From IMG/VR virus record IMGVR_UViG_3300010354_000228, positions 1-37,890 of that record: a stretch of 37,890 bases of DNA. The stretch is one strand, 5' to 3'. Positions within the stretch are counted from its first letter, which is position 1, and each line of letters begins with the position of its first letter. A program made the translations under genes and the position numbers. The DNA comes from a virus. The notes beneath the pieces were generated by a model. It was not told the DNA's origin and made no database searches. It saw only the letters and a program-made list of their open reading frames with translations. Below, piece by piece: positions 1-37,890 of this stretch.

Positions 1-259
1 ATCGTGTACCACATCACAAAGCACGAACCCAATAACAACAATGCCAATATAGGCTGAATGATCTTGTTAATCATTGGTGCTTTGTCAGACGTTGCAATCT
101 GAATCTCACGGTTACGTGCCGAATCCATGTCCTTCATCAGCGTTTCTAATTCAGAATTCTGAGCCGTTGCCATTGCCTCAATATGGCGGTTCACTTCCTT
201 CTGTACTTCCGCTTTGAACTCTTCCTTTTCCTGCCCCGTAGTGATGAACTTATCCGCTA
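1..259. repeat. Terminal redundancy, left copy
   Basis: Bases 1-259 match 37632-37890 with mismatches only at 15, 129, 150, 153, 155 and 156. This indicates a circular or circularly permuted genome of about 37,631 bp, assembled from slightly different variants. Confidence 0.9.
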
Positions 260-335
260 CGTTTCCGACTGATTCCACGATGTTAGCCGCGCCCTGTGAC
301 GTGACCTTTCCGATAATGTTTGCGATAAAACTCAT
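1..335 (-). CDS. Putative holin, N-terminal part (gene crosses contig junction)
   Basis: The gene starts at an ATG at 335 and runs off the left edge after 111 codons. Joined to the copy at the right end it gives about 163 residues. The N-terminal 90 residues are charged and predicted helical (a KEEFKAEVQKEV stretch). After them come two hydrophobic segments, one ending this part (IIQPILALLLLGSCFVMWYT) and a second in the right-end copy. The architecture resembles small phage holins with an N-terminal amphipathic region. Its start overlaps the endolysin stop as ATGA, so lysin and this gene are translationally coupled, which supports a lysis role. The holin call rests on topology and context; no catalytic motif is expected. 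Confidence 0.65.
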   Translation of the reverse strand, partial: MSFIANIIGKVTSQGAANIVESVGNVADKFITTGQEKEEFKAEVQKEVNRHIEAMATAQNSELETLMKDMDSARNREIQIATSDKAPMINKIIQPILALLLLGSCFVMWYT

Positions 336-886
336 GATATGAATTTGAATGATTTAGCCCGTTTGATTAGTCCTTGAATTACGTCCGAACGCAACCCTTT
401 AATTTTGCCGATGAAGTCAACGCGATATTGAATTAACAATTCAAACACCGTCCGCTGATTGTGTGCGTTCAATGCCGTTAACGTCTGATTACCTATCTGC
501 CCGTCATCCGTTACGCCTATTGTACGTTGCAGAGCCTTTGCAGCGGTTTTGATTCCTGAATTATATCCGAAGTCCATAACGTACTCCGCAACGCTCTGGG
601 AGGCGTATAAATCGCATTTAAGCGCATCCCAATACTTAACCTTTGTCAGAGCCTTTGCAAGTTCAGGCAAACGGTCATCAGGAATGGTGCTATTCCATTT
701 AGGCAATCCGTGTTGCGTCTTATATTCGTCAATGATTTTCCACCCTTCCCACTCAGGATTGAAATTACGGGCAATACCCAGATAGGTCTCACCCCCTTTA
801 TCTCCGAACTTTGCAGCATCTTCGGCAGAGCAATAACCGCCCTCGTGCTTCTTCAACTTAGGATAGTATAGATTAAAGTCTGCCAT
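332..886 (-). CDS. Endolysin, GH108-type N-acetylmuramidase with peptidoglycan-binding domain
   Basis: The 184-residue protein has the N-terminal glycoside hydrolase 108 signature HEGGY, with the presumed catalytic Glu at residue 15, followed by GDKGGETYLGIA. A C-terminal peptidoglycan-binding segment around residues 115-175 contains ALQRTIGV and DGQIGNQTLTALN. Family knowledge (GH108/zliS, PG_binding_3) says it cleaves the glycan backbone of peptidoglycan for host lysis. There is no signal peptide, so a holin is needed; the candidate gene follows with an ATGA overlap. The upstream gene ends at its start (TAATG). Confidence 0.92.
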   Translation of the reverse strand: MADFNLYYPKLKKHEGGYCSAEDAAKFGDKGGETYLGIARNFNPEWEGWKIIDEYKTQHGLPKWNSTIPDDRLPELAKALTKVKYWDALKCDLYASQSVAEYVMDFGYNSGIKTAAKALQRTIGVTDDGQIGNQTLTALNAHNQRTVFELLIQYRVDFIGKIKGLRSDVIQGLIKRAKSFKFIS

Positions 887-1179
887 TATTCACTCGGTAT
901 TTCAATGAATGATTTAACGTAATGGTATTCAATATACGGTGCAACGTTCTTTAAGAAAGTATCGTAACTCCATGCGCTGATTAATTCAGTACCGTCCGAT
1001 AACATAACCTTTGTAGTATTGTAGTTCTCCCCGTTATCGTATAGCGTGTGACCGCTAAAATATTCAACAGGTTGCGCAGGAAAATACAACGTAAAGTTCT
1101 GCCGTTCCTTTTTGTTGGTCAGTTCATTTTCAATCAGAATTGGAAACGTCATGATTGGATATTTTTCTGGCTTGTCCAT
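886..1179 (-). CDS. Hypothetical protein in lysis cluster
   Basis: About 97 residues; function not recognised. I place the start at the ATG at 1179 rather than the TTG one codon earlier, because the ATG shares its A with the TGA stop of the upstream metallophosphoesterase (TGATG). The sequence is soluble and mixed alpha/beta with many aromatic residues (YHYVKSFIEIP at the C-terminus), and has no transmembrane segment. Tight coupling on both sides places it in the late lysis/phosphoesterase operon. Confidence 0.75.
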   Translation of the reverse strand: MDKPEKYPIMTFPILIENELTNKKERQNFTLYFPAQPVEYFSGHTLYDNGENYNTTKVMLSDGTELISAWSYDTFLKNVAPYIEYHYVKSFIEIPSE

Positions 1180-2171
1180 CAATATACCTTCCCTTCAATT
1201 ATCTGATACTGTTGTACTCTGTAATTATCCCCGTCCATGATCACGTGACAAACCCCGTGTACGTGTTCGTTCACTTCCATATACTCAGGCTCTAACTCAC
1301 AGAGGCATCCGTTACTCCAACAGGTTGTAACATCACCGTCATATTGCTTACCAGAGTCAACAGAAAGTTTATGAAAATGATTAACCAAGACAGCACGTTT
1401 ATACTTCATCCGCGCGGTACGTGCAGGATTTACGCCACCAGTACCGCGTAATCTGTCGCCATGTTCCACTAGCAATTTGCCGAAGTAGCATTTGGTGCGA
1501 AATCCCAGATACGTGATTCCAAACTCAGCCATGCGCAATAATACATCGATTCGAAATTCTTCGGTGTCTAGCAACTCAGGTGCTTTAACTGCTAGGTATC
1601 TTTCTAGTCTGTGTTCGTGGTTGCCGTCAATCCAATATATCGGAATCTTTGGAAACTGCTTACGCAATCCTTTCAGAAATATTCGTGCCGCTTCCAATTC
1701 TTCCGATAATCGCGGACGGTTCTTAGGATTCTTTTCGTGGAATGAAAGTCCGAAGAAATCCAACACGTCACCATTTAAGAATATCGCCTCAACCTTCTCA
1801 TCTTTTGCCAATTTAATAGCGGCTTTAACTGCGTCCGATTCGTGGTATGGTATGTGCAGATCACCCCACACCGCAACTTTCATTATAGACTTCGGCAGAT
1901 GCCATTTATCACGCCTCATAGCGTGTGACTTCGGGATAAATTCAAACGGGTCGTCAGTTTTTTTAACTCTGAAAAATTCCTTTGTAGGCAATTTCTTTCT
2001 GAGTTCTTTCCCGTGACCGCCTCTGTAATATGCTATCAAACCGCGAGCCTGTTCAAGTGTTGTGAATAACTCTGGATGCTCTTTGACTAATATTCGAGCG
2101 ATAGCGCGTGTTGATGTTTTCGGAAATTGTCGGAGCGTGGATTTTACTATTTCGCCTTTTACGTTTTTCAT
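1179..2171 (-). CDS. Calcineurin-like metallophosphoesterase
   Basis: The 330-residue protein has the full set of dimetal phosphoesterase motifs: GDLH at 103-106, GDVLD at 134-138, GNHE at 183-186, HGD at 237-239 and NHFH at 264-267 (replacing the usual GHxH). The first 95 residues are a separate basic, probably helical region that could bind nucleic acid, judging by KTSTRAIARILVKEHPE. The family hydrolyses phosphomono- or diesters; the substrate cannot be read from sequence. Late position beside lysis genes suggests nucleotide or nucleic-acid processing late in infection, which is inference. The start ATG follows an A/C-rich leader with no Shine-Dalgarno site. Confidence 0.88.
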   Translation of the reverse strand: MKNVKGEIVKSTLRQFPKTSTRAIARILVKEHPELFTTLEQARGLIAYYRGGHGKELRKKLPTKEFFRVKKTDDPFEFIPKSHAMRRDKWHLPKSIMKVAVWGDLHIPYHESDAVKAAIKLAKDEKVEAIFLNGDVLDFFGLSFHEKNPKNRPRLSEELEAARIFLKGLRKQFPKIPIYWIDGNHEHRLERYLAVKAPELLDTEEFRIDVLLRMAEFGITYLGFRTKCYFGKLLVEHGDRLRGTGGVNPARTARMKYKRAVLVNHFHKLSVDSGKQYDGDVTTCWSNGCLCELEPEYMEVNEHVHGVCHVIMDGDNYRVQQYQIIEGKVY

Positions 2172-2188
2172 TGGTTAGTTGGTTAGGT

Positions 2189-2425
2189 TTACTTCTTCGA
2201 TTTCTTTCCGTGATGTGTTTTGAAGACCCCGTAAATCGTGATGCAACCTGCCAACATTGCGACTATCCATGCTCCTAATTGCGCTGACTGCATTACAATC
2301 TTTGGAATCTCAGGATCGGACGCGTTGCCTAATGTTGCGCCTAGCAATAAATGCGCACCTGTAATGAATGCACCGACGTATGGGTGCTGTCCGAAGTAAT
2401 TGTCAATTGATTGAAATGTTGCCAT
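2189..2425 (-). CDS. Small two-TM membrane protein, possible second holin or antiholin
   Basis: 78 residues with two hydrophobic segments, around 18-35 (GAFITGAHLLLGATLG) and 46-68 (SAQLGAWIVAMLAGCITIYG). It ends in a strongly basic tail KTHHGKKSKK. This is the shape of a class II holin. Because the gene after the endolysin also looks like a holin, one of the two may be the antagonist or a spanin-like partner. No specific family is recognised. It lies between the esterase and the metallophosphoesterase in the late operon. Confidence 0.7.
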   Translation of the reverse strand: MATFQSIDNYFGQHPYVGAFITGAHLLLGATLGNASDPEIPKIVMQSAQLGAWIVAMLAGCITIYGVFKTHHGKKSKK

Positions 2426-2457
2426 AACATTAGATGTTTGATTTATTAGGGGATAAA

Positions 2458-3216
2458 TTAAAAATTGTTTGATGTGGTTATGTTTGTTACCATTGCTTCA
2501 CCTATTGCCTTATATCCGCTTGCTTCGTAGTGATGCAAATCGACTTGTAAAGTTTTATTTGTAGGATCGTAAGTAAATCTATTAGTTGAGTCTGCCGTTG
2601 CCAACGTGTCAAAGACTGTGTTAATAGTTGCTAATCGGGTAGCATCGTATGATGTATGCGTACCTAACTTCTGAAATATCCATTTCTTTTTCACCGATAC
2701 CATTGCCGTTCCGCTAAGATTAGCAACTAGCTTTGAAATCAAATTACCCATGTTTGTCTGATAGGCATTTGCATCGGTATTTGTGGTGGTGTCTGATTCA
2801 CCTTGCGACCATATGATATAACAGTTAATCGTGCGCTCTGAATGTGTATTCCACATCGTAGCAAGTGCGCTATTAATAACGCCAATAGCCTTATCCAATA
2901 ACGCCCCTGCGCGTGACGGATACCAACAGTTGGATGTTGTATCGTCGTTAAGCATCGTACCGCCTACGGCATAGTTAAGAGCGTATATTGTTTCATTAAC
3001 ACGCGCCTGTTCATTATACAGAAACGCAGGCAACACACCGTGATTCGTATCTGGCGTAGGGTAGTTCTGATTGACACCTACATCAAAAGAAGCAAACGCA
3101 GAACCGTTCCACATCTTCACATTTGTCATTGCTGAAGCTAGTGAAGGATGTATATCTGCGTTAGGCGCAGCACCGCGTGAATTAGATTGACCTAAGAATA
3201 TGTATAGCCTAGCCAT
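2458..3216 (-). CDS. SGNH/SASA-type carbohydrate esterase, tail-associated
   Basis: 252 residues. Conserved SGNH blocks are visible: GQSNSRG near the N-terminus with nucleophile Ser11, a central AVGGTML, WSQGESD at 137-142, and a C-terminal DLHHY with Asp226 and His228. This matches sialate O-acetylesterase/CE6-type enzymes (DUF303/SASA). Next to receptor-binding-like proteins it probably removes acetyl groups from host surface glycans during adsorption; that role is inference. Its ATG overlaps the preceding tail gene stop by one base. It has no signal peptide, fitting a virion component. Confidence 0.83.
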   Translation of the reverse strand: MARLYIFLGQSNSRGAAPNADIHPSLASAMTNVKMWNGSAFASFDVGVNQNYPTPDTNHGVLPAFLYNEQARVNETIYALNYAVGGTMLNDDTTSNCWYPSRAGALLDKAIGVINSALATMWNTHSERTINCYIIWSQGESDTTTNTDANAYQTNMGNLISKLVANLSGTAMVSVKKKWIFQKLGTHTSYDATRLATINTVFDTLATADSTNRFTYDPTNKTLQVDLHHYEASGYKAIGEAMVTNITTSNNF

Positions 3217-4019
3217 TATCTACCGCCTGAGATTACGTTTGCTGAATAAGTGTCAATCAATCCGCTCAATGTGTCGCATTCTGAGCCAATTAAAGCAGTT
3301 GATATGAGCCAAAAATTCATATTGATAGGGCAGAACTGATCTGCCGTTCCGATGTTGTTACGACCTAGCAAGTAAATCTCACGTGTTGGTTGTGATCCTG
3401 TCGGTGCGTGTGTCGCTGCCGATGTACCTAGTGATGTTGTGTTACGTCGAATGTTACGCGCTGTTGCACCCGATGCGGTCATGAAAATGTTAGCCGCACC
3501 CGTTGCGTTTGTAAGGTCGTAAGCCGAAGCATTTGTTTGATACATAAAACGGGCAATGTCTCCCGTAAATCGAGAACGCCCGTACATCTGGCTAGTGGTC
3601 GCGTCTGTTACGCCCCAATCAATACCAGTTCGCACGGCTGATGTTTTTACGCGCCACCCTACCGTAGTATTATCCAACGTCAGATGCGTATTAGGAATGA
3701 TCCCCGTGCGGATATACTGAGTAACACCGTCACCAGTCCATCCATTAGTAGAAAATGACGGTGATGCAGGTGATGTAAGCGTATAAGACGAACTGATAGC
3801 GTTATTGTAAGACGCTCCAATTGACGTAGGTGATACAGGATAAACGGCAATAAACTTTGAATAAATATTAGCCGCCTTTGCAGCCAATACGAATGTGTTC
3901 CATGCGTTTTTCTCTGTTGTATCTGTAATGCCTGCGCGTGTGAAATACGCCTGCGCATCGGTGTCGTATGTTACAGATGAAAAGCCATTAGGTGTAAGAA
4001 AATCATTTACTCCAATCAT
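3216..4019 (-). CDS. Tail fibre/receptor-binding-like protein, paralogue 1
   Basis: 267 residues beginning MIGVNDFLTP. The first ~75 residues (TDAQAYFTRAGIT, EKNAW, AVYPVSPTS) match the N-terminus of the gene at 4228-5043 position for position, whereas the rest is divergent, Ser/Thr/Asn-rich and beta-like. That is the pattern of a conserved virion anchor with a variable distal lectin-like domain. It starts by ATGA overlap with a 69-residue protein and is followed by the esterase. The receptor-binding role is inferred from context and architecture. Confidence 0.72.
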   Translation of the reverse strand: MIGVNDFLTPNGFSSVTYDTDAQAYFTRAGITDTTEKNAWNTFVLAAKAANIYSKFIAVYPVSPTSIGASYNNAISSSYTLTSPASPSFSTNGWTGDGVTQYIRTGIIPNTHLTLDNTTVGWRVKTSAVRTGIDWGVTDATTSQMYGRSRFTGDIARFMYQTNASAYDLTNATGAANIFMTASGATARNIRRNTTSLGTSAATHAPTGSQPTREIYLLGRNNIGTADQFCPINMNFWLISTALIGSECDTLSGLIDTYSANVISGGR

Positions 4020-4225
4020 GGTTGTGCGCTTGCTTTTGGAACGTAAGTAATTAACGGCAAAGATTTAACCCATATAAATGAAGAGTAAATACAATTGTCG
4101 ATCTCCTCAATAGAAATTATCCAATTGTCATTAGCATCTTGAATAGGATTAAAATAAATATCATTGACATACAATTGACCTACTAATTGATTCTTTTCCG
4201 ACTCTGTTAATAATCCTACCTGCAT
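4016..4225 (-). CDS. Small hypothetical protein between the two tail-fibre paralogues
   Basis: 69 residues, starting MQVGLLTESEKNQLVGQ, with a central PIQDANDNWIISIEEID stretch. Acidic and soluble, with no transmembrane segment or cysteine motif. It sits between two paralogous tail proteins (2-nt gap upstream, 4-nt overlap downstream). It may be a fibre accessory protein or chaperone, but that is guesswork from position. Confidence 0.7.
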   Translation of the reverse strand: MQVGLLTESEKNQLVGQLYVNDIYFNPIQDANDNWIISIEEIDNCIYSSFIWVKSLPLITYVPKASAQP

Positions 4226-4227
4226 AA

Positions 4228-5043
4228 TTATACTTGTCTGCTTAGTGCCGTTTGATAAGTTTGAATGGCGGTGTAATAATCACTAACCTGTGTACCTGTT
4301 AAACCACTACCGAGAGATGCTGATGCAAGGTTATGCGTTGTAACTTGACTTAGTGTACCACTTGCGTTCAAGCCACCTATGTAAGTAACTAAATTCGGTT
4401 GAGTACCATATACAGCCTGTGTACTTTGCTTCAGAAATGCACCATTCTTATATGCTTTCATTGCACCTGATGCTGAACTAGTTCTTGAGTATAACCAAAA
4501 AGCATTTGAGCCAACATTAGAACCACTTAATCTACCAAAGTTATCTATCACATCATAACAATCCATAATGTAATTTCCAGTATAATTTGTAGTTATGATA
4601 CTTCTTTGATATGCACCACCTGCCGCTTGCACACCTATTTGAGTTGCGTAATCTCCTGTTGTTGAACGGTCATAAACAGACCTATGTGTGTTGGAAGATG
4701 TTTCAATCAGCGATTCATTGTAACCAGTATTACCGTATGAATTAACACCATTGAATGTTACACCATTCGCATCGTGTGTAACACCGCCATACCATGTTAT
4801 TTGATATGCTGATGTATTCTTCAAATTGTAACTATGACTGCTTGCCGTTCCTCCAACAAATGGATAAATGGCGTTAATGCTATTCCATACTCCTGCCGTT
4901 TTCAAATCAATCACTAATTGATTCACAGCATTCTTCTGCGTCGCGGAAGTTATTCCCGATGCAGTAATAAAACTCAGCGCGTCTGCATCAAAGGCAGCAC
5001 CGCCAATACATTTAGGAGATAGAAAGTCATTAACTCCGATCAT
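4228..5043 (-). CDS. Tail fibre/receptor-binding-like protein, paralogue 2
   Basis: 271 residues starting MIGVNDFLSP. The shared N-terminal module includes DADALSFITASGIT, QKNAVNQ and AIYPFVGGTASSHSYN. The remainder is Ser/Thr/Tyr/Asn-rich, with GVTFNGVNSYGNTGYNES and the look of a concanavalin/LamG-like sandwich. It starts with ATGA overlap to the upstream beta-rich protein. Local AT content is visibly higher than in neighbouring structural genes, which fits exchange of host-range determinants between phages. Confidence 0.72.
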   Translation of the reverse strand: MIGVNDFLSPKCIGGAAFDADALSFITASGITSATQKNAVNQLVIDLKTAGVWNSINAIYPFVGGTASSHSYNLKNTSAYQITWYGGVTHDANGVTFNGVNSYGNTGYNESLIETSSNTHRSVYDRSTTGDYATQIGVQAAGGAYQRSIITTNYTGNYIMDCYDVIDNFGRLSGSNVGSNAFWLYSRTSSASGAMKAYKNGAFLKQSTQAVYGTQPNLVTYIGGLNASGTLSQVTTHNLASASLGSGLTGTQVSDYYTAIQTYQTALSRQV

Positions 5044-5333
5044 GATACGAAGTTATGGCAGATTACAGAACCAGATGAAAGTGTGATAGCGGTGATCGTC
5101 GCACCGTTCGGAGCGGAGATAAACGCACCTGCTTTCAAAGTCTTACCTGATAGGTTCGCTGCGGTCAAATAGTTTGTTGTTGAATAACCAGCAGGTGCTT
5201 GCGCCAATGTAAGCACAGTTACAACAGTATCTTCCAATACTGTGAAACCGAAAAATGCTTTTCCCGTTACCGCACCGTCAGCGGATGCAACGTGATATGA
5301 ACCGCCATCAGCGGAAAGTTTACTTAGTGTCAT
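5040..5333 (-). CDS. Small beta-rich virion-associated protein
   Basis: 97 residues, Gly/Ala/Thr/Val-rich, no charged clusters and no transmembrane segment. It reads like a beta-sandwich (VVTVLTLAQAPAGYSTTNYL; GATITAITLSSGSVICHN). It is coupled by 4-nt overlaps to the neck-type gene upstream and the tail-fibre gene downstream, so it is probably a structural or decoration component. No family is recognised with certainty. Confidence 0.72.
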   Translation of the reverse strand: MTLSKLSADGGSYHVASADGAVTGKAFFGFTVLEDTVVTVLTLAQAPAGYSTTNYLTAANLSGKTLKAGAFISAPNGATITAITLSSGSVICHNFVS

Positions 5334-5806
5334 GATGTTATAGGTTGATTGTTAAAAGGTATTTGGCATCTGTTCGCGGCTTTCGGTATTCTGATCGCCA
5401 CTTGAAATTCTGCCGTTGTTAAATTCTTAGGACTATTTTCTGTACGTACTGTTATAGTAATATTTGCCGTATTCGGCAGATTGAATCCAAATGATGGATG
5501 CTTCAGATATGCGATAATATCTTCACAGATTTGAATTATATCACTCTCCACCTCCAACTCGTTAACCTCTCCGCGCTTCACGTTATCGGCAATCACTATA
5601 TTGAAGTTGAATGTAGTAACACCTGCAACCTCACGATTAACCGAATTAAGAGCCACCCACATCTCAGGCGAATTGGTTGTGCCTGATTGGTAGAACTCCC
5701 ACGGATTACCGTATTTGAACGCGTGAATCTGAAGATGGCTATCAGCGATTACTCGCAGGTTTTCCACCAGTTGATTCAGCGTTGTTGGATTGGTTGTTAG
5801 TGCCAC
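5330..5806 (-). CDS. Putative neck/tail-completion structural protein
   Basis: 158 residues; the start is a GTG at 5806. The protein is mixed alpha/beta: NQLVENLRVIADSHLQIHAF, a central GVTTFNFNIVIAD strand, an acidic helix and a C-terminal strand pair. It lies immediately after the connector-type gene and before the fibre block, where head-tail joining or tail-terminator proteins are usual. It contains no enzyme motif. Assignment is by position and general fold impression only. Confidence 0.6.
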   Translation of the reverse strand: MALTTNPTTLNQLVENLRVIADSHLQIHAFKYGNPWEFYQSGTTNSPEMWVALNSVNREVAGVTTFNFNIVIADNVKRGEVNELEVESDIIQICEDIIAYLKHPSFGFNLPNTANITITVRTENSPKNLTTAEFQVAIRIPKAANRCQIPFNNQPITS

Positions 5807-5894
5807 GTTTCTTCTTGAATTCTTCTAAGCGTTTACGATTTACTGAAACTTTATCACAGATGAATTTCTGTGTCGGGGTTGCATTTGTTGTCAT
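5742..5894 (-). CDS. Possible 50-residue basic protein bridging two structural genes
   Basis: An ATG at 5894 opens a 50-codon frame ending TGA at 5742. It begins MTTNATPTQKFICDKVSV and contains RKRLEEFKKKRG. It overlaps the end of the connector-like gene by 41 nt and the GTG start of the next gene by 65 nt. It fills the only untranslated gap (47 nt) in this dense block. The basic composition and the bridging position favour a real gene, but the overlaps are larger than elsewhere in the genome. Confidence 0.4.
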   Translation of the reverse strand: MTTNATPTQKFICDKVSVNRKRLEEFKKKRGTNNQSNNAESTGGKPASNR

Positions 5895-6426
5895 AGTTCA
5901 GATAGTTATCTGGCATAAACCAGTCGGTCTTATTTTGGTTGTACGTAGGATGAATCGTATCAACCCCACTACCTGCATCGCTGTATAGTGGGTAGCTAGT
6001 TTCATTCTCCAAGAGATAGTTCGTGATACGTTGCGCAAATGTGTTGTATTTAGTTTCCGCGTAAGTTACGAAAAATTGCAAATCGCTCATCGACGCAGGT
6101 GATGCGTTGTCTGAACTCTGAGTAACGACACCTTTGTTACGAATCTTGTATGTGAACACCATCATGCCGTCAGCCAACACACGCCACATCAACGCAGGTT
6201 GAATCTTTTCATAGAGCAATGTTTGATTCAATGCCGTTAACGTGTTCAGTCGCTTCTGATTTTTCAACTCGTCATATAATGCCGATCCGATAATAGCAGG
6301 TAGATAGATTTCCTGCGCATCCCAAATTATCTGTCGCAGTTGCCCGTGATCGTAGTTCGATTCTACGTAAGCCAGTAACCCTTCGTCGTTGGCTTCTAAA
6401 AGTAAAGGTCTGTATATTGTTGGCAT
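5854..6426 (-). CDS. Putative head-tail connector (DUF6712-like)
   Basis: 190 residues, largely helical: LLLEANDEGLLAYVESNYDHGQ, then IYLPAIIGSALYDELKNQKR, IQPALMWRVLADGMMVFTYK, and a C-terminal tail rich in Tyr/Asn/Asp. Helical proteins of this size directly after the portal gene are typically head-tail adaptors, and the N-terminal pattern recalls the DUF6712 family of Bacteroidota phages (from memory). It starts one base after the portal stop codon. Confidence 0.62.
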   Translation of the reverse strand: MPTIYRPLLLEANDEGLLAYVESNYDHGQLRQIIWDAQEIYLPAIIGSALYDELKNQKRLNTLTALNQTLLYEKIQPALMWRVLADGMMVFTYKIRNKGVVTQSSDNASPASMSDLQFFVTYAETKYNTFAQRITNYLLENETSYPLYSDAGSGVDTIHPTYNQNKTDWFMPDNYLNYDNKCNPDTEIHL

Positions 6427-6427
6427 T

Positions 6428-8395
6428 TTATTTCTCTCTTACAATTACCTGTTTCCACGTATGACGGCATTGCGGTCTGTTGATTCCCGTATTCGGATTA
6501 TGATACCACCCTCCGCGTAATGACCATACGTTACGATCTTCACGTGCTGACATAGCATTAATGTCTTCACGGGAGTAAAGTTTACCCAATGCCATTAGAT
6601 CAGCGCAGAACTTACGCGACTGACCACCTGCCACCAATGCAGGTGCGTTCGTTTCCAAATCATACTTATACATCACTTTGTAATCCGAAGTCTTAGCAGG
6701 TTGTGCGTCCAATATCTCAGCGGCATCTTTCGCCACTTCGTACGACTTCACTGGCTCACCTGCTATGCTTTCTTTACTAGGTGTAATCAGATCACGTTCT
6801 AACAGTCTGGTAACAGCGTCACGCACTTGATACGGTGGCACTTTAATAGCCTTCGCCATTTCTTCAACAGGCATGAACGGGTCTTTCGTCAGCAAATCCA
6901 GAACCGATCTATCCACCGACTTAATCTTAACATCCGTTGCAAATTTAGACACAGGGTTTTGCGCCTCTGCCGTTAAAAACTGATGCTCAAACTCCGCTAA
7001 CTTAATGCCGTCATGCGTAGGAATGTCGCGTTCGTCCAAAATAACATATTTAGATGCGTCAACCCCGAATTGAGCGAATAAATCCAACTTAACCGCGCTG
7101 AATTGTGTCGCGGTTGTTTGTGTGGTAGTGGTTTTTATCCCTTTTGCGCCCACCATAGCGCGTATCTCTTCCGCTGTGAGTGATTCTGCCGCTTTAGTCT
7201 GTAATGCCTGTGGTAACGAGTTAAATGCGTTCAGCATCTTTGTCGCTTCGTCGCTCAGTTTAACATCCATGCCTAAAGGATTGAGTTTCTTCAATGCCAG
7301 ATTCAAACCGATACCAAAGTCAGACGCGAACATATTAAACACGCGCTCTAAAATTGTCTGGCGAAATTCCGCATACGTGTTCTGAAACATCTGATAGTAT
7401 GTCTCCAGTTCATTACGTTGCCCCAATGCGCCCTCTGTAGAATATCCCAACAATAGTTTAGGGAATTCATGAGCCGTGAAAATGTTGTGCAAACATTGAT
7501 CCGCGATCTCTTTATACAACACCGATTGATCCTGAACAACAGAATCAACCGCCTCAGTTCCCAAATCTTTATTCGGAGCAAATGCCACAACAATACGTTC
7601 ACCCTCTTCGCCTGTGAAATTACGCTTCATGCCGTCAACAATCACCTTCTGCTGTTCAGGCTCTGGCGTTTGTCCGTAAATGTTGATGATCTTCGCAGGT
7701 GAGAATGATGCGCTGATATTCTTGTACTGAAAGTCGGTGTATTTAACGTGGTTCTCAATCCACGTAACAGCACCAACGTACATAGGCAATGGATATGCGT
7801 ACTGATTAGCGGCATACGCTGACCAGTAATATATCTGATCACCTGAACGATCGTTTGCATCGTAAGGCTTGTAAACTTTCCAGTCTTTTTCTTCCTGTGG
7901 TTTTTTATTCTTCTTACGCAATCCGCGTGTGTCGGTAACGTACCACTTCTGCGTGTAATAGAACTCTGAACGGTCTGCATTGGTGCGAAGGTTGCCAAAG
8001 TCGATGTATTCCAACACAGCACCCTTACGCGACTTGTTCCACTTCACCAGAATTGCAAATCCGTTGTATTTCTCTAAGTCAGTAGCGCAGCGGAATGTAG
8101 TTTCATTCAAATCAACATCAGCAAACGGCTGATTGATCATTTTTTCCGCTAATGCTTTCTGCTCCAACGATACGATGCCCGTCTTATCGTAAGTCCATCC
8201 GCCACCAACGATATACTTAATCTTGGCGTTGATAATTGCCGAGTGATACGAAGAACGCTGATAAAGATTCTCCAAATAATAAGGGTAGTCGTTATCCTCT
8301 CCGTATGTAATCCAGTCCGCATCTTTTACCTCTAAGAATTTAGGCAACTTGCGATTCTCAAACTGAACAAAGTGTATGTTAGTATTTTCGCTCAT
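6428..8395 (-). CDS. Portal protein with C-terminal winged-helix and Mu F-like tail
   Basis: 655 residues. Residues 1-400 resemble siphovirus portals: YGEDNDYPYYLENLYQRSS, the IINAKIKYIVGGGW region, and GYSTEGALGQRNELETYY followed by an amphipathic helix. The C-terminus carries a segment resembling a winged helix (LLTKDPFMPVEEMAKAIKVP). After it comes a Cys/Arg/Trp motif (SRKFCADLMALGKLYSREDI ... LRGGWYHNP ... CRHTW) like that ending Mu F-type head morphogenesis proteins. Portals form the dodecameric DNA gate of the capsid. The start overlaps the upstream gene stop as ATGA. Confidence 0.85.
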   Translation of the reverse strand: MSENTNIHFVQFENRKLPKFLEVKDADWITYGEDNDYPYYLENLYQRSSYHSAIINAKIKYIVGGGWTYDKTGIVSLEQKALAEKMINQPFADVDLNETTFRCATDLEKYNGFAILVKWNKSRKGAVLEYIDFGNLRTNADRSEFYYTQKWYVTDTRGLRKKNKKPQEEKDWKVYKPYDANDRSGDQIYYWSAYAANQYAYPLPMYVGAVTWIENHVKYTDFQYKNISASFSPAKIINIYGQTPEPEQQKVIVDGMKRNFTGEEGERIVVAFAPNKDLGTEAVDSVVQDQSVLYKEIADQCLHNIFTAHEFPKLLLGYSTEGALGQRNELETYYQMFQNTYAEFRQTILERVFNMFASDFGIGLNLALKKLNPLGMDVKLSDEATKMLNAFNSLPQALQTKAAESLTAEEIRAMVGAKGIKTTTTQTTATQFSAVKLDLFAQFGVDASKYVILDERDIPTHDGIKLAEFEHQFLTAEAQNPVSKFATDVKIKSVDRSVLDLLTKDPFMPVEEMAKAIKVPPYQVRDAVTRLLERDLITPSKESIAGEPVKSYEVAKDAAEILDAQPAKTSDYKVMYKYDLETNAPALVAGGQSRKFCADLMALGKLYSREDINAMSAREDRNVWSLRGGWYHNPNTGINRPQCRHTWKQVIVREK

Positions 8396-8757
8396 GAATA
8401 TTGTACGGTAAGGTTATTCGATTCTGAATATTGTATCACGGCATCACCAATTACTTTCATCTGACCAACTTCGCAAAGGTTATCCGCTAACGTGTAATTT
8501 GTATTTACTGCCGATGTCTGCTCGTAAACGTAGTATGTGTAAATTCCAGACGGCAACACCAACGAACCGCCCTCTGTGATGTCGAACAAGTTAGAACGGG
8601 TTTTGTAGTTGTTGCTTACTTCAGTAATGATTGCCGTGTATTCAATGTTTGTAGCATCGTTAACGAAACGCCACAGCCACGTAGGATTGGTAAGCGTCTG
8701 TTTCTCGTAAAGAGTAACGGCTACGCGTGTCGTGGTATCTTTTGTGATCTGAAGCAT
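8392..8757 (-). CDS. Small structural protein upstream of portal
   Basis: 121 residues beginning MLQITKDTTTRVAVTLYEKQ. Beta-rich, with TWLWRFVNDATN and a central SGIYTYYVYEQTSA. No enzyme motif, no transmembrane segment. It is the first gene after the terminator-like hairpin at 8795-8827 and starts 5 nt after one of the five GTAAGTTTA promoter elements, so it probably opens a portal-connector-fibre transcript. Likely a virion or assembly component; no family named. Confidence 0.72.
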   Translation of the reverse strand: MLQITKDTTTRVAVTLYEKQTLTNPTWLWRFVNDATNIEYTAIITEVSNNYKTRSNLFDITEGGSLVLPSGIYTYYVYEQTSAVNTNYTLADNLCEVGQMKVIGDAVIQYSESNNLTVQYS

Positions 8758-8789
8758 CGTAATAAACTTACAGAATTGCGAATTGTTTA
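8758..8789 (-). promoter_or_regulatory. Late promoter-like element P1
   Basis: On the minus strand it reads TAAACAA, 11 nt, GTAAGTTTA (8771-8763), 5 nt, then the ATG at 8757. TAAGTTTA matches the Bacteroidota -7 box TAnnTTTG except for the last base. A TTG 21 nt upstream of TAAGTTTA could also serve as a -33. The initiation point would fall at or next to the ATG. Confidence 0.65.
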
Positions 8790-8794
8790 TACAA

Positions 8795-8827
8795 CAGAAA
8801 ACCCGTCCTTACGGGAACGGGCTTCTG
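8795..8827 (-). terminator. Rho-independent terminator-like hairpin
   Basis: Minus strand AAGCCCGT - 10-nt loop - ACGGGTTTT gives an 8-bp stem (one G-T pair) ending in a T run. It lies 45 nt after the stop of the gene at 8872-9387 and directly before promoter element P1, a clean transcript boundary. Confidence 0.65.
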
Positions 8828-8871
8828 AACTAACCGACGATGGAAACCATGACCACCGACCGTACCGACTC

Positions 8872-9387
8872 TTACAACTGATCGTAATTAGAGATCAAGA
8901 GCATACCGTCTTTTTCACGTCCTGCGAATGTAACAGAGTATCCGTTACGATCTGTGAACGCTGTTCCTGTTCCTGAGTTTGATGCGGAAACAATCATCCC
9001 GTTCTCATACCCGAACAACCAAGAGTTGCCATTCTTATCTTTAACCGCTACGTGTACCAACATACCGTGAAGGTTATTCAGAGTATTGCGGAACGCCTGC
9101 TTCAGTTTGTTGTTGATGTACGTTACAGTTTGTGTCTTAACTGAAGTACCTGTTGCGCGATCTGTTGCACCATCCTCCATCGCTACCGATGTCTCCTGTG
9201 CGCACTCGAACAAATACCAATCAGTCAACCCTGCTCCTGCGAAAGTGATACCTCCCGAAGTTACAGTAGCCAAACCGCCAGATACCAAAGTCGAACTGAA
9301 CGCACGTACTTTGATCTCCGCTACACCGCCTTGATTATCGTTACAATCAAGAGTAAATGAATTTAAAATGCTATTACTGCAAGGCAT
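8872..9387 (-). CDS. Putative virion protein (tail tube or head decoration type)
   Basis: 171 residues. Beta-rich: SFTLDCNDNQGGVAEIKVRA, FAGAGLTDWYLFE, NNLHGMLVHVAVKDKNG, then a terminal NGYSVTFAGREKDGMLLI. It stands alone between two terminator-like hairpins just downstream of the major capsid gene, so it is presumably made in high quantity. Both a tail-tube and a capsid-decoration role fit; the sequence does not decide. No Shine-Dalgarno site precedes the ATG. Confidence 0.65.
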   Translation of the reverse strand: MPCSNSILNSFTLDCNDNQGGVAEIKVRAFSSTLVSGGLATVTSGGITFAGAGLTDWYLFECAQETSVAMEDGATDRATGTSVKTQTVTYINNKLKQAFRNTLNNLHGMLVHVAVKDKNGNSWLFGYENGMIVSASNSGTGTAFTDRNGYSVTFAGREKDGMLLISNYDQL

Positions 9388-9403
9388 TTTCTAATGTGTT
9401 AAA

Positions 9404-9424
9404 GGGGAGGCGTTACACCTCCCC
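9404..9424 (-). terminator. GC-rich hairpin after the capsid gene
   Basis: A perfect 7-bp stem GGGGAGG/CCTCCCC with a 7-nt loop, followed on the minus strand by TTTAA. It lies 9 nt downstream of the capsid stop codon. The T run is short, so it may act as a partial terminator or as a 3' stabiliser of the capsid mRNA. Confidence 0.6.
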
Positions 9425-9432
9425 GTTATTAT

Positions 9433-10419
9433 TTATACTGTTGCGAAAGACACTACACGATCCGTGAAGAAGATGCCAGTAGCAATCTTGTAACGGTTAC
9501 GAGTGTAGAGTTTGTCGTCTTTCATTTCGTACCATGTAGCCCAATCATCCATATCAGAGATCAAGTCAGTTCCAACTACCAAGTTGTCTTTCTCGAAAGT
9601 GATGATACGATTCTTGTAAGCCGCAGGTAGGTTGCTGTTGTTGTCAGCGTTCAATCCGGGAACTGCTTTGATCTTCATTGAAGTTCCGAACAGAGTGATT
9701 TCACGTGATGGCAATCCGTTGTTACCGTTGTAGTGGTAAAGGTTTGCGTTAGCAAGAGCGATCAAAAGTTTGTCGAAAGTATCATCACCGCATACAGTGA
9801 TCAGGTTATCATTACGCTTCAGATCGGCAGGAGTTGCAAGCCATTGATTCTGGAAGATAGAGATCACGTTTGCAGTAGTGATAGCCGTTACAGATGTACC
9901 TGCGTAAGTCTGTGAGTTAACGTAACCACCTGCCGCATCAAGCGTCTTCAGGAATCCGTTGAACTGCTTCAGGTCTGTGCTGAAAGTGTTTGTCGTTGCT
10001 GACTGCCAGATAGCCATTTCCATCTTCTTCGCGATACGCGCTGTGTAGTCAGTCATGATCTGATCGAGCAATGCTGTTGCTGCGTTCTCGTCAATCTTAG
10101 CACCTGCACGGAGGTATTTCTGAGTGAACTTGCTTTCCAAATCTTTGAAGCACCATGAATCCTCAAATTTGATTCCTGTTACTGTCAAAGTCATTTGAGC
10201 AAATGTACCACCGTCACCAGACGCGTTAACAGTTGCACAAGTAGTGTCAGCCTGCATTGCAGGGTCTGTCGTTACATACGGAAGTTTCTCAGATGATTTG
10301 ATGCCTTCGCGTACTGTGAAAAGCGGCATTGAAACCGCGCCATAAACCCCTTTAAGTTTGAGGTCTGCTTTGTCCTCAATCGTATAGTTACTGAGCGACG
10401 ATACTGTAAATCCTGCCAT
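9433..10419 (-). CDS. Major capsid protein
   Basis: 328 residues, right size for an HK97-type shell protein. An N-terminal arm is followed by a long helix (KYLRAGAKIDENAATALLDQ), a central AIWQSATTNTFSTDLKQFNG region and a C-terminal GTDLISDMDDWATWYEMKDD typical of capsid A-domains in this phage group. It sits directly downstream of scaffold and protease genes and is followed by a hairpin. A 32-nt, almost G-free A/C-rich leader precedes the ATG instead of a ribosome-binding site. Confidence 0.85.
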   Translation of the reverse strand: MAGFTVSSLSNYTIEDKADLKLKGVYGAVSMPLFTVREGIKSSEKLPYVTTDPAMQADTTCATVNASGDGGTFAQMTLTVTGIKFEDSWCFKDLESKFTQKYLRAGAKIDENAATALLDQIMTDYTARIAKKMEMAIWQSATTNTFSTDLKQFNGFLKTLDAAGGYVNSQTYAGTSVTAITTANVISIFQNQWLATPADLKRNDNLITVCGDDTFDKLLIALANANLYHYNGNNGLPSREITLFGTSMKIKAVPGLNADNNSNLPAAYKNRIITFEKDNLVVGTDLISDMDDWATWYEMKDDKLYTRNRYKIATGIFFTDRVVSFATV

Positions 10420-10451
10420 TGTTTATTGTTGTTTGTGTTTGTTTCTAATTA

Positions 10452-11081
10452 TTATCGACTGTAAATTCTTGCGCGAAACTCTTCGATTGTTTCTTTCTTC
10501 GGTGCTTCGATCACGTTCTTTTCAACTTTCGATGTGTTCTGTGGCTCGTCACCGATTGCGTTAAGTGCCGCGTTAAATGATTCCGCTGCTTTGCTGAACT
10601 TCTCTTTCTCTGTATTGAGTTCTGCTTTAACCGCGTTGAATGCTTCTGTCATTGTAACGATTTCGCCTTTAAGTTTTTCAATTTCCTCTTTAGCAAAAAC
10701 CATTTCTTTCTCGATGCGCTCAATGATCTGTGTTGGTGTTGGTGCAGATGGTGCAGGGTTGCCACCTGCGTTCATTGGCTGCTCTCCTGTTGGTGCTTCA
10801 GGCTGTTCTGCCTCTGCCTCTGGTGATTTCACTTCTGCGATAACACCGCCTGAAGTATAGATCACAGTACCATCTTCCATAGTGTATTCACCATCAGGAA
10901 TAGGTGCTGCGCCTTGCTCGGTAACAACCATTACGGCTGAACCGACAATAGTTTCACCTTGAATTTCAATTACAGTTCCATCTGCCAATTTCGCATTAGC
11001 AAACTTCTCTTCTGTGGATAGGAACATTGCAAATCCTTCTTTGATTAGCTTCAGTCCTTCTTTCATTTTGTTTGTGTCCAT
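10452..11081 (-). CDS. Capsid scaffolding protein
   Basis: 209 residues, acidic and low complexity. An N-terminal helix is followed by LADGTVIEIQGETIVG, then a Pro/Glu/Ala linker (EAEAEQPEAPTGEQP). A long Lys/Glu coiled coil starts near residue 115 (ERIEKEMVFAKEEIEKLKGE), and a basic tail ends it. This composition and the slot between prohead protease and major capsid protein are typical of scaffolds, which fill the prohead and are cleaved out. The ATG lies 5 nt after promoter element P2. Confidence 0.75.
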   Translation of the reverse strand: MDTNKMKEGLKLIKEGFAMFLSTEEKFANAKLADGTVIEIQGETIVGSAVMVVTEQGAAPIPDGEYTMEDGTVIYTSGGVIAEVKSPEAEAEQPEAPTGEQPMNAGGNPAPSAPTPTQIIERIEKEMVFAKEEIEKLKGEIVTMTEAFNAVKAELNTEKEKFSKAAESFNAALNAIGDEPQNTSKVEKNVIEAPKKETIEEFRARIYSR

Positions 11082-11114
11082 CGTTGTAAACTTACGGGTT
11101 GATATAATCGTTTA
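11082..11114 (-). promoter_or_regulatory. Late promoter-like element P2
   Basis: Minus strand TAAACGA (11114-11108), 12 nt, GTAAGTTTA (11095-11087), 5 nt, ATG of the scaffold gene. The TAA inside GTAAGTTTA is also the stop codon of the upstream protease gene, so promoter and stop codon are packed into the same bases. Confidence 0.65.
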
Positions 11115-11823
11115 ATTTTTTAACTATGTCCTTAATGTCGTTCTGAGGATTGTAAACCGACTTAAAGGCGTATTTGAACATAGACTCAATGCTGAACCCT
11201 TTGAACTTCCCTAACTTCACATCCTGCCACACCTGTTCATTCTCCACGTAATAAGATTGAAACCACGTGCCATCAGGATATTTATCATTCAAAGCATTTG
11301 GCGCATTTACTCCGCGCTGTTTGTCGGTGATGAATGATTCAATCAGATACACGCCTTGTGGCTGTTGCGATCTGTCGTGCATCTCGTTAACAGCGTTGAA
11401 TCGGTTGTTCTTGCTCCACTTACGAACGAATAACTCAATGTCCTCTTTGGTGAAGTACACTTCATATTCCTGCCCGTTATCGTTGCGGTAGATGCGTTTA
11501 TCTGGAATCATAACCGCACCTGTGATGATGCGTCTATCTTGATCGGCAATTTTAAAACCAAATTGCGCTTCCATTCCTGTGTACATATTAATACACATCG
11601 CAACCGCTTGATCTTGATCTTTGCCGTCATTTATGTAATGCGGAACACAACGGCTCATCCAGTCCGATTCTGATTCGCCTGAGTTTGGTTTAATAAATTC
11701 CTGCTTATTGAACGCCATAAAATCGGATTCAATCGCAGGGTCATCTACCAGAGCGGTAAAAATTTCTTCCCCGTTTTCTTCGTCAGGGGAAACCGTCAAA
11801 CGGTACACAGGTAACTTAGCCAT
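11092..11823 (-). CDS. Prohead maturation protease (XkdF/S78-like)
   Basis: 243 residues. Likely catalytic residues are His149 in NEMHD and Ser211 in GFSIES, the spacing expected of XkdF-type capsid proteases, with TWFQSYYVENEQVWQDVKLG between them. An insert around residues 50-83 (SESDWMSRCVPHYINDGKDQ, then AVAMCINMYTG) carries a pair of cysteines and is a small module found in several phage head proteins. The enzyme should trim scaffold and capsid precursor. The start is 5 nt after promoter element P3; the stop is embedded in P2. Confidence 0.82.
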   Translation of the reverse strand: MAKLPVYRLTVSPDEENGEEIFTALVDDPAIESDFMAFNKQEFIKPNSGESESDWMSRCVPHYINDGKDQDQAVAMCINMYTGMEAQFGFKIADQDRRIITGAVMIPDKRIYRNDNGQEYEVYFTKEDIELFVRKWSKNNRFNAVNEMHDRSQQPQGVYLIESFITDKQRGVNAPNALNDKYPDGTWFQSYYVENEQVWQDVKLGKFKGFSIESMFKYAFKSVYNPQNDIKDIVKKLNDYINP

Positions 11824-11855
11824 CTTGATAAACTTACAATCGTGTCATTTGTTTA
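11824..11855 (-). promoter_or_regulatory. Late promoter-like element P3
   Basis: Minus strand TAAACAA (11855-11849), 11 nt, GTAAGTTTA (11837-11829), 5 nt, ATG of the protease gene. The first TAA is simultaneously the stop codon of the tape measure gene. Confidence 0.65.
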
Positions 11856-13514
11856 AAATCTACTGCGTTCCTCCTGAGCCTGAACATAGTCGCCCGTCTG
11901 ACGTATCTCAGTAACGCTCACGTACATCGGACGTTGTGGTTGTTGGTTCACGACCTGACCTTGCTCATTGATTAGCGTAGAAGGTTGCTGTGATGCATTT
12001 ACGTTTGGCGATCCCATCTCTAGCGATCCACTAGCACCAGAGCCGAATGATCCCGATGGTGCTGCCCCTCCCCCTTCTTCGTTGGTAGATAGGATTGATC
12101 GGATATTCGCAAGACCTGCGGCAAGGTTAGCCGCTGCCAGAATAAAGTTAGCAGGTGGCGGTGCTGAAGACAATGCAACCGATACCGCCTTGTAAGTGTT
12201 CACGGTAGCCTCAGCGACTGCGAACCCTTTCTGTAACTTGGCGTTTTTCTTGCTCAGTTGTGCCGCTGCCCCGAATAACTGAGCCGTTGCGTCTAACGTA
12301 GCCTTGTTCAGTTCTTCGCGGTCTTTCTTCTCCTGTAAATCCTGTTTCTTTTTAGCTACATACGCATCATACTCTTTCTTGCGTTTCGCTTCGATATACG
12401 CTTTGTGATTCTGTAAATCTTCTATGCGTCTGCGTTCCCGTTCGTCCGCTGCTTCCTTTTCGCGTTTCAGTTCTGCAATGTGCGCCTCTTCCTCTTTCTC
12501 ATGTTTGAGCCGTACATATTCGGCATGGCTCATTCTGTCCTCTGTACGCTTCTGCGCTTTGTCTGCGTTGGCGTTAGCATTTGTTTTCTTTGAATCCTCA
12601 GCCGCTTTCTGCTCTTCTATATTTAGAACGTCCAATTGATGTTTCAATTCATCAATAGCCACCTTCTGATCTTGTATTTGTTGTAACGCATCCTCAGAAC
12701 GCTCTTTTTTATTCTGAGCAATTGCCGCCTCTGCTTGATTAGTTCCGTTGACAACATCAGCAACCTTTAACAACGATTCCCAAAGGTTATCATTGTTTTC
12801 AATCTCTTTTAACTTCTGCTCATTTACAACTATTGCGGATTGCGCTTCTGCAATCTGCGCTTCAATCATAACGCGTTTGGCGGCAATTACTTTCTCTGTA
12901 CTTGCGCCTTGTGCCTCTAATAATTCAACCTCCTGTTGTTTCTCGCGTACCAGTTCAGCGGTGATCTGTTTTTGCTTTTCGTATGCACGTTCAGCTTTTG
13001 CAAGTTCAGAATTTAAATCCTGTTGCGCTGACCATACCTTGTACATCGCAGTTCCCAGAGCCGTAATAGCAATGGCAAACGCTGCGACTGGATTAGCCGA
13101 TATGATATTAAACAGACCGTTCAGAGCCTTGCCGAAATCCTTAACGCCCTGAATACCCTGAGCGAATGCCATAGCACTCTGAACCTTCAGCAACGCTTTC
13201 TCCGTTTCCTTCGATTGATCCCCGAACAGACCCATAGCACCAGTTACCAGACTGATGCCTGATGCCGCCTTGCTTGCGAAGTTTGCAGTAGCTTCTAACG
13301 CGTCTGGATTGTATGCGCGGATTGAATCATTAGCCGCGTTCATCTTTTCCTGAAGATCAGCGGCAGCCATAGCCAACTTATCGAACTCTGCCGATCCTTC
13401 CCCTGCCTGAAGCATGGCAGTCTTTAACTCTTTCAGTTGTTGTTTAATCTCACCAACCGACTGAGCCGCCATCGCGGTTTGTATCTTAACCTCTAATGAA
13501 ATTTCCTGTGCCAT
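11853..13514 (-). CDS. Tape measure protein
   Basis: 553 residues, long alpha-helical coiled coil. It starts with SVGEIKQQLKELKTAMLQAG, has a hydrophobic segment at about 136-162 (LFNIISANPVAAFAIAITAL), then an extended Glu/Lys/Arg-rich helix, a second hydrophobic block (ATVNTYKAVSVALSSAPPP), and a Gly/Ser-rich tail. This composition is typical of tape measures, which set tail length. At roughly 0.15 nm per residue it predicts a tail near 80 nm. It is transcribed after the tail-tip genes, unlike the usual chaperone-tape measure-tip order. Confidence 0.85.
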   Translation of the reverse strand: MAQEISLEVKIQTAMAAQSVGEIKQQLKELKTAMLQAGEGSAEFDKLAMAAADLQEKMNAANDSIRAYNPDALEATANFASKAASGISLVTGAMGLFGDQSKETEKALLKVQSAMAFAQGIQGVKDFGKALNGLFNIISANPVAAFAIAITALGTAMYKVWSAQQDLNSELAKAERAYEKQKQITAELVREKQQEVELLEAQGASTEKVIAAKRVMIEAQIAEAQSAIVVNEQKLKEIENNDNLWESLLKVADVVNGTNQAEAAIAQNKKERSEDALQQIQDQKVAIDELKHQLDVLNIEEQKAAEDSKKTNANANADKAQKRTEDRMSHAEYVRLKHEKEEEAHIAELKREKEAADERERRRIEDLQNHKAYIEAKRKKEYDAYVAKKKQDLQEKKDREELNKATLDATAQLFGAAAQLSKKNAKLQKGFAVAEATVNTYKAVSVALSSAPPPANFILAAANLAAGLANIRSILSTNEEGGGAAPSGSFGSGASGSLEMGSPNVNASQQPSTLINEQGQVVNQQPQRPMYVSVTEIRQTGDYVQAQEERSRF

Positions 13515-13520
13515 GTTATT

Positions 13521-14198
13521 TTAGAATGCGGCAACCTCTGCCCATTTGATAGTAAATCCTGCCGTCCATACTCCTGTCGCTGGGACAGTAGCGCGGATTA
13601 CAATACCTTCGTTTTGCGCTAACACAATAGGGTGTTCGCCATCAGCAACGTCACATTCAAACAGATCGTATTGCGGAAGAAATATCGAACCAATGATAGG
13701 TGTAGCCGCTCCAGTACCTGCGCTCGAATGCGATGTAATCATACCTATATCCTGCGTGTCTAAGGTCTTCGTGCCTGCGCTTAGTGCCGCAGTTGTAGAT
13801 ACACGCGCGTCACCGACTAGTGACGCACCCATGCTAGTACGCAACGATGCCTGATCTCCAGTAAGAGTTAATGCTGTACCGCCTGAACCACTTGCAGACC
13901 ACGAACGCGCAATACTAGCGCGAAGTGTTATTGCCCCAGCGGCAAATGCAGTTGTTGCTATAATGCCGTTGCAACTGATCTTATGAATAAGACACAAACG
14001 CGTTGAATCAGTCCATCGTAATTGAAACAATTCACCGTTTGCAGCCATGCCAGCACCAATAGTGCCAGTTTGTACCGCCACCTGATAATGCCCTAGTGTT
14101 CCGTAGGCTTGCGGTTTAGAAATTATGTGTAGTCCTTTTGCGTTCTCAGCGCTAACGCCTACAAGTTCGCCAGATGTTCCACCTTCAATGATTGCCAT
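13521..14198 (-). CDS. Structural protein in tail module
   Basis: 225 residues beginning MAIIEGGTSGELVGVSAENA. Gly/Ala/Thr-rich and beta-dominated (LFQLRWTDSTRLCLIHKIS; IVIRATVPATGVWTAGFTIK). No enzyme motif. It lies between the tape measure and tail-tip genes with 3-6 nt gaps on either side, so it is most likely a tail or decoration component. Proteins with the same N-terminal pattern are familiar from structural clusters of environmental phages, but I cannot name the function. Confidence 0.68.
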   Translation of the reverse strand: MAIIEGGTSGELVGVSAENAKGLHIISKPQAYGTLGHYQVAVQTGTIGAGMAANGELFQLRWTDSTRLCLIHKISCNGIIATTAFAAGAITLRASIARSWSASGSGGTALTLTGDQASLRTSMGASLVGDARVSTTAALSAGTKTLDTQDIGMITSHSSAGTGAATPIIGSIFLPQYDLFECDVADGEHPIVLAQNEGIVIRATVPATGVWTAGFTIKWAEVAAF

Positions 14199-14201
14199 GT
14201 G

Positions 14202-14618
14202 TTATGATATTATGTAGTTAAATTTGAAATTACCTTTTACTTTTCCTATTCTTGATACTTTGAGTATTGATGCGTCCTGATATGGTGTCAAAGCTGATAT
14301 TGATGATCGTACTGTGTTACCATCTGCAACCACTTTTGACACCGCTGTTAACGTCTTTGTTTGCCAGTAAACAGTAAACTGACCAGAACCTGCAACGGCA
14401 TTGCAGTCGATCAAATCCATTTCGTTCTCATCCGCTCTAGTGCCTTTGTTTGTCAGAGCGTCGAATCGTTGCCATACGTGTATCTTAGAAGTTGAAGATA
14501 CGGCAGCATCTATAACGGTAAACTTGCCGCTGAACGCAGGCCTACTGCCTAAGTTCTGTTCGATGCTCGTAATTGAAAACGAACCACCACCGCCTCCTAT
14601 TGATGTTAAGAATGTCAT
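14202..14618 (-). CDS. Small tail-tip associated protein
   Basis: 138 residues. A Gly-rich opening (MTFLTSIGGGGGSFSITSIE) is followed by a beta-rich domain with SGKFTVIDAAVSSTSKIHVW and ADENEMDLID. This resembles small C-terminal tail-fibre domains found in many virion proteins. It begins at the last base of the 909-residue tail protein stop codon and may form part of the same distal complex. Function beyond structural role unknown. Confidence 0.65.
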   Translation of the reverse strand: MTFLTSIGGGGGSFSITSIEQNLGSRPAFSGKFTVIDAAVSSTSKIHVWQRFDALTNKGTRADENEMDLIDCNAVAGSGQFTVYWQTKTLTAVSKVVADGNTVRSSISALTPYQDASILKVSRIGKVKGNFKFNYIIS

Positions 14619-17347
14619 TATGTGATGATGTAATAAGTTCCTGTATATGTTAATGTCAACGATTCATATTTGTGATTCATGCTAAATGATGCCACGCTGT
14701 TGTTATTGGCATATCTAATCGTCAATCCACCTCCTGCAACTGTAACCGTACTTCCATTAATGTTAAATACCTGAATCCGATCATTAACCCTTAACACATT
14801 TGAATCTAGTGTTAACGTCAGCAAACCGTTACAATAGTATGTCCCTGCGCCTGTTATTGTCTGGCTTGTAGTTACCGTGTGAATCTGATCAGACCCTAAA
14901 ACATATCTGTTGCCGTTGATATAGGTTACATTGCTTTCAGTAATCTCAATGTCATCTGTGTTGATTACCGTTACGCCTGTAATATTCGGTGAAATCGTTA
15001 CGCCTGATGATCCTGCGATAAAGTTGCTGTTCGATTCCGCTCCTATGAAGTTACGCGATCCGAAGGAAGCATTACCACCACCACCACGCTCAACTGAACT
15101 ACCCTCACCGACAACGATATTCAAACCGTCCAATGTACCACCACCTCCACGCGGTACAACGGAAACATCTCCGTTGGTGTTATTGGCATAACTCAATAAT
15201 GGATATGTAGCGGCAGAAAATACTTCGCGGCTTTTCTTTAACAGAAATTCGCATTTAGTAACACCCTCTTTCGCAGGATTGTAATCTATGATGCGCAGTA
15301 ACCTGTAATAATGCCCGTGTATAAAATATTCATCGCGGAAACTCAACCGCAGAAAGTCCAACGGCTTCAAATAGAAATATCCGATCACTACCTTACTATT
15401 TCGATCTGTGATTTCCTCGATGTACTTTTTATGGTAACGATTCCACAGGTTTCCGTCCGTGTAATTTGTAGCGGAATAATATATCTCACGCGGATTGCTG
15501 AAGTTCAGATCAAACGTAGGAGTATCAATGTCGTCCAAATGACCAGACGCAGGATATACCGTTTCAACGTATGTGCCTGATGCGGTGATGTAGTTCCACG
15601 GGTAGATAGTATTACGCTCAACCGTAGCGATCAATCTACGAAGTCCTGATTTAATACGCTTGCGGTTGCCTCCTGATTCGATGGTGTAAATCTCAGGATA
15701 TACGCGATCATCTGAACCTCGTCCGACCATTGGCGTTGATTCAAAGATTGATGTATAGACGTTATCGTTCTTTACAAAGTCATTCGTCACATCGTGCTTT
15801 TTCATACCATACCCTTCCGCGTATGTGTTGCGGTATAGCGTACTGAAATAATCCGACGATTCCTTCCATTGCAAAACGTATCTACGCGAATCGAGCGCAC
15901 CCATCGGCTGAATCTCGAATGACTTTGACACGTCTAACTTATGCGACCAATCGCGTTGAGTTCCCGATGAATAGAAATCTTCTGCCGTATCAATATAAAC
16001 TTTGTTCGGTTGTGTCTTGTCTGGCTCAACCATCAGGTTAAAGTCCTTTACAACGGAAAGGAAATAATCTACCAGTTTAACGTCATTCGGCAACCACGCG
16101 TTCATATCAACCGTAGCACCTTCAACAATTGACGCATTGGTAACGCTATTGAAGAAAGTACCTGCATCTAAATTGAACTGAGCATATTGACCTCCTGTTG
16201 TATTTGAGCCTAATATTCTTGGAGCAAGTTCAACCCAGACAATATCACCTGCATTACATTGTACAGTATTTGTAGTGTAGGTAAATGTTACCGACGCAGT
16301 ACTATTGCCTGAATAAATACTACCACCTAATTGATTAAAGATATATTGCTGTCCTAATGTTGTAATAGTCGCACCACGTTGATGCTTTATGGTTACAACT
16401 AAACTCGAATTACCAATATTTAATACGTCTCCACCAACGGCAGAGAAGTTAAAATTACCCGACACTTTGAATTCGTAATATCCTGCCGATACTGTTGTGA
16501 ATAGATATGTTGCAGGGTTGTACTGTCCGTCAGGATCGCTTAACTCATTATCGAAAGGAAATGGTACAGGAATACTTGCCCACGTTGATTCATCAAGTAC
16601 CGTGTAAGGTGCGCTGATCTCTGCGCTGAATAATCTATCCTGAGCCTGCGTTTGACTCAATAAAAACGATGTGCCTGTAAACGGAAGGACGAAAGTAGAG
16701 AATGTGCCGCCAGTAATAAATGGTGAATCGTATTCATATCCTGCATACGCCATTACCTTATCAAAGATCACTTTCTCATAAACGGCAGGATAAAAGTGAT
16801 TCACATTCCAATTCACACCATCATTATCTCCGTACTGAATCATCGGGTAATGATAACCCATTGAAGGGTCAATAGTACCCCACGTCGCTTGTTGCGTTGC
16901 ACGATCATACGTGTGATTCCATTCACTTAAATCTAAATCGGCAAAAGTGGCAGTTCCTAAATTCGTTACTATGTTCCCAAGATCACCAAATACCTCGCAG
17001 TCGTAAATTACTTTACCTAAATCCTGATTATCGCGTTTTATTCCGCGCATCCTCATAAATCCTCTGAACTGCTCAACCCCGTCAACTTGTATGACGGCAT
17101 TTGCTTTTAAGTTAGGATTATAGTCAGGATTAAAGTTCGTTACCGATGTATTCTGAATTTCTGTGAACTCAAATATCTGCCCGAACAAACGATTAACAAC
17201 CGTAGTACCGATTACTTGAATAGTACGGCTGAATCCTCCGTTGCGTTTGTCAGGATTCTTAATATCGGCAATAGCCATTGTTAAAGAGATACCTACATCC
17301 TCTTTAATGGCTACCGATACTCCGTTAATAAATAGTTCTACCCTCAT
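14618..17347 (-). CDS. Large tail protein, probable baseplate/tail-tip hub
   Basis: 909 residues. The N-terminal ~150 residues (FINGVSVAIKEDVGISLTMA, KNPDKRNGGFSRTI, YDCEVFGDLGNIVTNLG) look like a tail hub/attachment domain. The middle contains a long beta-rich region and NDVKLVDYFLSVVKDFNLMV, and the C-terminal 200 residues are Gly/Asn/Thr-rich repeats resembling a fibre or beta-helix (RGGGGTLDGLNIVVGEGSS). Proteins of this layout are found in Bacteroidota siphoviruses next to the tape measure. It overlaps its upstream neighbour by ATGA. Confidence 0.72.
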   Translation of the reverse strand: MRVELFINGVSVAIKEDVGISLTMAIADIKNPDKRNGGFSRTIQVIGTTVVNRLFGQIFEFTEIQNTSVTNFNPDYNPNLKANAVIQVDGVEQFRGFMRMRGIKRDNQDLGKVIYDCEVFGDLGNIVTNLGTATFADLDLSEWNHTYDRATQQATWGTIDPSMGYHYPMIQYGDNDGVNWNVNHFYPAVYEKVIFDKVMAYAGYEYDSPFITGGTFSTFVLPFTGTSFLLSQTQAQDRLFSAEISAPYTVLDESTWASIPVPFPFDNELSDPDGQYNPATYLFTTVSAGYYEFKVSGNFNFSAVGGDVLNIGNSSLVVTIKHQRGATITTLGQQYIFNQLGGSIYSGNSTASVTFTYTTNTVQCNAGDIVWVELAPRILGSNTTGGQYAQFNLDAGTFFNSVTNASIVEGATVDMNAWLPNDVKLVDYFLSVVKDFNLMVEPDKTQPNKVYIDTAEDFYSSGTQRDWSHKLDVSKSFEIQPMGALDSRRYVLQWKESSDYFSTLYRNTYAEGYGMKKHDVTNDFVKNDNVYTSIFESTPMVGRGSDDRVYPEIYTIESGGNRKRIKSGLRRLIATVERNTIYPWNYITASGTYVETVYPASGHLDDIDTPTFDLNFSNPREIYYSATNYTDGNLWNRYHKKYIEEITDRNSKVVIGYFYLKPLDFLRLSFRDEYFIHGHYYRLLRIIDYNPAKEGVTKCEFLLKKSREVFSAATYPLLSYANNTNGDVSVVPRGGGGTLDGLNIVVGEGSSVERGGGGNASFGSRNFIGAESNSNFIAGSSGVTISPNITGVTVINTDDIEITESNVTYINGNRYVLGSDQIHTVTTSQTITGAGTYYCNGLLTLTLDSNVLRVNDRIQVFNINGSTVTVAGGGLTIRYANNNSVASFSMNHKYESLTLTYTGTYYIIT

Positions 17348-18606
17348 CCACGCTGTCGGTTATATTCCTGCGATAATTCAAATACAATTTTCAAATTGCT
17401 CAAATCAGTATTGCCAAATTGAACAGACATCAACTCTGATTCAGTTGGTGATGTAATAGTGCCTCTGAGTAATGTTGTGCCTGTATCAATAAATACAACA
17501 GGCGATTCAATCAACCCCATCAGCATAAATGAATCATCCAATGATATCCAGTCAGATGTAAGTTCATAACGTGCCTGAATGCGTGTGTCGTGAACGATTA
17601 CTCCTGCATCCTGCTTTGTATAGGCGTAAGAGTTGACACCCATGCGCCCTAACTTACGTCTGTATGTGTCGGTTGTTTTCTTCGTCTTATACTTACTTAT
17701 CATTGTAAACTGATAAGAATCGAATCCACCCTTAGTATTTAACCAATGCAGAGTAAACGCATATCGCTCATTATAGCAATTACCGTCATTGTTAAATTGA
17801 AATTCGGTGTTAGTCGTGTAGTTCATTCCTGTGAAATCAACTAGATCAACCGTGTAATATGCGACAGAACTATCTATGACAGGCTGACTTCCTGAGTATA
17901 GCGTTGCGGCATTTAACGCCCTTGCCCCTGCCATAAAGTATTGGCGTTTATGCGAATAATTAGAAACCGCCTCGTAAGCATTCTGAATCTTTGCAGTCTG
18001 TATCAACCCTCCTGCACTATTGTATGTCTTAACCTCAGCAAAGTACGCTGTGCCTGACGTAGTCGTGATGAAGTGTAAATATCTATCGTTGTAAGTATTA
18101 TCGAATGAATAAGTCTGCGGACTGGTCATAACATTTAACCATCCTCCACCCGTTTCTAGCGTTACATTGTTTCCGTTGTAATCTAACCATTGATCGGTAT
18201 TATACACGGCATTATACGCCTGTAATGTACCCGTGACGGTCAGATTCGGAAACGTAGTAACAACACCGCCTGATTCATATTGCTCCCCAAATTTAACCTC
18301 GTATGCAACCCATGAATTGGATGCTAACTGAAACCCGTTGCCAGTCTTAACAATGTCGAAGTTATCAACCGTTTGATTACCTAGCCCTAGAAATGATTCA
18401 AGACAACGTGCGACGTTAAAATAGCCTTGATTGTGTACAGGATCGGCATCGCACACCATGCGGAAGTAACCAGCAGAACCAGATACATACACGTCAGCGA
18501 TGTACTTAAATTGCGGTTGCCCCACATTAGATGAATCCATCACAAACTCAATGGGATTGTAAACTGGCATCCACGCGTCAACAGACTGCTGTAATGTTAT
18601 AGCCAT
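17344..18606 (-). CDS. Tail structural protein (distal tail type)
   Basis: 420 residues, beta-rich with many Tyr/Asn/Thr. It opens MAITLQQSVDAWMPVYNPIE and has YFNVARCLESFLGLGN and NTKGGFDSYQFTMISKYKTK. It is tightly coupled (1-nt and 4-nt overlaps) to the tail-completion gene and to the 909-residue hub gene. Position between completion protein and hub fits a Dit-like distal tail protein, but I see no diagnostic motif. Confidence 0.68.
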   Translation of the reverse strand: MAITLQQSVDAWMPVYNPIEFVMDSSNVGQPQFKYIADVYVSGSAGYFRMVCDADPVHNQGYFNVARCLESFLGLGNQTVDNFDIVKTGNGFQLASNSWVAYEVKFGEQYESGGVVTTFPNLTVTGTLQAYNAVYNTDQWLDYNGNNVTLETGGGWLNVMTSPQTYSFDNTYNDRYLHFITTTSGTAYFAEVKTYNSAGGLIQTAKIQNAYEAVSNYSHKRQYFMAGARALNAATLYSGSQPVIDSSVAYYTVDLVDFTGMNYTTNTEFQFNNDGNCYNERYAFTLHWLNTKGGFDSYQFTMISKYKTKKTTDTYRRKLGRMGVNSYAYTKQDAGVIVHDTRIQARYELTSDWISLDDSFMLMGLIESPVVFIDTGTTLLRGTITSPTESELMSVQFGNTDLSNLKIVFELSQEYNRQRG

Positions 18607-19184
18607 TAATCTTCTTCGTTAATAATTGATACTTCAAACATCTCACCTGCAATCGGGGCAAGTTCTTCGGATAGCTGATTCAATAGATTATCGTTAACCA
18701 CTTCCGAATAGAATCCGTAGCCCTTCGATTTGTAGCCGTGTTTGTGAATCTTACTTGCAATGGCAAAGGATAGTGAGCGGTTTGCTTCGTTGATGTTTTC
18801 AAATCGTTGCATTCTAGGCTTACCGTCCTTATTGAATACTGGCGTGCCGTTCTTTTTAACCTGAACCTCTAACTTTAATGGCATTTCTCTTTTTGCAATC
18901 CATCCGTCAGCACCGTGCAATTTACTTTGCACCGTTCCGTTAATTGATGCTGTTTTTTTCTTTGTCACTCCCCGTCCTTCGTCAACGAACTTGCCGTAAT
19001 CCTCCATTTGGATTCTAAGCACGTAACCGTCCGCAACCTTTTCAACGGGTAACGCTACTATGGATTGCGCCAAAGAGCTAGTGGAGAAATACCCGTCTTT
19101 CGATTCTAGGTTCTCCCTGATCTGATCGGTAACTCCCTGCGCCCATTTGGTAAGGTGATCGAATATGAAATCGGATTCTGCCAC
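18606..19184 (-). CDS. Tail completion/neck protein (HK97 gp10-like)
   Basis: 192 residues, GTG start at 19184. An N-terminal amphipathic helix is followed by YGKFVDEGRGVTKKKT, which resembles the conserved Y-x-x-F-V-E-x-G-T block of HK97 gp10-type tail-completion proteins. The C-terminal AIASKIHKHGYKSKGYGFYS and an acidic helix follow. Such proteins cap the tail at the neck. The start lies 4 nt after promoter element P4, so it probably heads a tail transcript. Confidence 0.72.
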   Translation of the reverse strand: MAESDFIFDHLTKWAQGVTDQIRENLESKDGYFSTSSLAQSIVALPVEKVADGYVLRIQMEDYGKFVDEGRGVTKKKTASINGTVQSKLHGADGWIAKREMPLKLEVQVKKNGTPVFNKDGKPRMQRFENINEANRSLSFAIASKIHKHGYKSKGYGFYSEVVNDNLLNQLSEELAPIAGEMFEVSIINEED

Positions 19185-19215
19185 GTTTTAAACTTACAGA
19201 AAACGTATTTGATTA
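19185..19215 (-). promoter_or_regulatory. Late promoter-like element P4
   Basis: Minus strand TAATCAA (19215-19209), 11 nt, GTAAGTTTA (19197-19189), 4 nt, GTG start of the tail-completion gene. The element falls in the 35-nt gap after the frameshifted chaperone stop. Confidence 0.65.
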
Positions 19216-19219
19216 GACG

Positions 19220-19974
19220 TTAAAGACGTTGTGACTTCAGCGCATCCATAGCGTCTTTGTGTTCTGCCTGAATATCGCGAATCATCGCTAAACGATTGTA
19301 AAAGGCTACCACGTTCATTTCGTAGTAGTCTTTTTCTTTGGTCACATCCCCGTCAGTAAGTTCGTAGATTACTTTAACCCACCCCCATTTTTCAAAGGCA
19401 GTTGGTTTTCCTTTATCGTTCTGATCGCTTTCTGAGCGGCTTTCGCCAAATAATTTTCGATACCCCTTTCTAATATCGGCAAGACCCTGCAAAAAAAAAG
19501 CGCAATGCCGTTACCTACTGGAGCAGGTAAGGATTTGAATAACTCCACGCGCTCGGTGAATGATAGTTTCTTCTTCCAGAACTTTAACCCGTTCACCTCC
19601 TTTGCGAATACGGATATAACAATAGGAATGTTTGAATAGAAATTATCCTGATCAATCTTTAACAGTTGTATCTCCGCCAGTTCCTTAACCGTCACATTAC
19701 GCGCTGAAGCGATGAATATGAACTTCCGACCTCCTACCTTCAATACAGGACTAAACTCTGCCTGTGGCTCTTTCTGTAACAATGCGTATAACTCCGTCCG
19801 TAGCTTCCCGAACTCGGCAGGGGTCATTCCGTTAATGTGGTCTTCGCTGTAACCTGTGAAGATTGAAATCAACGCCACGTCACGATCAAATAGCTCCACC
19901 AGATCGGAAGTGTGAAACTGCGTCAGGTTGTACACCTCTGGTAATTGCCCTACGGTTACTTTATCCCAGTTCAT
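19220..19974 (-). CDS. Tail assembly chaperone, long form made by -1 frameshift
   Basis: The zero frame (19974 down) reaches a run of nine T (19499-19491) at codons 159-161, CTT TTT TTT. A one-base backward slip there joins it to a 90-codon frame ending at 19220, giving about 251 residues. The downstream frame has no usable ATG (only a TTG inside the T run) yet encodes a well-formed domain (FEKWGWVKVIYELTDGDVTK, then YYEMNVVAFYNRLAM). This is the lambda G/GT arrangement, in which both forms are needed for tail assembly. A sequencing error in the homopolymer is the alternative. Confidence 0.8.
19369..19974 (-). CDS. Tail assembly chaperone, short form
   Basis: 201 residues in the unshifted frame, starting MNWDKVTVGQLPEVYN and ending KENQLPLKNGGGLK. 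The helical N-terminal 150 residues carry LVELFDRDVALISIFTGYSE and a LSFTERVELFKSLPAPVGNG stretch just before the slippery site. Equivalent to lambda gpG in layout. The ATG is 4 nt after promoter element P5. After the slip site the zero frame runs on for 40 residues that look less conserved than the -1 frame product. Confidence 0.78.
   Translation of the reverse strand: MNWDKVTVGQLPEVYNLTQFHTSDLVELFDRDVALISIFTGYSEDHINGMTPAEFGKLRTELYALLQKEPQAEFSPVLKVGGRKFIFIASARNVTVKELAEIQLLKIDQDNFYSNIPIVISVFAKEVNGLKFWKKKLSFTERVELFKSLPAPVGNGIALFFCRVLPILERGIENYLAKAAQKAIRTIKENQLPLKNGGGLK
19491..19500 (-). promoter_or_regulatory. Programmed -1 ribosomal frameshift slippery site
   Basis: Minus strand C followed by nine T, read CTT TTT TTT TGC in frame 0. 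A -1 slip gives CTT TTT TTT TTG CAG. All possible tRNA re-pairings on the T run are perfect, and the resulting fusion matches the gpG/gpGT organisation of siphovirus tail chaperones. Confidence 0.75.
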
Positions 19975-20005
19975 ATCCTAAACTTACATATTTAACTATT
20001 GATTA
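19975..20005 (-). promoter_or_regulatory. Late promoter-like element P5
   Basis: Minus strand TAATCAA (20005-19999), 11 nt, GTAAGTTTA (19987-19979), 4 nt, ATG of the tail chaperone gene. Its first TAA is the stop codon of the large terminase gene. Confidence 0.65.
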
Positions 20006-21205
20006 AAAGTGAACCGACACCGCTGAATAGATCGGATGTTTTAACGATTCATAGGCTATTGCCGTTGCCATTATTCCGTCATCGTGAAAACCGTAAGGCG
20101 CACCGTACTTAATTGATCGGCTCTTTGCGTTGTATTCAAACGTAAACACATCAAACTCTTTAATGAGCCAATCAACAGGCAGAAAGGTAACCGCGTTCTG
20201 TTGTGTCGCAACGGCTAACGATTCAATTATATCGTTCTTACTCTTGGACGTTGTTACAAACGGGTTCACGTTCATCGGTGTCCTGCATTGGTTTTTAATC
20301 TGCTCCATTATAGCATCACCGATACTATTCACTTCCACGTAAGTAATGGCGTTAAACTCATTGATACGGGCTGCAATCTTTGCGGATATATTCGACCATG
20401 AATCGTGTCGCCACCGCTCCAAATAAACCTGCTTACCTTGCTCGTTAAAGATGGATATGACGGAGTAATCGTCTGCCCGTCCTAAATCCACACCTGCATA
20501 GAATCGTGTTCCTCCCGTTGCGGTTTCAAACTTAGGACTGAATATACCTGCCCCACCGTCTATGAACTCAGCTAGATATTCCTGCCTGAATACGTGATCA
20601 GGTAATGTTAAACGCGCATCGTCAATCTCGCTAGGGTTGATTAGCGGATTGTTATACGACGACATCGTGAATGACTTGTACTGAGGGTTAACCCCGTCTA
20701 AGTTATACAGATTGTAGAAGTGGTTTTTACCTTTCGGGGTGCTGATCAGTAATACTTTCTTCCCTTTGACCAATACCGTTGCGCGTAATACTTCCGTCCA
20801 TGCCTCCTCGTCCATGAACGCAAACTCATCACAAACAAGATAATCGAACGTAAAGCCTCGAATGTTGTCGTAACGCTCTGCCGAAAAGAATTGAAGCGAT
20901 GATTTCCCACACTTGATAGTTAATTCTGTTGCGTTGGTTTGTATCAGGTCTGTTCCTGCAAACGCCTGAACCATTTCCTCAAACACTTTCTTCGACTGCT
21001 TATACACGGGTGACACCCATGCACACTTACACCCTGCATCGTTGAACATCCAGAAGTATAGCTGATTCATCGCTAACATCGTCTTTCCGAACTGGCGACC
21101 AATGTTTAACACATAATACTTACAGGTATTATTGTTTATCGCCTGATGGATTAGGCTCTGGTTGTGGTGTGGTGTGTATAGGGTTACCGAAAGAGGCTGT
21201 GACAT
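20003..21205 (-). CDS. terL: Terminase large subunit
   Basis: 400 residues. The ATPase half has Walker A GRQFGKT at 36-42, Walker B with DYLVCDE at 121-127, and the coupling motif LLISTPKG near 152-159. The nuclease half begins with YAGVDLGRADDYSV (first acidic residue Asp240) and ends with HDDGIMATAIA supplying the last metal-binding Asp residues. It powers DNA translocation into proheads and cuts the concatemer. It overlaps the small subunit gene by 77 nt in a different frame. Unusually, the portal gene is some 11.6 kb further downstream. Confidence 0.95.
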   Translation of the reverse strand: MSQPLSVTLYTPHHNQSLIHQAINNNTCKYYVLNIGRQFGKTMLAMNQLYFWMFNDAGCKCAWVSPVYKQSKKVFEEMVQAFAGTDLIQTNATELTIKCGKSSLQFFSAERYDNIRGFTFDYLVCDEFAFMDEEAWTEVLRATVLVKGKKVLLISTPKGKNHFYNLYNLDGVNPQYKSFTMSSYNNPLINPSEIDDARLTLPDHVFRQEYLAEFIDGGAGIFSPKFETATGGTRFYAGVDLGRADDYSVISIFNEQGKQVYLERWRHDSWSNISAKIAARINEFNAITYVEVNSIGDAIMEQIKNQCRTPMNVNPFVTTSKSKNDIIESLAVATQQNAVTFLPVDWLIKEFDVFTFEYNAKSRSIKYGAPYGFHDDGIMATAIAYESLKHPIYSAVSVHF

Positions 21206-21608
21206 TTGTTACCGTTTGATGCTGCGTTACTTCGTCCTTCCATCCGTGCTTATTCTTCAGTTTGAATATCGCGCCCTGTGTTGATCCTGCCCACATAAGT
21301 TTCTGTTCAACATCGTCTTCCATAATTGATTCAAGGGTATAGATAATGTCCGAAAACATCGGATTGTGTTTATAGTCAGACCATGACTGACGGTTTGTAA
21401 ATCCTAAGAATAAACGTAACCCTGCTTCTGTATATTTCCCTTTACGCACCTGATCGCACCATTCAAAGTATTCAAGTCCTTTTGTGATTAGAGTAATCGG
21501 GTCGTCGTAGTGTCTGGGTCTTCCTCCGTTAAAATTCTCTCTAACGTAAGACCACATATTCTTTTCCGTGAATCTTCCTTTTTCGTCGCGTCCTTCGTTG
21601 TTATCCAT
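21129..21608 (-). CDS. terS: Terminase small subunit
   Basis: About 159 residues from the ATG at 21608; an in-frame TTG five codons earlier is less likely. The helical DNA-recognition region reads ITKGLEYFEWCDQVRKG and AGLRLFLGFTNRQSWSDYK, and a following GAIFKLKNKHGWKDE is characteristic of P22 gp3-like small terminases. The C-terminal Pro/Thr-rich tail overlaps the large subunit start. It selects the packaging site and loads the large subunit. Confidence 0.85.
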   Translation of the reverse strand: MDNNEGRDEKGRFTEKNMWSYVRENFNGGRPRHYDDPITLITKGLEYFEWCDQVRKGKYTEAGLRLFLGFTNRQSWSDYKHNPMFSDIIYTLESIMEDDVEQKLMWAGSTQGAIFKLKNKHGWKDEVTQHQTVTNVTASFGNPIHTTPQPEPNPSGDKQ

Positions 21609-21825
21609 TTTCGTATTGATCAATAAATTCGTTAATTCTGTTATACATATGACTTATGCAGCCTCCGCATCTTTCGTTTACAATGTGGTTATCGCGTTCT
21701 GCCATTATTCTACCCATTGTCGGTCTTGCTTGTCTGCTTATTTCCGATCCTGTGTTTCTGAAGTGTCGGATAATTTGCAGAAACGGTTTCAGGTCGTTGT
21801 AGTCGTTATCGGTTAAGACGGTCAT
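21601..21825 (-). CDS. Small hypothetical protein with CxxC motif upstream of terminase
   Basis: About 74 residues from the ATG at 21825 (a TTG precedes it by one codon). Features: SEISRQARPTMGRIMAERDN followed by NERCGGCISHMYNRINEF. The CGGC motif in a helical context could bind zinc or be redox active. It overlaps terS by 8 nt and the membrane protein gene by about 20 nt. I recognise the pattern as a recurring phage protein but not a function. Confidence 0.75.
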   Translation of the reverse strand: MTVLTDNDYNDLKPFLQIIRHFRNTGSEISRQARPTMGRIMAERDNHIVNERCGGCISHMYNRINEFIDQYENG

Positions 21826-22066
21826 CAACTGATTTAATTAACACGGCTATTAATGCTGCGGTGAATGCTATGCCTAGTGATTGAATGTTAAACCCGTTAA
21901 AGTTTGAAGCGATTAACGCAGTCCAGAAACTCAGGCACATACCACACGTGAACGGCTTTCTATTTAACGGTTTGTATTTGTTTAACAGTCTTAGGTTGTT
22001 CGGAATCTTGCTGACTTCCCCAAACACGTAACCGAATGCCGCTGAGAATAGAATGATGTTAAACAT
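21806..22066 (-). CDS. Small membrane protein with CxxC (DUF1360-like)
   Basis: 86 residues with an N-terminal hydrophobic segment (FNIILFSAAFGYVFGEV) and a second at about 45-76 (LSFWTALIASNFNGFNIQSL then IAFTAALIAVLIK). Between them is KPFTCGMCLSFW, the PF-x-C-x-x-C pattern of small phage and prophage membrane proteins (DUF1360-like, from memory). It overlaps its neighbours. It may sit in the inner membrane; role unknown. Confidence 0.72.
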   Translation of the reverse strand: MFNIILFSAAFGYVFGEVSKIPNNLRLLNKYKPLNRKPFTCGMCLSFWTALIASNFNGFNIQSLGIAFTAALIAVLIKSVDDRLNR

Positions 22067-22316
22067 TGTTATAGATTACGGTTTGTGTCGAGTTAAACGT
22101 TCCTGTTGATTCAAAGTTACGAATAATATGATAAGTGCCAAAAGTAGCCCCTGCGTTTATTTTGTCCTGTTCGTTGCAGGTGTAGGTGTATAGCATCCGT
22201 TGGTGACGTTTGCAGTAGTTGTAAAGTGCTACGTGTAATTCTTTAGACGTGCATCCGATCTGGATCACATCGCCTTCGGTTGTCTTTAACAGTTGCTTTG
22301 CTTCGGTTGGTGTCAT
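22059..22316 (-). CDS. Hypothetical protein
   Basis: 85 residues starting MTPTEAKQLLKTTEGDVIQI. Soluble, with HVALYNYCKRHQRMLYTYTC and a Thr/Asn-rich C-terminus. It overlaps the glycosyltransferase-like gene upstream by ATGA and the membrane protein gene downstream by 8 nt. No family recognised; coupling suggests it belongs to the same transcript as the glycan island. Confidence 0.7.
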   Translation of the reverse strand: MTPTEAKQLLKTTEGDVIQIGCTSKELHVALYNYCKRHQRMLYTYTCNEQDKINAGATFGTYHIIRNFESTGTFNSTQTVIYNNV

Positions 22317-23020
22317 GCTATTGGTCTATGTGATATGTAGAATGAATTGCCGTACTCGTTTGTCATGTAGTGCGGATATGTTACGATGTTACCGTATTGC
22401 AGGAATGGAACACCGTACTGGCTGAATATAACGCTCATTACCGCCTGATCGTGTCGGTGGGCTACAAATCCATAACGCTCCGATGATCCTTCGTTAAATG
22501 AGCCTTTGTGTGCCTGTTCGATTATCTTGCTGAATAGTTCACAAACCCATTCACGGCTGAAGTCAAACCCGATAGCACCGCCCCACGTTTGTTTCATGAA
22601 TAGTAACTCTTCGGTTTTAATTTCCAGATTCTTTACTGCTTCGTCGCTGATGTACTTGTATAGCGGATGCCCTAGATTATCGTAACACATAACGCCAACA
22701 TTTAACAGGTCGGTTACATCAGCACGATCTAAAACAAGTGAACTATCTAGCCAGATGATCTTAGTGTAGCCCTGTTCCCGTAGCGTTTGAATCATTGTGA
22801 ACTTAAACAAATACGGCACTTCGGAATGTTCTTTGTGTTCAAATAGATTGCATGACGTTAAATTCCCATCACGCTCTTTTGAATGTAGCCAGTAATCACC
22901 CTCCCATCCGCATTTGATTAACGAATCGTGAAGTCGGTCTAAACCTTTGTTGTAATCCTCGCGTCCTTTTGATGCGTAGGAAACGATTACGGGTTTAATA
23001 TTGCTTGTTAAATGTTTCAT
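22313..23020 (-). CDS. GT-A-like glycosyltransferase (glycan island gene 8)
   Basis: 235 residues. YTKIIWLDSSLVL at 85-97 occupies the position of the DxD nucleotide-sugar/metal site, although the second Asp is replaced (DSS). HRHDQAVMSVIFSQYG near 188-203 is the acceptor/catalytic block seen in GT8- and GT32-like enzymes. It probably transfers a sugar from a nucleotide donor. Last of eight consecutive carbohydrate-related genes; the ATG overlaps the upstream gene by 26 nt. Confidence 0.68.
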   Translation of the reverse strand: MKHLTSNIKPVIVSYASKGREDYNKGLDRLHDSLIKCGWEGDYWLHSKERDGNLTSCNLFEHKEHSEVPYLFKFTMIQTLREQGYTKIIWLDSSLVLDRADVTDLLNVGVMCYDNLGHPLYKYISDEAVKNLEIKTEELLFMKQTWGGAIGFDFSREWVCELFSKIIEQAHKGSFNEGSSERYGFVAHRHDQAVMSVIFSQYGVPFLQYGNIVTYPHYMTNEYGNSFYISHRPIA

Positions 23021-23564
23021 AGTCGTAATGGTATATCGGTTCGGTGATGGTTGTTTCTGTTTTTAGGTATTGATTTAATCGCTGTGAGTATGCTTTGTCT
23101 TCTGCATTGCTGATATTAGGAAACTTAGCGGCTAATGCGTACTGACGTTTAACAGGTGTCAGGTGGTTTGCCCTTCGGTAGAGTATTCCATTACTGTCGT
23201 GATCGTGGAAGTCCTTTGATAACATCCATAGTTGTTTTGCGCCTCCGTTCTGCGAAAAATGCCCTTGCGTTGCTACGCAGTCGGGACGACTTTCCGTTGC
23301 CTGTAAGATTAGTTTAATGTAGTTATCATAAACGTGATCGTCGTCATCAATGAAGCAAACATACTCACCTGTTGCACGCTCTAATAGTCGGTTCGCTTTT
23401 TCTCCCGATGTAACTTCTTTATTATCAATGTCGGTAAGGATTTCAACCAATGGCGTTTGTTGCGGTGGTAGTGCCAATAGTTGAACGTACAGGCTGCGAA
23501 GTAGGTGGTCTAACTTCTGCTGCCGTGATTCGAGTGATCGGATTAGTATTGATAGTCGCTTCAT
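22995..23564 (-). CDS. GT2-family glycosyltransferase (island gene 7)
   Basis: 189 residues of GT-A fold: N-terminal LSILIRSLESRQQKLDHLL, then GEKANRLLERATGEYVCFID leading into DDDDH at 73-77, the metal/donor site. NAEDKAYSQRL near 150 supplies the later acidic block. It is shorter than most GT2 enzymes and lacks a membrane domain, so it is a soluble transferase. It starts by ATGA overlap with the next GT2 gene upstream, its likely functional partner. Confidence 0.78.
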   Translation of the reverse strand: MKRLSILIRSLESRQQKLDHLLRSLYVQLLALPPQQTPLVEILTDIDNKEVTSGEKANRLLERATGEYVCFIDDDDHVYDNYIKLILQATESRPDCVATQGHFSQNGGAKQLWMLSKDFHDHDSNGILYRRANHLTPVKRQYALAAKFPNISNAEDKAYSQRLNQYLKTETTITEPIYHYDYETFNKQY

Positions 23565-24178
23565 TGTCTTTCGATTTCGTCAACTGCTGAAGTAGATGCC
23601 GAGTGATTGTAAAGGTGCAAGATCATGTTTCTCTTCGATTGTGTTTTAACGTCCTTTAACACCTGTTCCATGTACGCCCAGTCTTCTGCGTTGTTTTTGT
23701 CTGGGAAGTGGTAGCGTTGTGCTAAGTCGCGTTTAATAGCGCAAACGTGAAAGGGTCTTCGGAATGTAATATATTCAGGATTAGCCTCAGCGTTAAAAGT
23801 GTGGTGCAAGTCCATGTCAATTACTGCGATGTACGTATCGCATTTGAACAAGGAACGGAAGCAACAAATGTCATTACCCTCGTTACACATCCGCAACATT
23901 TCTTCAATGTAGTTTGGGGATATAAACTCATCATCGTCAACGAATGCCACGTAGTCGCCTTTGGCTTTGTGCAATAACGAATCACGCTTTGCGCCTACCG
24001 TTAACCCTCCGTTAATGTATTTGGGGCTTTCATTTGTAAGTATCTCAACCGTGCCTAATGTCGGGTGAAGTTGTTCGCATCGTTTAACCTGCTTCGTTAA
24101 CTCCGAATACAGATCAATATAACTCAGATGACGATCAGGAATTGTCGGTATTAATATAGATAATTTAGGCTTTGACAT
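23561..24178 (-). CDS. GT2-family glycosyltransferase (island gene 6)
   Basis: About 205 residues from the ATG at 24178; the in-frame TTG at 24187 is a less likely start. LSILIPTIPDRH opens the Rossmann-like half, AKRDSLLHKAKGDYVAFVDD precedes the metal site DDDE (about 81-84), and NNAEDWAYMEQVLKD is the later acidic block. It is clearly related in layout to island gene 7, so the two may have arisen by duplication. Soluble; donor and acceptor unknown. Confidence 0.78.
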   Translation of the reverse strand: MSKPKLSILIPTIPDRHLSYIDLYSELTKQVKRCEQLHPTLGTVEILTNESPKYINGGLTVGAKRDSLLHKAKGDYVAFVDDDEFISPNYIEEMLRMCNEGNDICCFRSLFKCDTYIAVIDMDLHHTFNAEANPEYITFRRPFHVCAIKRDLAQRYHFPDKNNAEDWAYMEQVLKDVKTQSKRNMILHLYNHSASTSAVDEIERQ

Positions 24179-24785
24179 AATACGCAATTCCGTGAATGTG
24201 TTTTAACTTATCGGGTGCAATGAATTCGTGAATAGCTTTAGCGCATCCTTCCAGTTGATAATCATCAATGATCAACACACCGCCCTTTGCTAGTTTCTTA
24301 TACAAGTGTTTCATGCAAACCTGAGTAGATCGGTAAAGATCACCGTCTAATCGGAGCAATGCGATCTGTTTAATCTGCTTTGATGTCGGTTGTACTGTAT
24401 CTTCAAACCATCCCTCAATCAGTTTTAGGTTATCAGTCAGCAAACTGTATCGGTAGAAATTCAGTAATACCGAATCTTTACTGTGTGATGATACGCCTGT
24501 CGTTTCTAGTAGTCCTAGTTTCTCGCGGTCAATCTCTCCGATTGCAGGTTGCGTTGCATCGTGTTCGGTTGCATACGGAATACCACAGAAGGAATCGAAT
24601 CCCCAGATAGTACGCTTTTCGTTTAGTTCTAACTGCGTCTTTTGCATCATGGCTATTTGCGATCCTGCCGCTACTCCGCATTCAATCAGGTCGCCTTTAA
24701 TGTTTTTATCAATGACGTATCGCGTCATTTCTGCCGTGAAATTTAATACCTCAAAAGATGAATATACTGGATGAATTTCGCTCAT
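24165..24785 (-). CDS. TylF/MycF-like O-methyltransferase (island gene 5)
   Basis: 206 residues. SAM-binding GDLIECGVAAGSQ at 31-43, WGFDSFCGIPYAT, LLRLDGDLYRST near 143-154, and GGVLIIDDY near 168-176 with the metal-binding Asp pair. This is the TylF/macrocin O-methyltransferase family, which methylates sugar hydroxyls. In this island it probably caps or decorates a glycan made by the neighbouring glycosyltransferases. It starts by ATGA overlap with the second methyltransferase. Confidence 0.87.
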   Translation of the reverse strand: MSEIHPVYSSFEVLNFTAEMTRYVIDKNIKGDLIECGVAAGSQIAMMQKTQLELNEKRTIWGFDSFCGIPYATEHDATQPAIGEIDREKLGLLETTGVSSHSKDSVLLNFYRYSLLTDNLKLIEGWFEDTVQPTSKQIKQIALLRLDGDLYRSTQVCMKHLYKKLAKGGVLIIDDYQLEGCAKAIHEFIAPDKLKHIHGIAYYVKA

Positions 24786-25378
24786 AGCCCCATGATTATA
24801 TTTTCCGCGTTTATAGCAATCTGACGCATTCCGTATTTCTCGCAGTAATTACGGTACTTGTCAATATCTTTGCCGTTGTGTTCAATGCAAAGTAATTTAC
24901 ATCCTACGTTGGCTAAGTTAATCTGTTGAAGTATATCCCAATCCGCACCCTCCGCGTCGATGGTAATGAAGTCGTATTTAACTTCCCCTGCAAAGTCGCT
25001 GTATGTATATTGCGATACTTTAACCTCATTGAACTTCAATGCGCCCCATCTGTTTTTCTCTTCGGGCTTTGTCGTTGCTAACAGGCTTACATCGTTAGGA
25101 ATGTGCGGTTCATTCATGTGAAGTGTCACCTCTTCAGTGTACAATCCTATTGCCAGATTGTGGCATGATACTTTGTCGTTGCCATCGTGTAATTTCTTTA
25201 ACAGTTCAAACGCATACGGTGACGGCTCTACAAGATCAGCACCCCATCCTCGTTCGATCAATGCTAGTGAGTTGCTAAAGGTCTTGCCATTATTCGCACC
25301 GATGTCAAGCAAACCACCTTTGAAATCTTTGAAGTATTCGAGAATGATCTGTTGCTCGTTATTCTGGGAGTAAATCAT
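24782..25378 (-). CDS. FkbM-family methyltransferase (island gene 4)
   Basis: 198 residues. Motif I LLDIGANNGKTFSNSL at 23-38 binds SAM. VEPSPYAFELLKKL and the YDFITIDAEGADWDILQQI block are hallmarks of FkbM-type O-methyltransferases, which act on sugars and polyketides. It overlaps its upstream glycosyltransferase-like neighbour by 20 nt and its TylF-like neighbour by ATGA. Two different sugar methyltransferases side by side suggest a multiply methylated glycan. Confidence 0.87.
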   Translation of the reverse strand: MIYSQNNEQQIILEYFKDFKGGLLDIGANNGKTFSNSLALIERGWGADLVEPSPYAFELLKKLHDGNDKVSCHNLAIGLYTEEVTLHMNEPHIPNDVSLLATTKPEEKNRWGALKFNEVKVSQYTYSDFAGEVKYDFITIDAEGADWDILQQINLANVGCKLLCIEHNGKDIDKYRNYCEKYGMRQIAINAENIIMGL

Positions 25379-26030
25379 AGTTGTTAGCTTTTCTTCGTTC
25401 GTAGGTTAGTTTGTCGCGGTGATGAACTTGCGGATGTTCGGTTAAAAGATATTGTCGGTCATTCGGTGCTTTTCCCCATGCAGGGTGAAGGTGATCAAAG
25501 ATACAAAAATCCGATTTAATGTAGCGTTGTAATTTAATCGCCACTTCCTGCGCTTCATTATCGCAGTACACCGATTGATAATCGGGATGATAAATATATT
25601 TGAATCGTTCGTAGTAGATATGATCCATAATAGACATCGTTGCAAGTGTAGATTGATTTGGGTCAGGGAAGTGTACAAATGTGTCACGCTTTACCCAATG
25701 CCGTACAATATCGTCCCATCCTTTAACGGTGAATATTTGATCGTCGCTGAAGTTTACCAGAATATGCCAGTCAAATTTGATAGTATCAATATCGCGGTTG
25801 ATTGCGTCAATCTTATTATTCGATTTGCCAATATAAACTTTGATAAATACTTTGTCGTAATATTTCTGCAACAAGTCTTCGTATTCTTTCAACTTATCAT
25901 CATCCGAATCCAACGATACCAATACACGCAGTTCATTGAGTTCATTGGCGTTATCAATTATCGACTTTAATCCGCGTTCAAAGTTCTCAGGACGTGAACG
26001 TGATGTGTATTTAATCAGGATGCGTTTCAT
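25359..26030 (-). CDS. GT-A-like glycosyltransferase (island gene 3)
   Basis: 223 residues. RILIKYTSRSRPENFERGLK begins the nucleotide-binding half, VLVSLDSDDDKLKEYEDLL follows, and WHILVNFSDDQIF carries the SDDQ block at 95-98 in the DxD position. DHLHPAWGKAPNDRQYLLTE is a recognisable distal motif of phage and capsular glycosyltransferases. Soluble. It starts by 4-nt overlap with island gene 2. Donor and acceptor cannot be read. Confidence 0.72.
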   Translation of the reverse strand: MKRILIKYTSRSRPENFERGLKSIIDNANELNELRVLVSLDSDDDKLKEYEDLLQKYYDKVFIKVYIGKSNNKIDAINRDIDTIKFDWHILVNFSDDQIFTVKGWDDIVRHWVKRDTFVHFPDPNQSTLATMSIMDHIYYERFKYIYHPDYQSVYCDNEAQEVAIKLQRYIKSDFCIFDHLHPAWGKAPNDRQYLLTEHPQVHHRDKLTYERRKANNYDLLPE

Positions 26031-26680
26031 AAAGGCAGGTAAATTGTCGGTTCGGTTTCCATAAATACTTTATGATTATCGCCAACTGACTTATACATCA
26101 CATCAGGCGATAATGTCGGGTGATGGATAAAGTCAAATTCCTTCCATGAATCCAAATCCATTGAATAAAGATATTCATCAGCACCAATCGGGCAGACGTT
26201 ACGTGATCCAGTTGCGCCTGACTTATGAATACGATCCGAATAGTTCACGTGTTCATAGCCGTATGTTTTGAATCTTTCGTCATATCCTCCCACCGCTTCA
26301 ATACAAGCCTTTGTCATGAACATCATGCATCCTGCGGAGTTGTTATACACTCCAATGCTTCCGACTGCTTTAACAAGCCGTATGTGATGAACGGAGCGCA
26401 GATAACTGAAATGCTGATTACCTGATTCAATGCTGTGTTTAATGAAAAACTCAGCCCAATCGTGTTGAATGGGAAATGTATCGTCATCAAATAGAAAAAC
26501 GTAATCGCAGTCGGATAAGTTACGGAGGCAATCGTTTTTCGCCTCTGCTACTGACGTGTGATTATGCGCGAAGTAAATTTTCATCCCCTCGAACAATCCT
26601 GATTCGAGTAACTTAAACCAGTAGTCGCGGTGCTTCGGTCTTTTGTCGGTTGTGGTGATTCCTACGCCAATCTTTGACAT
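26027..26680 (-). CDS. GT-A-family glycosyltransferase (island gene 2)
   Basis: 217 residues. GVGITTTDKRPKHRDYWFK opens the fold, SVAEAKNDCLRNLSDCDYVF leads to LFDDDTFP with the DDD metal site at 65-67, and ACIEAVGGYDERFKTYGYEH is the typical acceptor-side block of GT2 enzymes. No transmembrane helix. It overlaps the GT-B gene upstream by 19 nt. Confidence 0.78.
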   Translation of the reverse strand: MSKIGVGITTTDKRPKHRDYWFKLLESGLFEGMKIYFAHNHTSVAEAKNDCLRNLSDCDYVFLFDDDTFPIQHDWAEFFIKHSIESGNQHFSYLRSVHHIRLVKAVGSIGVYNNSAGCMMFMTKACIEAVGGYDERFKTYGYEHVNYSDRIHKSGATGSRNVCPIGADEYLYSMDLDSWKEFDFIHHPTLSPDVMYKSVGDNHKVFMETEPTIYLPL

Positions 26681-27858
26681 ATCTCTTTCAGTTTTTGTGC
26701 TTCGGTTTCGTTGTTAAATTCCTTTTCGATTGTTTCCGCTAATCCTGAGCGAACATCTTCCAAAAGGTTCGGGTTATTCAGTAGCATCTTAAATGCCGTG
26801 TACCATCCATTTGTCCCTTCAGTTACTAGGCAATTCTTACCATGCTTCAGCCACTTTGAATACGGCATCACATCTGACACAATAGCCGCACATCCCGTCA
26901 TTCCTGCCTCAACTAACTTCAACTCTGATTTCATGCTGTTAAATGTGCCGTGTTGCAATGGTATCAATGCTACGTTGATATTCTCATACAGTAACCCGTA
27001 TTCCGTTACAGGAACATTCCACAGTCTTCGGTAGTTTTCGTTCAGTCCCATGTGAATAGATACGGGCTTGTTATATTTAAGTAATTGCGCGTATTCAGCA
27101 GACACGTAACAATAATTACACGTGAACACTTTCTCAATTTCACGGTATTCGCCAGAATCTCCATTGTACGATGAAAGGAATTGATACTTTCCTGCTTCCG
27201 CTTTGTCGCGGTGTAACTTCGTAATGCCGTTAAACATTAACGCCACATCTCGCAAGTGAAACGAACCACCGAGCCATCCGAACGTCAAACGCTTTGAACG
27301 CTGTTTATCCTTCGTGTATTGCTGAAATGATTTGTGAATCGTGTTGCGGATAACGTGAACATTTGGATTGATCGGTTTAATTTTCTCCGCCAGTTGTTCA
27401 TTTGTACACGTCACCACATCGGCAATCTGCATTGACTTAATGATATTTGCCTCTGCATTGGTTTCAAGGTTGGTTAAACGTCTGTATTGATTCAATGCAA
27501 TCTGATCAACGTCCTTCTGTTTTTCGTAAACCTTCAACCGCTCTTGCATCTTCTTCGGGTTCAGATCGTGCCATGTCGGAAGTGTCCAGAAGTCGTCTAT
27601 GTCTATGATTAGTTTCTTTCCTTCTTTCTTCACACGCTCCGCTCTGAAATATTCGCGGCTTCGGTTCATCACGTAAATATCACAGTCCAACGGGTTAACG
27701 TCAAAGTCTGTTTCGGATAGCGTAACGATTGTGTATTCATCCTGCAATGAGAAGTAAGGCATGACTAAGCGATACCAATCCATCCCGTTTGCAGGTCTGA
27801 TCGGCTCGGCTTCTGACGTTAGCGGAATCCAATTAAATACCAGTCCGATCCGTTTCAT
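26662..27858 (-). CDS. GT-B-type glycosyltransferase (island gene 1)
   Basis: 398 residues with two Rossmann-like halves. The N-terminal half holds KLIIDIDDFWTLP (about 83-94), and the C-terminal half has LTFGWLGGSFHLRDV, INVALIPLQHGTFNSMKSEL and LVEAGMTGCAAIVSDVMPYS, the donor-binding block of GT4-like enzymes. It is the largest enzyme of the island and the first to be translated. It overlaps the sigma-like gene by 26 nt. It probably transfers a sugar onto the acceptor extended by the smaller GT-A enzymes. Confidence 0.8.
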   Translation of the reverse strand: MKRIGLVFNWIPLTSEAEPIRPANGMDWYRLVMPYFSLQDEYTIVTLSETDFDVNPLDCDIYVMNRSREYFRAERVKKEGKKLIIDIDDFWTLPTWHDLNPKKMQERLKVYEKQKDVDQIALNQYRRLTNLETNAEANIIKSMQIADVVTCTNEQLAEKIKPINPNVHVIRNTIHKSFQQYTKDKQRSKRLTFGWLGGSFHLRDVALMFNGITKLHRDKAEAGKYQFLSSYNGDSGEYREIEKVFTCNYCYVSAEYAQLLKYNKPVSIHMGLNENYRRLWNVPVTEYGLLYENINVALIPLQHGTFNSMKSELKLVEAGMTGCAAIVSDVMPYSKWLKHGKNCLVTEGTNGWYTAFKMLLNNPNLLEDVRSGLAETIEKEFNNETEAQKLKEICQRLA

Positions 27859-28378
27859 CTTTGAATTTTGTTTTGATTAGTTGAATATACTTCGATATGG
27901 TTGCCTTGTTGATTCCCGTTAAAGTGCTAAACTCCCCATATGACCGCTTACGGATAGGCTCATACGTGTAATACTGATATGTCACCTCCGCAGCCAATTT
28001 AACAGGGTCTTCATTTGTTACGATCAACTCCAGACAATAAATAATGAAATCATTGAACTCTGGAATGTTAATGTAACTCCCTTCGGATTCATCCGCTTCG
28101 ATTTCTAATTCTTCAATTTGAACATACACTTGTTCATTGTAATTATTGCGTCTGAACGGTGTGCGTGAATTGTTCGCCTGATTCCACATAGTACGGAACA
28201 GATAATTCTTCAACCGTCCTTCCGATGCCATGCCTATTAGTGATTCCTCTGGCAGTTCGCATAAAACCATGAAACCGATCTGACGTAATTCCTTCCAATT
28301 ATTCGGGGACAAAGATTTAGCCGCTTCTTTAACTTCGGAGGATTGGTACAGTTCGGATATGATCTTATCACGAGACAC
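27833..28378 (-). CDS. Phage sigma-70-like transcription factor
   Basis: 181 residues, GTG start at 28378. A region-2-like helical block (WKELRQIGFMVLCELPEESL, GRLKNYLFRTMWNQANNSRT) is followed by an acidic linker. The C-terminal helix-turn-helix (RSYGEFSTLTGINKATISKY then IQLIKTKFK) resembles sigma region 4. It stands between the replication genes and the packaging/structural block, the classic position of a middle or late switch. It is the best candidate to recognise the five shared late promoter elements (inference). Confidence 0.68.
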   Translation of the reverse strand: MSRDKIISELYQSSEVKEAAKSLSPNNWKELRQIGFMVLCELPEESLIGMASEGRLKNYLFRTMWNQANNSRTPFRRNNYNEQVYVQIEELEIEADESEGSYINIPEFNDFIIYCLELIVTNEDPVKLAAEVTYQYYTYEPIRKRSYGEFSTLTGINKATISKYIQLIKTKFKDETDRTGI

Positions 28379-28556
28379 GAGTAACGATGCAGGCGTTTTC
28401 GGCAGTTAGTGATTTAGTTGTAAATCGCAGGTGCGGATATTTCTTGTGGTAATAACTGATCATCGGTCTTACTTTGGCTGCTGTTCGTTGGATTTGCTTC
28501 TGCTCACCAATTGCCATAAGTTCAAATCCGTAAGTCGTCGTCGGGTTTTCTTTCAT
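28368..28556 (-). CDS. Small basic hypothetical protein
   Basis: 62 residues beginning MKENPTTTYGFELMAIGEQK; basic centre (TAAKVRPMISYYHKKYPHLR) and no membrane segment. The ATG lies 4 nt after a near-consensus promoter (TTTG-N19-TATTTTAG), so it may be the first gene of a leaderless transcript that continues into the sigma-like gene, with which it overlaps by 11 nt. Function unknown; a small regulator or nucleic-acid binder would fit. Confidence 0.7.
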   Translation of the reverse strand: MKENPTTTYGFELMAIGEQKQIQRTAAKVRPMISYYHKKYPHLRFTTKSLTAENACIVTRVS

Positions 28557-28560
28557 GTCG

Positions 28561-28590
28561 CTAAAATAGTTAAATTTATTTAATTAGCAA
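28561..28590 (-). promoter_or_regulatory. Promoter upstream of sigma operon, leaderless geometry
   Basis: Minus strand TTG (28590-28588), 19 nt, TATTTTAG (28568-28561), one mismatch from TAnnTTTG. The ATG of the 62-residue gene follows after only 4 nt. Located in the 35-nt gap after the DnaA-like gene. Confidence 0.55.
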
Positions 28591-28591
28591 A

Positions 28592-29020
28592 TCACGCGTT
28601 AAATTCTTTCATCATCTTTTTAATGCTTCTGCGCTCCCGTAACAACGATCCGATCTTGTATTCAATGTCTCGTAGAATAGTGTCTAGCGTCTTCGGCTCT
28701 TTGTGCTTCGATGCAATAGCCGCAAACATCTCATATTGCATTGCATATCGTTTGTCAGTTTCTACCAGATCGAAATGCTTCAGATTGTGATGCAAGATTG
28801 TTGCGTGTGTCAGATTCAAATGTTCAGCAATCTGCGAAAAACTAAGGTCGCTATTCCATCGAAGAAAATGTGAAATGAATCTTTTCGCTGTTACTACTTC
28901 AGCCTTTCGCGTTGCGGATTGAATCAATTCTTTCGGAAATCCAAATATTTCCTGCGCGGCATGAAACGCGGCATCAATTTTTAATTCGTTTTGGTACGGT
29001 ACTGTTGTTTCGGTGTTCAT
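28592..29020 (-). CDS. DnaA domain IV-like replication initiator or regulator
   Basis: 142 residues. Residues 37-85 (LIQSATRKAEVVTAKRFISH, then LSFSQIAEHLNLTHATILHH) follow the pattern of the DnaA C-terminal DNA-binding domain: basic helix, then helix-turn-helix with the T-H-A-T-[IV]-x-H signature that reads DnaA boxes. The AAA+ ATPase part is absent. It may direct host initiation proteins to phage DNA or repress host initiation. It overlaps the following gene by 4 nt. Confidence 0.75.
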   Translation of the reverse strand: MNTETTVPYQNELKIDAAFHAAQEIFGFPKELIQSATRKAEVVTAKRFISHFLRWNSDLSFSQIAEHLNLTHATILHHNLKHFDLVETDKRYAMQYEMFAAIASKHKEPKTLDTILRDIEYKIGSLLRERRSIKKMMKEFNA

Positions 29021-29256
29021 AAAGATAGTTTTTTTAGTGATGTGTAATCGGCATTAAATTCAAGTTCAAATCCGTGAAGGCGATCAGTACGCCAATCCAT
29101 TATCAGTTTAATCGTGTCAATGAATCGCTGATAGTTGGCACTGGTGTTATCTAGTTTGCGCACCTCGTCAATCTCCATTGACTTTACAAGGTCTATGCAA
29201 CGGGAAAAATATCCGCTGCTGATTAGTTCATTCTCAGAATGGGAAAGGTTCGTCAT
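29017..29256 (-). CDS. Small acidic hypothetical protein in replication module
   Basis: 79 residues, helical and acidic: YFSRCIDLVKSMEIDEVRKL, IDTIKLIMDWRTDR. Overlaps the primase-helicase by 23 nt and the DnaA-like gene by 4 nt. No family recognised; a replication accessory role is suggested only by position. Confidence 0.7.
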   Translation of the reverse strand: MTNLSHSENELISSGYFSRCIDLVKSMEIDEVRKLDNTSANYQRFIDTIKLIMDWRTDRLHGFELEFNADYTSLKKLSL

Positions 29257-30988
29257 CTGTTGTCGTGTTTAGAAAGTTAGTATTGGCTGAAAGTGCTGAT
29301 TGTTCGGGTAAGTTAATCCAGTTCGTTTGATCCTCGCCTGCGTTGTAATATCGTCCACTTTGCAGGGAGTAAAAGAATTCCTGAACACCTGCCTGACCAA
29401 TATGCTTAAACTTCACCTTCTGAACGTGAACTGAAACGCGCCCAGAATCAAAATCGCGATACACCGTTAACCCGTTGTCGGTCTTATTGTAAAAGTGAGC
29501 CGAGCCGCTGATGTCGTACATTGTCGGAACTTCAAACGTGCCATCTTCCTTTTTGCGCATCTTAGTCGGGTGAGCGATTAAAAATACATGGCATTGGTTG
29601 TTCTGGCAAAACATAATGATCTTATCCAGTAGCTTACTGATGTATGCCGTTTCGTTTTCTCCGCGTTGCAGGTTGTGTTCTAACTTGTTGTAAGGGTCAA
29701 TTACAATGGCATTGACTCCGTGTCTGCGCACTAGCTTTTTGGCGTGTTCTAATATTGAATCAACGCTGAAATCTTCGTTATCAGGATTGATGAAAAAGTA
29801 ACGATCCTCCATGTACTGTTGAGCCGTTCGCAATTCCAATTCATTCATTCGGCTGATGTTGTTGCCTGATCGGAATGATTTACCGATAATCTTTTCGATG
29901 ATCTTGGAAACGTGTAACGCACGCGGATAGTTCTCAGGACTGTAATAACCAACGCGCCAGCTTTTGAAACACACCAAACGCCCCAGAATAAAGTCTATGA
30001 ACTCCGATTTGCCATGCGAAGGAATTCCAGTAACCATTGTAAGGCGGCATTTCTCCCAAGTTATCAGACGGTCTAATTCCGTACCAGTTGCATCCCCTTT
30101 CGGCATCCCGTTCTCGTATAGGCTCAGAATTTCGTCGTTCATATCGGACGTGTAAACGATCCCCGATAACTTCGCAGGGGTTGCCGATTCAATCAGGCGG
30201 TTGATCTCCGTTTCTCCGTGCTTTATCAGAACCTCATTCGCGTCCTTTAGTTCCGATTTAACAATCTTACAACGCTCTTCTCCTAACCTGCGGATCAATT
30301 CTTTTCGTAGTGCTAACCCTGCATCGTCGTTATCCGTCCAAATAATGAACATTTTAACGGGGTCTAACTGGTCTAGTGAGTTATCGATGTACTCCAGTTG
30401 CGCCCCTTTTGACGCTCCGTTCGGTACGGACAATACCTGAGTATGACCAGACTGATAAATTGATAGCGCGTCAATTTCACCCTCGCAGATTACAACGGGG
30501 TCGTTAACCTCCCGTATATTGTCCAGACCGTACATAATCAGTTTGGCATCCTTAACCATTTTAAAGTGCTTGTCTGCCGTGCGGAATTTCTGGTTTATCA
30601 GCGTTCCGCCTAAAAAGTAATTAAACGCGATTACACGGCATTTTGCGTTAGCCTGAGGCATCCACTCCTCCTGATAGCCGATATTCCATTCTAACAGCGT
30701 TTGCTGACGAATTCCGCGACCTTTAAACCATTCAACCACCTTGTCTGGTAGGTTTGTGTGGTTTTTGTTAAATGTCGGCATCGTGTATGTTTTCTCAGGC
30801 TTTGCCGATACTCCACCTTTCCAATCGCAGTTGTGGCAATGGTACAGCCCGTTATCCACGTCAACGGATAAGCACGGGTCTGTTTTCTTCTTTCGCGTAT
30901 GGCTGCATTTAGGGCAGATCGTCTTTGTCGTTCCGCTGAATTTCTTCAGTGGAATGCCCAGAGCCATTAATTGTTGTGCTTTGCTCAT
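29234..30988 (-). CDS. Bifunctional DNA primase-helicase (T7 gp4-like)
   Basis: 584 residues. An N-terminal zinc ribbon (CPKC at 25-28, CHNC at 51-54) is followed by the TOPRIM primase domain with EGEIDALS at 169-176 and TDNDDAG at 218-224. A DnaB-type helicase has Walker A GIPSHGKS at 321-328, VIDPYNKLEH as Walker B, and VFLIAHPTKMRKK as the H4-like motif. The protein unwinds the fork and primes lagging-strand synthesis. No DNA polymerase gene is present, so the host polymerase must complete the replisome. Overlaps the DUF1376-like gene by 4 nt. Confidence 0.93.
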   Translation of the reverse strand: MSKAQQLMALGIPLKKFSGTTKTICPKCSHTRKKKTDPCLSVDVDNGLYHCHNCDWKGGVSAKPEKTYTMPTFNKNHTNLPDKVVEWFKGRGIRQQTLLEWNIGYQEEWMPQANAKCRVIAFNYFLGGTLINQKFRTADKHFKMVKDAKLIMYGLDNIREVNDPVVICEGEIDALSIYQSGHTQVLSVPNGASKGAQLEYIDNSLDQLDPVKMFIIWTDNDDAGLALRKELIRRLGEERCKIVKSELKDANEVLIKHGETEINRLIESATPAKLSGIVYTSDMNDEILSLYENGMPKGDATGTELDRLITWEKCRLTMVTGIPSHGKSEFIDFILGRLVCFKSWRVGYYSPENYPRALHVSKIIEKIIGKSFRSGNNISRMNELELRTAQQYMEDRYFFINPDNEDFSVDSILEHAKKLVRRHGVNAIVIDPYNKLEHNLQRGENETAYISKLLDKIIMFCQNNQCHVFLIAHPTKMRKKEDGTFEVPTMYDISGSAHFYNKTDNGLTVYRDFDSGRVSVHVQKVKFKHIGQAGVQEFFYSLQSGRYYNAGEDQTNWINLPEQSALSANTNFLNTTTDDEPFPF

Positions 30989-31668
30989 CTGTAAACTATT
31001 TTCTCCTGATGTTCGTACGGAATTTTAACTTTCTTGTACTCCCCGTTTTCAAAGAAGTATTTGAGGTATTGTTTCCATTTGTTGTAATCTCCGTTTTCAT
31101 GCGTCATGGCAAAGCTAGCATCATAGGACTCAATGTAAAGTTTGAATCTTACATCATGATATTTAATGCCTAGTGATGTTGTGTATTTGATCACTAACAT
31201 TCTGTCTGCCTCCGTGGAAAAGAATCTATCAAAATGAATTGGCGTAATAACCTTTTCTCTTTTCTGTTCTTCTTTGTTCTTTTCTTCTCTTATGCCATTG
31301 CTTAAGGATTGCTCAGGCATTGCTTGTGCATTGCTTGAGTTATCCTTGTGCCATCGTGCGCTCGCTCCGTTCTTGCCTCTGTTTGAATAACTTACGCTTT
31401 TTTCGTGTTGCTCTTCTCGGATCTTTTCTAGCCTGTCGTTGAAATATTTTCCATCGCTTTTTTTGAACTTTTTCAAAACTTTCTCCAATTTTTTCACGGA
31501 AACTCCTGAAATTCTCTTCAGTTCTTTGTCGTTTTCTGGCACAAATCCTTTATCCCATTCATAGATTAAAAGCCTGATGTATGCGCCAACTTCCTCAGTA
31601 TTGAAGTCAAGAGTGCCAATAGTAAAGCGTTGCCAATAAAGTGGAAACCAATGTAATTCAGTAGCCAT
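30985..31668 (-). CDS. DUF1376/YdaU-like replication protein
   Basis: 227 residues. LHWFPLYWQRFTIGTLDFNT followed by EEVGAYIRLLIYEWDKG is the DUF1376 signature found in phage replication-initiation proteins (H/Y-F-P-L...GAYxRLL). The central NRGKNGASARWHK is the typical linker motif, followed by a Lys/Glu-rich linker and a helical C-terminus. Located directly upstream of the primase-helicase; it may help origin recognition or helicase loading. Preceded by a structured 156-nt leader driven by a consensus promoter. Confidence 0.75.
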   Translation of the reverse strand: MATELHWFPLYWQRFTIGTLDFNTEEVGAYIRLLIYEWDKGFVPENDKELKRISGVSVKKLEKVLKKFKKSDGKYFNDRLEKIREEQHEKSVSYSNRGKNGASARWHKDNSSNAQAMPEQSLSNGIREEKNKEEQKREKVITPIHFDRFFSTEADRMLVIKYTTSLGIKYHDVRFKLYIESYDASFAMTHENGDYNKWKQYLKYFFENGEYKKVKIPYEHQEKIVYR

Positions 31669-31683
31669 AGCTATAAATATTTA

Positions 31684-31755
31684 ACCCATCAGTCGAATTC
31701 ATCACTTTTGAACCGAGCATGAACGCGCTCAAGTGAATCAGTACTCCTGATGGGT
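31684..31755 (-). ncRNA. Structured 5' leader of the replication operon
   Basis: Minus strand: a 9-bp outer stem ACCCATCAG/CTGATGGGT encloses an inner arm with CACTT/AAGTG and GAGC/GCTC helices. It sits between a consensus promoter (31813-31842) and the ATG at 31668, so it should be transcribed as leader RNA. The 5' arm of the outer stem is also inside a possible 15-codon leader frame (31738-31785). Confidence 0.5.
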
Positions 31756-31785
31756 ATTTTTTGAAAAGTTGCTTTTGACGTTCAT
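31738..31785 (-). CDS. Possible 15-residue leader peptide
   Basis: An ATG at 31785, preceded by an A run, opens MNVKSNFSKNTHQEY and a TGA stop at 31738. Its last codons form the 5' arm of the stem described at 31684-31755, so ribosomes translating it would melt that stem. Short frames occur by chance; the placement is the only support. Confidence 0.25.
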   Translation of the reverse strand: MNVKSNFSKNTHQEY

Positions 31786-31812
31786 TTTTCTAGTCGGGTT
31801 CAATCGACTGGT

Positions 31813-31842
31813 CAAAGATAGTAATTATTTCTTTCCCTCCAA
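31813..31842 (-). promoter_or_regulatory. Consensus Bacteroidota promoter for replication operon
   Basis: Minus strand TTG (31842-31840), exactly 19 nt, TATCTTTG (31820-31813), matching the TTG-N19-TAnnTTTG consensus. Predicted start near 31806, giving a leader of roughly 140 nt before the replication gene. The -33 lies inside the end of the upstream HTH gene. Confidence 0.7.
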
Positions 31843-32106
31843 CTTTTTTAGCAAGATTTTTGCGGACTTACGTGAATACAATGGTATGTAATAATTGTAA
31901 TACATCTCCCCGTATTTGTCCTTCAGTTTGTCAGAGCAGATATAGAAAGCATTATCTGATTCGCTGATAATTTCACGCAGGTCGAATATACGCGCTCCCA
32001 GTCGTGTCGTGTGGTATCGTTTCGCGTAGTCTAGTGCTGTGATCTTCTTCCCTGCGATCATCTCACGGAGCGCGGTAATCATGATGGCTTGTCGTCGGTT
32101 TTTCAT
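31825..32106 (-). CDS. Helix-turn-helix protein (HTH_39-like)
   Basis: 93 residues. QAIMITALREMIAGKKITAL followed by DYAKRYHTTRLGARIFDLRE matches the winged-HTH pattern of small phage regulators of the HTH_39 type, including the LxARIxxLR turn. The C-terminus is basic. It lies between recombination and replication genes and is probably an early transcription regulator. Preceded by a 99-nt gap holding a strongly structured element. Confidence 0.75.
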   Translation of the reverse strand: MKNRRQAIMITALREMIAGKKITALDYAKRYHTTRLGARIFDLREIISESDNAFYICSDKLKDKYGEMYYNYYIPLYSRKSAKILLKKLEGKK

Positions 32107-32129
32107 AGTGTTGGTTTTATTTGGTTAAA

Positions 32130-32207
32130 AACAGGGCGGGTTTTCTCCGCTGCGGCAAATATCTAGTTCGGTAAATCGACTCAGCGCGACACCTCACGCC
32201 CCCTGTT
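32130..32207 (-). terminator. Large hairpin with T tail between recombination and HTH genes
   Basis: Minus strand AACAGGG (overlapping the upstream TAA stop) pairs with CCCTGTTTTT, leaving a 5-T tail. Inside, CGCTG/CAGCG forms a second helix. A terminator or a transcript-processing site is likely; the long internal region is more elaborate than a simple terminator. Confidence 0.5.
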
Positions 32208-32571
32208 ATGCGTCTATCTTACTTTTGAAGTGTTCAATGATTCCGTTAACTTTCGATTTGTAGTAACTGTCAAAGTCTGGATGCCCTGCCGAATCTTTAC
32301 TATAAAGCAGAAACAACACACCGCGCAATCGTTGCGCAGGGCTTTTACTTTTCTCCCACGATTCAACCTCAGCAAGTTCAACCTCCTTCATGACGTTAGC
32401 CTGAACAACATTAGCATCCGTTATCATGATCTTACAGAACTTGTTCTGAAACGAAAACAGATCGCCAACATCGGAAGGATTTAACTCCTGAGTAGTAAAT
32501 GTCAGTTTAACCGATCTATCCTGAAGGGTGCGGATGCCTTCAAATGTTCCTGCTATTACTTTTGTCGCCAT
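32206..32571 (-). CDS. Early hypothetical protein in recombination cluster
   Basis: 121 residues beginning MATKVIAGTFEGIRTLQDRS. An N-terminal beta part (VKLTFTTQELNPSDVGDLFS) is followed by KSPAQRLRGVLFLLYSKDSA and a Lys-rich helical end. It is coupled by TAATG to the 154-residue gene. Its place beside the ERF-type annealing protein suggests a DNA-recombination or single-strand-binding accessory role, but no motif proves it. Confidence 0.72.
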   Translation of the reverse strand: MATKVIAGTFEGIRTLQDRSVKLTFTTQELNPSDVGDLFSFQNKFCKIMITDANVVQANVMKEVELAEVESWEKSKSPAQRLRGVLFLLYSKDSAGHPDFDSYYKSKVNGIIEHFKSKIDA

Positions 32572-33035
32572 TATTTCAGCGTTACTTTGATGAATGATGT
32601 GGAAGACTTAACAGGCGGATTAATCGTTATACATTCCCCGTCTTCCAATACTACGTTAATAGGGGCTTTGAGTGTTTTCAGAAATGCTTCACGCTGCTTA
32701 CGTTGTTCTGCAAACTCTTCTTCGTGTTGCAATGCCAGTTGCCATTCAGGATCGCAACATACGGAGTAATCGTATTTAACGCCTGTTTCCGCTTTCTCAA
32801 TCTTAGCGGTGAACGCATCGAATGAACGCTCATGGTATTTGTTAGCCTCAGACATCACAAAGTCGCGTGTATTGCGCTGAACATCTTCAATAGCCTTCTT
32901 CATCGCGTTCAACTTTACGTGCAATTCCAGAGGGTTTATCTGTCCTTCCTGAACGGATAGGGTAAGTCGGGAGGCGAACGATTCCGCCTCCTGTTTATTT
33001 GTTGGGTTGAGATTTAAGAGTGATGTGATTTCCAT
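32571..33035 (-). CDS. Early hypothetical protein next to ERF recombinase
   Basis: 154 residues. Helical first half (NKQEAESFASRLTLSVQEGQ, HVKLNAMKKAIEDVQRNTRD), a YDYSVCCDPEW motif with two adjacent cysteines, a coiled stretch (EEEFAEQRKQREAFLKTL), and a beta C-terminus. Separated by two bases from the ERF gene. Proteins of this type recur next to phage annealing proteins, but the function is not established here. Confidence 0.72.
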   Translation of the reverse strand: MEITSLLNLNPTNKQEAESFASRLTLSVQEGQINPLELHVKLNAMKKAIEDVQRNTRDFVMSEANKYHERSFDAFTAKIEKAETGVKYDYSVCCDPEWQLALQHEEEFAEQRKQREAFLKTLKAPINVVLEDGECITINPPVKSSTSFIKVTLK

Positions 33036-33037
33036 GA

Positions 33038-33583
33038 TTAAAAAGTGTTAGCTGCGTCCTCCAATTGTTTCTTGTATTCTTTTTTCATCTTAAAATTTGC
33101 AACAAGTTTGTCGAATAACTCACGCTCCCCGTTGCTGATTCTGATCATGGCATCGTTGAATTGTTTGTCAGTCAACCATGCGCGGTTATCATCAGACTTA
33201 GGTGCTGCCGTTGGTTGTGTTGGTGTTGCTGCATTTCCATCATCGTCCTCGATTTCCAATGATAGCAATGACGCCAACGTGTATCTGCGGAAGTAAGTAA
33301 TGGCAGAGCCTACCTGTTGCGCGTTAAGGTTCGTTGGTAGTGCGATGTTTGATTCCAATACTTCACCAGTTTCGCTGTCTGATATAACCGTGTACACGCG
33401 ATCATTCATAATAGGTTGTGTAACAACCAATCCTAATTTTGAGCAGATCGGCTTGATCGCGCTGAGGATTGCAGGAAGTGTAGCATACTTCGATTTGAAA
33501 TGTGGGTTGATTGCGTCTTTCGCAATCGGTGTTAACTCTTTCTGTACTGCCAAAAGTTTGGCGTAGATTTTTTTGTTGTCCAT
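33038..33583 (-). CDS. ERF-family single-strand DNA annealing protein
   Basis: 181 residues. KIYAKLLAVQKELTPIAKDA with NPHFKSKYATLPAILSAIKP at the N-terminus, and AQQVGSAITYFRRYTLASLL near 88-107 followed by SLEIEDDDGNA, are the ERF family core. A Thr/Pro linker leads to a basic C-terminal helix. ERF proteins anneal complementary single strands for recombination and genome circularisation. Its leader is an A/C-rich tetranucleotide-repeat stretch rather than a ribosome-binding site. Confidence 0.87.
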   Translation of the reverse strand: MDNKKIYAKLLAVQKELTPIAKDAINPHFKSKYATLPAILSAIKPICSKLGLVVTQPIMNDRVYTVISDSETGEVLESNIALPTNLNAQQVGSAITYFRRYTLASLLSLEIEDDDGNAATPTQPTAAPKSDDNRAWLTDKQFNDAMIRISNGERELFDKLVANFKMKKEYKKQLEDAANTF

Positions 33584-33614
33584 TTTTCGGTTAGTTAGTT
33601 AGTTTGCTAATTTA

Positions 33615-33764
33615 TTAAAATTGTGCCGAATTGCAAGGGAAATCCTGCGCGTATTTTATTCTTGATTTAGGGTAGACCGTGTGCGAAATCCGCAACTTCG
33701 GCTGAACGGATTTAACCGTATTTTTCTTCGTCGGTGTCCCAAATAATTTGATAAGTGATCTCAT
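33615..33764 (-). CDS. 49-residue basic early protein
   Basis: An ATG at 33764 opens 49 codons to TAA at 33615: MRSLIKLFGTPTKKNTVKSV, then KLRISHTVYPKSRIKYAQ. It is strongly basic (about a quarter Lys/Arg) and begins 4 nt after the stop of the 78-residue gene, the usual spacing here. Without it there would be an unexplained 185-nt gap. Probably a small nucleic-acid-binding or host-takeover protein; no family recognised. Confidence 0.58.
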   Translation of the reverse strand: MRSLIKLFGTPTKKNTVKSVQPKLRISHTVYPKSRIKYAQDFPCNSAQF

Positions 33765-33768
33765 GTTG

Positions 33769-34005
33769 TTATCTGTTTAGGTATTGTTGAAATGCGTAAT
33801 CGCGGCAAATATCTACCAACTCTTTTGGCATATCTGTGGGGATGTCATGATCAATTACATCCGCTTCACTATGCGATGGCTGATCAAATGTCTTGGGTGA
33901 GTAGAATTCATCAATCTCAAATGTCACCTGCCACGTCTTGTGGATGGTCATGCCGTCATTGTGAATGTCAACGGTTACGGTCTCGTAAATTGGTTCGTCG
34001 TTCAT
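33769..34005 (-). CDS. Early acidic hypothetical protein
   Basis: 78 residues beginning MNDEPIYETVTVDIHNDGMT. Beta-rich first half (KTWQVTFEIDEFYSP) and an acidic middle (EADVIDHDIPTDMPKEL) ending DYAFQQYLNR. No cysteine or membrane motif. It overlaps a 59-residue gene by ATGA, placing it in the early operon. Function unknown. Confidence 0.7.
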   Translation of the reverse strand: MNDEPIYETVTVDIHNDGMTIHKTWQVTFEIDEFYSPKTFDQPSHSEADVIDHDIPTDMPKELVDICRDYAFQQYLNR

Positions 34006-34181
34006 TGGTTGTTATATTTAGTAAGATTGATTTCCATTGAAATAATGTCAAGAGGCGTAATGTCTATACTACTGGTACTTGCTGACTTGACTGCATCTTC
34101 AAATGTGTCGTGGTTAACTCCCGTTAAAAATATCCTCTTTGTTAATTTGTGCTGATACACTACGATGTAGATTGTTTTCAT
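34002..34181 (-). CDS. 59-residue early protein
   Basis: From ATG at 34181 to TGA at 34002: MKTIYIVVYQHKLTKRIFLT, GVNHDTFEDAVKSAS, ending IISMEINLTKYNNQ. The stop overlaps the next ATG as ATGA, and the start follows a G-free ACCAAAAAACAACC leader. These two features make it a convincing small gene. A beta-alpha-beta layout is likely; function unknown. Confidence 0.7.
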   Translation of the reverse strand: MKTIYIVVYQHKLTKRIFLTGVNHDTFEDAVKSASTSSIDITPLDIISMEINLTKYNNQ

Positions 34182-34204
34182 GTTGGTTGTTTTTTGGTTA
34201 GTGC

Positions 34205-34241
34205 GGTTGTAACGGGGCGGTTTCCCGACCCCGACACAACC
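34205..34241 (-). ncRNA. GNRA-capped hairpin between first early genes
   Basis: Minus strand helix GGTTGT/ACAACC, a small internal loop, CGGGG/CCCCG, a single T bulge, then CGG-GAAA-CCG with a GNRA tetraloop. It lies between the first and second genes of the early leftward operon. No T run follows, so processing or mRNA stabilisation is more likely than termination. Confidence 0.5.
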
Positions 34242-34246
34242 ACGTG

Positions 34247-34447
34247 TTAGTTATTGATTCTTTGTATTGTTTGTTTGATTTCAGTTGTTGCGCAGGTTGT
34301 GCCAAAACTAAATGATCCCTGAGATACGTGATTAATTGGTAGTGTCGTATAATAATTGCCATCTGTTGATGAAAGTTCAAGCCATTTAACTTTACTCGGA
34401 TTAAGAACTTCTCCGCATCTTTCGCATCTAATTACTTCTGGTTTCAT
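34247..34447 (-). CDS. First early leftward gene, zinc-ribbon-like protein
   Basis: 66 residues. CERCGEVLNP places Cys8 and Cys11 in a CxxC knuckle and Cys52 lies in FGTTCA, so a small metal-binding site is possible. WLELSSTDGNYYTTLP and VSQGSFSFGTTC fit a short beta protein of a type common in phage early regions. It is the first gene of the leftward transcript, 31 nt downstream of the expected start of a consensus promoter. Function not known. Confidence 0.72.
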   Translation of the reverse strand: MKPEVIRCERCGEVLNPSKVKWLELSSTDGNYYTTLPINHVSQGSFSFGTTCATTEIKQTIQRINN

Positions 34448-34484
34448 GACGTGGTTGTTTTTTTGTTTGATTAATTTGATAGGT

Positions 34485-34514
34485 CAAAGATACGGCAAGA
34501 TTTGATATGTGCAA
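34485..34514 (-). promoter_or_regulatory. Leftward early promoter
   Basis: Minus strand TTG (34514-34512), 19 nt, TATCTTTG (34492-34485): perfect match to the Bacteroidota consensus. The -33 overlaps the left copy of the 11-bp inverted operator (34513-34523). Confidence 0.8.
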
Positions 34515-34523
34515 CATATTACA
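34513..34523. promoter_or_regulatory. Operator half, left copy (AACATATTACA)
   Basis: Exact reverse complement of TGTAATATGTT at 34614-34624. It overlaps the -33 of the leftward promoter, so a bound protein would block that promoter. Confidence 0.6.
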
Positions 34524-34600
34524 CTAAATATTTATTGCAAATTTCGCAAATCGCTATTTTTACGCTAATTACAGCGAAAATAAATTTATTTCACAAAACA

Positions 34601-34633
34601 TTAGGATATATCATGTAATATGTTATATCTTTG
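34601..34633 (+). promoter_or_regulatory. Rightward promoter, leaderless geometry
   Basis: TATCTTTG at 34626-34633 is a perfect -7 box; the ATG of the HTH gene starts only 5 nt later, so the transcript should begin at or beside the start codon. The -33 is weak (TTAG at 34601, 21 nt upstream). The right operator copy abuts the -7 box. Confidence 0.65.
34614..34624. promoter_or_regulatory. Operator half, right copy (TGTAATATGTT)
   Basis: Eleven-base exact inverted partner of the site at 34513-34523, located immediately upstream of the rightward -7 box. In both directions it reads TGTAATATGTT toward the promoter it controls. Confidence 0.6.
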
Positions 34634-34638
34634 CAAAC

Positions 34639-34788
34639 ATGAAGATAGACACCAATAAACTAATGTCGGTTAGCAAGTATGCTAATGCACATGGTAAGTC
34701 CTTAGCGTGGGCTTATAAGCAGATCAAAGAAAAGAAAGTTGAATTTGTAACGCTAGACGGAACTAAGTTTATCGTTGTAAACAAGTAA
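34639..34788 (+). CDS. 49-residue HTH protein, candidate switch regulator
   Basis: ATG at 34639 to TAA at 34786-34788: MKIDTNKLMSVSKYANAHGK then SLAWAYKQIKEKKVEFVTLD and a FIVVNK end. SVSKYANAHGKSLAWAYKQI fits a MerR/excisionase-type helix-turn-helix with a short wing. It is the first gene of the rightward operon, predicted leaderless, and lies beside the paired operators, so it may regulate both promoters. Two bases separate it from the GIY-YIG gene. Confidence 0.72.
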   Translation: MKIDTNKLMSVSKYANAHGKSLAWAYKQIKEKKVEFVTLDGTKFIVVNK

Positions 34789-34790
34789 CT

Positions 34791-35303
34791 ATGTACTACG
34801 TCTATACACTTACAGACCCCAGAAATAACCACGTCAAATACGTTGGTATGTCTAAGAATCCTACTTTGCGATTAACTCAGCACATGACTGAATACGCAAG
34901 TAAAGAAAAAAGGAAATGGATTGATTCTCTTATTTCAGAAAATAAAATGCCAATTTTGGATGTTGTATTTAATCATGAAACTGAAAAAGAGGCGAGAGAC
35001 GAAGAAACCTATTTGATTAACACAATGATTTCATTCGGGTTTGAATTAGTAAATAGGAGAGATAATCACAAGGTTTTAAGTGATGATTCATTAGATTACC
35101 CATTTTTTGCAAACATGAAACATTATCACGATAAATATTACTTCGGAACGCTGAGTAAAAACGACTCTAGGCAATACTACGGACGACACAGCGTAATTAA
35201 ATCAGCGGCTTATATGTACGCCAAACGTAAAGGCATTAAATTATCAGCCAAGATGATACTAGAAAAAGACAACATTCACACACTCATAACTCGAATCAAA
35301 TGA
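34791..35303 (+). CDS. GIY-YIG nuclease-domain protein
   Basis: 170 residues. YVYTLTDPRNNHVKYVGMSK supplies the GIY (YVY) and YIG (KYVG) motifs, followed by LRLTQHMTEY with the expected Arg and, further on, ETEKEARDEETYLINTMISF with the catalytic Glu. The C-terminal 80 residues are basic and may bind DNA. It could be a free-standing homing-type endonuclease or an anti-host or recombination nuclease. It overlaps the next gene as ATGA. Confidence 0.82.
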   Translation: MYYVYTLTDPRNNHVKYVGMSKNPTLRLTQHMTEYASKEKRKWIDSLISENKMPILDVVFNHETEKEARDEETYLINTMISFGFELVNRRDNHKVLSDDSLDYPFFANMKHYHDKYYFGTLSKNDSRQYYGRHSVIKSAAYMYAKRKGIKLSAKMILEKDNIHTLITRIK

Positions 35304-35503
35304 AAGACTGGAAACACTTAGGACTTGTGATCCTAGCCATGTACGTTATCGCGTTATCCGCTGCGTTATTGCTAGGCGCGTGGATGACACACAAACCAAA
35401 CACCCTGCCGTCATATCGAATCGACACGACCTACGTTGATGCCTTTCACGTGGATAGTACAGGGCGGTATCTGATCAACTGGAAGGGCGACACGTGCCGA
35501 TAA
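35300..35503 (+). CDS. Small membrane-anchored protein
   Basis: 67 residues with one N-terminal hydrophobic helix (LGLVILAMYVIALSAALLLG, residues 7-26). The C-terminal half is a polar domain with IDTTYVDAFHVDSTGRYLIN. Single-pass topology with an exported C-terminus is likely, as in small phage superinfection-exclusion or spanin-like proteins; nothing more specific is visible. Coupled by ATGA to the GIY-YIG gene. The tRNA-like element begins 3 nt after its stop codon. Confidence 0.68.
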   Translation: MKDWKHLGLVILAMYVIALSAALLLGAWMTHKPNTLPSYRIDTTYVDAFHVDSTGRYLINWKGDTCR

Positions 35504-35506
35504 TAT

Positions 35507-35598
35507 CACCTCTTGGCGTAATCAGGAATGAATACTGAGTAGGGTAGCGTGTCCATTGATTTGGATCGGTGCGAGTTCGAATCTCGCAGAGGTGGCAC
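35507..35598 (+). tRNA. Degenerate tRNA-like element
   Basis: A perfect 7-bp acceptor helix (CACCTCT at 35507-35513, AGAGGTG at 35588-35594) and a perfect T arm (GCGAG-TTCGAAT-CTCGC, 35571-35587) are unmistakably tRNA-like. The D stem GCGT/GCGT needs two wobble pairs and its loop is stretched to about 27 nt, and the anticodon stem (TCCA/TGGA) closes a 6-nt loop. It is therefore probably a decayed or specialised tRNA, or a tRNA-derived insertion site, rather than a working adaptor. No CCA is encoded. Confidence 0.45.
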
Positions 35599-35669
35599 AT
35601 AACGTTTTGCAGATTGGCGCAGTTTGCGGTGGCTTGTGGGAAGGGAATTGCGCTAAGATGCTGTTAGGT
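35597..35669 (+). other. attC-like inverted repeat 1 (integron cassette recombination site type)
   Basis: ACATAAC (one base off the RYYYAAC inverse core) and GTTAGGT (perfect GTTRRRY core) bound a 73-nt imperfect palindrome. The internal arms GCAGATTGGCGCA and TGCGCTAAGATGC pair at 10 of 13 positions. Layout R''-L''-loop-L'-R' and length agree with integron attC sites. It lies 34 nt upstream of the first methyltransferase start and begins at the 3' end of the tRNA-like element. Confidence 0.5.
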
Positions 35670-35703
35670 GTCTGGTTTAAAAATTTATAAAAATAGCAAA
35701 GGA

Positions 35704-36357
35704 ATGAAAATACTTAATTTATATGCTTGTTTAGGTGGAAATAGATACCTATGGGGCGAAGAACACGAAATAACGGCAGTAGAACTTGACCCCGAATTAG
35801 CAAGGATGTACAAAGAAAGATTTCCAAATGATACTGTAATTGTAGCAGATGCACACCAATTTTTATTGGAACACTACAAAGAGTATGATTTCATTTGGAC
35901 AAGCCCACCTTGCCCGACCCATAGCCGTATCAGGTTTAACCAAGCGAAAGGCAGAAATGATGATGTTTATAAAGCAGAATACCCCGATATGACTTTATAC
36001 CAAGAAATATTGCTGCTTAATAATTATTTTGAGGGTAGATATGTGGTTGAGAATGTTATACCTTATTACGAGCCATTAATACCGGCTCAAAAACGTGGAA
36101 GGCATTTGTATTGGTGCAATTTTACTTTGCCTACAATTTTAACGAATAGACACGTACAAGTTGGAACCGGTACAGATGAAGTGAAAAAACTTTGTGAGTT
36201 TCATAAAATTGATTTAAGTAGTTATAAAGGCGAACAAAGGAAAGATAAAATTGCACGAAACTTGGTGGATTTTGAAGCTGGTAAAACTATACTTGATACG
36301 GCTATGGGAATTATGAGAAGGCTAAACACACAACAGGGTGCGTTGGAATTTTTATAA
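35704..36357 (+). CDS. DNA cytosine-C5 methyltransferase 1 (minimal)
   Basis: 217 residues from the ATG at 35704; an in-frame GTG upstream at 35668 overlaps the attC-like element and is unlikely. Motif I NLYACLGGN near 5-13, motif IV SPPC with catalytic Cys70, motif VI VVENV with ENV at 116-118, and GRHLYW as motif VIII-like block. It is much shorter than typical C5 methyltransferases and has little room for a target-recognition domain. No restriction enzyme is adjacent, so protection from host restriction is likely. Composition is AT-richer than most of the genome. Confidence 0.85.
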   Translation: MKILNLYACLGGNRYLWGEEHEITAVELDPELARMYKERFPNDTVIVADAHQFLLEHYKEYDFIWTSPPCPTHSRIRFNQAKGRNDDVYKAEYPDMTLYQEILLLNNYFEGRYVVENVIPYYEPLIPAQKRGRHLYWCNFTLPTILTNRHVQVGTGTDEVKKLCEFHKIDLSSYKGEQRKDKIARNLVDFEAGKTILDTAMGIMRRLNTQQGALEFL

Positions 36358-36371
36358 ATTTTTAAACTTGC

Positions 36372-36458
36372 ACCTAACGTTTACAGCTATACGTCAGGTT
36401 TTGTTTTTCACAAAACTTGCGTATGGGTGGTGTTACATGCAGTTTTTGTGTGTTGGAT
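36372..36458 (+). other. attC-like inverted repeat 2
   Basis: ACCTAAC (perfect RYYYAAC) and GTTGGAT (perfect GTTRRRY) bound 87 nt located just after methyltransferase 1 and 22 nt before methyltransferase 2. The interior folds as TACG/CGTA plus CAGGTTTTG/CAAAACTTG. The R''/R' pairing is weaker (5 of 7) than in element 1. Confidence 0.45.
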
Positions 36459-36480
36459 TAGTAAAAATTAAAAATATAAT

Positions 36481-37086
36481 ATGAAGAAAGTATTGAATTT
36501 ATTTGCAGGAATTGGGGGCAACAGAAAACATTGGAAAGATGTAGAAGTTACCGCAATAGAATACAATGAGGAGATTGCTAATGTTTATAAGCAATTACAC
36601 CCAAACGACAATGTTATTGTTGCTGATGCACACGAATATTTGGCTAAACATTGGAGAGAGTTTGATTTTATATGGAGTAGCCCACCATGCCAAAGCCACA
36701 GCAAAGTAAGAATGATGGCAAGTAAAAGTGGAAGTTATGATGCAGTAATGCCTGATATGAGATTGTGGGCAGAAATAATCTTTTTACAGAACTTTACAAA
36801 AAATACGGATATAAAGTTTGTGGTGGAAAATGTAAAACCTTACTACGAACCATTTGTAAAACCAACAACTAAACTTGGCAGACACTTATTTTGGGCAAAC
36901 TTTGAAATACCACAAACTGAAATTAAAGACGGACTTACGCACAATGAAAGAGGTAGTTCTGAAAAAGGTTATTTCGACTTGCGACCATATAAAATGAAAC
37001 ATAGAAAAGACCAAATTATTCGTAATTGCGTTGACCCCAATGTTGGAGAGTACGTTCTTCGGTGTGCGTTGGAAAATTGCATGTAA
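36481..37086 (+). CDS. DNA cytosine-C5 methyltransferase 2 (paralogue)
   Basis: 201 residues. NLFAGIGGN is a textbook motif I, SSPPCQSHSKVR contains catalytic Cys70, VVENV carries ENV at 116-118, and GRHLFWANFEIP is the motif VIII-like block. Catalytic positions coincide exactly with methyltransferase 1, so the pair are homologues, though moderately diverged. Like its partner it lacks an evident target-recognition domain. The two may have different sequence specificities. An attC-like repeat precedes it. Confidence 0.87.
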   Translation: MKKVLNLFAGIGGNRKHWKDVEVTAIEYNEEIANVYKQLHPNDNVIVADAHEYLAKHWREFDFIWSSPPCQSHSKVRMMASKSGSYDAVMPDMRLWAEIIFLQNFTKNTDIKFVVENVKPYYEPFVKPTTKLGRHLFWANFEIPQTEIKDGLTHNERGSSEKGYFDLRPYKMKHRKDQIIRNCVDPNVGEYVLRCALENCM

Positions 37087-37113
37087 CTAGCTTATATGCG
37101 CTATAAATACAGA

Positions 37114-37140
37114 CCTATCTAACCGTATTACTCAGATAGG
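37114..37140 (+). other. Short hairpin after the methyltransferase pair
   Basis: CCTATCT/AGATAGG, 7 bp, 13-nt loop, in the 77-nt gap before the nuclease gene. It contains ATCTAAC, which fits RYYYAAC, but there is no matching GTTRRRY nearby, so it is not a complete third attC-like site. No T tail. Confidence 0.35.
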
Positions 37141-37163
37141 GATGAAATCATAAACTAAATTGA

Positions 37164-37472
37164 ATGACATACAAACTATTCACCGAAACACTCAGAGCGT
37201 TCGACATTGAAACGCCAGAAGCAGAGTATAAATTCCACGACAAACGCAAATGGAGATTTGATTACTGCTTTCCACGTCACAAAGTCGCTATTGAGATTGA
37301 GGGCGGTGTATGGACACGAGGACGGCATACACGTGGCTCAGGCTTTGTTAAGGACATGGAGAAATACAACGAAGCGACACGGCTCGGATGGCGTATATTG
37401 CGCTTCACTCCGTCCGATCTCGGAAAAAATGCCACCTATGAATTGATCAGAGAAACATTGTACGGCAAGTAA
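37164..37472 (+). CDS. Small PD-(D/E)xK-type endonuclease (DUF559/VRR-NUC-like)
   Basis: 102 residues. WRFDYCFPRHKVAIEIEGG has the D...ExE arrangement of restriction-endonuclease-fold nucleases, followed by GRHTRGSGFVKDMEKYNEAT and WRILRFTPSDL, the typical Vsr/DUF559 terminal strand. Phage enzymes of this type act as Holliday-junction or mismatch-type nucleases, so it may resolve replication intermediates before packaging. It is convergent with the holin gene, with only 2 nt between stop codons and no terminator visible. Confidence 0.78.
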   Translation: MTYKLFTETLRAFDIETPEAEYKFHDKRKWRFDYCFPRHKVAIEIEGGVWTRGRHTRGSGFVKDMEKYNEATRLGWRILRFTPSDLGKNATYELIRETLYGK

Positions 37473-37474
37473 AA

Positions 37475-37890
37475 TTACTTGTTTATCATTTTATCTAACT
37501 GATCCTGCTTATTCCGACTGCCAATAGATGAACCGAAGTAATAACCAACAACACCCATTGCAATAGTCGTAAGTGATCCGACAATACCTGCAACCAACAT
37601 TTCCTTTTCCTGTGGAATGTCTTTGAATAGAATCGTGTACCACATTACAAAGCACGAACCCAATAACAACAATGCCAATATAGGCTGAATGATCTTGTTA
37701 ATCATTGGTGCTTTGTCAGACGTTGCAATCTGAATCTCACGGTTACGTGCCGAATCCATATCCTTCATCAGCGTTTCTAACTCCGTGTTCTGAGCCGTTG
37801 CCATTGCCTCAATATGGCGGTTCACTTCCTTCTGTACTTCCGCTTTGAACTCTTCCTTTTCCTGCCCCGTAGTGATGAACTTATCCGCTA
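37475..37890 (-). CDS. Putative holin, right-end copy lacking its start
   Basis: 137 codons are visible, open at the right edge; the GTG at 37825 is an internal Val, not the start. It supplies the C-terminal half of the gene begun at 335: hydrophobic segments IIQPILALLLLGSCFVMWYT and MLVAGIVGSLTTIAMGVVGY, then YFGSSIGSRNKQDQLDKMIN. Over the shared part the two copies differ at six bases, with one amino acid change (Ser to Thr in AQN[S/T]ELE), so this is strain variation on the same gene. Confidence 0.7.
   Translation of the reverse strand, partial: ADKFITTGQEKEEFKAEVQKEVNRHIEAMATAQNTELETLMKDMDSARNREIQIATSDKAPMINKIIQPILALLLLGSCFVMWYTILFKDIPQEKEMLVAGIVGSLTTIAMGVVGYYFGSSIGSRNKQDQLDKMINK
37632..37890. 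repeat. Terminal redundancy, right copy
   Basis: Direct repeat of bases 1-259 (253 of 259 identical), lying inside the holin-like gene. Confidence 0.9.

Follow-up and report, generated by a model that had tools for sequence, protein, structure and literature searches.

The window, by which is meant the whole 37,890-nt stretch of DNA analysed here, is a virus record in which a packaging and assembly block occupies the minus strand. The genes and features on which the argument turns are given below.

6428-8395, minus strand: portal gene, packaging/assembly block
11092-11823, minus strand: protease-like gene, packaging/assembly block
11853-13514, minus strand: tape-measure-like gene, packaging/assembly block
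20003-21205, minus strand: large terminase (TerL) gene, used for finding relatives and as a synteny landmark
21129-21623, minus strand: small terminase gene, packaging/assembly block
27833-28378, minus strand: candidate phage ECF-like sigma gene (181 aa, GTG start), putative reader of five repeated elements
34485-34514, minus strand: candidate host-type early promoter, TTG-N19-TATCTTTG, with a 37-nt leader ahead of gene 34247-34447

No Shine-Dalgarno-like signal was seen ahead of the window's genes, and searches of the window gave no Rfam matches and no tRNAs. A GIY-YIG gene lies at 34791-35303, and two adjacent plus-strand genes (35668-36357 and 36481-37086) each match C5-cytosine methyltransferases over the N-terminal part alone.

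Within the block there is a repeated element composed of two boxes, the copies of which are as follows.

8763-8789, minus strand: TAAACAA (8783-8789), N11, GTAAGTTTA (8763-8771), 5 nt to the ATG of 8392-8757, the gene before the portal
11087-11114, minus strand: TAAACGA (11108-11114), N12, GTAAGTTTA (11087-11095), 5 nt to the ATG of 10452-11081
11829-11855, minus strand: TAAACAA (11849-11855), N11, GTAAGTTTA (11829-11837), 5 nt to the ATG of the protease-like gene 11092-11823
19189-19215, minus strand: TAATCAA (19209-19215), N11, GTAAGTTTA (19189-19197), 4 nt to the GTG of 18606-19184
19979-20005, minus strand: TAATCAA (19999-20005), N11, GTAAGTTTA (19979-19987), 4 nt to the ATG of 19369-19974, directly after TerL

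The initial annotation had described five minus-strand copies lying 4-5 nt from start codons and, at 11-12 nt upstream of every copy, TAAWCRA; measurement bears this out, the distances being 5, 5, 5, 4 and 4 nt and the gaps 11, 12, 11, 11 and 11 nt. The upstream box occupies a region about 26-33 nt, and the downstream box about 5-14 nt, ahead of start codons that are backed by the aligned N-termini of homologues. When both strands of the window were searched GTAAGTTTA occurred exactly five times, always on the minus strand, against an expectation of 0.39 copies from dinucleotide shuffles, none of 100 of which contained five. A scan of the window with a two-box matrix scored the five copies at 24-26 bits and revealed no sixth strong copy, the best independent other site reaching less than 13 bits and the best of 20 shuffles 17.3. 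The coordinates also agree with the earlier statement that in three copies a TAA is common to the element and the stop codon of the preceding gene: the TerL stop (20003-20005) and that of the tape-measure-like gene (11853-11855) fall inside upstream boxes, and that of the protease-like gene (11092-11094) falls inside the GTAAG of a downstream box, in the element at 11087-11114. To call the five downstream genes structural was fair, as all belong to the 15-gene packaging/assembly block, and only the protease-like one among them has a clear family match; we infer their late expression from gene function. One of them, 19369-19974, carries in its 3' part a run of exactly nine T (19491-19499, minus strand), beyond which the -1 frame stays open for 31-57 aa past the stop and the other frame extends to 19220. 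The run is kept in nine relatives from several clades and looks, from its sequence context, like a programmed frameshift or slippage site of the sort found in the G/GT genes of tail assembly chaperones.

Relatives were sought in IMG/VR through TerL, which matched 260 records, of which 80 were kept. The window's exact element is missing from close relatives with TerL 75-82% identical, and eleven loci among the TerL relatives have a single GTAAGTTTA each. A pattern scan of IMG/VR returned, among the matches listed, nearly all single occurrences, and three copies in one close relative, L153. Relatives carry instead, at the majority of the genes that have the element in the window and equally far from the start codon, elements with a clade-specific spelling, ATACTATTA and TGATATATA among them. 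The expectation set beforehand, that related phages should conserve the motif upstream of the same genes, was thus largely borne out for position and failed for exact sequence. The spellings by clade are these.

Clade A (window, G015): TAAWCRA-N11/12-GTAAGTTTA
Clade B (G001, G002, G003, G006, G007): mostly TAAACGA or TAAACAA, N11/12, GTAATTTTA, N5 to ATG
Clade C (G004, G005): TC[CA]AC[AG]A with CGTCTTTA or GTGTCTTTA, N5
Clade D (G008, G009, G022, G025): T[AG]CACAA with TATACTTA, mostly N5
Clade E (G010-G013): ATACTTAA/ATACTTTA, two sites
Clade F (G020): CAATAA-type box with ATA[CT]TA[CT]TA, N3-4
G014: TGATATAT[AT], N5
G026: GGTATTAT, N5-6

These clades are small in number and their contigs are metagenomic. 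Genes of the block that have no element in the window have none in the relatives either. Counted over whole records, the clade B pattern occurs 4-6 times per long contig, on one strand, in contigs where control matches number zero, though two of the six copies in G002 and in G003 are inside genes. Words near start codons were also counted de novo; the count, noisy in AT-rich genomes, recovered the elements of clades A, B and D, G014 and G026 and yielded nothing clear for clade E. The element at 19184 is absent in clade C and that at 19974 in clade B, and one copy in clade D stands 15 nt from its start codon, so that neither the set of sites nor the close approach to the start codon that would make transcripts leaderless is universal. 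A different spelling in each clade at the same sites favours a promoter read by a trans-acting factor more strongly than simple conservation would, as far as sequence can tell. In clade B (L016, L020, L022, L025, L027) AAAACCAAA recurs 4-5 nt ahead of several candidate start codons, perhaps as an A-rich translation signal.

An element less than 35 nt from start codons, in Bacteroidota lacking Shine-Dalgarno sites, might act in the mRNA, as a translation signal, a protein-binding site or a hairpin ahead of the start codon, and in three copies TAAAC and GTTTA are complementary. However, that complementarity is broken in two window copies (TAATC) and in clades C and D, the element spans the stop codons of preceding genes, other genes of the block do without it, and the 15-nt copy in clade D is hard to accommodate. 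A hairpin was rejected as no stable fold was obtained in clades A-D (0 to -2 kcal/mol), and we regard action in the mRNA as very improbable indeed.

An important consideration is whether the copies within a genome have changed together. The 9-mer adjoining the start codon was compared using one genome per clade (two for B), and mean likeness was 7.07 of 9 between different genes of one genome, against 5.43 of 9 between clades at the same gene. When clade labels were shuffled within genes in 2,000 trials the maximum was 6.31 (p=0.0005), and the effect was absent at nine other late genes (4.98 within, 5.15 between). Had upstream DNA simply been inherited, the reverse pattern would be expected, so the change appears to be coordinated, and since the copies change together the signature points to one trans-acting factor that reads all of them.

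The gene at 27833-28378 is a candidate for that factor. It is the sole window gene outside the 15-gene block that is present in all ten near-complete genomes (nine by gene-presence comparison and the tenth, G014, by a wider profile), and in every clade the gene lies upstream of the terminases, 33 orthologs having been detected. Protein identity between clades A, B and C is only about 28-32%, against about 80% for TerL, and the protein diverges too fast for the back-translated-peptide and alignment searches, which missed the orthologs; they were found by synteny and an iterated profile. The single sequence has no Pfam match, and there is no PHROGs match, but a profile of 24 orthologs compared with the PDB matched ECF sigma factors over both domains (SigR sigma-2 at 6.6e-6; SigW at 2.9e-5 over residues 9-176). 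The AF2 model (pLDDT 79.5) has a disordered linker, and was compared domain by domain: the first domain aligned with sigma-2 5uxx_C (Z 7.0, 3.1 A over 73) and the second with sigma-4 2h27_D (Z 6.4, 3.6 A over 67), although common helical arrangements can give Z values of this order. Foldseek with the whole model found nothing significant in the PDB (best E 0.5), which may reflect two domains on a flexible linker, and some of its viral matches carry the names sigma-70 family or sigma-24. As the fold scores are modest, it is the sequence profile that carries most weight, and 27833-28378 is probably a phage ECF-like sigma factor, cognate to the five elements.

The pairing of sigma and promoter is drawn from co-occurrence and coordinated change rather than from covariation of residues, and the two distances do not simply track one another, the sigmas of A and B and of A and C being about equally distant whilst their boxes are not. 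Some relatives have a host-like -7 box directly ahead of the sigma gene (TAAGTTTG in G002 and G003, TATATTTG in L034 and L069). In clade B2 the sigma genes (L020:3343-3894, L016:3343-3894) have GTAAGTTTG 5 nt ahead of the GTG; this combines the late box of the window with the final G of the host box, and could mark expression by both forms of the polymerase. Between the sigma gene and the terminase the window carries, at 22313-27858 on the minus strand, glycosyltransferase-like and FkbM/TylF-type methyltransferase genes, a cluster that is absent from clade E and perhaps serves virion glycosylation or a change of the cell surface.

Could the elements be read by a sigma factor of the host, be it the primary one, acting at imperfect TAnnTTTR boxes, or an ECF factor, with the clade differences reflecting different hosts? 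The initial annotation had likened GTAAGTTTA to the Bacteroidota -7 box TAnnTTTG, and TAAGTTTA and TAATTTTA are indeed similar to it, whilst the -10 CGT box of clade C and of the cultured phage P12024S is known in host ECF promoters of F. psychrophilum (PMC9723704). The likeness proved partial: all five window copies read TAAGTTTA, departing from TAHHTTTG with an A in place of the final G and, at the fourth position, a G, a base all but absent there from F. johnsoniae promoters (PMC6847099). TTG lies at the usual distance, about -33, in the 8757 copy only, although the -33 box is weak even in F. johnsoniae (PMC6847099). Moreover, the primary-sigma box is identical in Bacteroides and Flavobacterium, so a change of host should not re-spell it, and the sigma-like gene is core to the phage family. 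Reading by a host sigma is on these grounds unlikely. Still less probable is a phage activator or polymerase modifier other than the sigma-like protein, redirecting the host holoenzyme in the manner of T4 MotA/AsiA. The upstream box does stand nearer than the usual -33 box, 12-13 nt ahead of the TA in the downstream one, as might suit an activator, and the protein 28592-29020 has a DnaA-C-like helix-turn-helix; this protein was rejected as the activator, being found in only four of the ten near-complete genomes, and there are no other regulatory core genes. Both boxes change between clades, which fits one factor that reads both.

The reading best supported is the phage-specific late promoter that had been proposed at the outset, and it is considered likely, from the sequence comparisons set out above, that the five copies serve a Bacteroidota siphovirus as late promoters, read by a phage-encoded ECF-like sigma and placed for leaderless late mRNAs. 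A Bacteroidota host is what the neighbouring data point to: the sole match in a genome collection, at 65% identity, is to a 3-kb contig from a Chitinophagaceae bin, the sole cultured relatives by portal are Nonlabens phages (portal 20% identity), and there are candidate host-type early promoters. No cultured-phage matches were found to the protein 9433-10419 or to a clade B sigma. The pattern TTG-N19-TAnnTTTG has a genome-wide count near chance, so the early-promoter argument rests on the one site at 34485-34514, a similar site with a leader of about 35 nt recurring in G001, G003 and G005.

Under the late-promoter reading, early genes would be transcribed by the host RNA polymerase from ordinary TTG/TAnnTTTG promoters, and the sigma gene would be expressed by read-through or from a promoter of its own. 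Its product would then bind the host core polymerase and take it to the late elements, and as the sigma diverges all its promoters would be expected to change along with it. The transcription start site of F. johnsoniae promoters lies 4-5 nt past the -7 box (PMC6847099), and the window's box ends 4-5 nt before the start codon, from which the late transcripts are predicted to be leaderless or nearly so, with transcription beginning at the start codon or adjoining it, within 1-2 nt. The first gene of each late transcript would accordingly be translated from a leaderless mRNA, with one exception in clade D for which a short leader is expected. Host mRNAs usually have leaders of more than 10 nt (PMC6847099); the share of leaderless mRNAs in F. 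psychrophilum is 5.5% (PMC9723704), and in B. thetaiotaomicron some 3.7% of 5' UTRs are shorter than 10 nt (PMC7366714).

Among cultured phages the layout recurs in Nonlabens phage P12024S. The gene just ahead of its terminase encodes a protein with Sigma70_r2 above the Pfam cut-off that also matches the profile of the 27833-28378 family, and its genome has, on one strand, exact AAACAA-gap-CGTTAAT at six sites and a variant, with CGTTACT at 167, at a seventh, each standing ahead of a late gene and 4-5 nt before ATG, where 0.06 exact two-box patterns are expected. As in the window, the gene before the portal is among those preceded by a site. No published report of P12024S late promoters was found in the portions of the literature open to the search.

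Taken more widely, we lean slightly towards a family of Bacteroidota siphoviruses, large and for the most part uncultured, with an ECF-like sigma of its own, bearing no name in the family libraries searched, with leaderless late mRNAs, and with sigma and promoters re-spelled jointly in one lineage after another, the smallest step being a single base. A core gene that had lacked annotation, from an abundant group of phages, is hereby linked to a probable function, and the related genomes offer many matched sigma-promoter pairs, the closest of them one base apart in the downstream box. Such pairs are what is needed to learn how the specificity of a sigma shifts without breaking its regulon and, if the reading is true, they form a natural series of specificity changes. 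Leaderless late transcripts are predicted for Bacteroidota, a phylum whose translation begins without Shine-Dalgarno sites and in which such mRNAs are rare. Putative late promoters are also supplied for phages that have no wet-lab model, with cultured P12024S sharing the layout.

A literature search, with subscription papers mostly outside its scope, found no published report of this promoter-sigma system, but several known systems resemble it in part. P12024S and P12024L (Inhavirus) have a sigma gene just before the terminase and a repeated two-box element 4-5 nt ahead of late starts; their element is different (AAAACAA-N15-CGTTAAT) and their proteins are remotely related to those of the window. 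Bacteroidota primary-sigma promoters have a box close to that of the window and a box-to-TSS distance equal to its box-to-start distance; the window differs in its last base A, the G at the forbidden position, the want of a regular TTG at -33 and the TAAWCRA box. Bacterial ECF sigmas (SigW, SigH, RpoE) share the two domains with a flexible linker, SigW matching the profile over nearly the whole length, but the 27833-28378 family is outside Pfam and PHROGs recognition and its -10 boxes range from CGTC to TAATTTTA. The closest precedent is that of gp36 of phiEco32 and gp47 of 7-11, in which a phage sigma works with the host core polymerase at repeated late-gene elements, and in which promoter positions agree whilst the sigmas and promoter sequences differ (PMC8948821); the authors predicted that further phage sigma-promoter pairs exist (PMC8948821). 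Here too an element is repeated ahead of several late genes (five copies in the assembly block), and relatives have the same sites with a sequence that differs alongside the sigma, single-site exceptions occurring in clades B, C and D. The sigmas of phiEco32 and 7-11 are, however, 15% alike and independent acquisition was inferred by the authors (PMC8948821), whereas here one recognisable family extends over many lineages, down to the one-base step; the host phylum is another; and there transcription begins 6-9 bp from the box (PMC8948821), whereas the window's start codons are only 4-5 nt away. The window's system fits the phiEco32/7-11 kind, but its start codons stand too near the box for a leader to be expected.

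Follow-up and report, generated by a model that had tools for sequence, protein, structure and literature searches.

Does a pair of methyltransferase genes in a phage, each preceded by an inverted repeat, amount to a set of integron cassettes, and if so, what could move them? This question arises from a virus record of 37,890 bp in which tail, portal, and terminase genes are recognized; we analyzed all of it and refer to it as the window. The initial annotation had likened the two genes to gene cassettes, and we find that the segment is almost certainly composed of integron-type cassettes. For the terminase of this phage, the closest record shows no more than 31% identity, and the phage host probably lies within Bacteroidota, in Flavobacterium or a relative. 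The features on which the argument draws are as follows.

35603-37086, minus strand: two-cassette integron-type array, 1,484 bp (775 + 709)
35603-36377, minus strand: cassette 1, 775 bp, with G|TT cut points on the minus strand; methyltransferase 1 antisense to the array
35596-35672, minus strand: attC of cassette 1 (covariance model R1, 27.6 bits, E 0.0023; DNA fold z -2.5)
36378-37086, minus strand: cassette 2, the head cassette, 709 bp; methyltransferase 2 antisense to the array
36371-36441, minus strand: attC of cassette 2 (model R1, 37.3 bits, E 2.6e-5; DNA fold z -3.4)
37087-37132, minus strand: attI-like head site, core TAGCGCATATAAGCTAG|TTA
35704-36357, plus strand: methyltransferase 1, predicted solitary minimal C5-cytosine enzyme, 217 aa, motifs SPPC and VENV
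36481-37086, plus strand: methyltransferase 2, predicted solitary minimal C5-cytosine enzyme, 201 aa, motifs SPPC and VENV

A two-cassette array read against its genes

The observation of an inverted repeat before each minimal C5 methyltransferase is confirmed, and both repeats have RYYYAAC/GTTRRRY cores and paired inner arms. The first lies at 35596-35672, as described, with 10 of 13 inner pairs matched by eye. The second exists at 36371-36441, but its right boundary had been drawn too far out: the right core is GTTACATGCA (from 36434) and not the GTTGGATTAG implied by an end at 36458. To score such sites we built covariance model R1 from 20 attC sites of other genomes, leaving out the window sites and the two closest relatives found. 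TAACA and CGTTA are present in all 20 aligned training sites, double-sided changes (74 of them) fall in 12 of the 13 inner pairs, and the covariation of 0.511 compares with 0.126 for shuffled alignments (0/500) and at most 0.118 when slid. A covariance-model search for attC had been proposed as the check on the cassette reading, and model R1 found both sites (E 0.0023 and 2.6e-5) with no further match at E ≤ 1 across the 37,890 bp. The fold z-scores listed above compare single-strand folding with dinucleotide shuffles. In seven Flavobacterium phages, some of which gave training sites, the model returned 66 sites on one strand only. It also placed the class 1 aadA attC correctly and on the correct strand with 10.3 bits, so that the class 1 attC has, distantly, the architecture of the R1 sites.

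The cassette boundaries point the same way. Those of cassette 1 were inferred from precise cassette junctions in the phage pairs described below, and its start and end, R' GTTAGGTG and R'' CACCTAAC, are complementary at 8 of 8 positions. Cassette 2 starts with GTTACATGCA and ends with TGCATGTAAC, complementary at 10 of 10, and its core encloses the TAA stop codon of methyltransferase 2. Both cassettes, that is, have a start (TTRRRY) complementary to their own R''; across the window, a GTT 10-mer finds a perfect reverse complement at a distance of 130-1200 bp in only 3 of 699 cases. Arrays were traced with a linked-cassette detector because the R'' and R' in an array belong to neighboring cassettes; on 14 kb of shuffled sequence it reports 0-1 links by chance on each strand. 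We ruled out a further, third cassette on the left side, the partner of GTTATGTG being absent from the window.

The minus strand reads attI, cassette 2, attC, cassette 1, attC, with both genes antisense. The gene-cassette interpretation is supported by the attC model and by start/end complementarity, but the strand and array direction are opposite to those assumed; the reversed gene polarity explains why each gene seemed to have a repeat in front of it while the last had none behind it. The segment was said to be AT-richer than its neighborhood, and the effect is weak (GC 36.0% in the array, 38.1% in the left flank, 42.3% in the whole window). The tRNA-like element said to precede it, at 35507-35596, extends up to the left edge of the array and has a canonical T-arm GCGAGTTCGAATCTCGC and a 7-bp acceptor (CACCTCT/AGAGGTG), but neither ARAGORN nor Rfam called anything in the window.

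At the head of the array stands the attI-like site. A weight matrix built from 13 chromosomal attI sites only scores the window head at 18.5 and the next best position on either strand at -5.3; the score is below the 43-49 of other phage heads, as it is chiefly near the core that the window site follows the consensus. The TAGCGCATATAAGCTAG|TTA 20-mer pattern reappears, slightly varied, in 13 other viral contigs, with different first cassettes, and in 5 of 249 Flavobacterium genomes, in none of which, nor in the remainder of the 249, does a reversed control pattern occur. The window site also matches the attI that adjoins the integrase of Flavobacterium chromosomal integrons, and we regard it as very probably an attI. 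One Flavobacterium genome (G616; contigs L220, L222, L223, and L227) has four attI-like heads with a different sequence after each. The half-site TAGCGCATATAA (window 37087-37104, minus strand) resembles the XerC arm of dif sites, a likeness that may be relevant to how this attI arose.

Gene polarity sets the phage arrays apart from chromosomal ones. In classical notation an array is read from the head A|GTT through the gene, R'', and the stem to CG|TT, and the gene runs along the array; neither window gene does so. Scoring the longer open frame in linked cassettes, we counted 37 antisense and 2 sense among 39 phage cassettes (window included), against 46 sense and 4 antisense among 50 chromosomal ones (Fisher p ~4e-18, a value that overstates independence since the cassettes are partly related). 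Phages may have retained antisense cassettes because genes so placed are read in the same direction as the phage operon.

Both encoded proteins are predicted methyltransferases (methyltransferase 1: PF00145 at 4.2e-6 and PHROG 363 at 2e-12; methyltransferase 2: PF00145 at 1.8e-11 and PHROG 363 at 6e-20), so short that little room would be left for the usual target-recognition domain. The only relative of methyltransferase 2 found in bacterial genomes is a distant one in Flavobacterium nitrogenifigens. The enzymes would methylate phage DNA and block host restriction, and this predicted anti-restriction role is likely.

A candidate host integrase

The window combines at least two attC sites with the absence of an integrase gene in cis, the arrangement known as a CALIN, and it has the attI at the array head, but not the intI gene in cis, of a complete integron. 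No tyrosine recombinase (PF00589) was found in the window record, which may be a fragment, in six Flavobacterium phage isolates, or in the 13 attI-bearing contigs, several of which are fragments; recombinases are present in two further contigs that encode methyltransferase 2 relatives. With no integrase in these phages, action of a host enzyme in trans is the economical reading. We therefore describe the enzyme found beside the matching attI in Flavobacterium chromosomes. On L221 and L225, and in broken form on L226, a tyrosine recombinase gene lies ~100 bp upstream of the attI and is co-directional with the array.

L221, 7136-8221, minus strand: XerA-like integrase beside a conserved attI and attC arrays
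L225, 6345-7388, minus strand: XerA-like integrase beside a conserved attI and attC arrays

Relatives of this enzyme occur in 91 of 249 Flavobacterium genomes, most of them 58-80% identical. We fetched 20 integrase regions, 13 of which exceed 5 kb, and 10 of those 13 have linked, same-strand arrays of attC sites, with no more than one link on the opposite strand; the covariance model agrees. Five contigs (L270, L272, L274, L276, and L281) stop 0.1-1.5 kb downstream of the integrase gene, which is what one would expect if assembly fails at repeated attC arrays. Against NF040815 (XerA / integron integrase, cut-off 220) the L225 protein scores 227 bits and the L221 protein 217.5. TIGR02249 matches the candidate in two stretches below its cut-off, and alignment with an IntI leaves ~31 consecutive residues missing: the IntI-specific additional domain is absent from the candidate host enzyme. 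This extra domain has been regarded as defining IntI and as necessary for activity (PMC9668308).

Could the acting enzyme instead be an IntI of the classical type, or a different recombinase such as XerCD? IntI1 recombines attC2 of the Polaribacter phage P12002L with attI1 in E. coli (PMC9892861), and model R1 recognizes the class 1 attC, weakly as noted but in the right place and on the right strand. However, a classical IntI as the common enzyme of Bacteroidia was rejected when only 1 of 395 genomes passed the IntI cut-off, whereas the XerA-like enzyme has the genomic distribution given above and, where examined, matching attI sites and arrays beside it. IntegronFinder 2.0 lists one complete integron in Bacteroidetes proper, that of Salinibacter ruber (PMC9024848). 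We judge a classical IntI or other recombinase unlikely. The XerA-like chromosomal integron integrase of the host, in our reading, would excise and insert the cassettes in trans, and it is reasonably probable that this enzyme acts on the phage cassettes.

Cassette movement among related phages

The repeats had been proposed for a search beside other genes, and they do occur beside other genes in Bacteroidota phages and in Flavobacterium chromosomes. The attC of cassette 2 shares 96.8% identity, confined to a stretch of 62 bp, with a spacer of the Flavobacterium phage mymlan6-1 that separates two other, unrelated methyltransferases. Mymlan6-1 and its relatives carry arrays of methyltransferase and small genes with attC-type sites between them, and the backbone adjoining the array is common to 46 phage records. 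Pairs of isolates from one study with otherwise near-identical arrays could be compared. One 506-bp cassette distinguishes mumin6-1 from mumin6-4; a 342-bp cassette at the head distinguishes snork9-1 from snork6-2, two phages that also show smaller differences elsewhere in the region. A 439-bp cassette lies inside the array of lillamy9-6 (from 4738) and at the head of that of lillamy9-7 (from 1138), where the relocated copy forms a 444-bp identical block and the former place is closed. Every breakpoint falls within the GTTA core. The junctions have about 5-11 nt in common, too little for ordinary homologous recombination. At the level of genome comparison, precise gain or loss and relocation of cassettes between close isolated phages are shown.

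These isolates have a head of their own. In the Baltic phages (L113-L129) the head TCATGTAATATTGTAG|TTA is unrelated to the attI consensus and its attI score is below 0, and a second kind of docking site may therefore exist. As the movement was observed in isolates with this different head, site usage may differ from that of the window. For the window phage itself we searched for the exact empty site and for a near-identical relative and found neither; the empty-site search did bring up a contig in which this head is followed by a different cassette. For the flanking gene at 37164, relatives reach ~78% DNA identity at best, and none gave an empty allele. Insertion in the window phage is thus inferred from its relatives.

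The array could also be a passive relic: homologous or illegitimate recombination would have copied its cassettes out of a chromosomal integron, and in phages they would no longer move. The phages do lack an integrase, and off-target recombination has been suggested for phage CALINs (PMC9892861). Set against this are the single-cassette differences and the relocation, with breakpoints at G|TT cores that have only about 5-7 nt in common, in the isolates compared above, which come from a single study, and the same attI followed by many different first cassettes; a passive relic is improbable. That the repeats are ordinary terminators or the ends of an unrelated insertion element is largely refuted and hardly credible, for although each forms a hairpin in intergenic DNA 5' of a gene, the pair matches an attC model with covariation, their variable R cores are complementary within each cassette, and same-model sites stand at cassette borders that move in relatives.

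We are accordingly confident in reading the window segment as an integrase-less integron in a phage of a Bacteroidota host, with a host-type attI, two attC cassettes, and a host integrase that would act in trans.

Known systems and meaning for phage and host

The initial annotation expected attC sites with anti-restriction genes to be unusual in a phage, but attC sites with methyltransferases in virulent phages have a precedent: a case in Polaribacter phage P12002L was reported in 2023, in a publication that describes CALINs of this and other virulent phages, methyltransferases among their cargo, and recombination of a phage attC by IntI1 (PMC9892861). P12002L, a virulent Bacteroidota phage, resembles the window in having attC cassettes with solitary methyltransferases and no integrase; by contrast, the accessible part of the publication describes no host-type attI in that phage and no natural cassette movement, and treats its attC directions as divergent (PMC9892861). 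Our model accommodates P12002L: it has a linked array at 38036-39242, to which the methyltransferase gene gp54 is antisense. Vibrio-type sedentary chromosomal integrons and class 1 integrons resemble the window in attI, attC with R''/L''/L'/R', G|TT crossover, head insertion, and arrays, and differ in that the window is a phage without intI, with antisense genes and a candidate host integrase without the IntI-specific insertion. The Baltic Flavobacterium phages (Muminvirus, Lillamyvirus, and Hattifnattvirus; PMC7077304) share methyltransferase cassette arrays with the window, and one attC 97% identical over 62 bp, but have the TCATGTAATATTGTAG|TTA head and longer arrays. A search by term found no mention of an integron or integrase in that paper (PMC7077304).

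Within the literature covered, four things look new: a phage-borne, host-type attI without integrase; consistent reversed polarity; natural single-cassette moves; and a flavobacterial integron class whose XerA-like integrase lacks the IntI-specific insertion, of which no description was found in the partial coverage of databases and literature. We lean toward the broadest form of this proposal: a widespread Flavobacterium chromosomal integron class, with a XerA-like integrase that lacks the IntI-specific domain, and phage "satellite integrons" that combine the host attI with anti-restriction cassettes of reversed polarity, lack an integrase of their own, and are loaded by the host enzyme acting in trans.

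The consequence for the phage would be that cassette swapping retunes host range. The LMO9 phages that plate 3-4 orders lower on LMO6 all lack one particular methyltransferase (PMC7077304), and these plating data together with the cassette exchange suggest that phages retune restriction evasion by swapping. If this is true, swapping of anti-restriction cassettes through the integron machinery of the host would explain host-range change in a single step, and it is directly testable with the existing LMO6/LMO9 phage isolates. For the hosts, the integron class would escape searches of the IntegronFinder type (described in PMC9668308), in which the IntI-specific domain is a requirement; an attC recombinase that lacks this supposedly necessary domain would, if true, bear on the origin of integrons from Xer recombinases.
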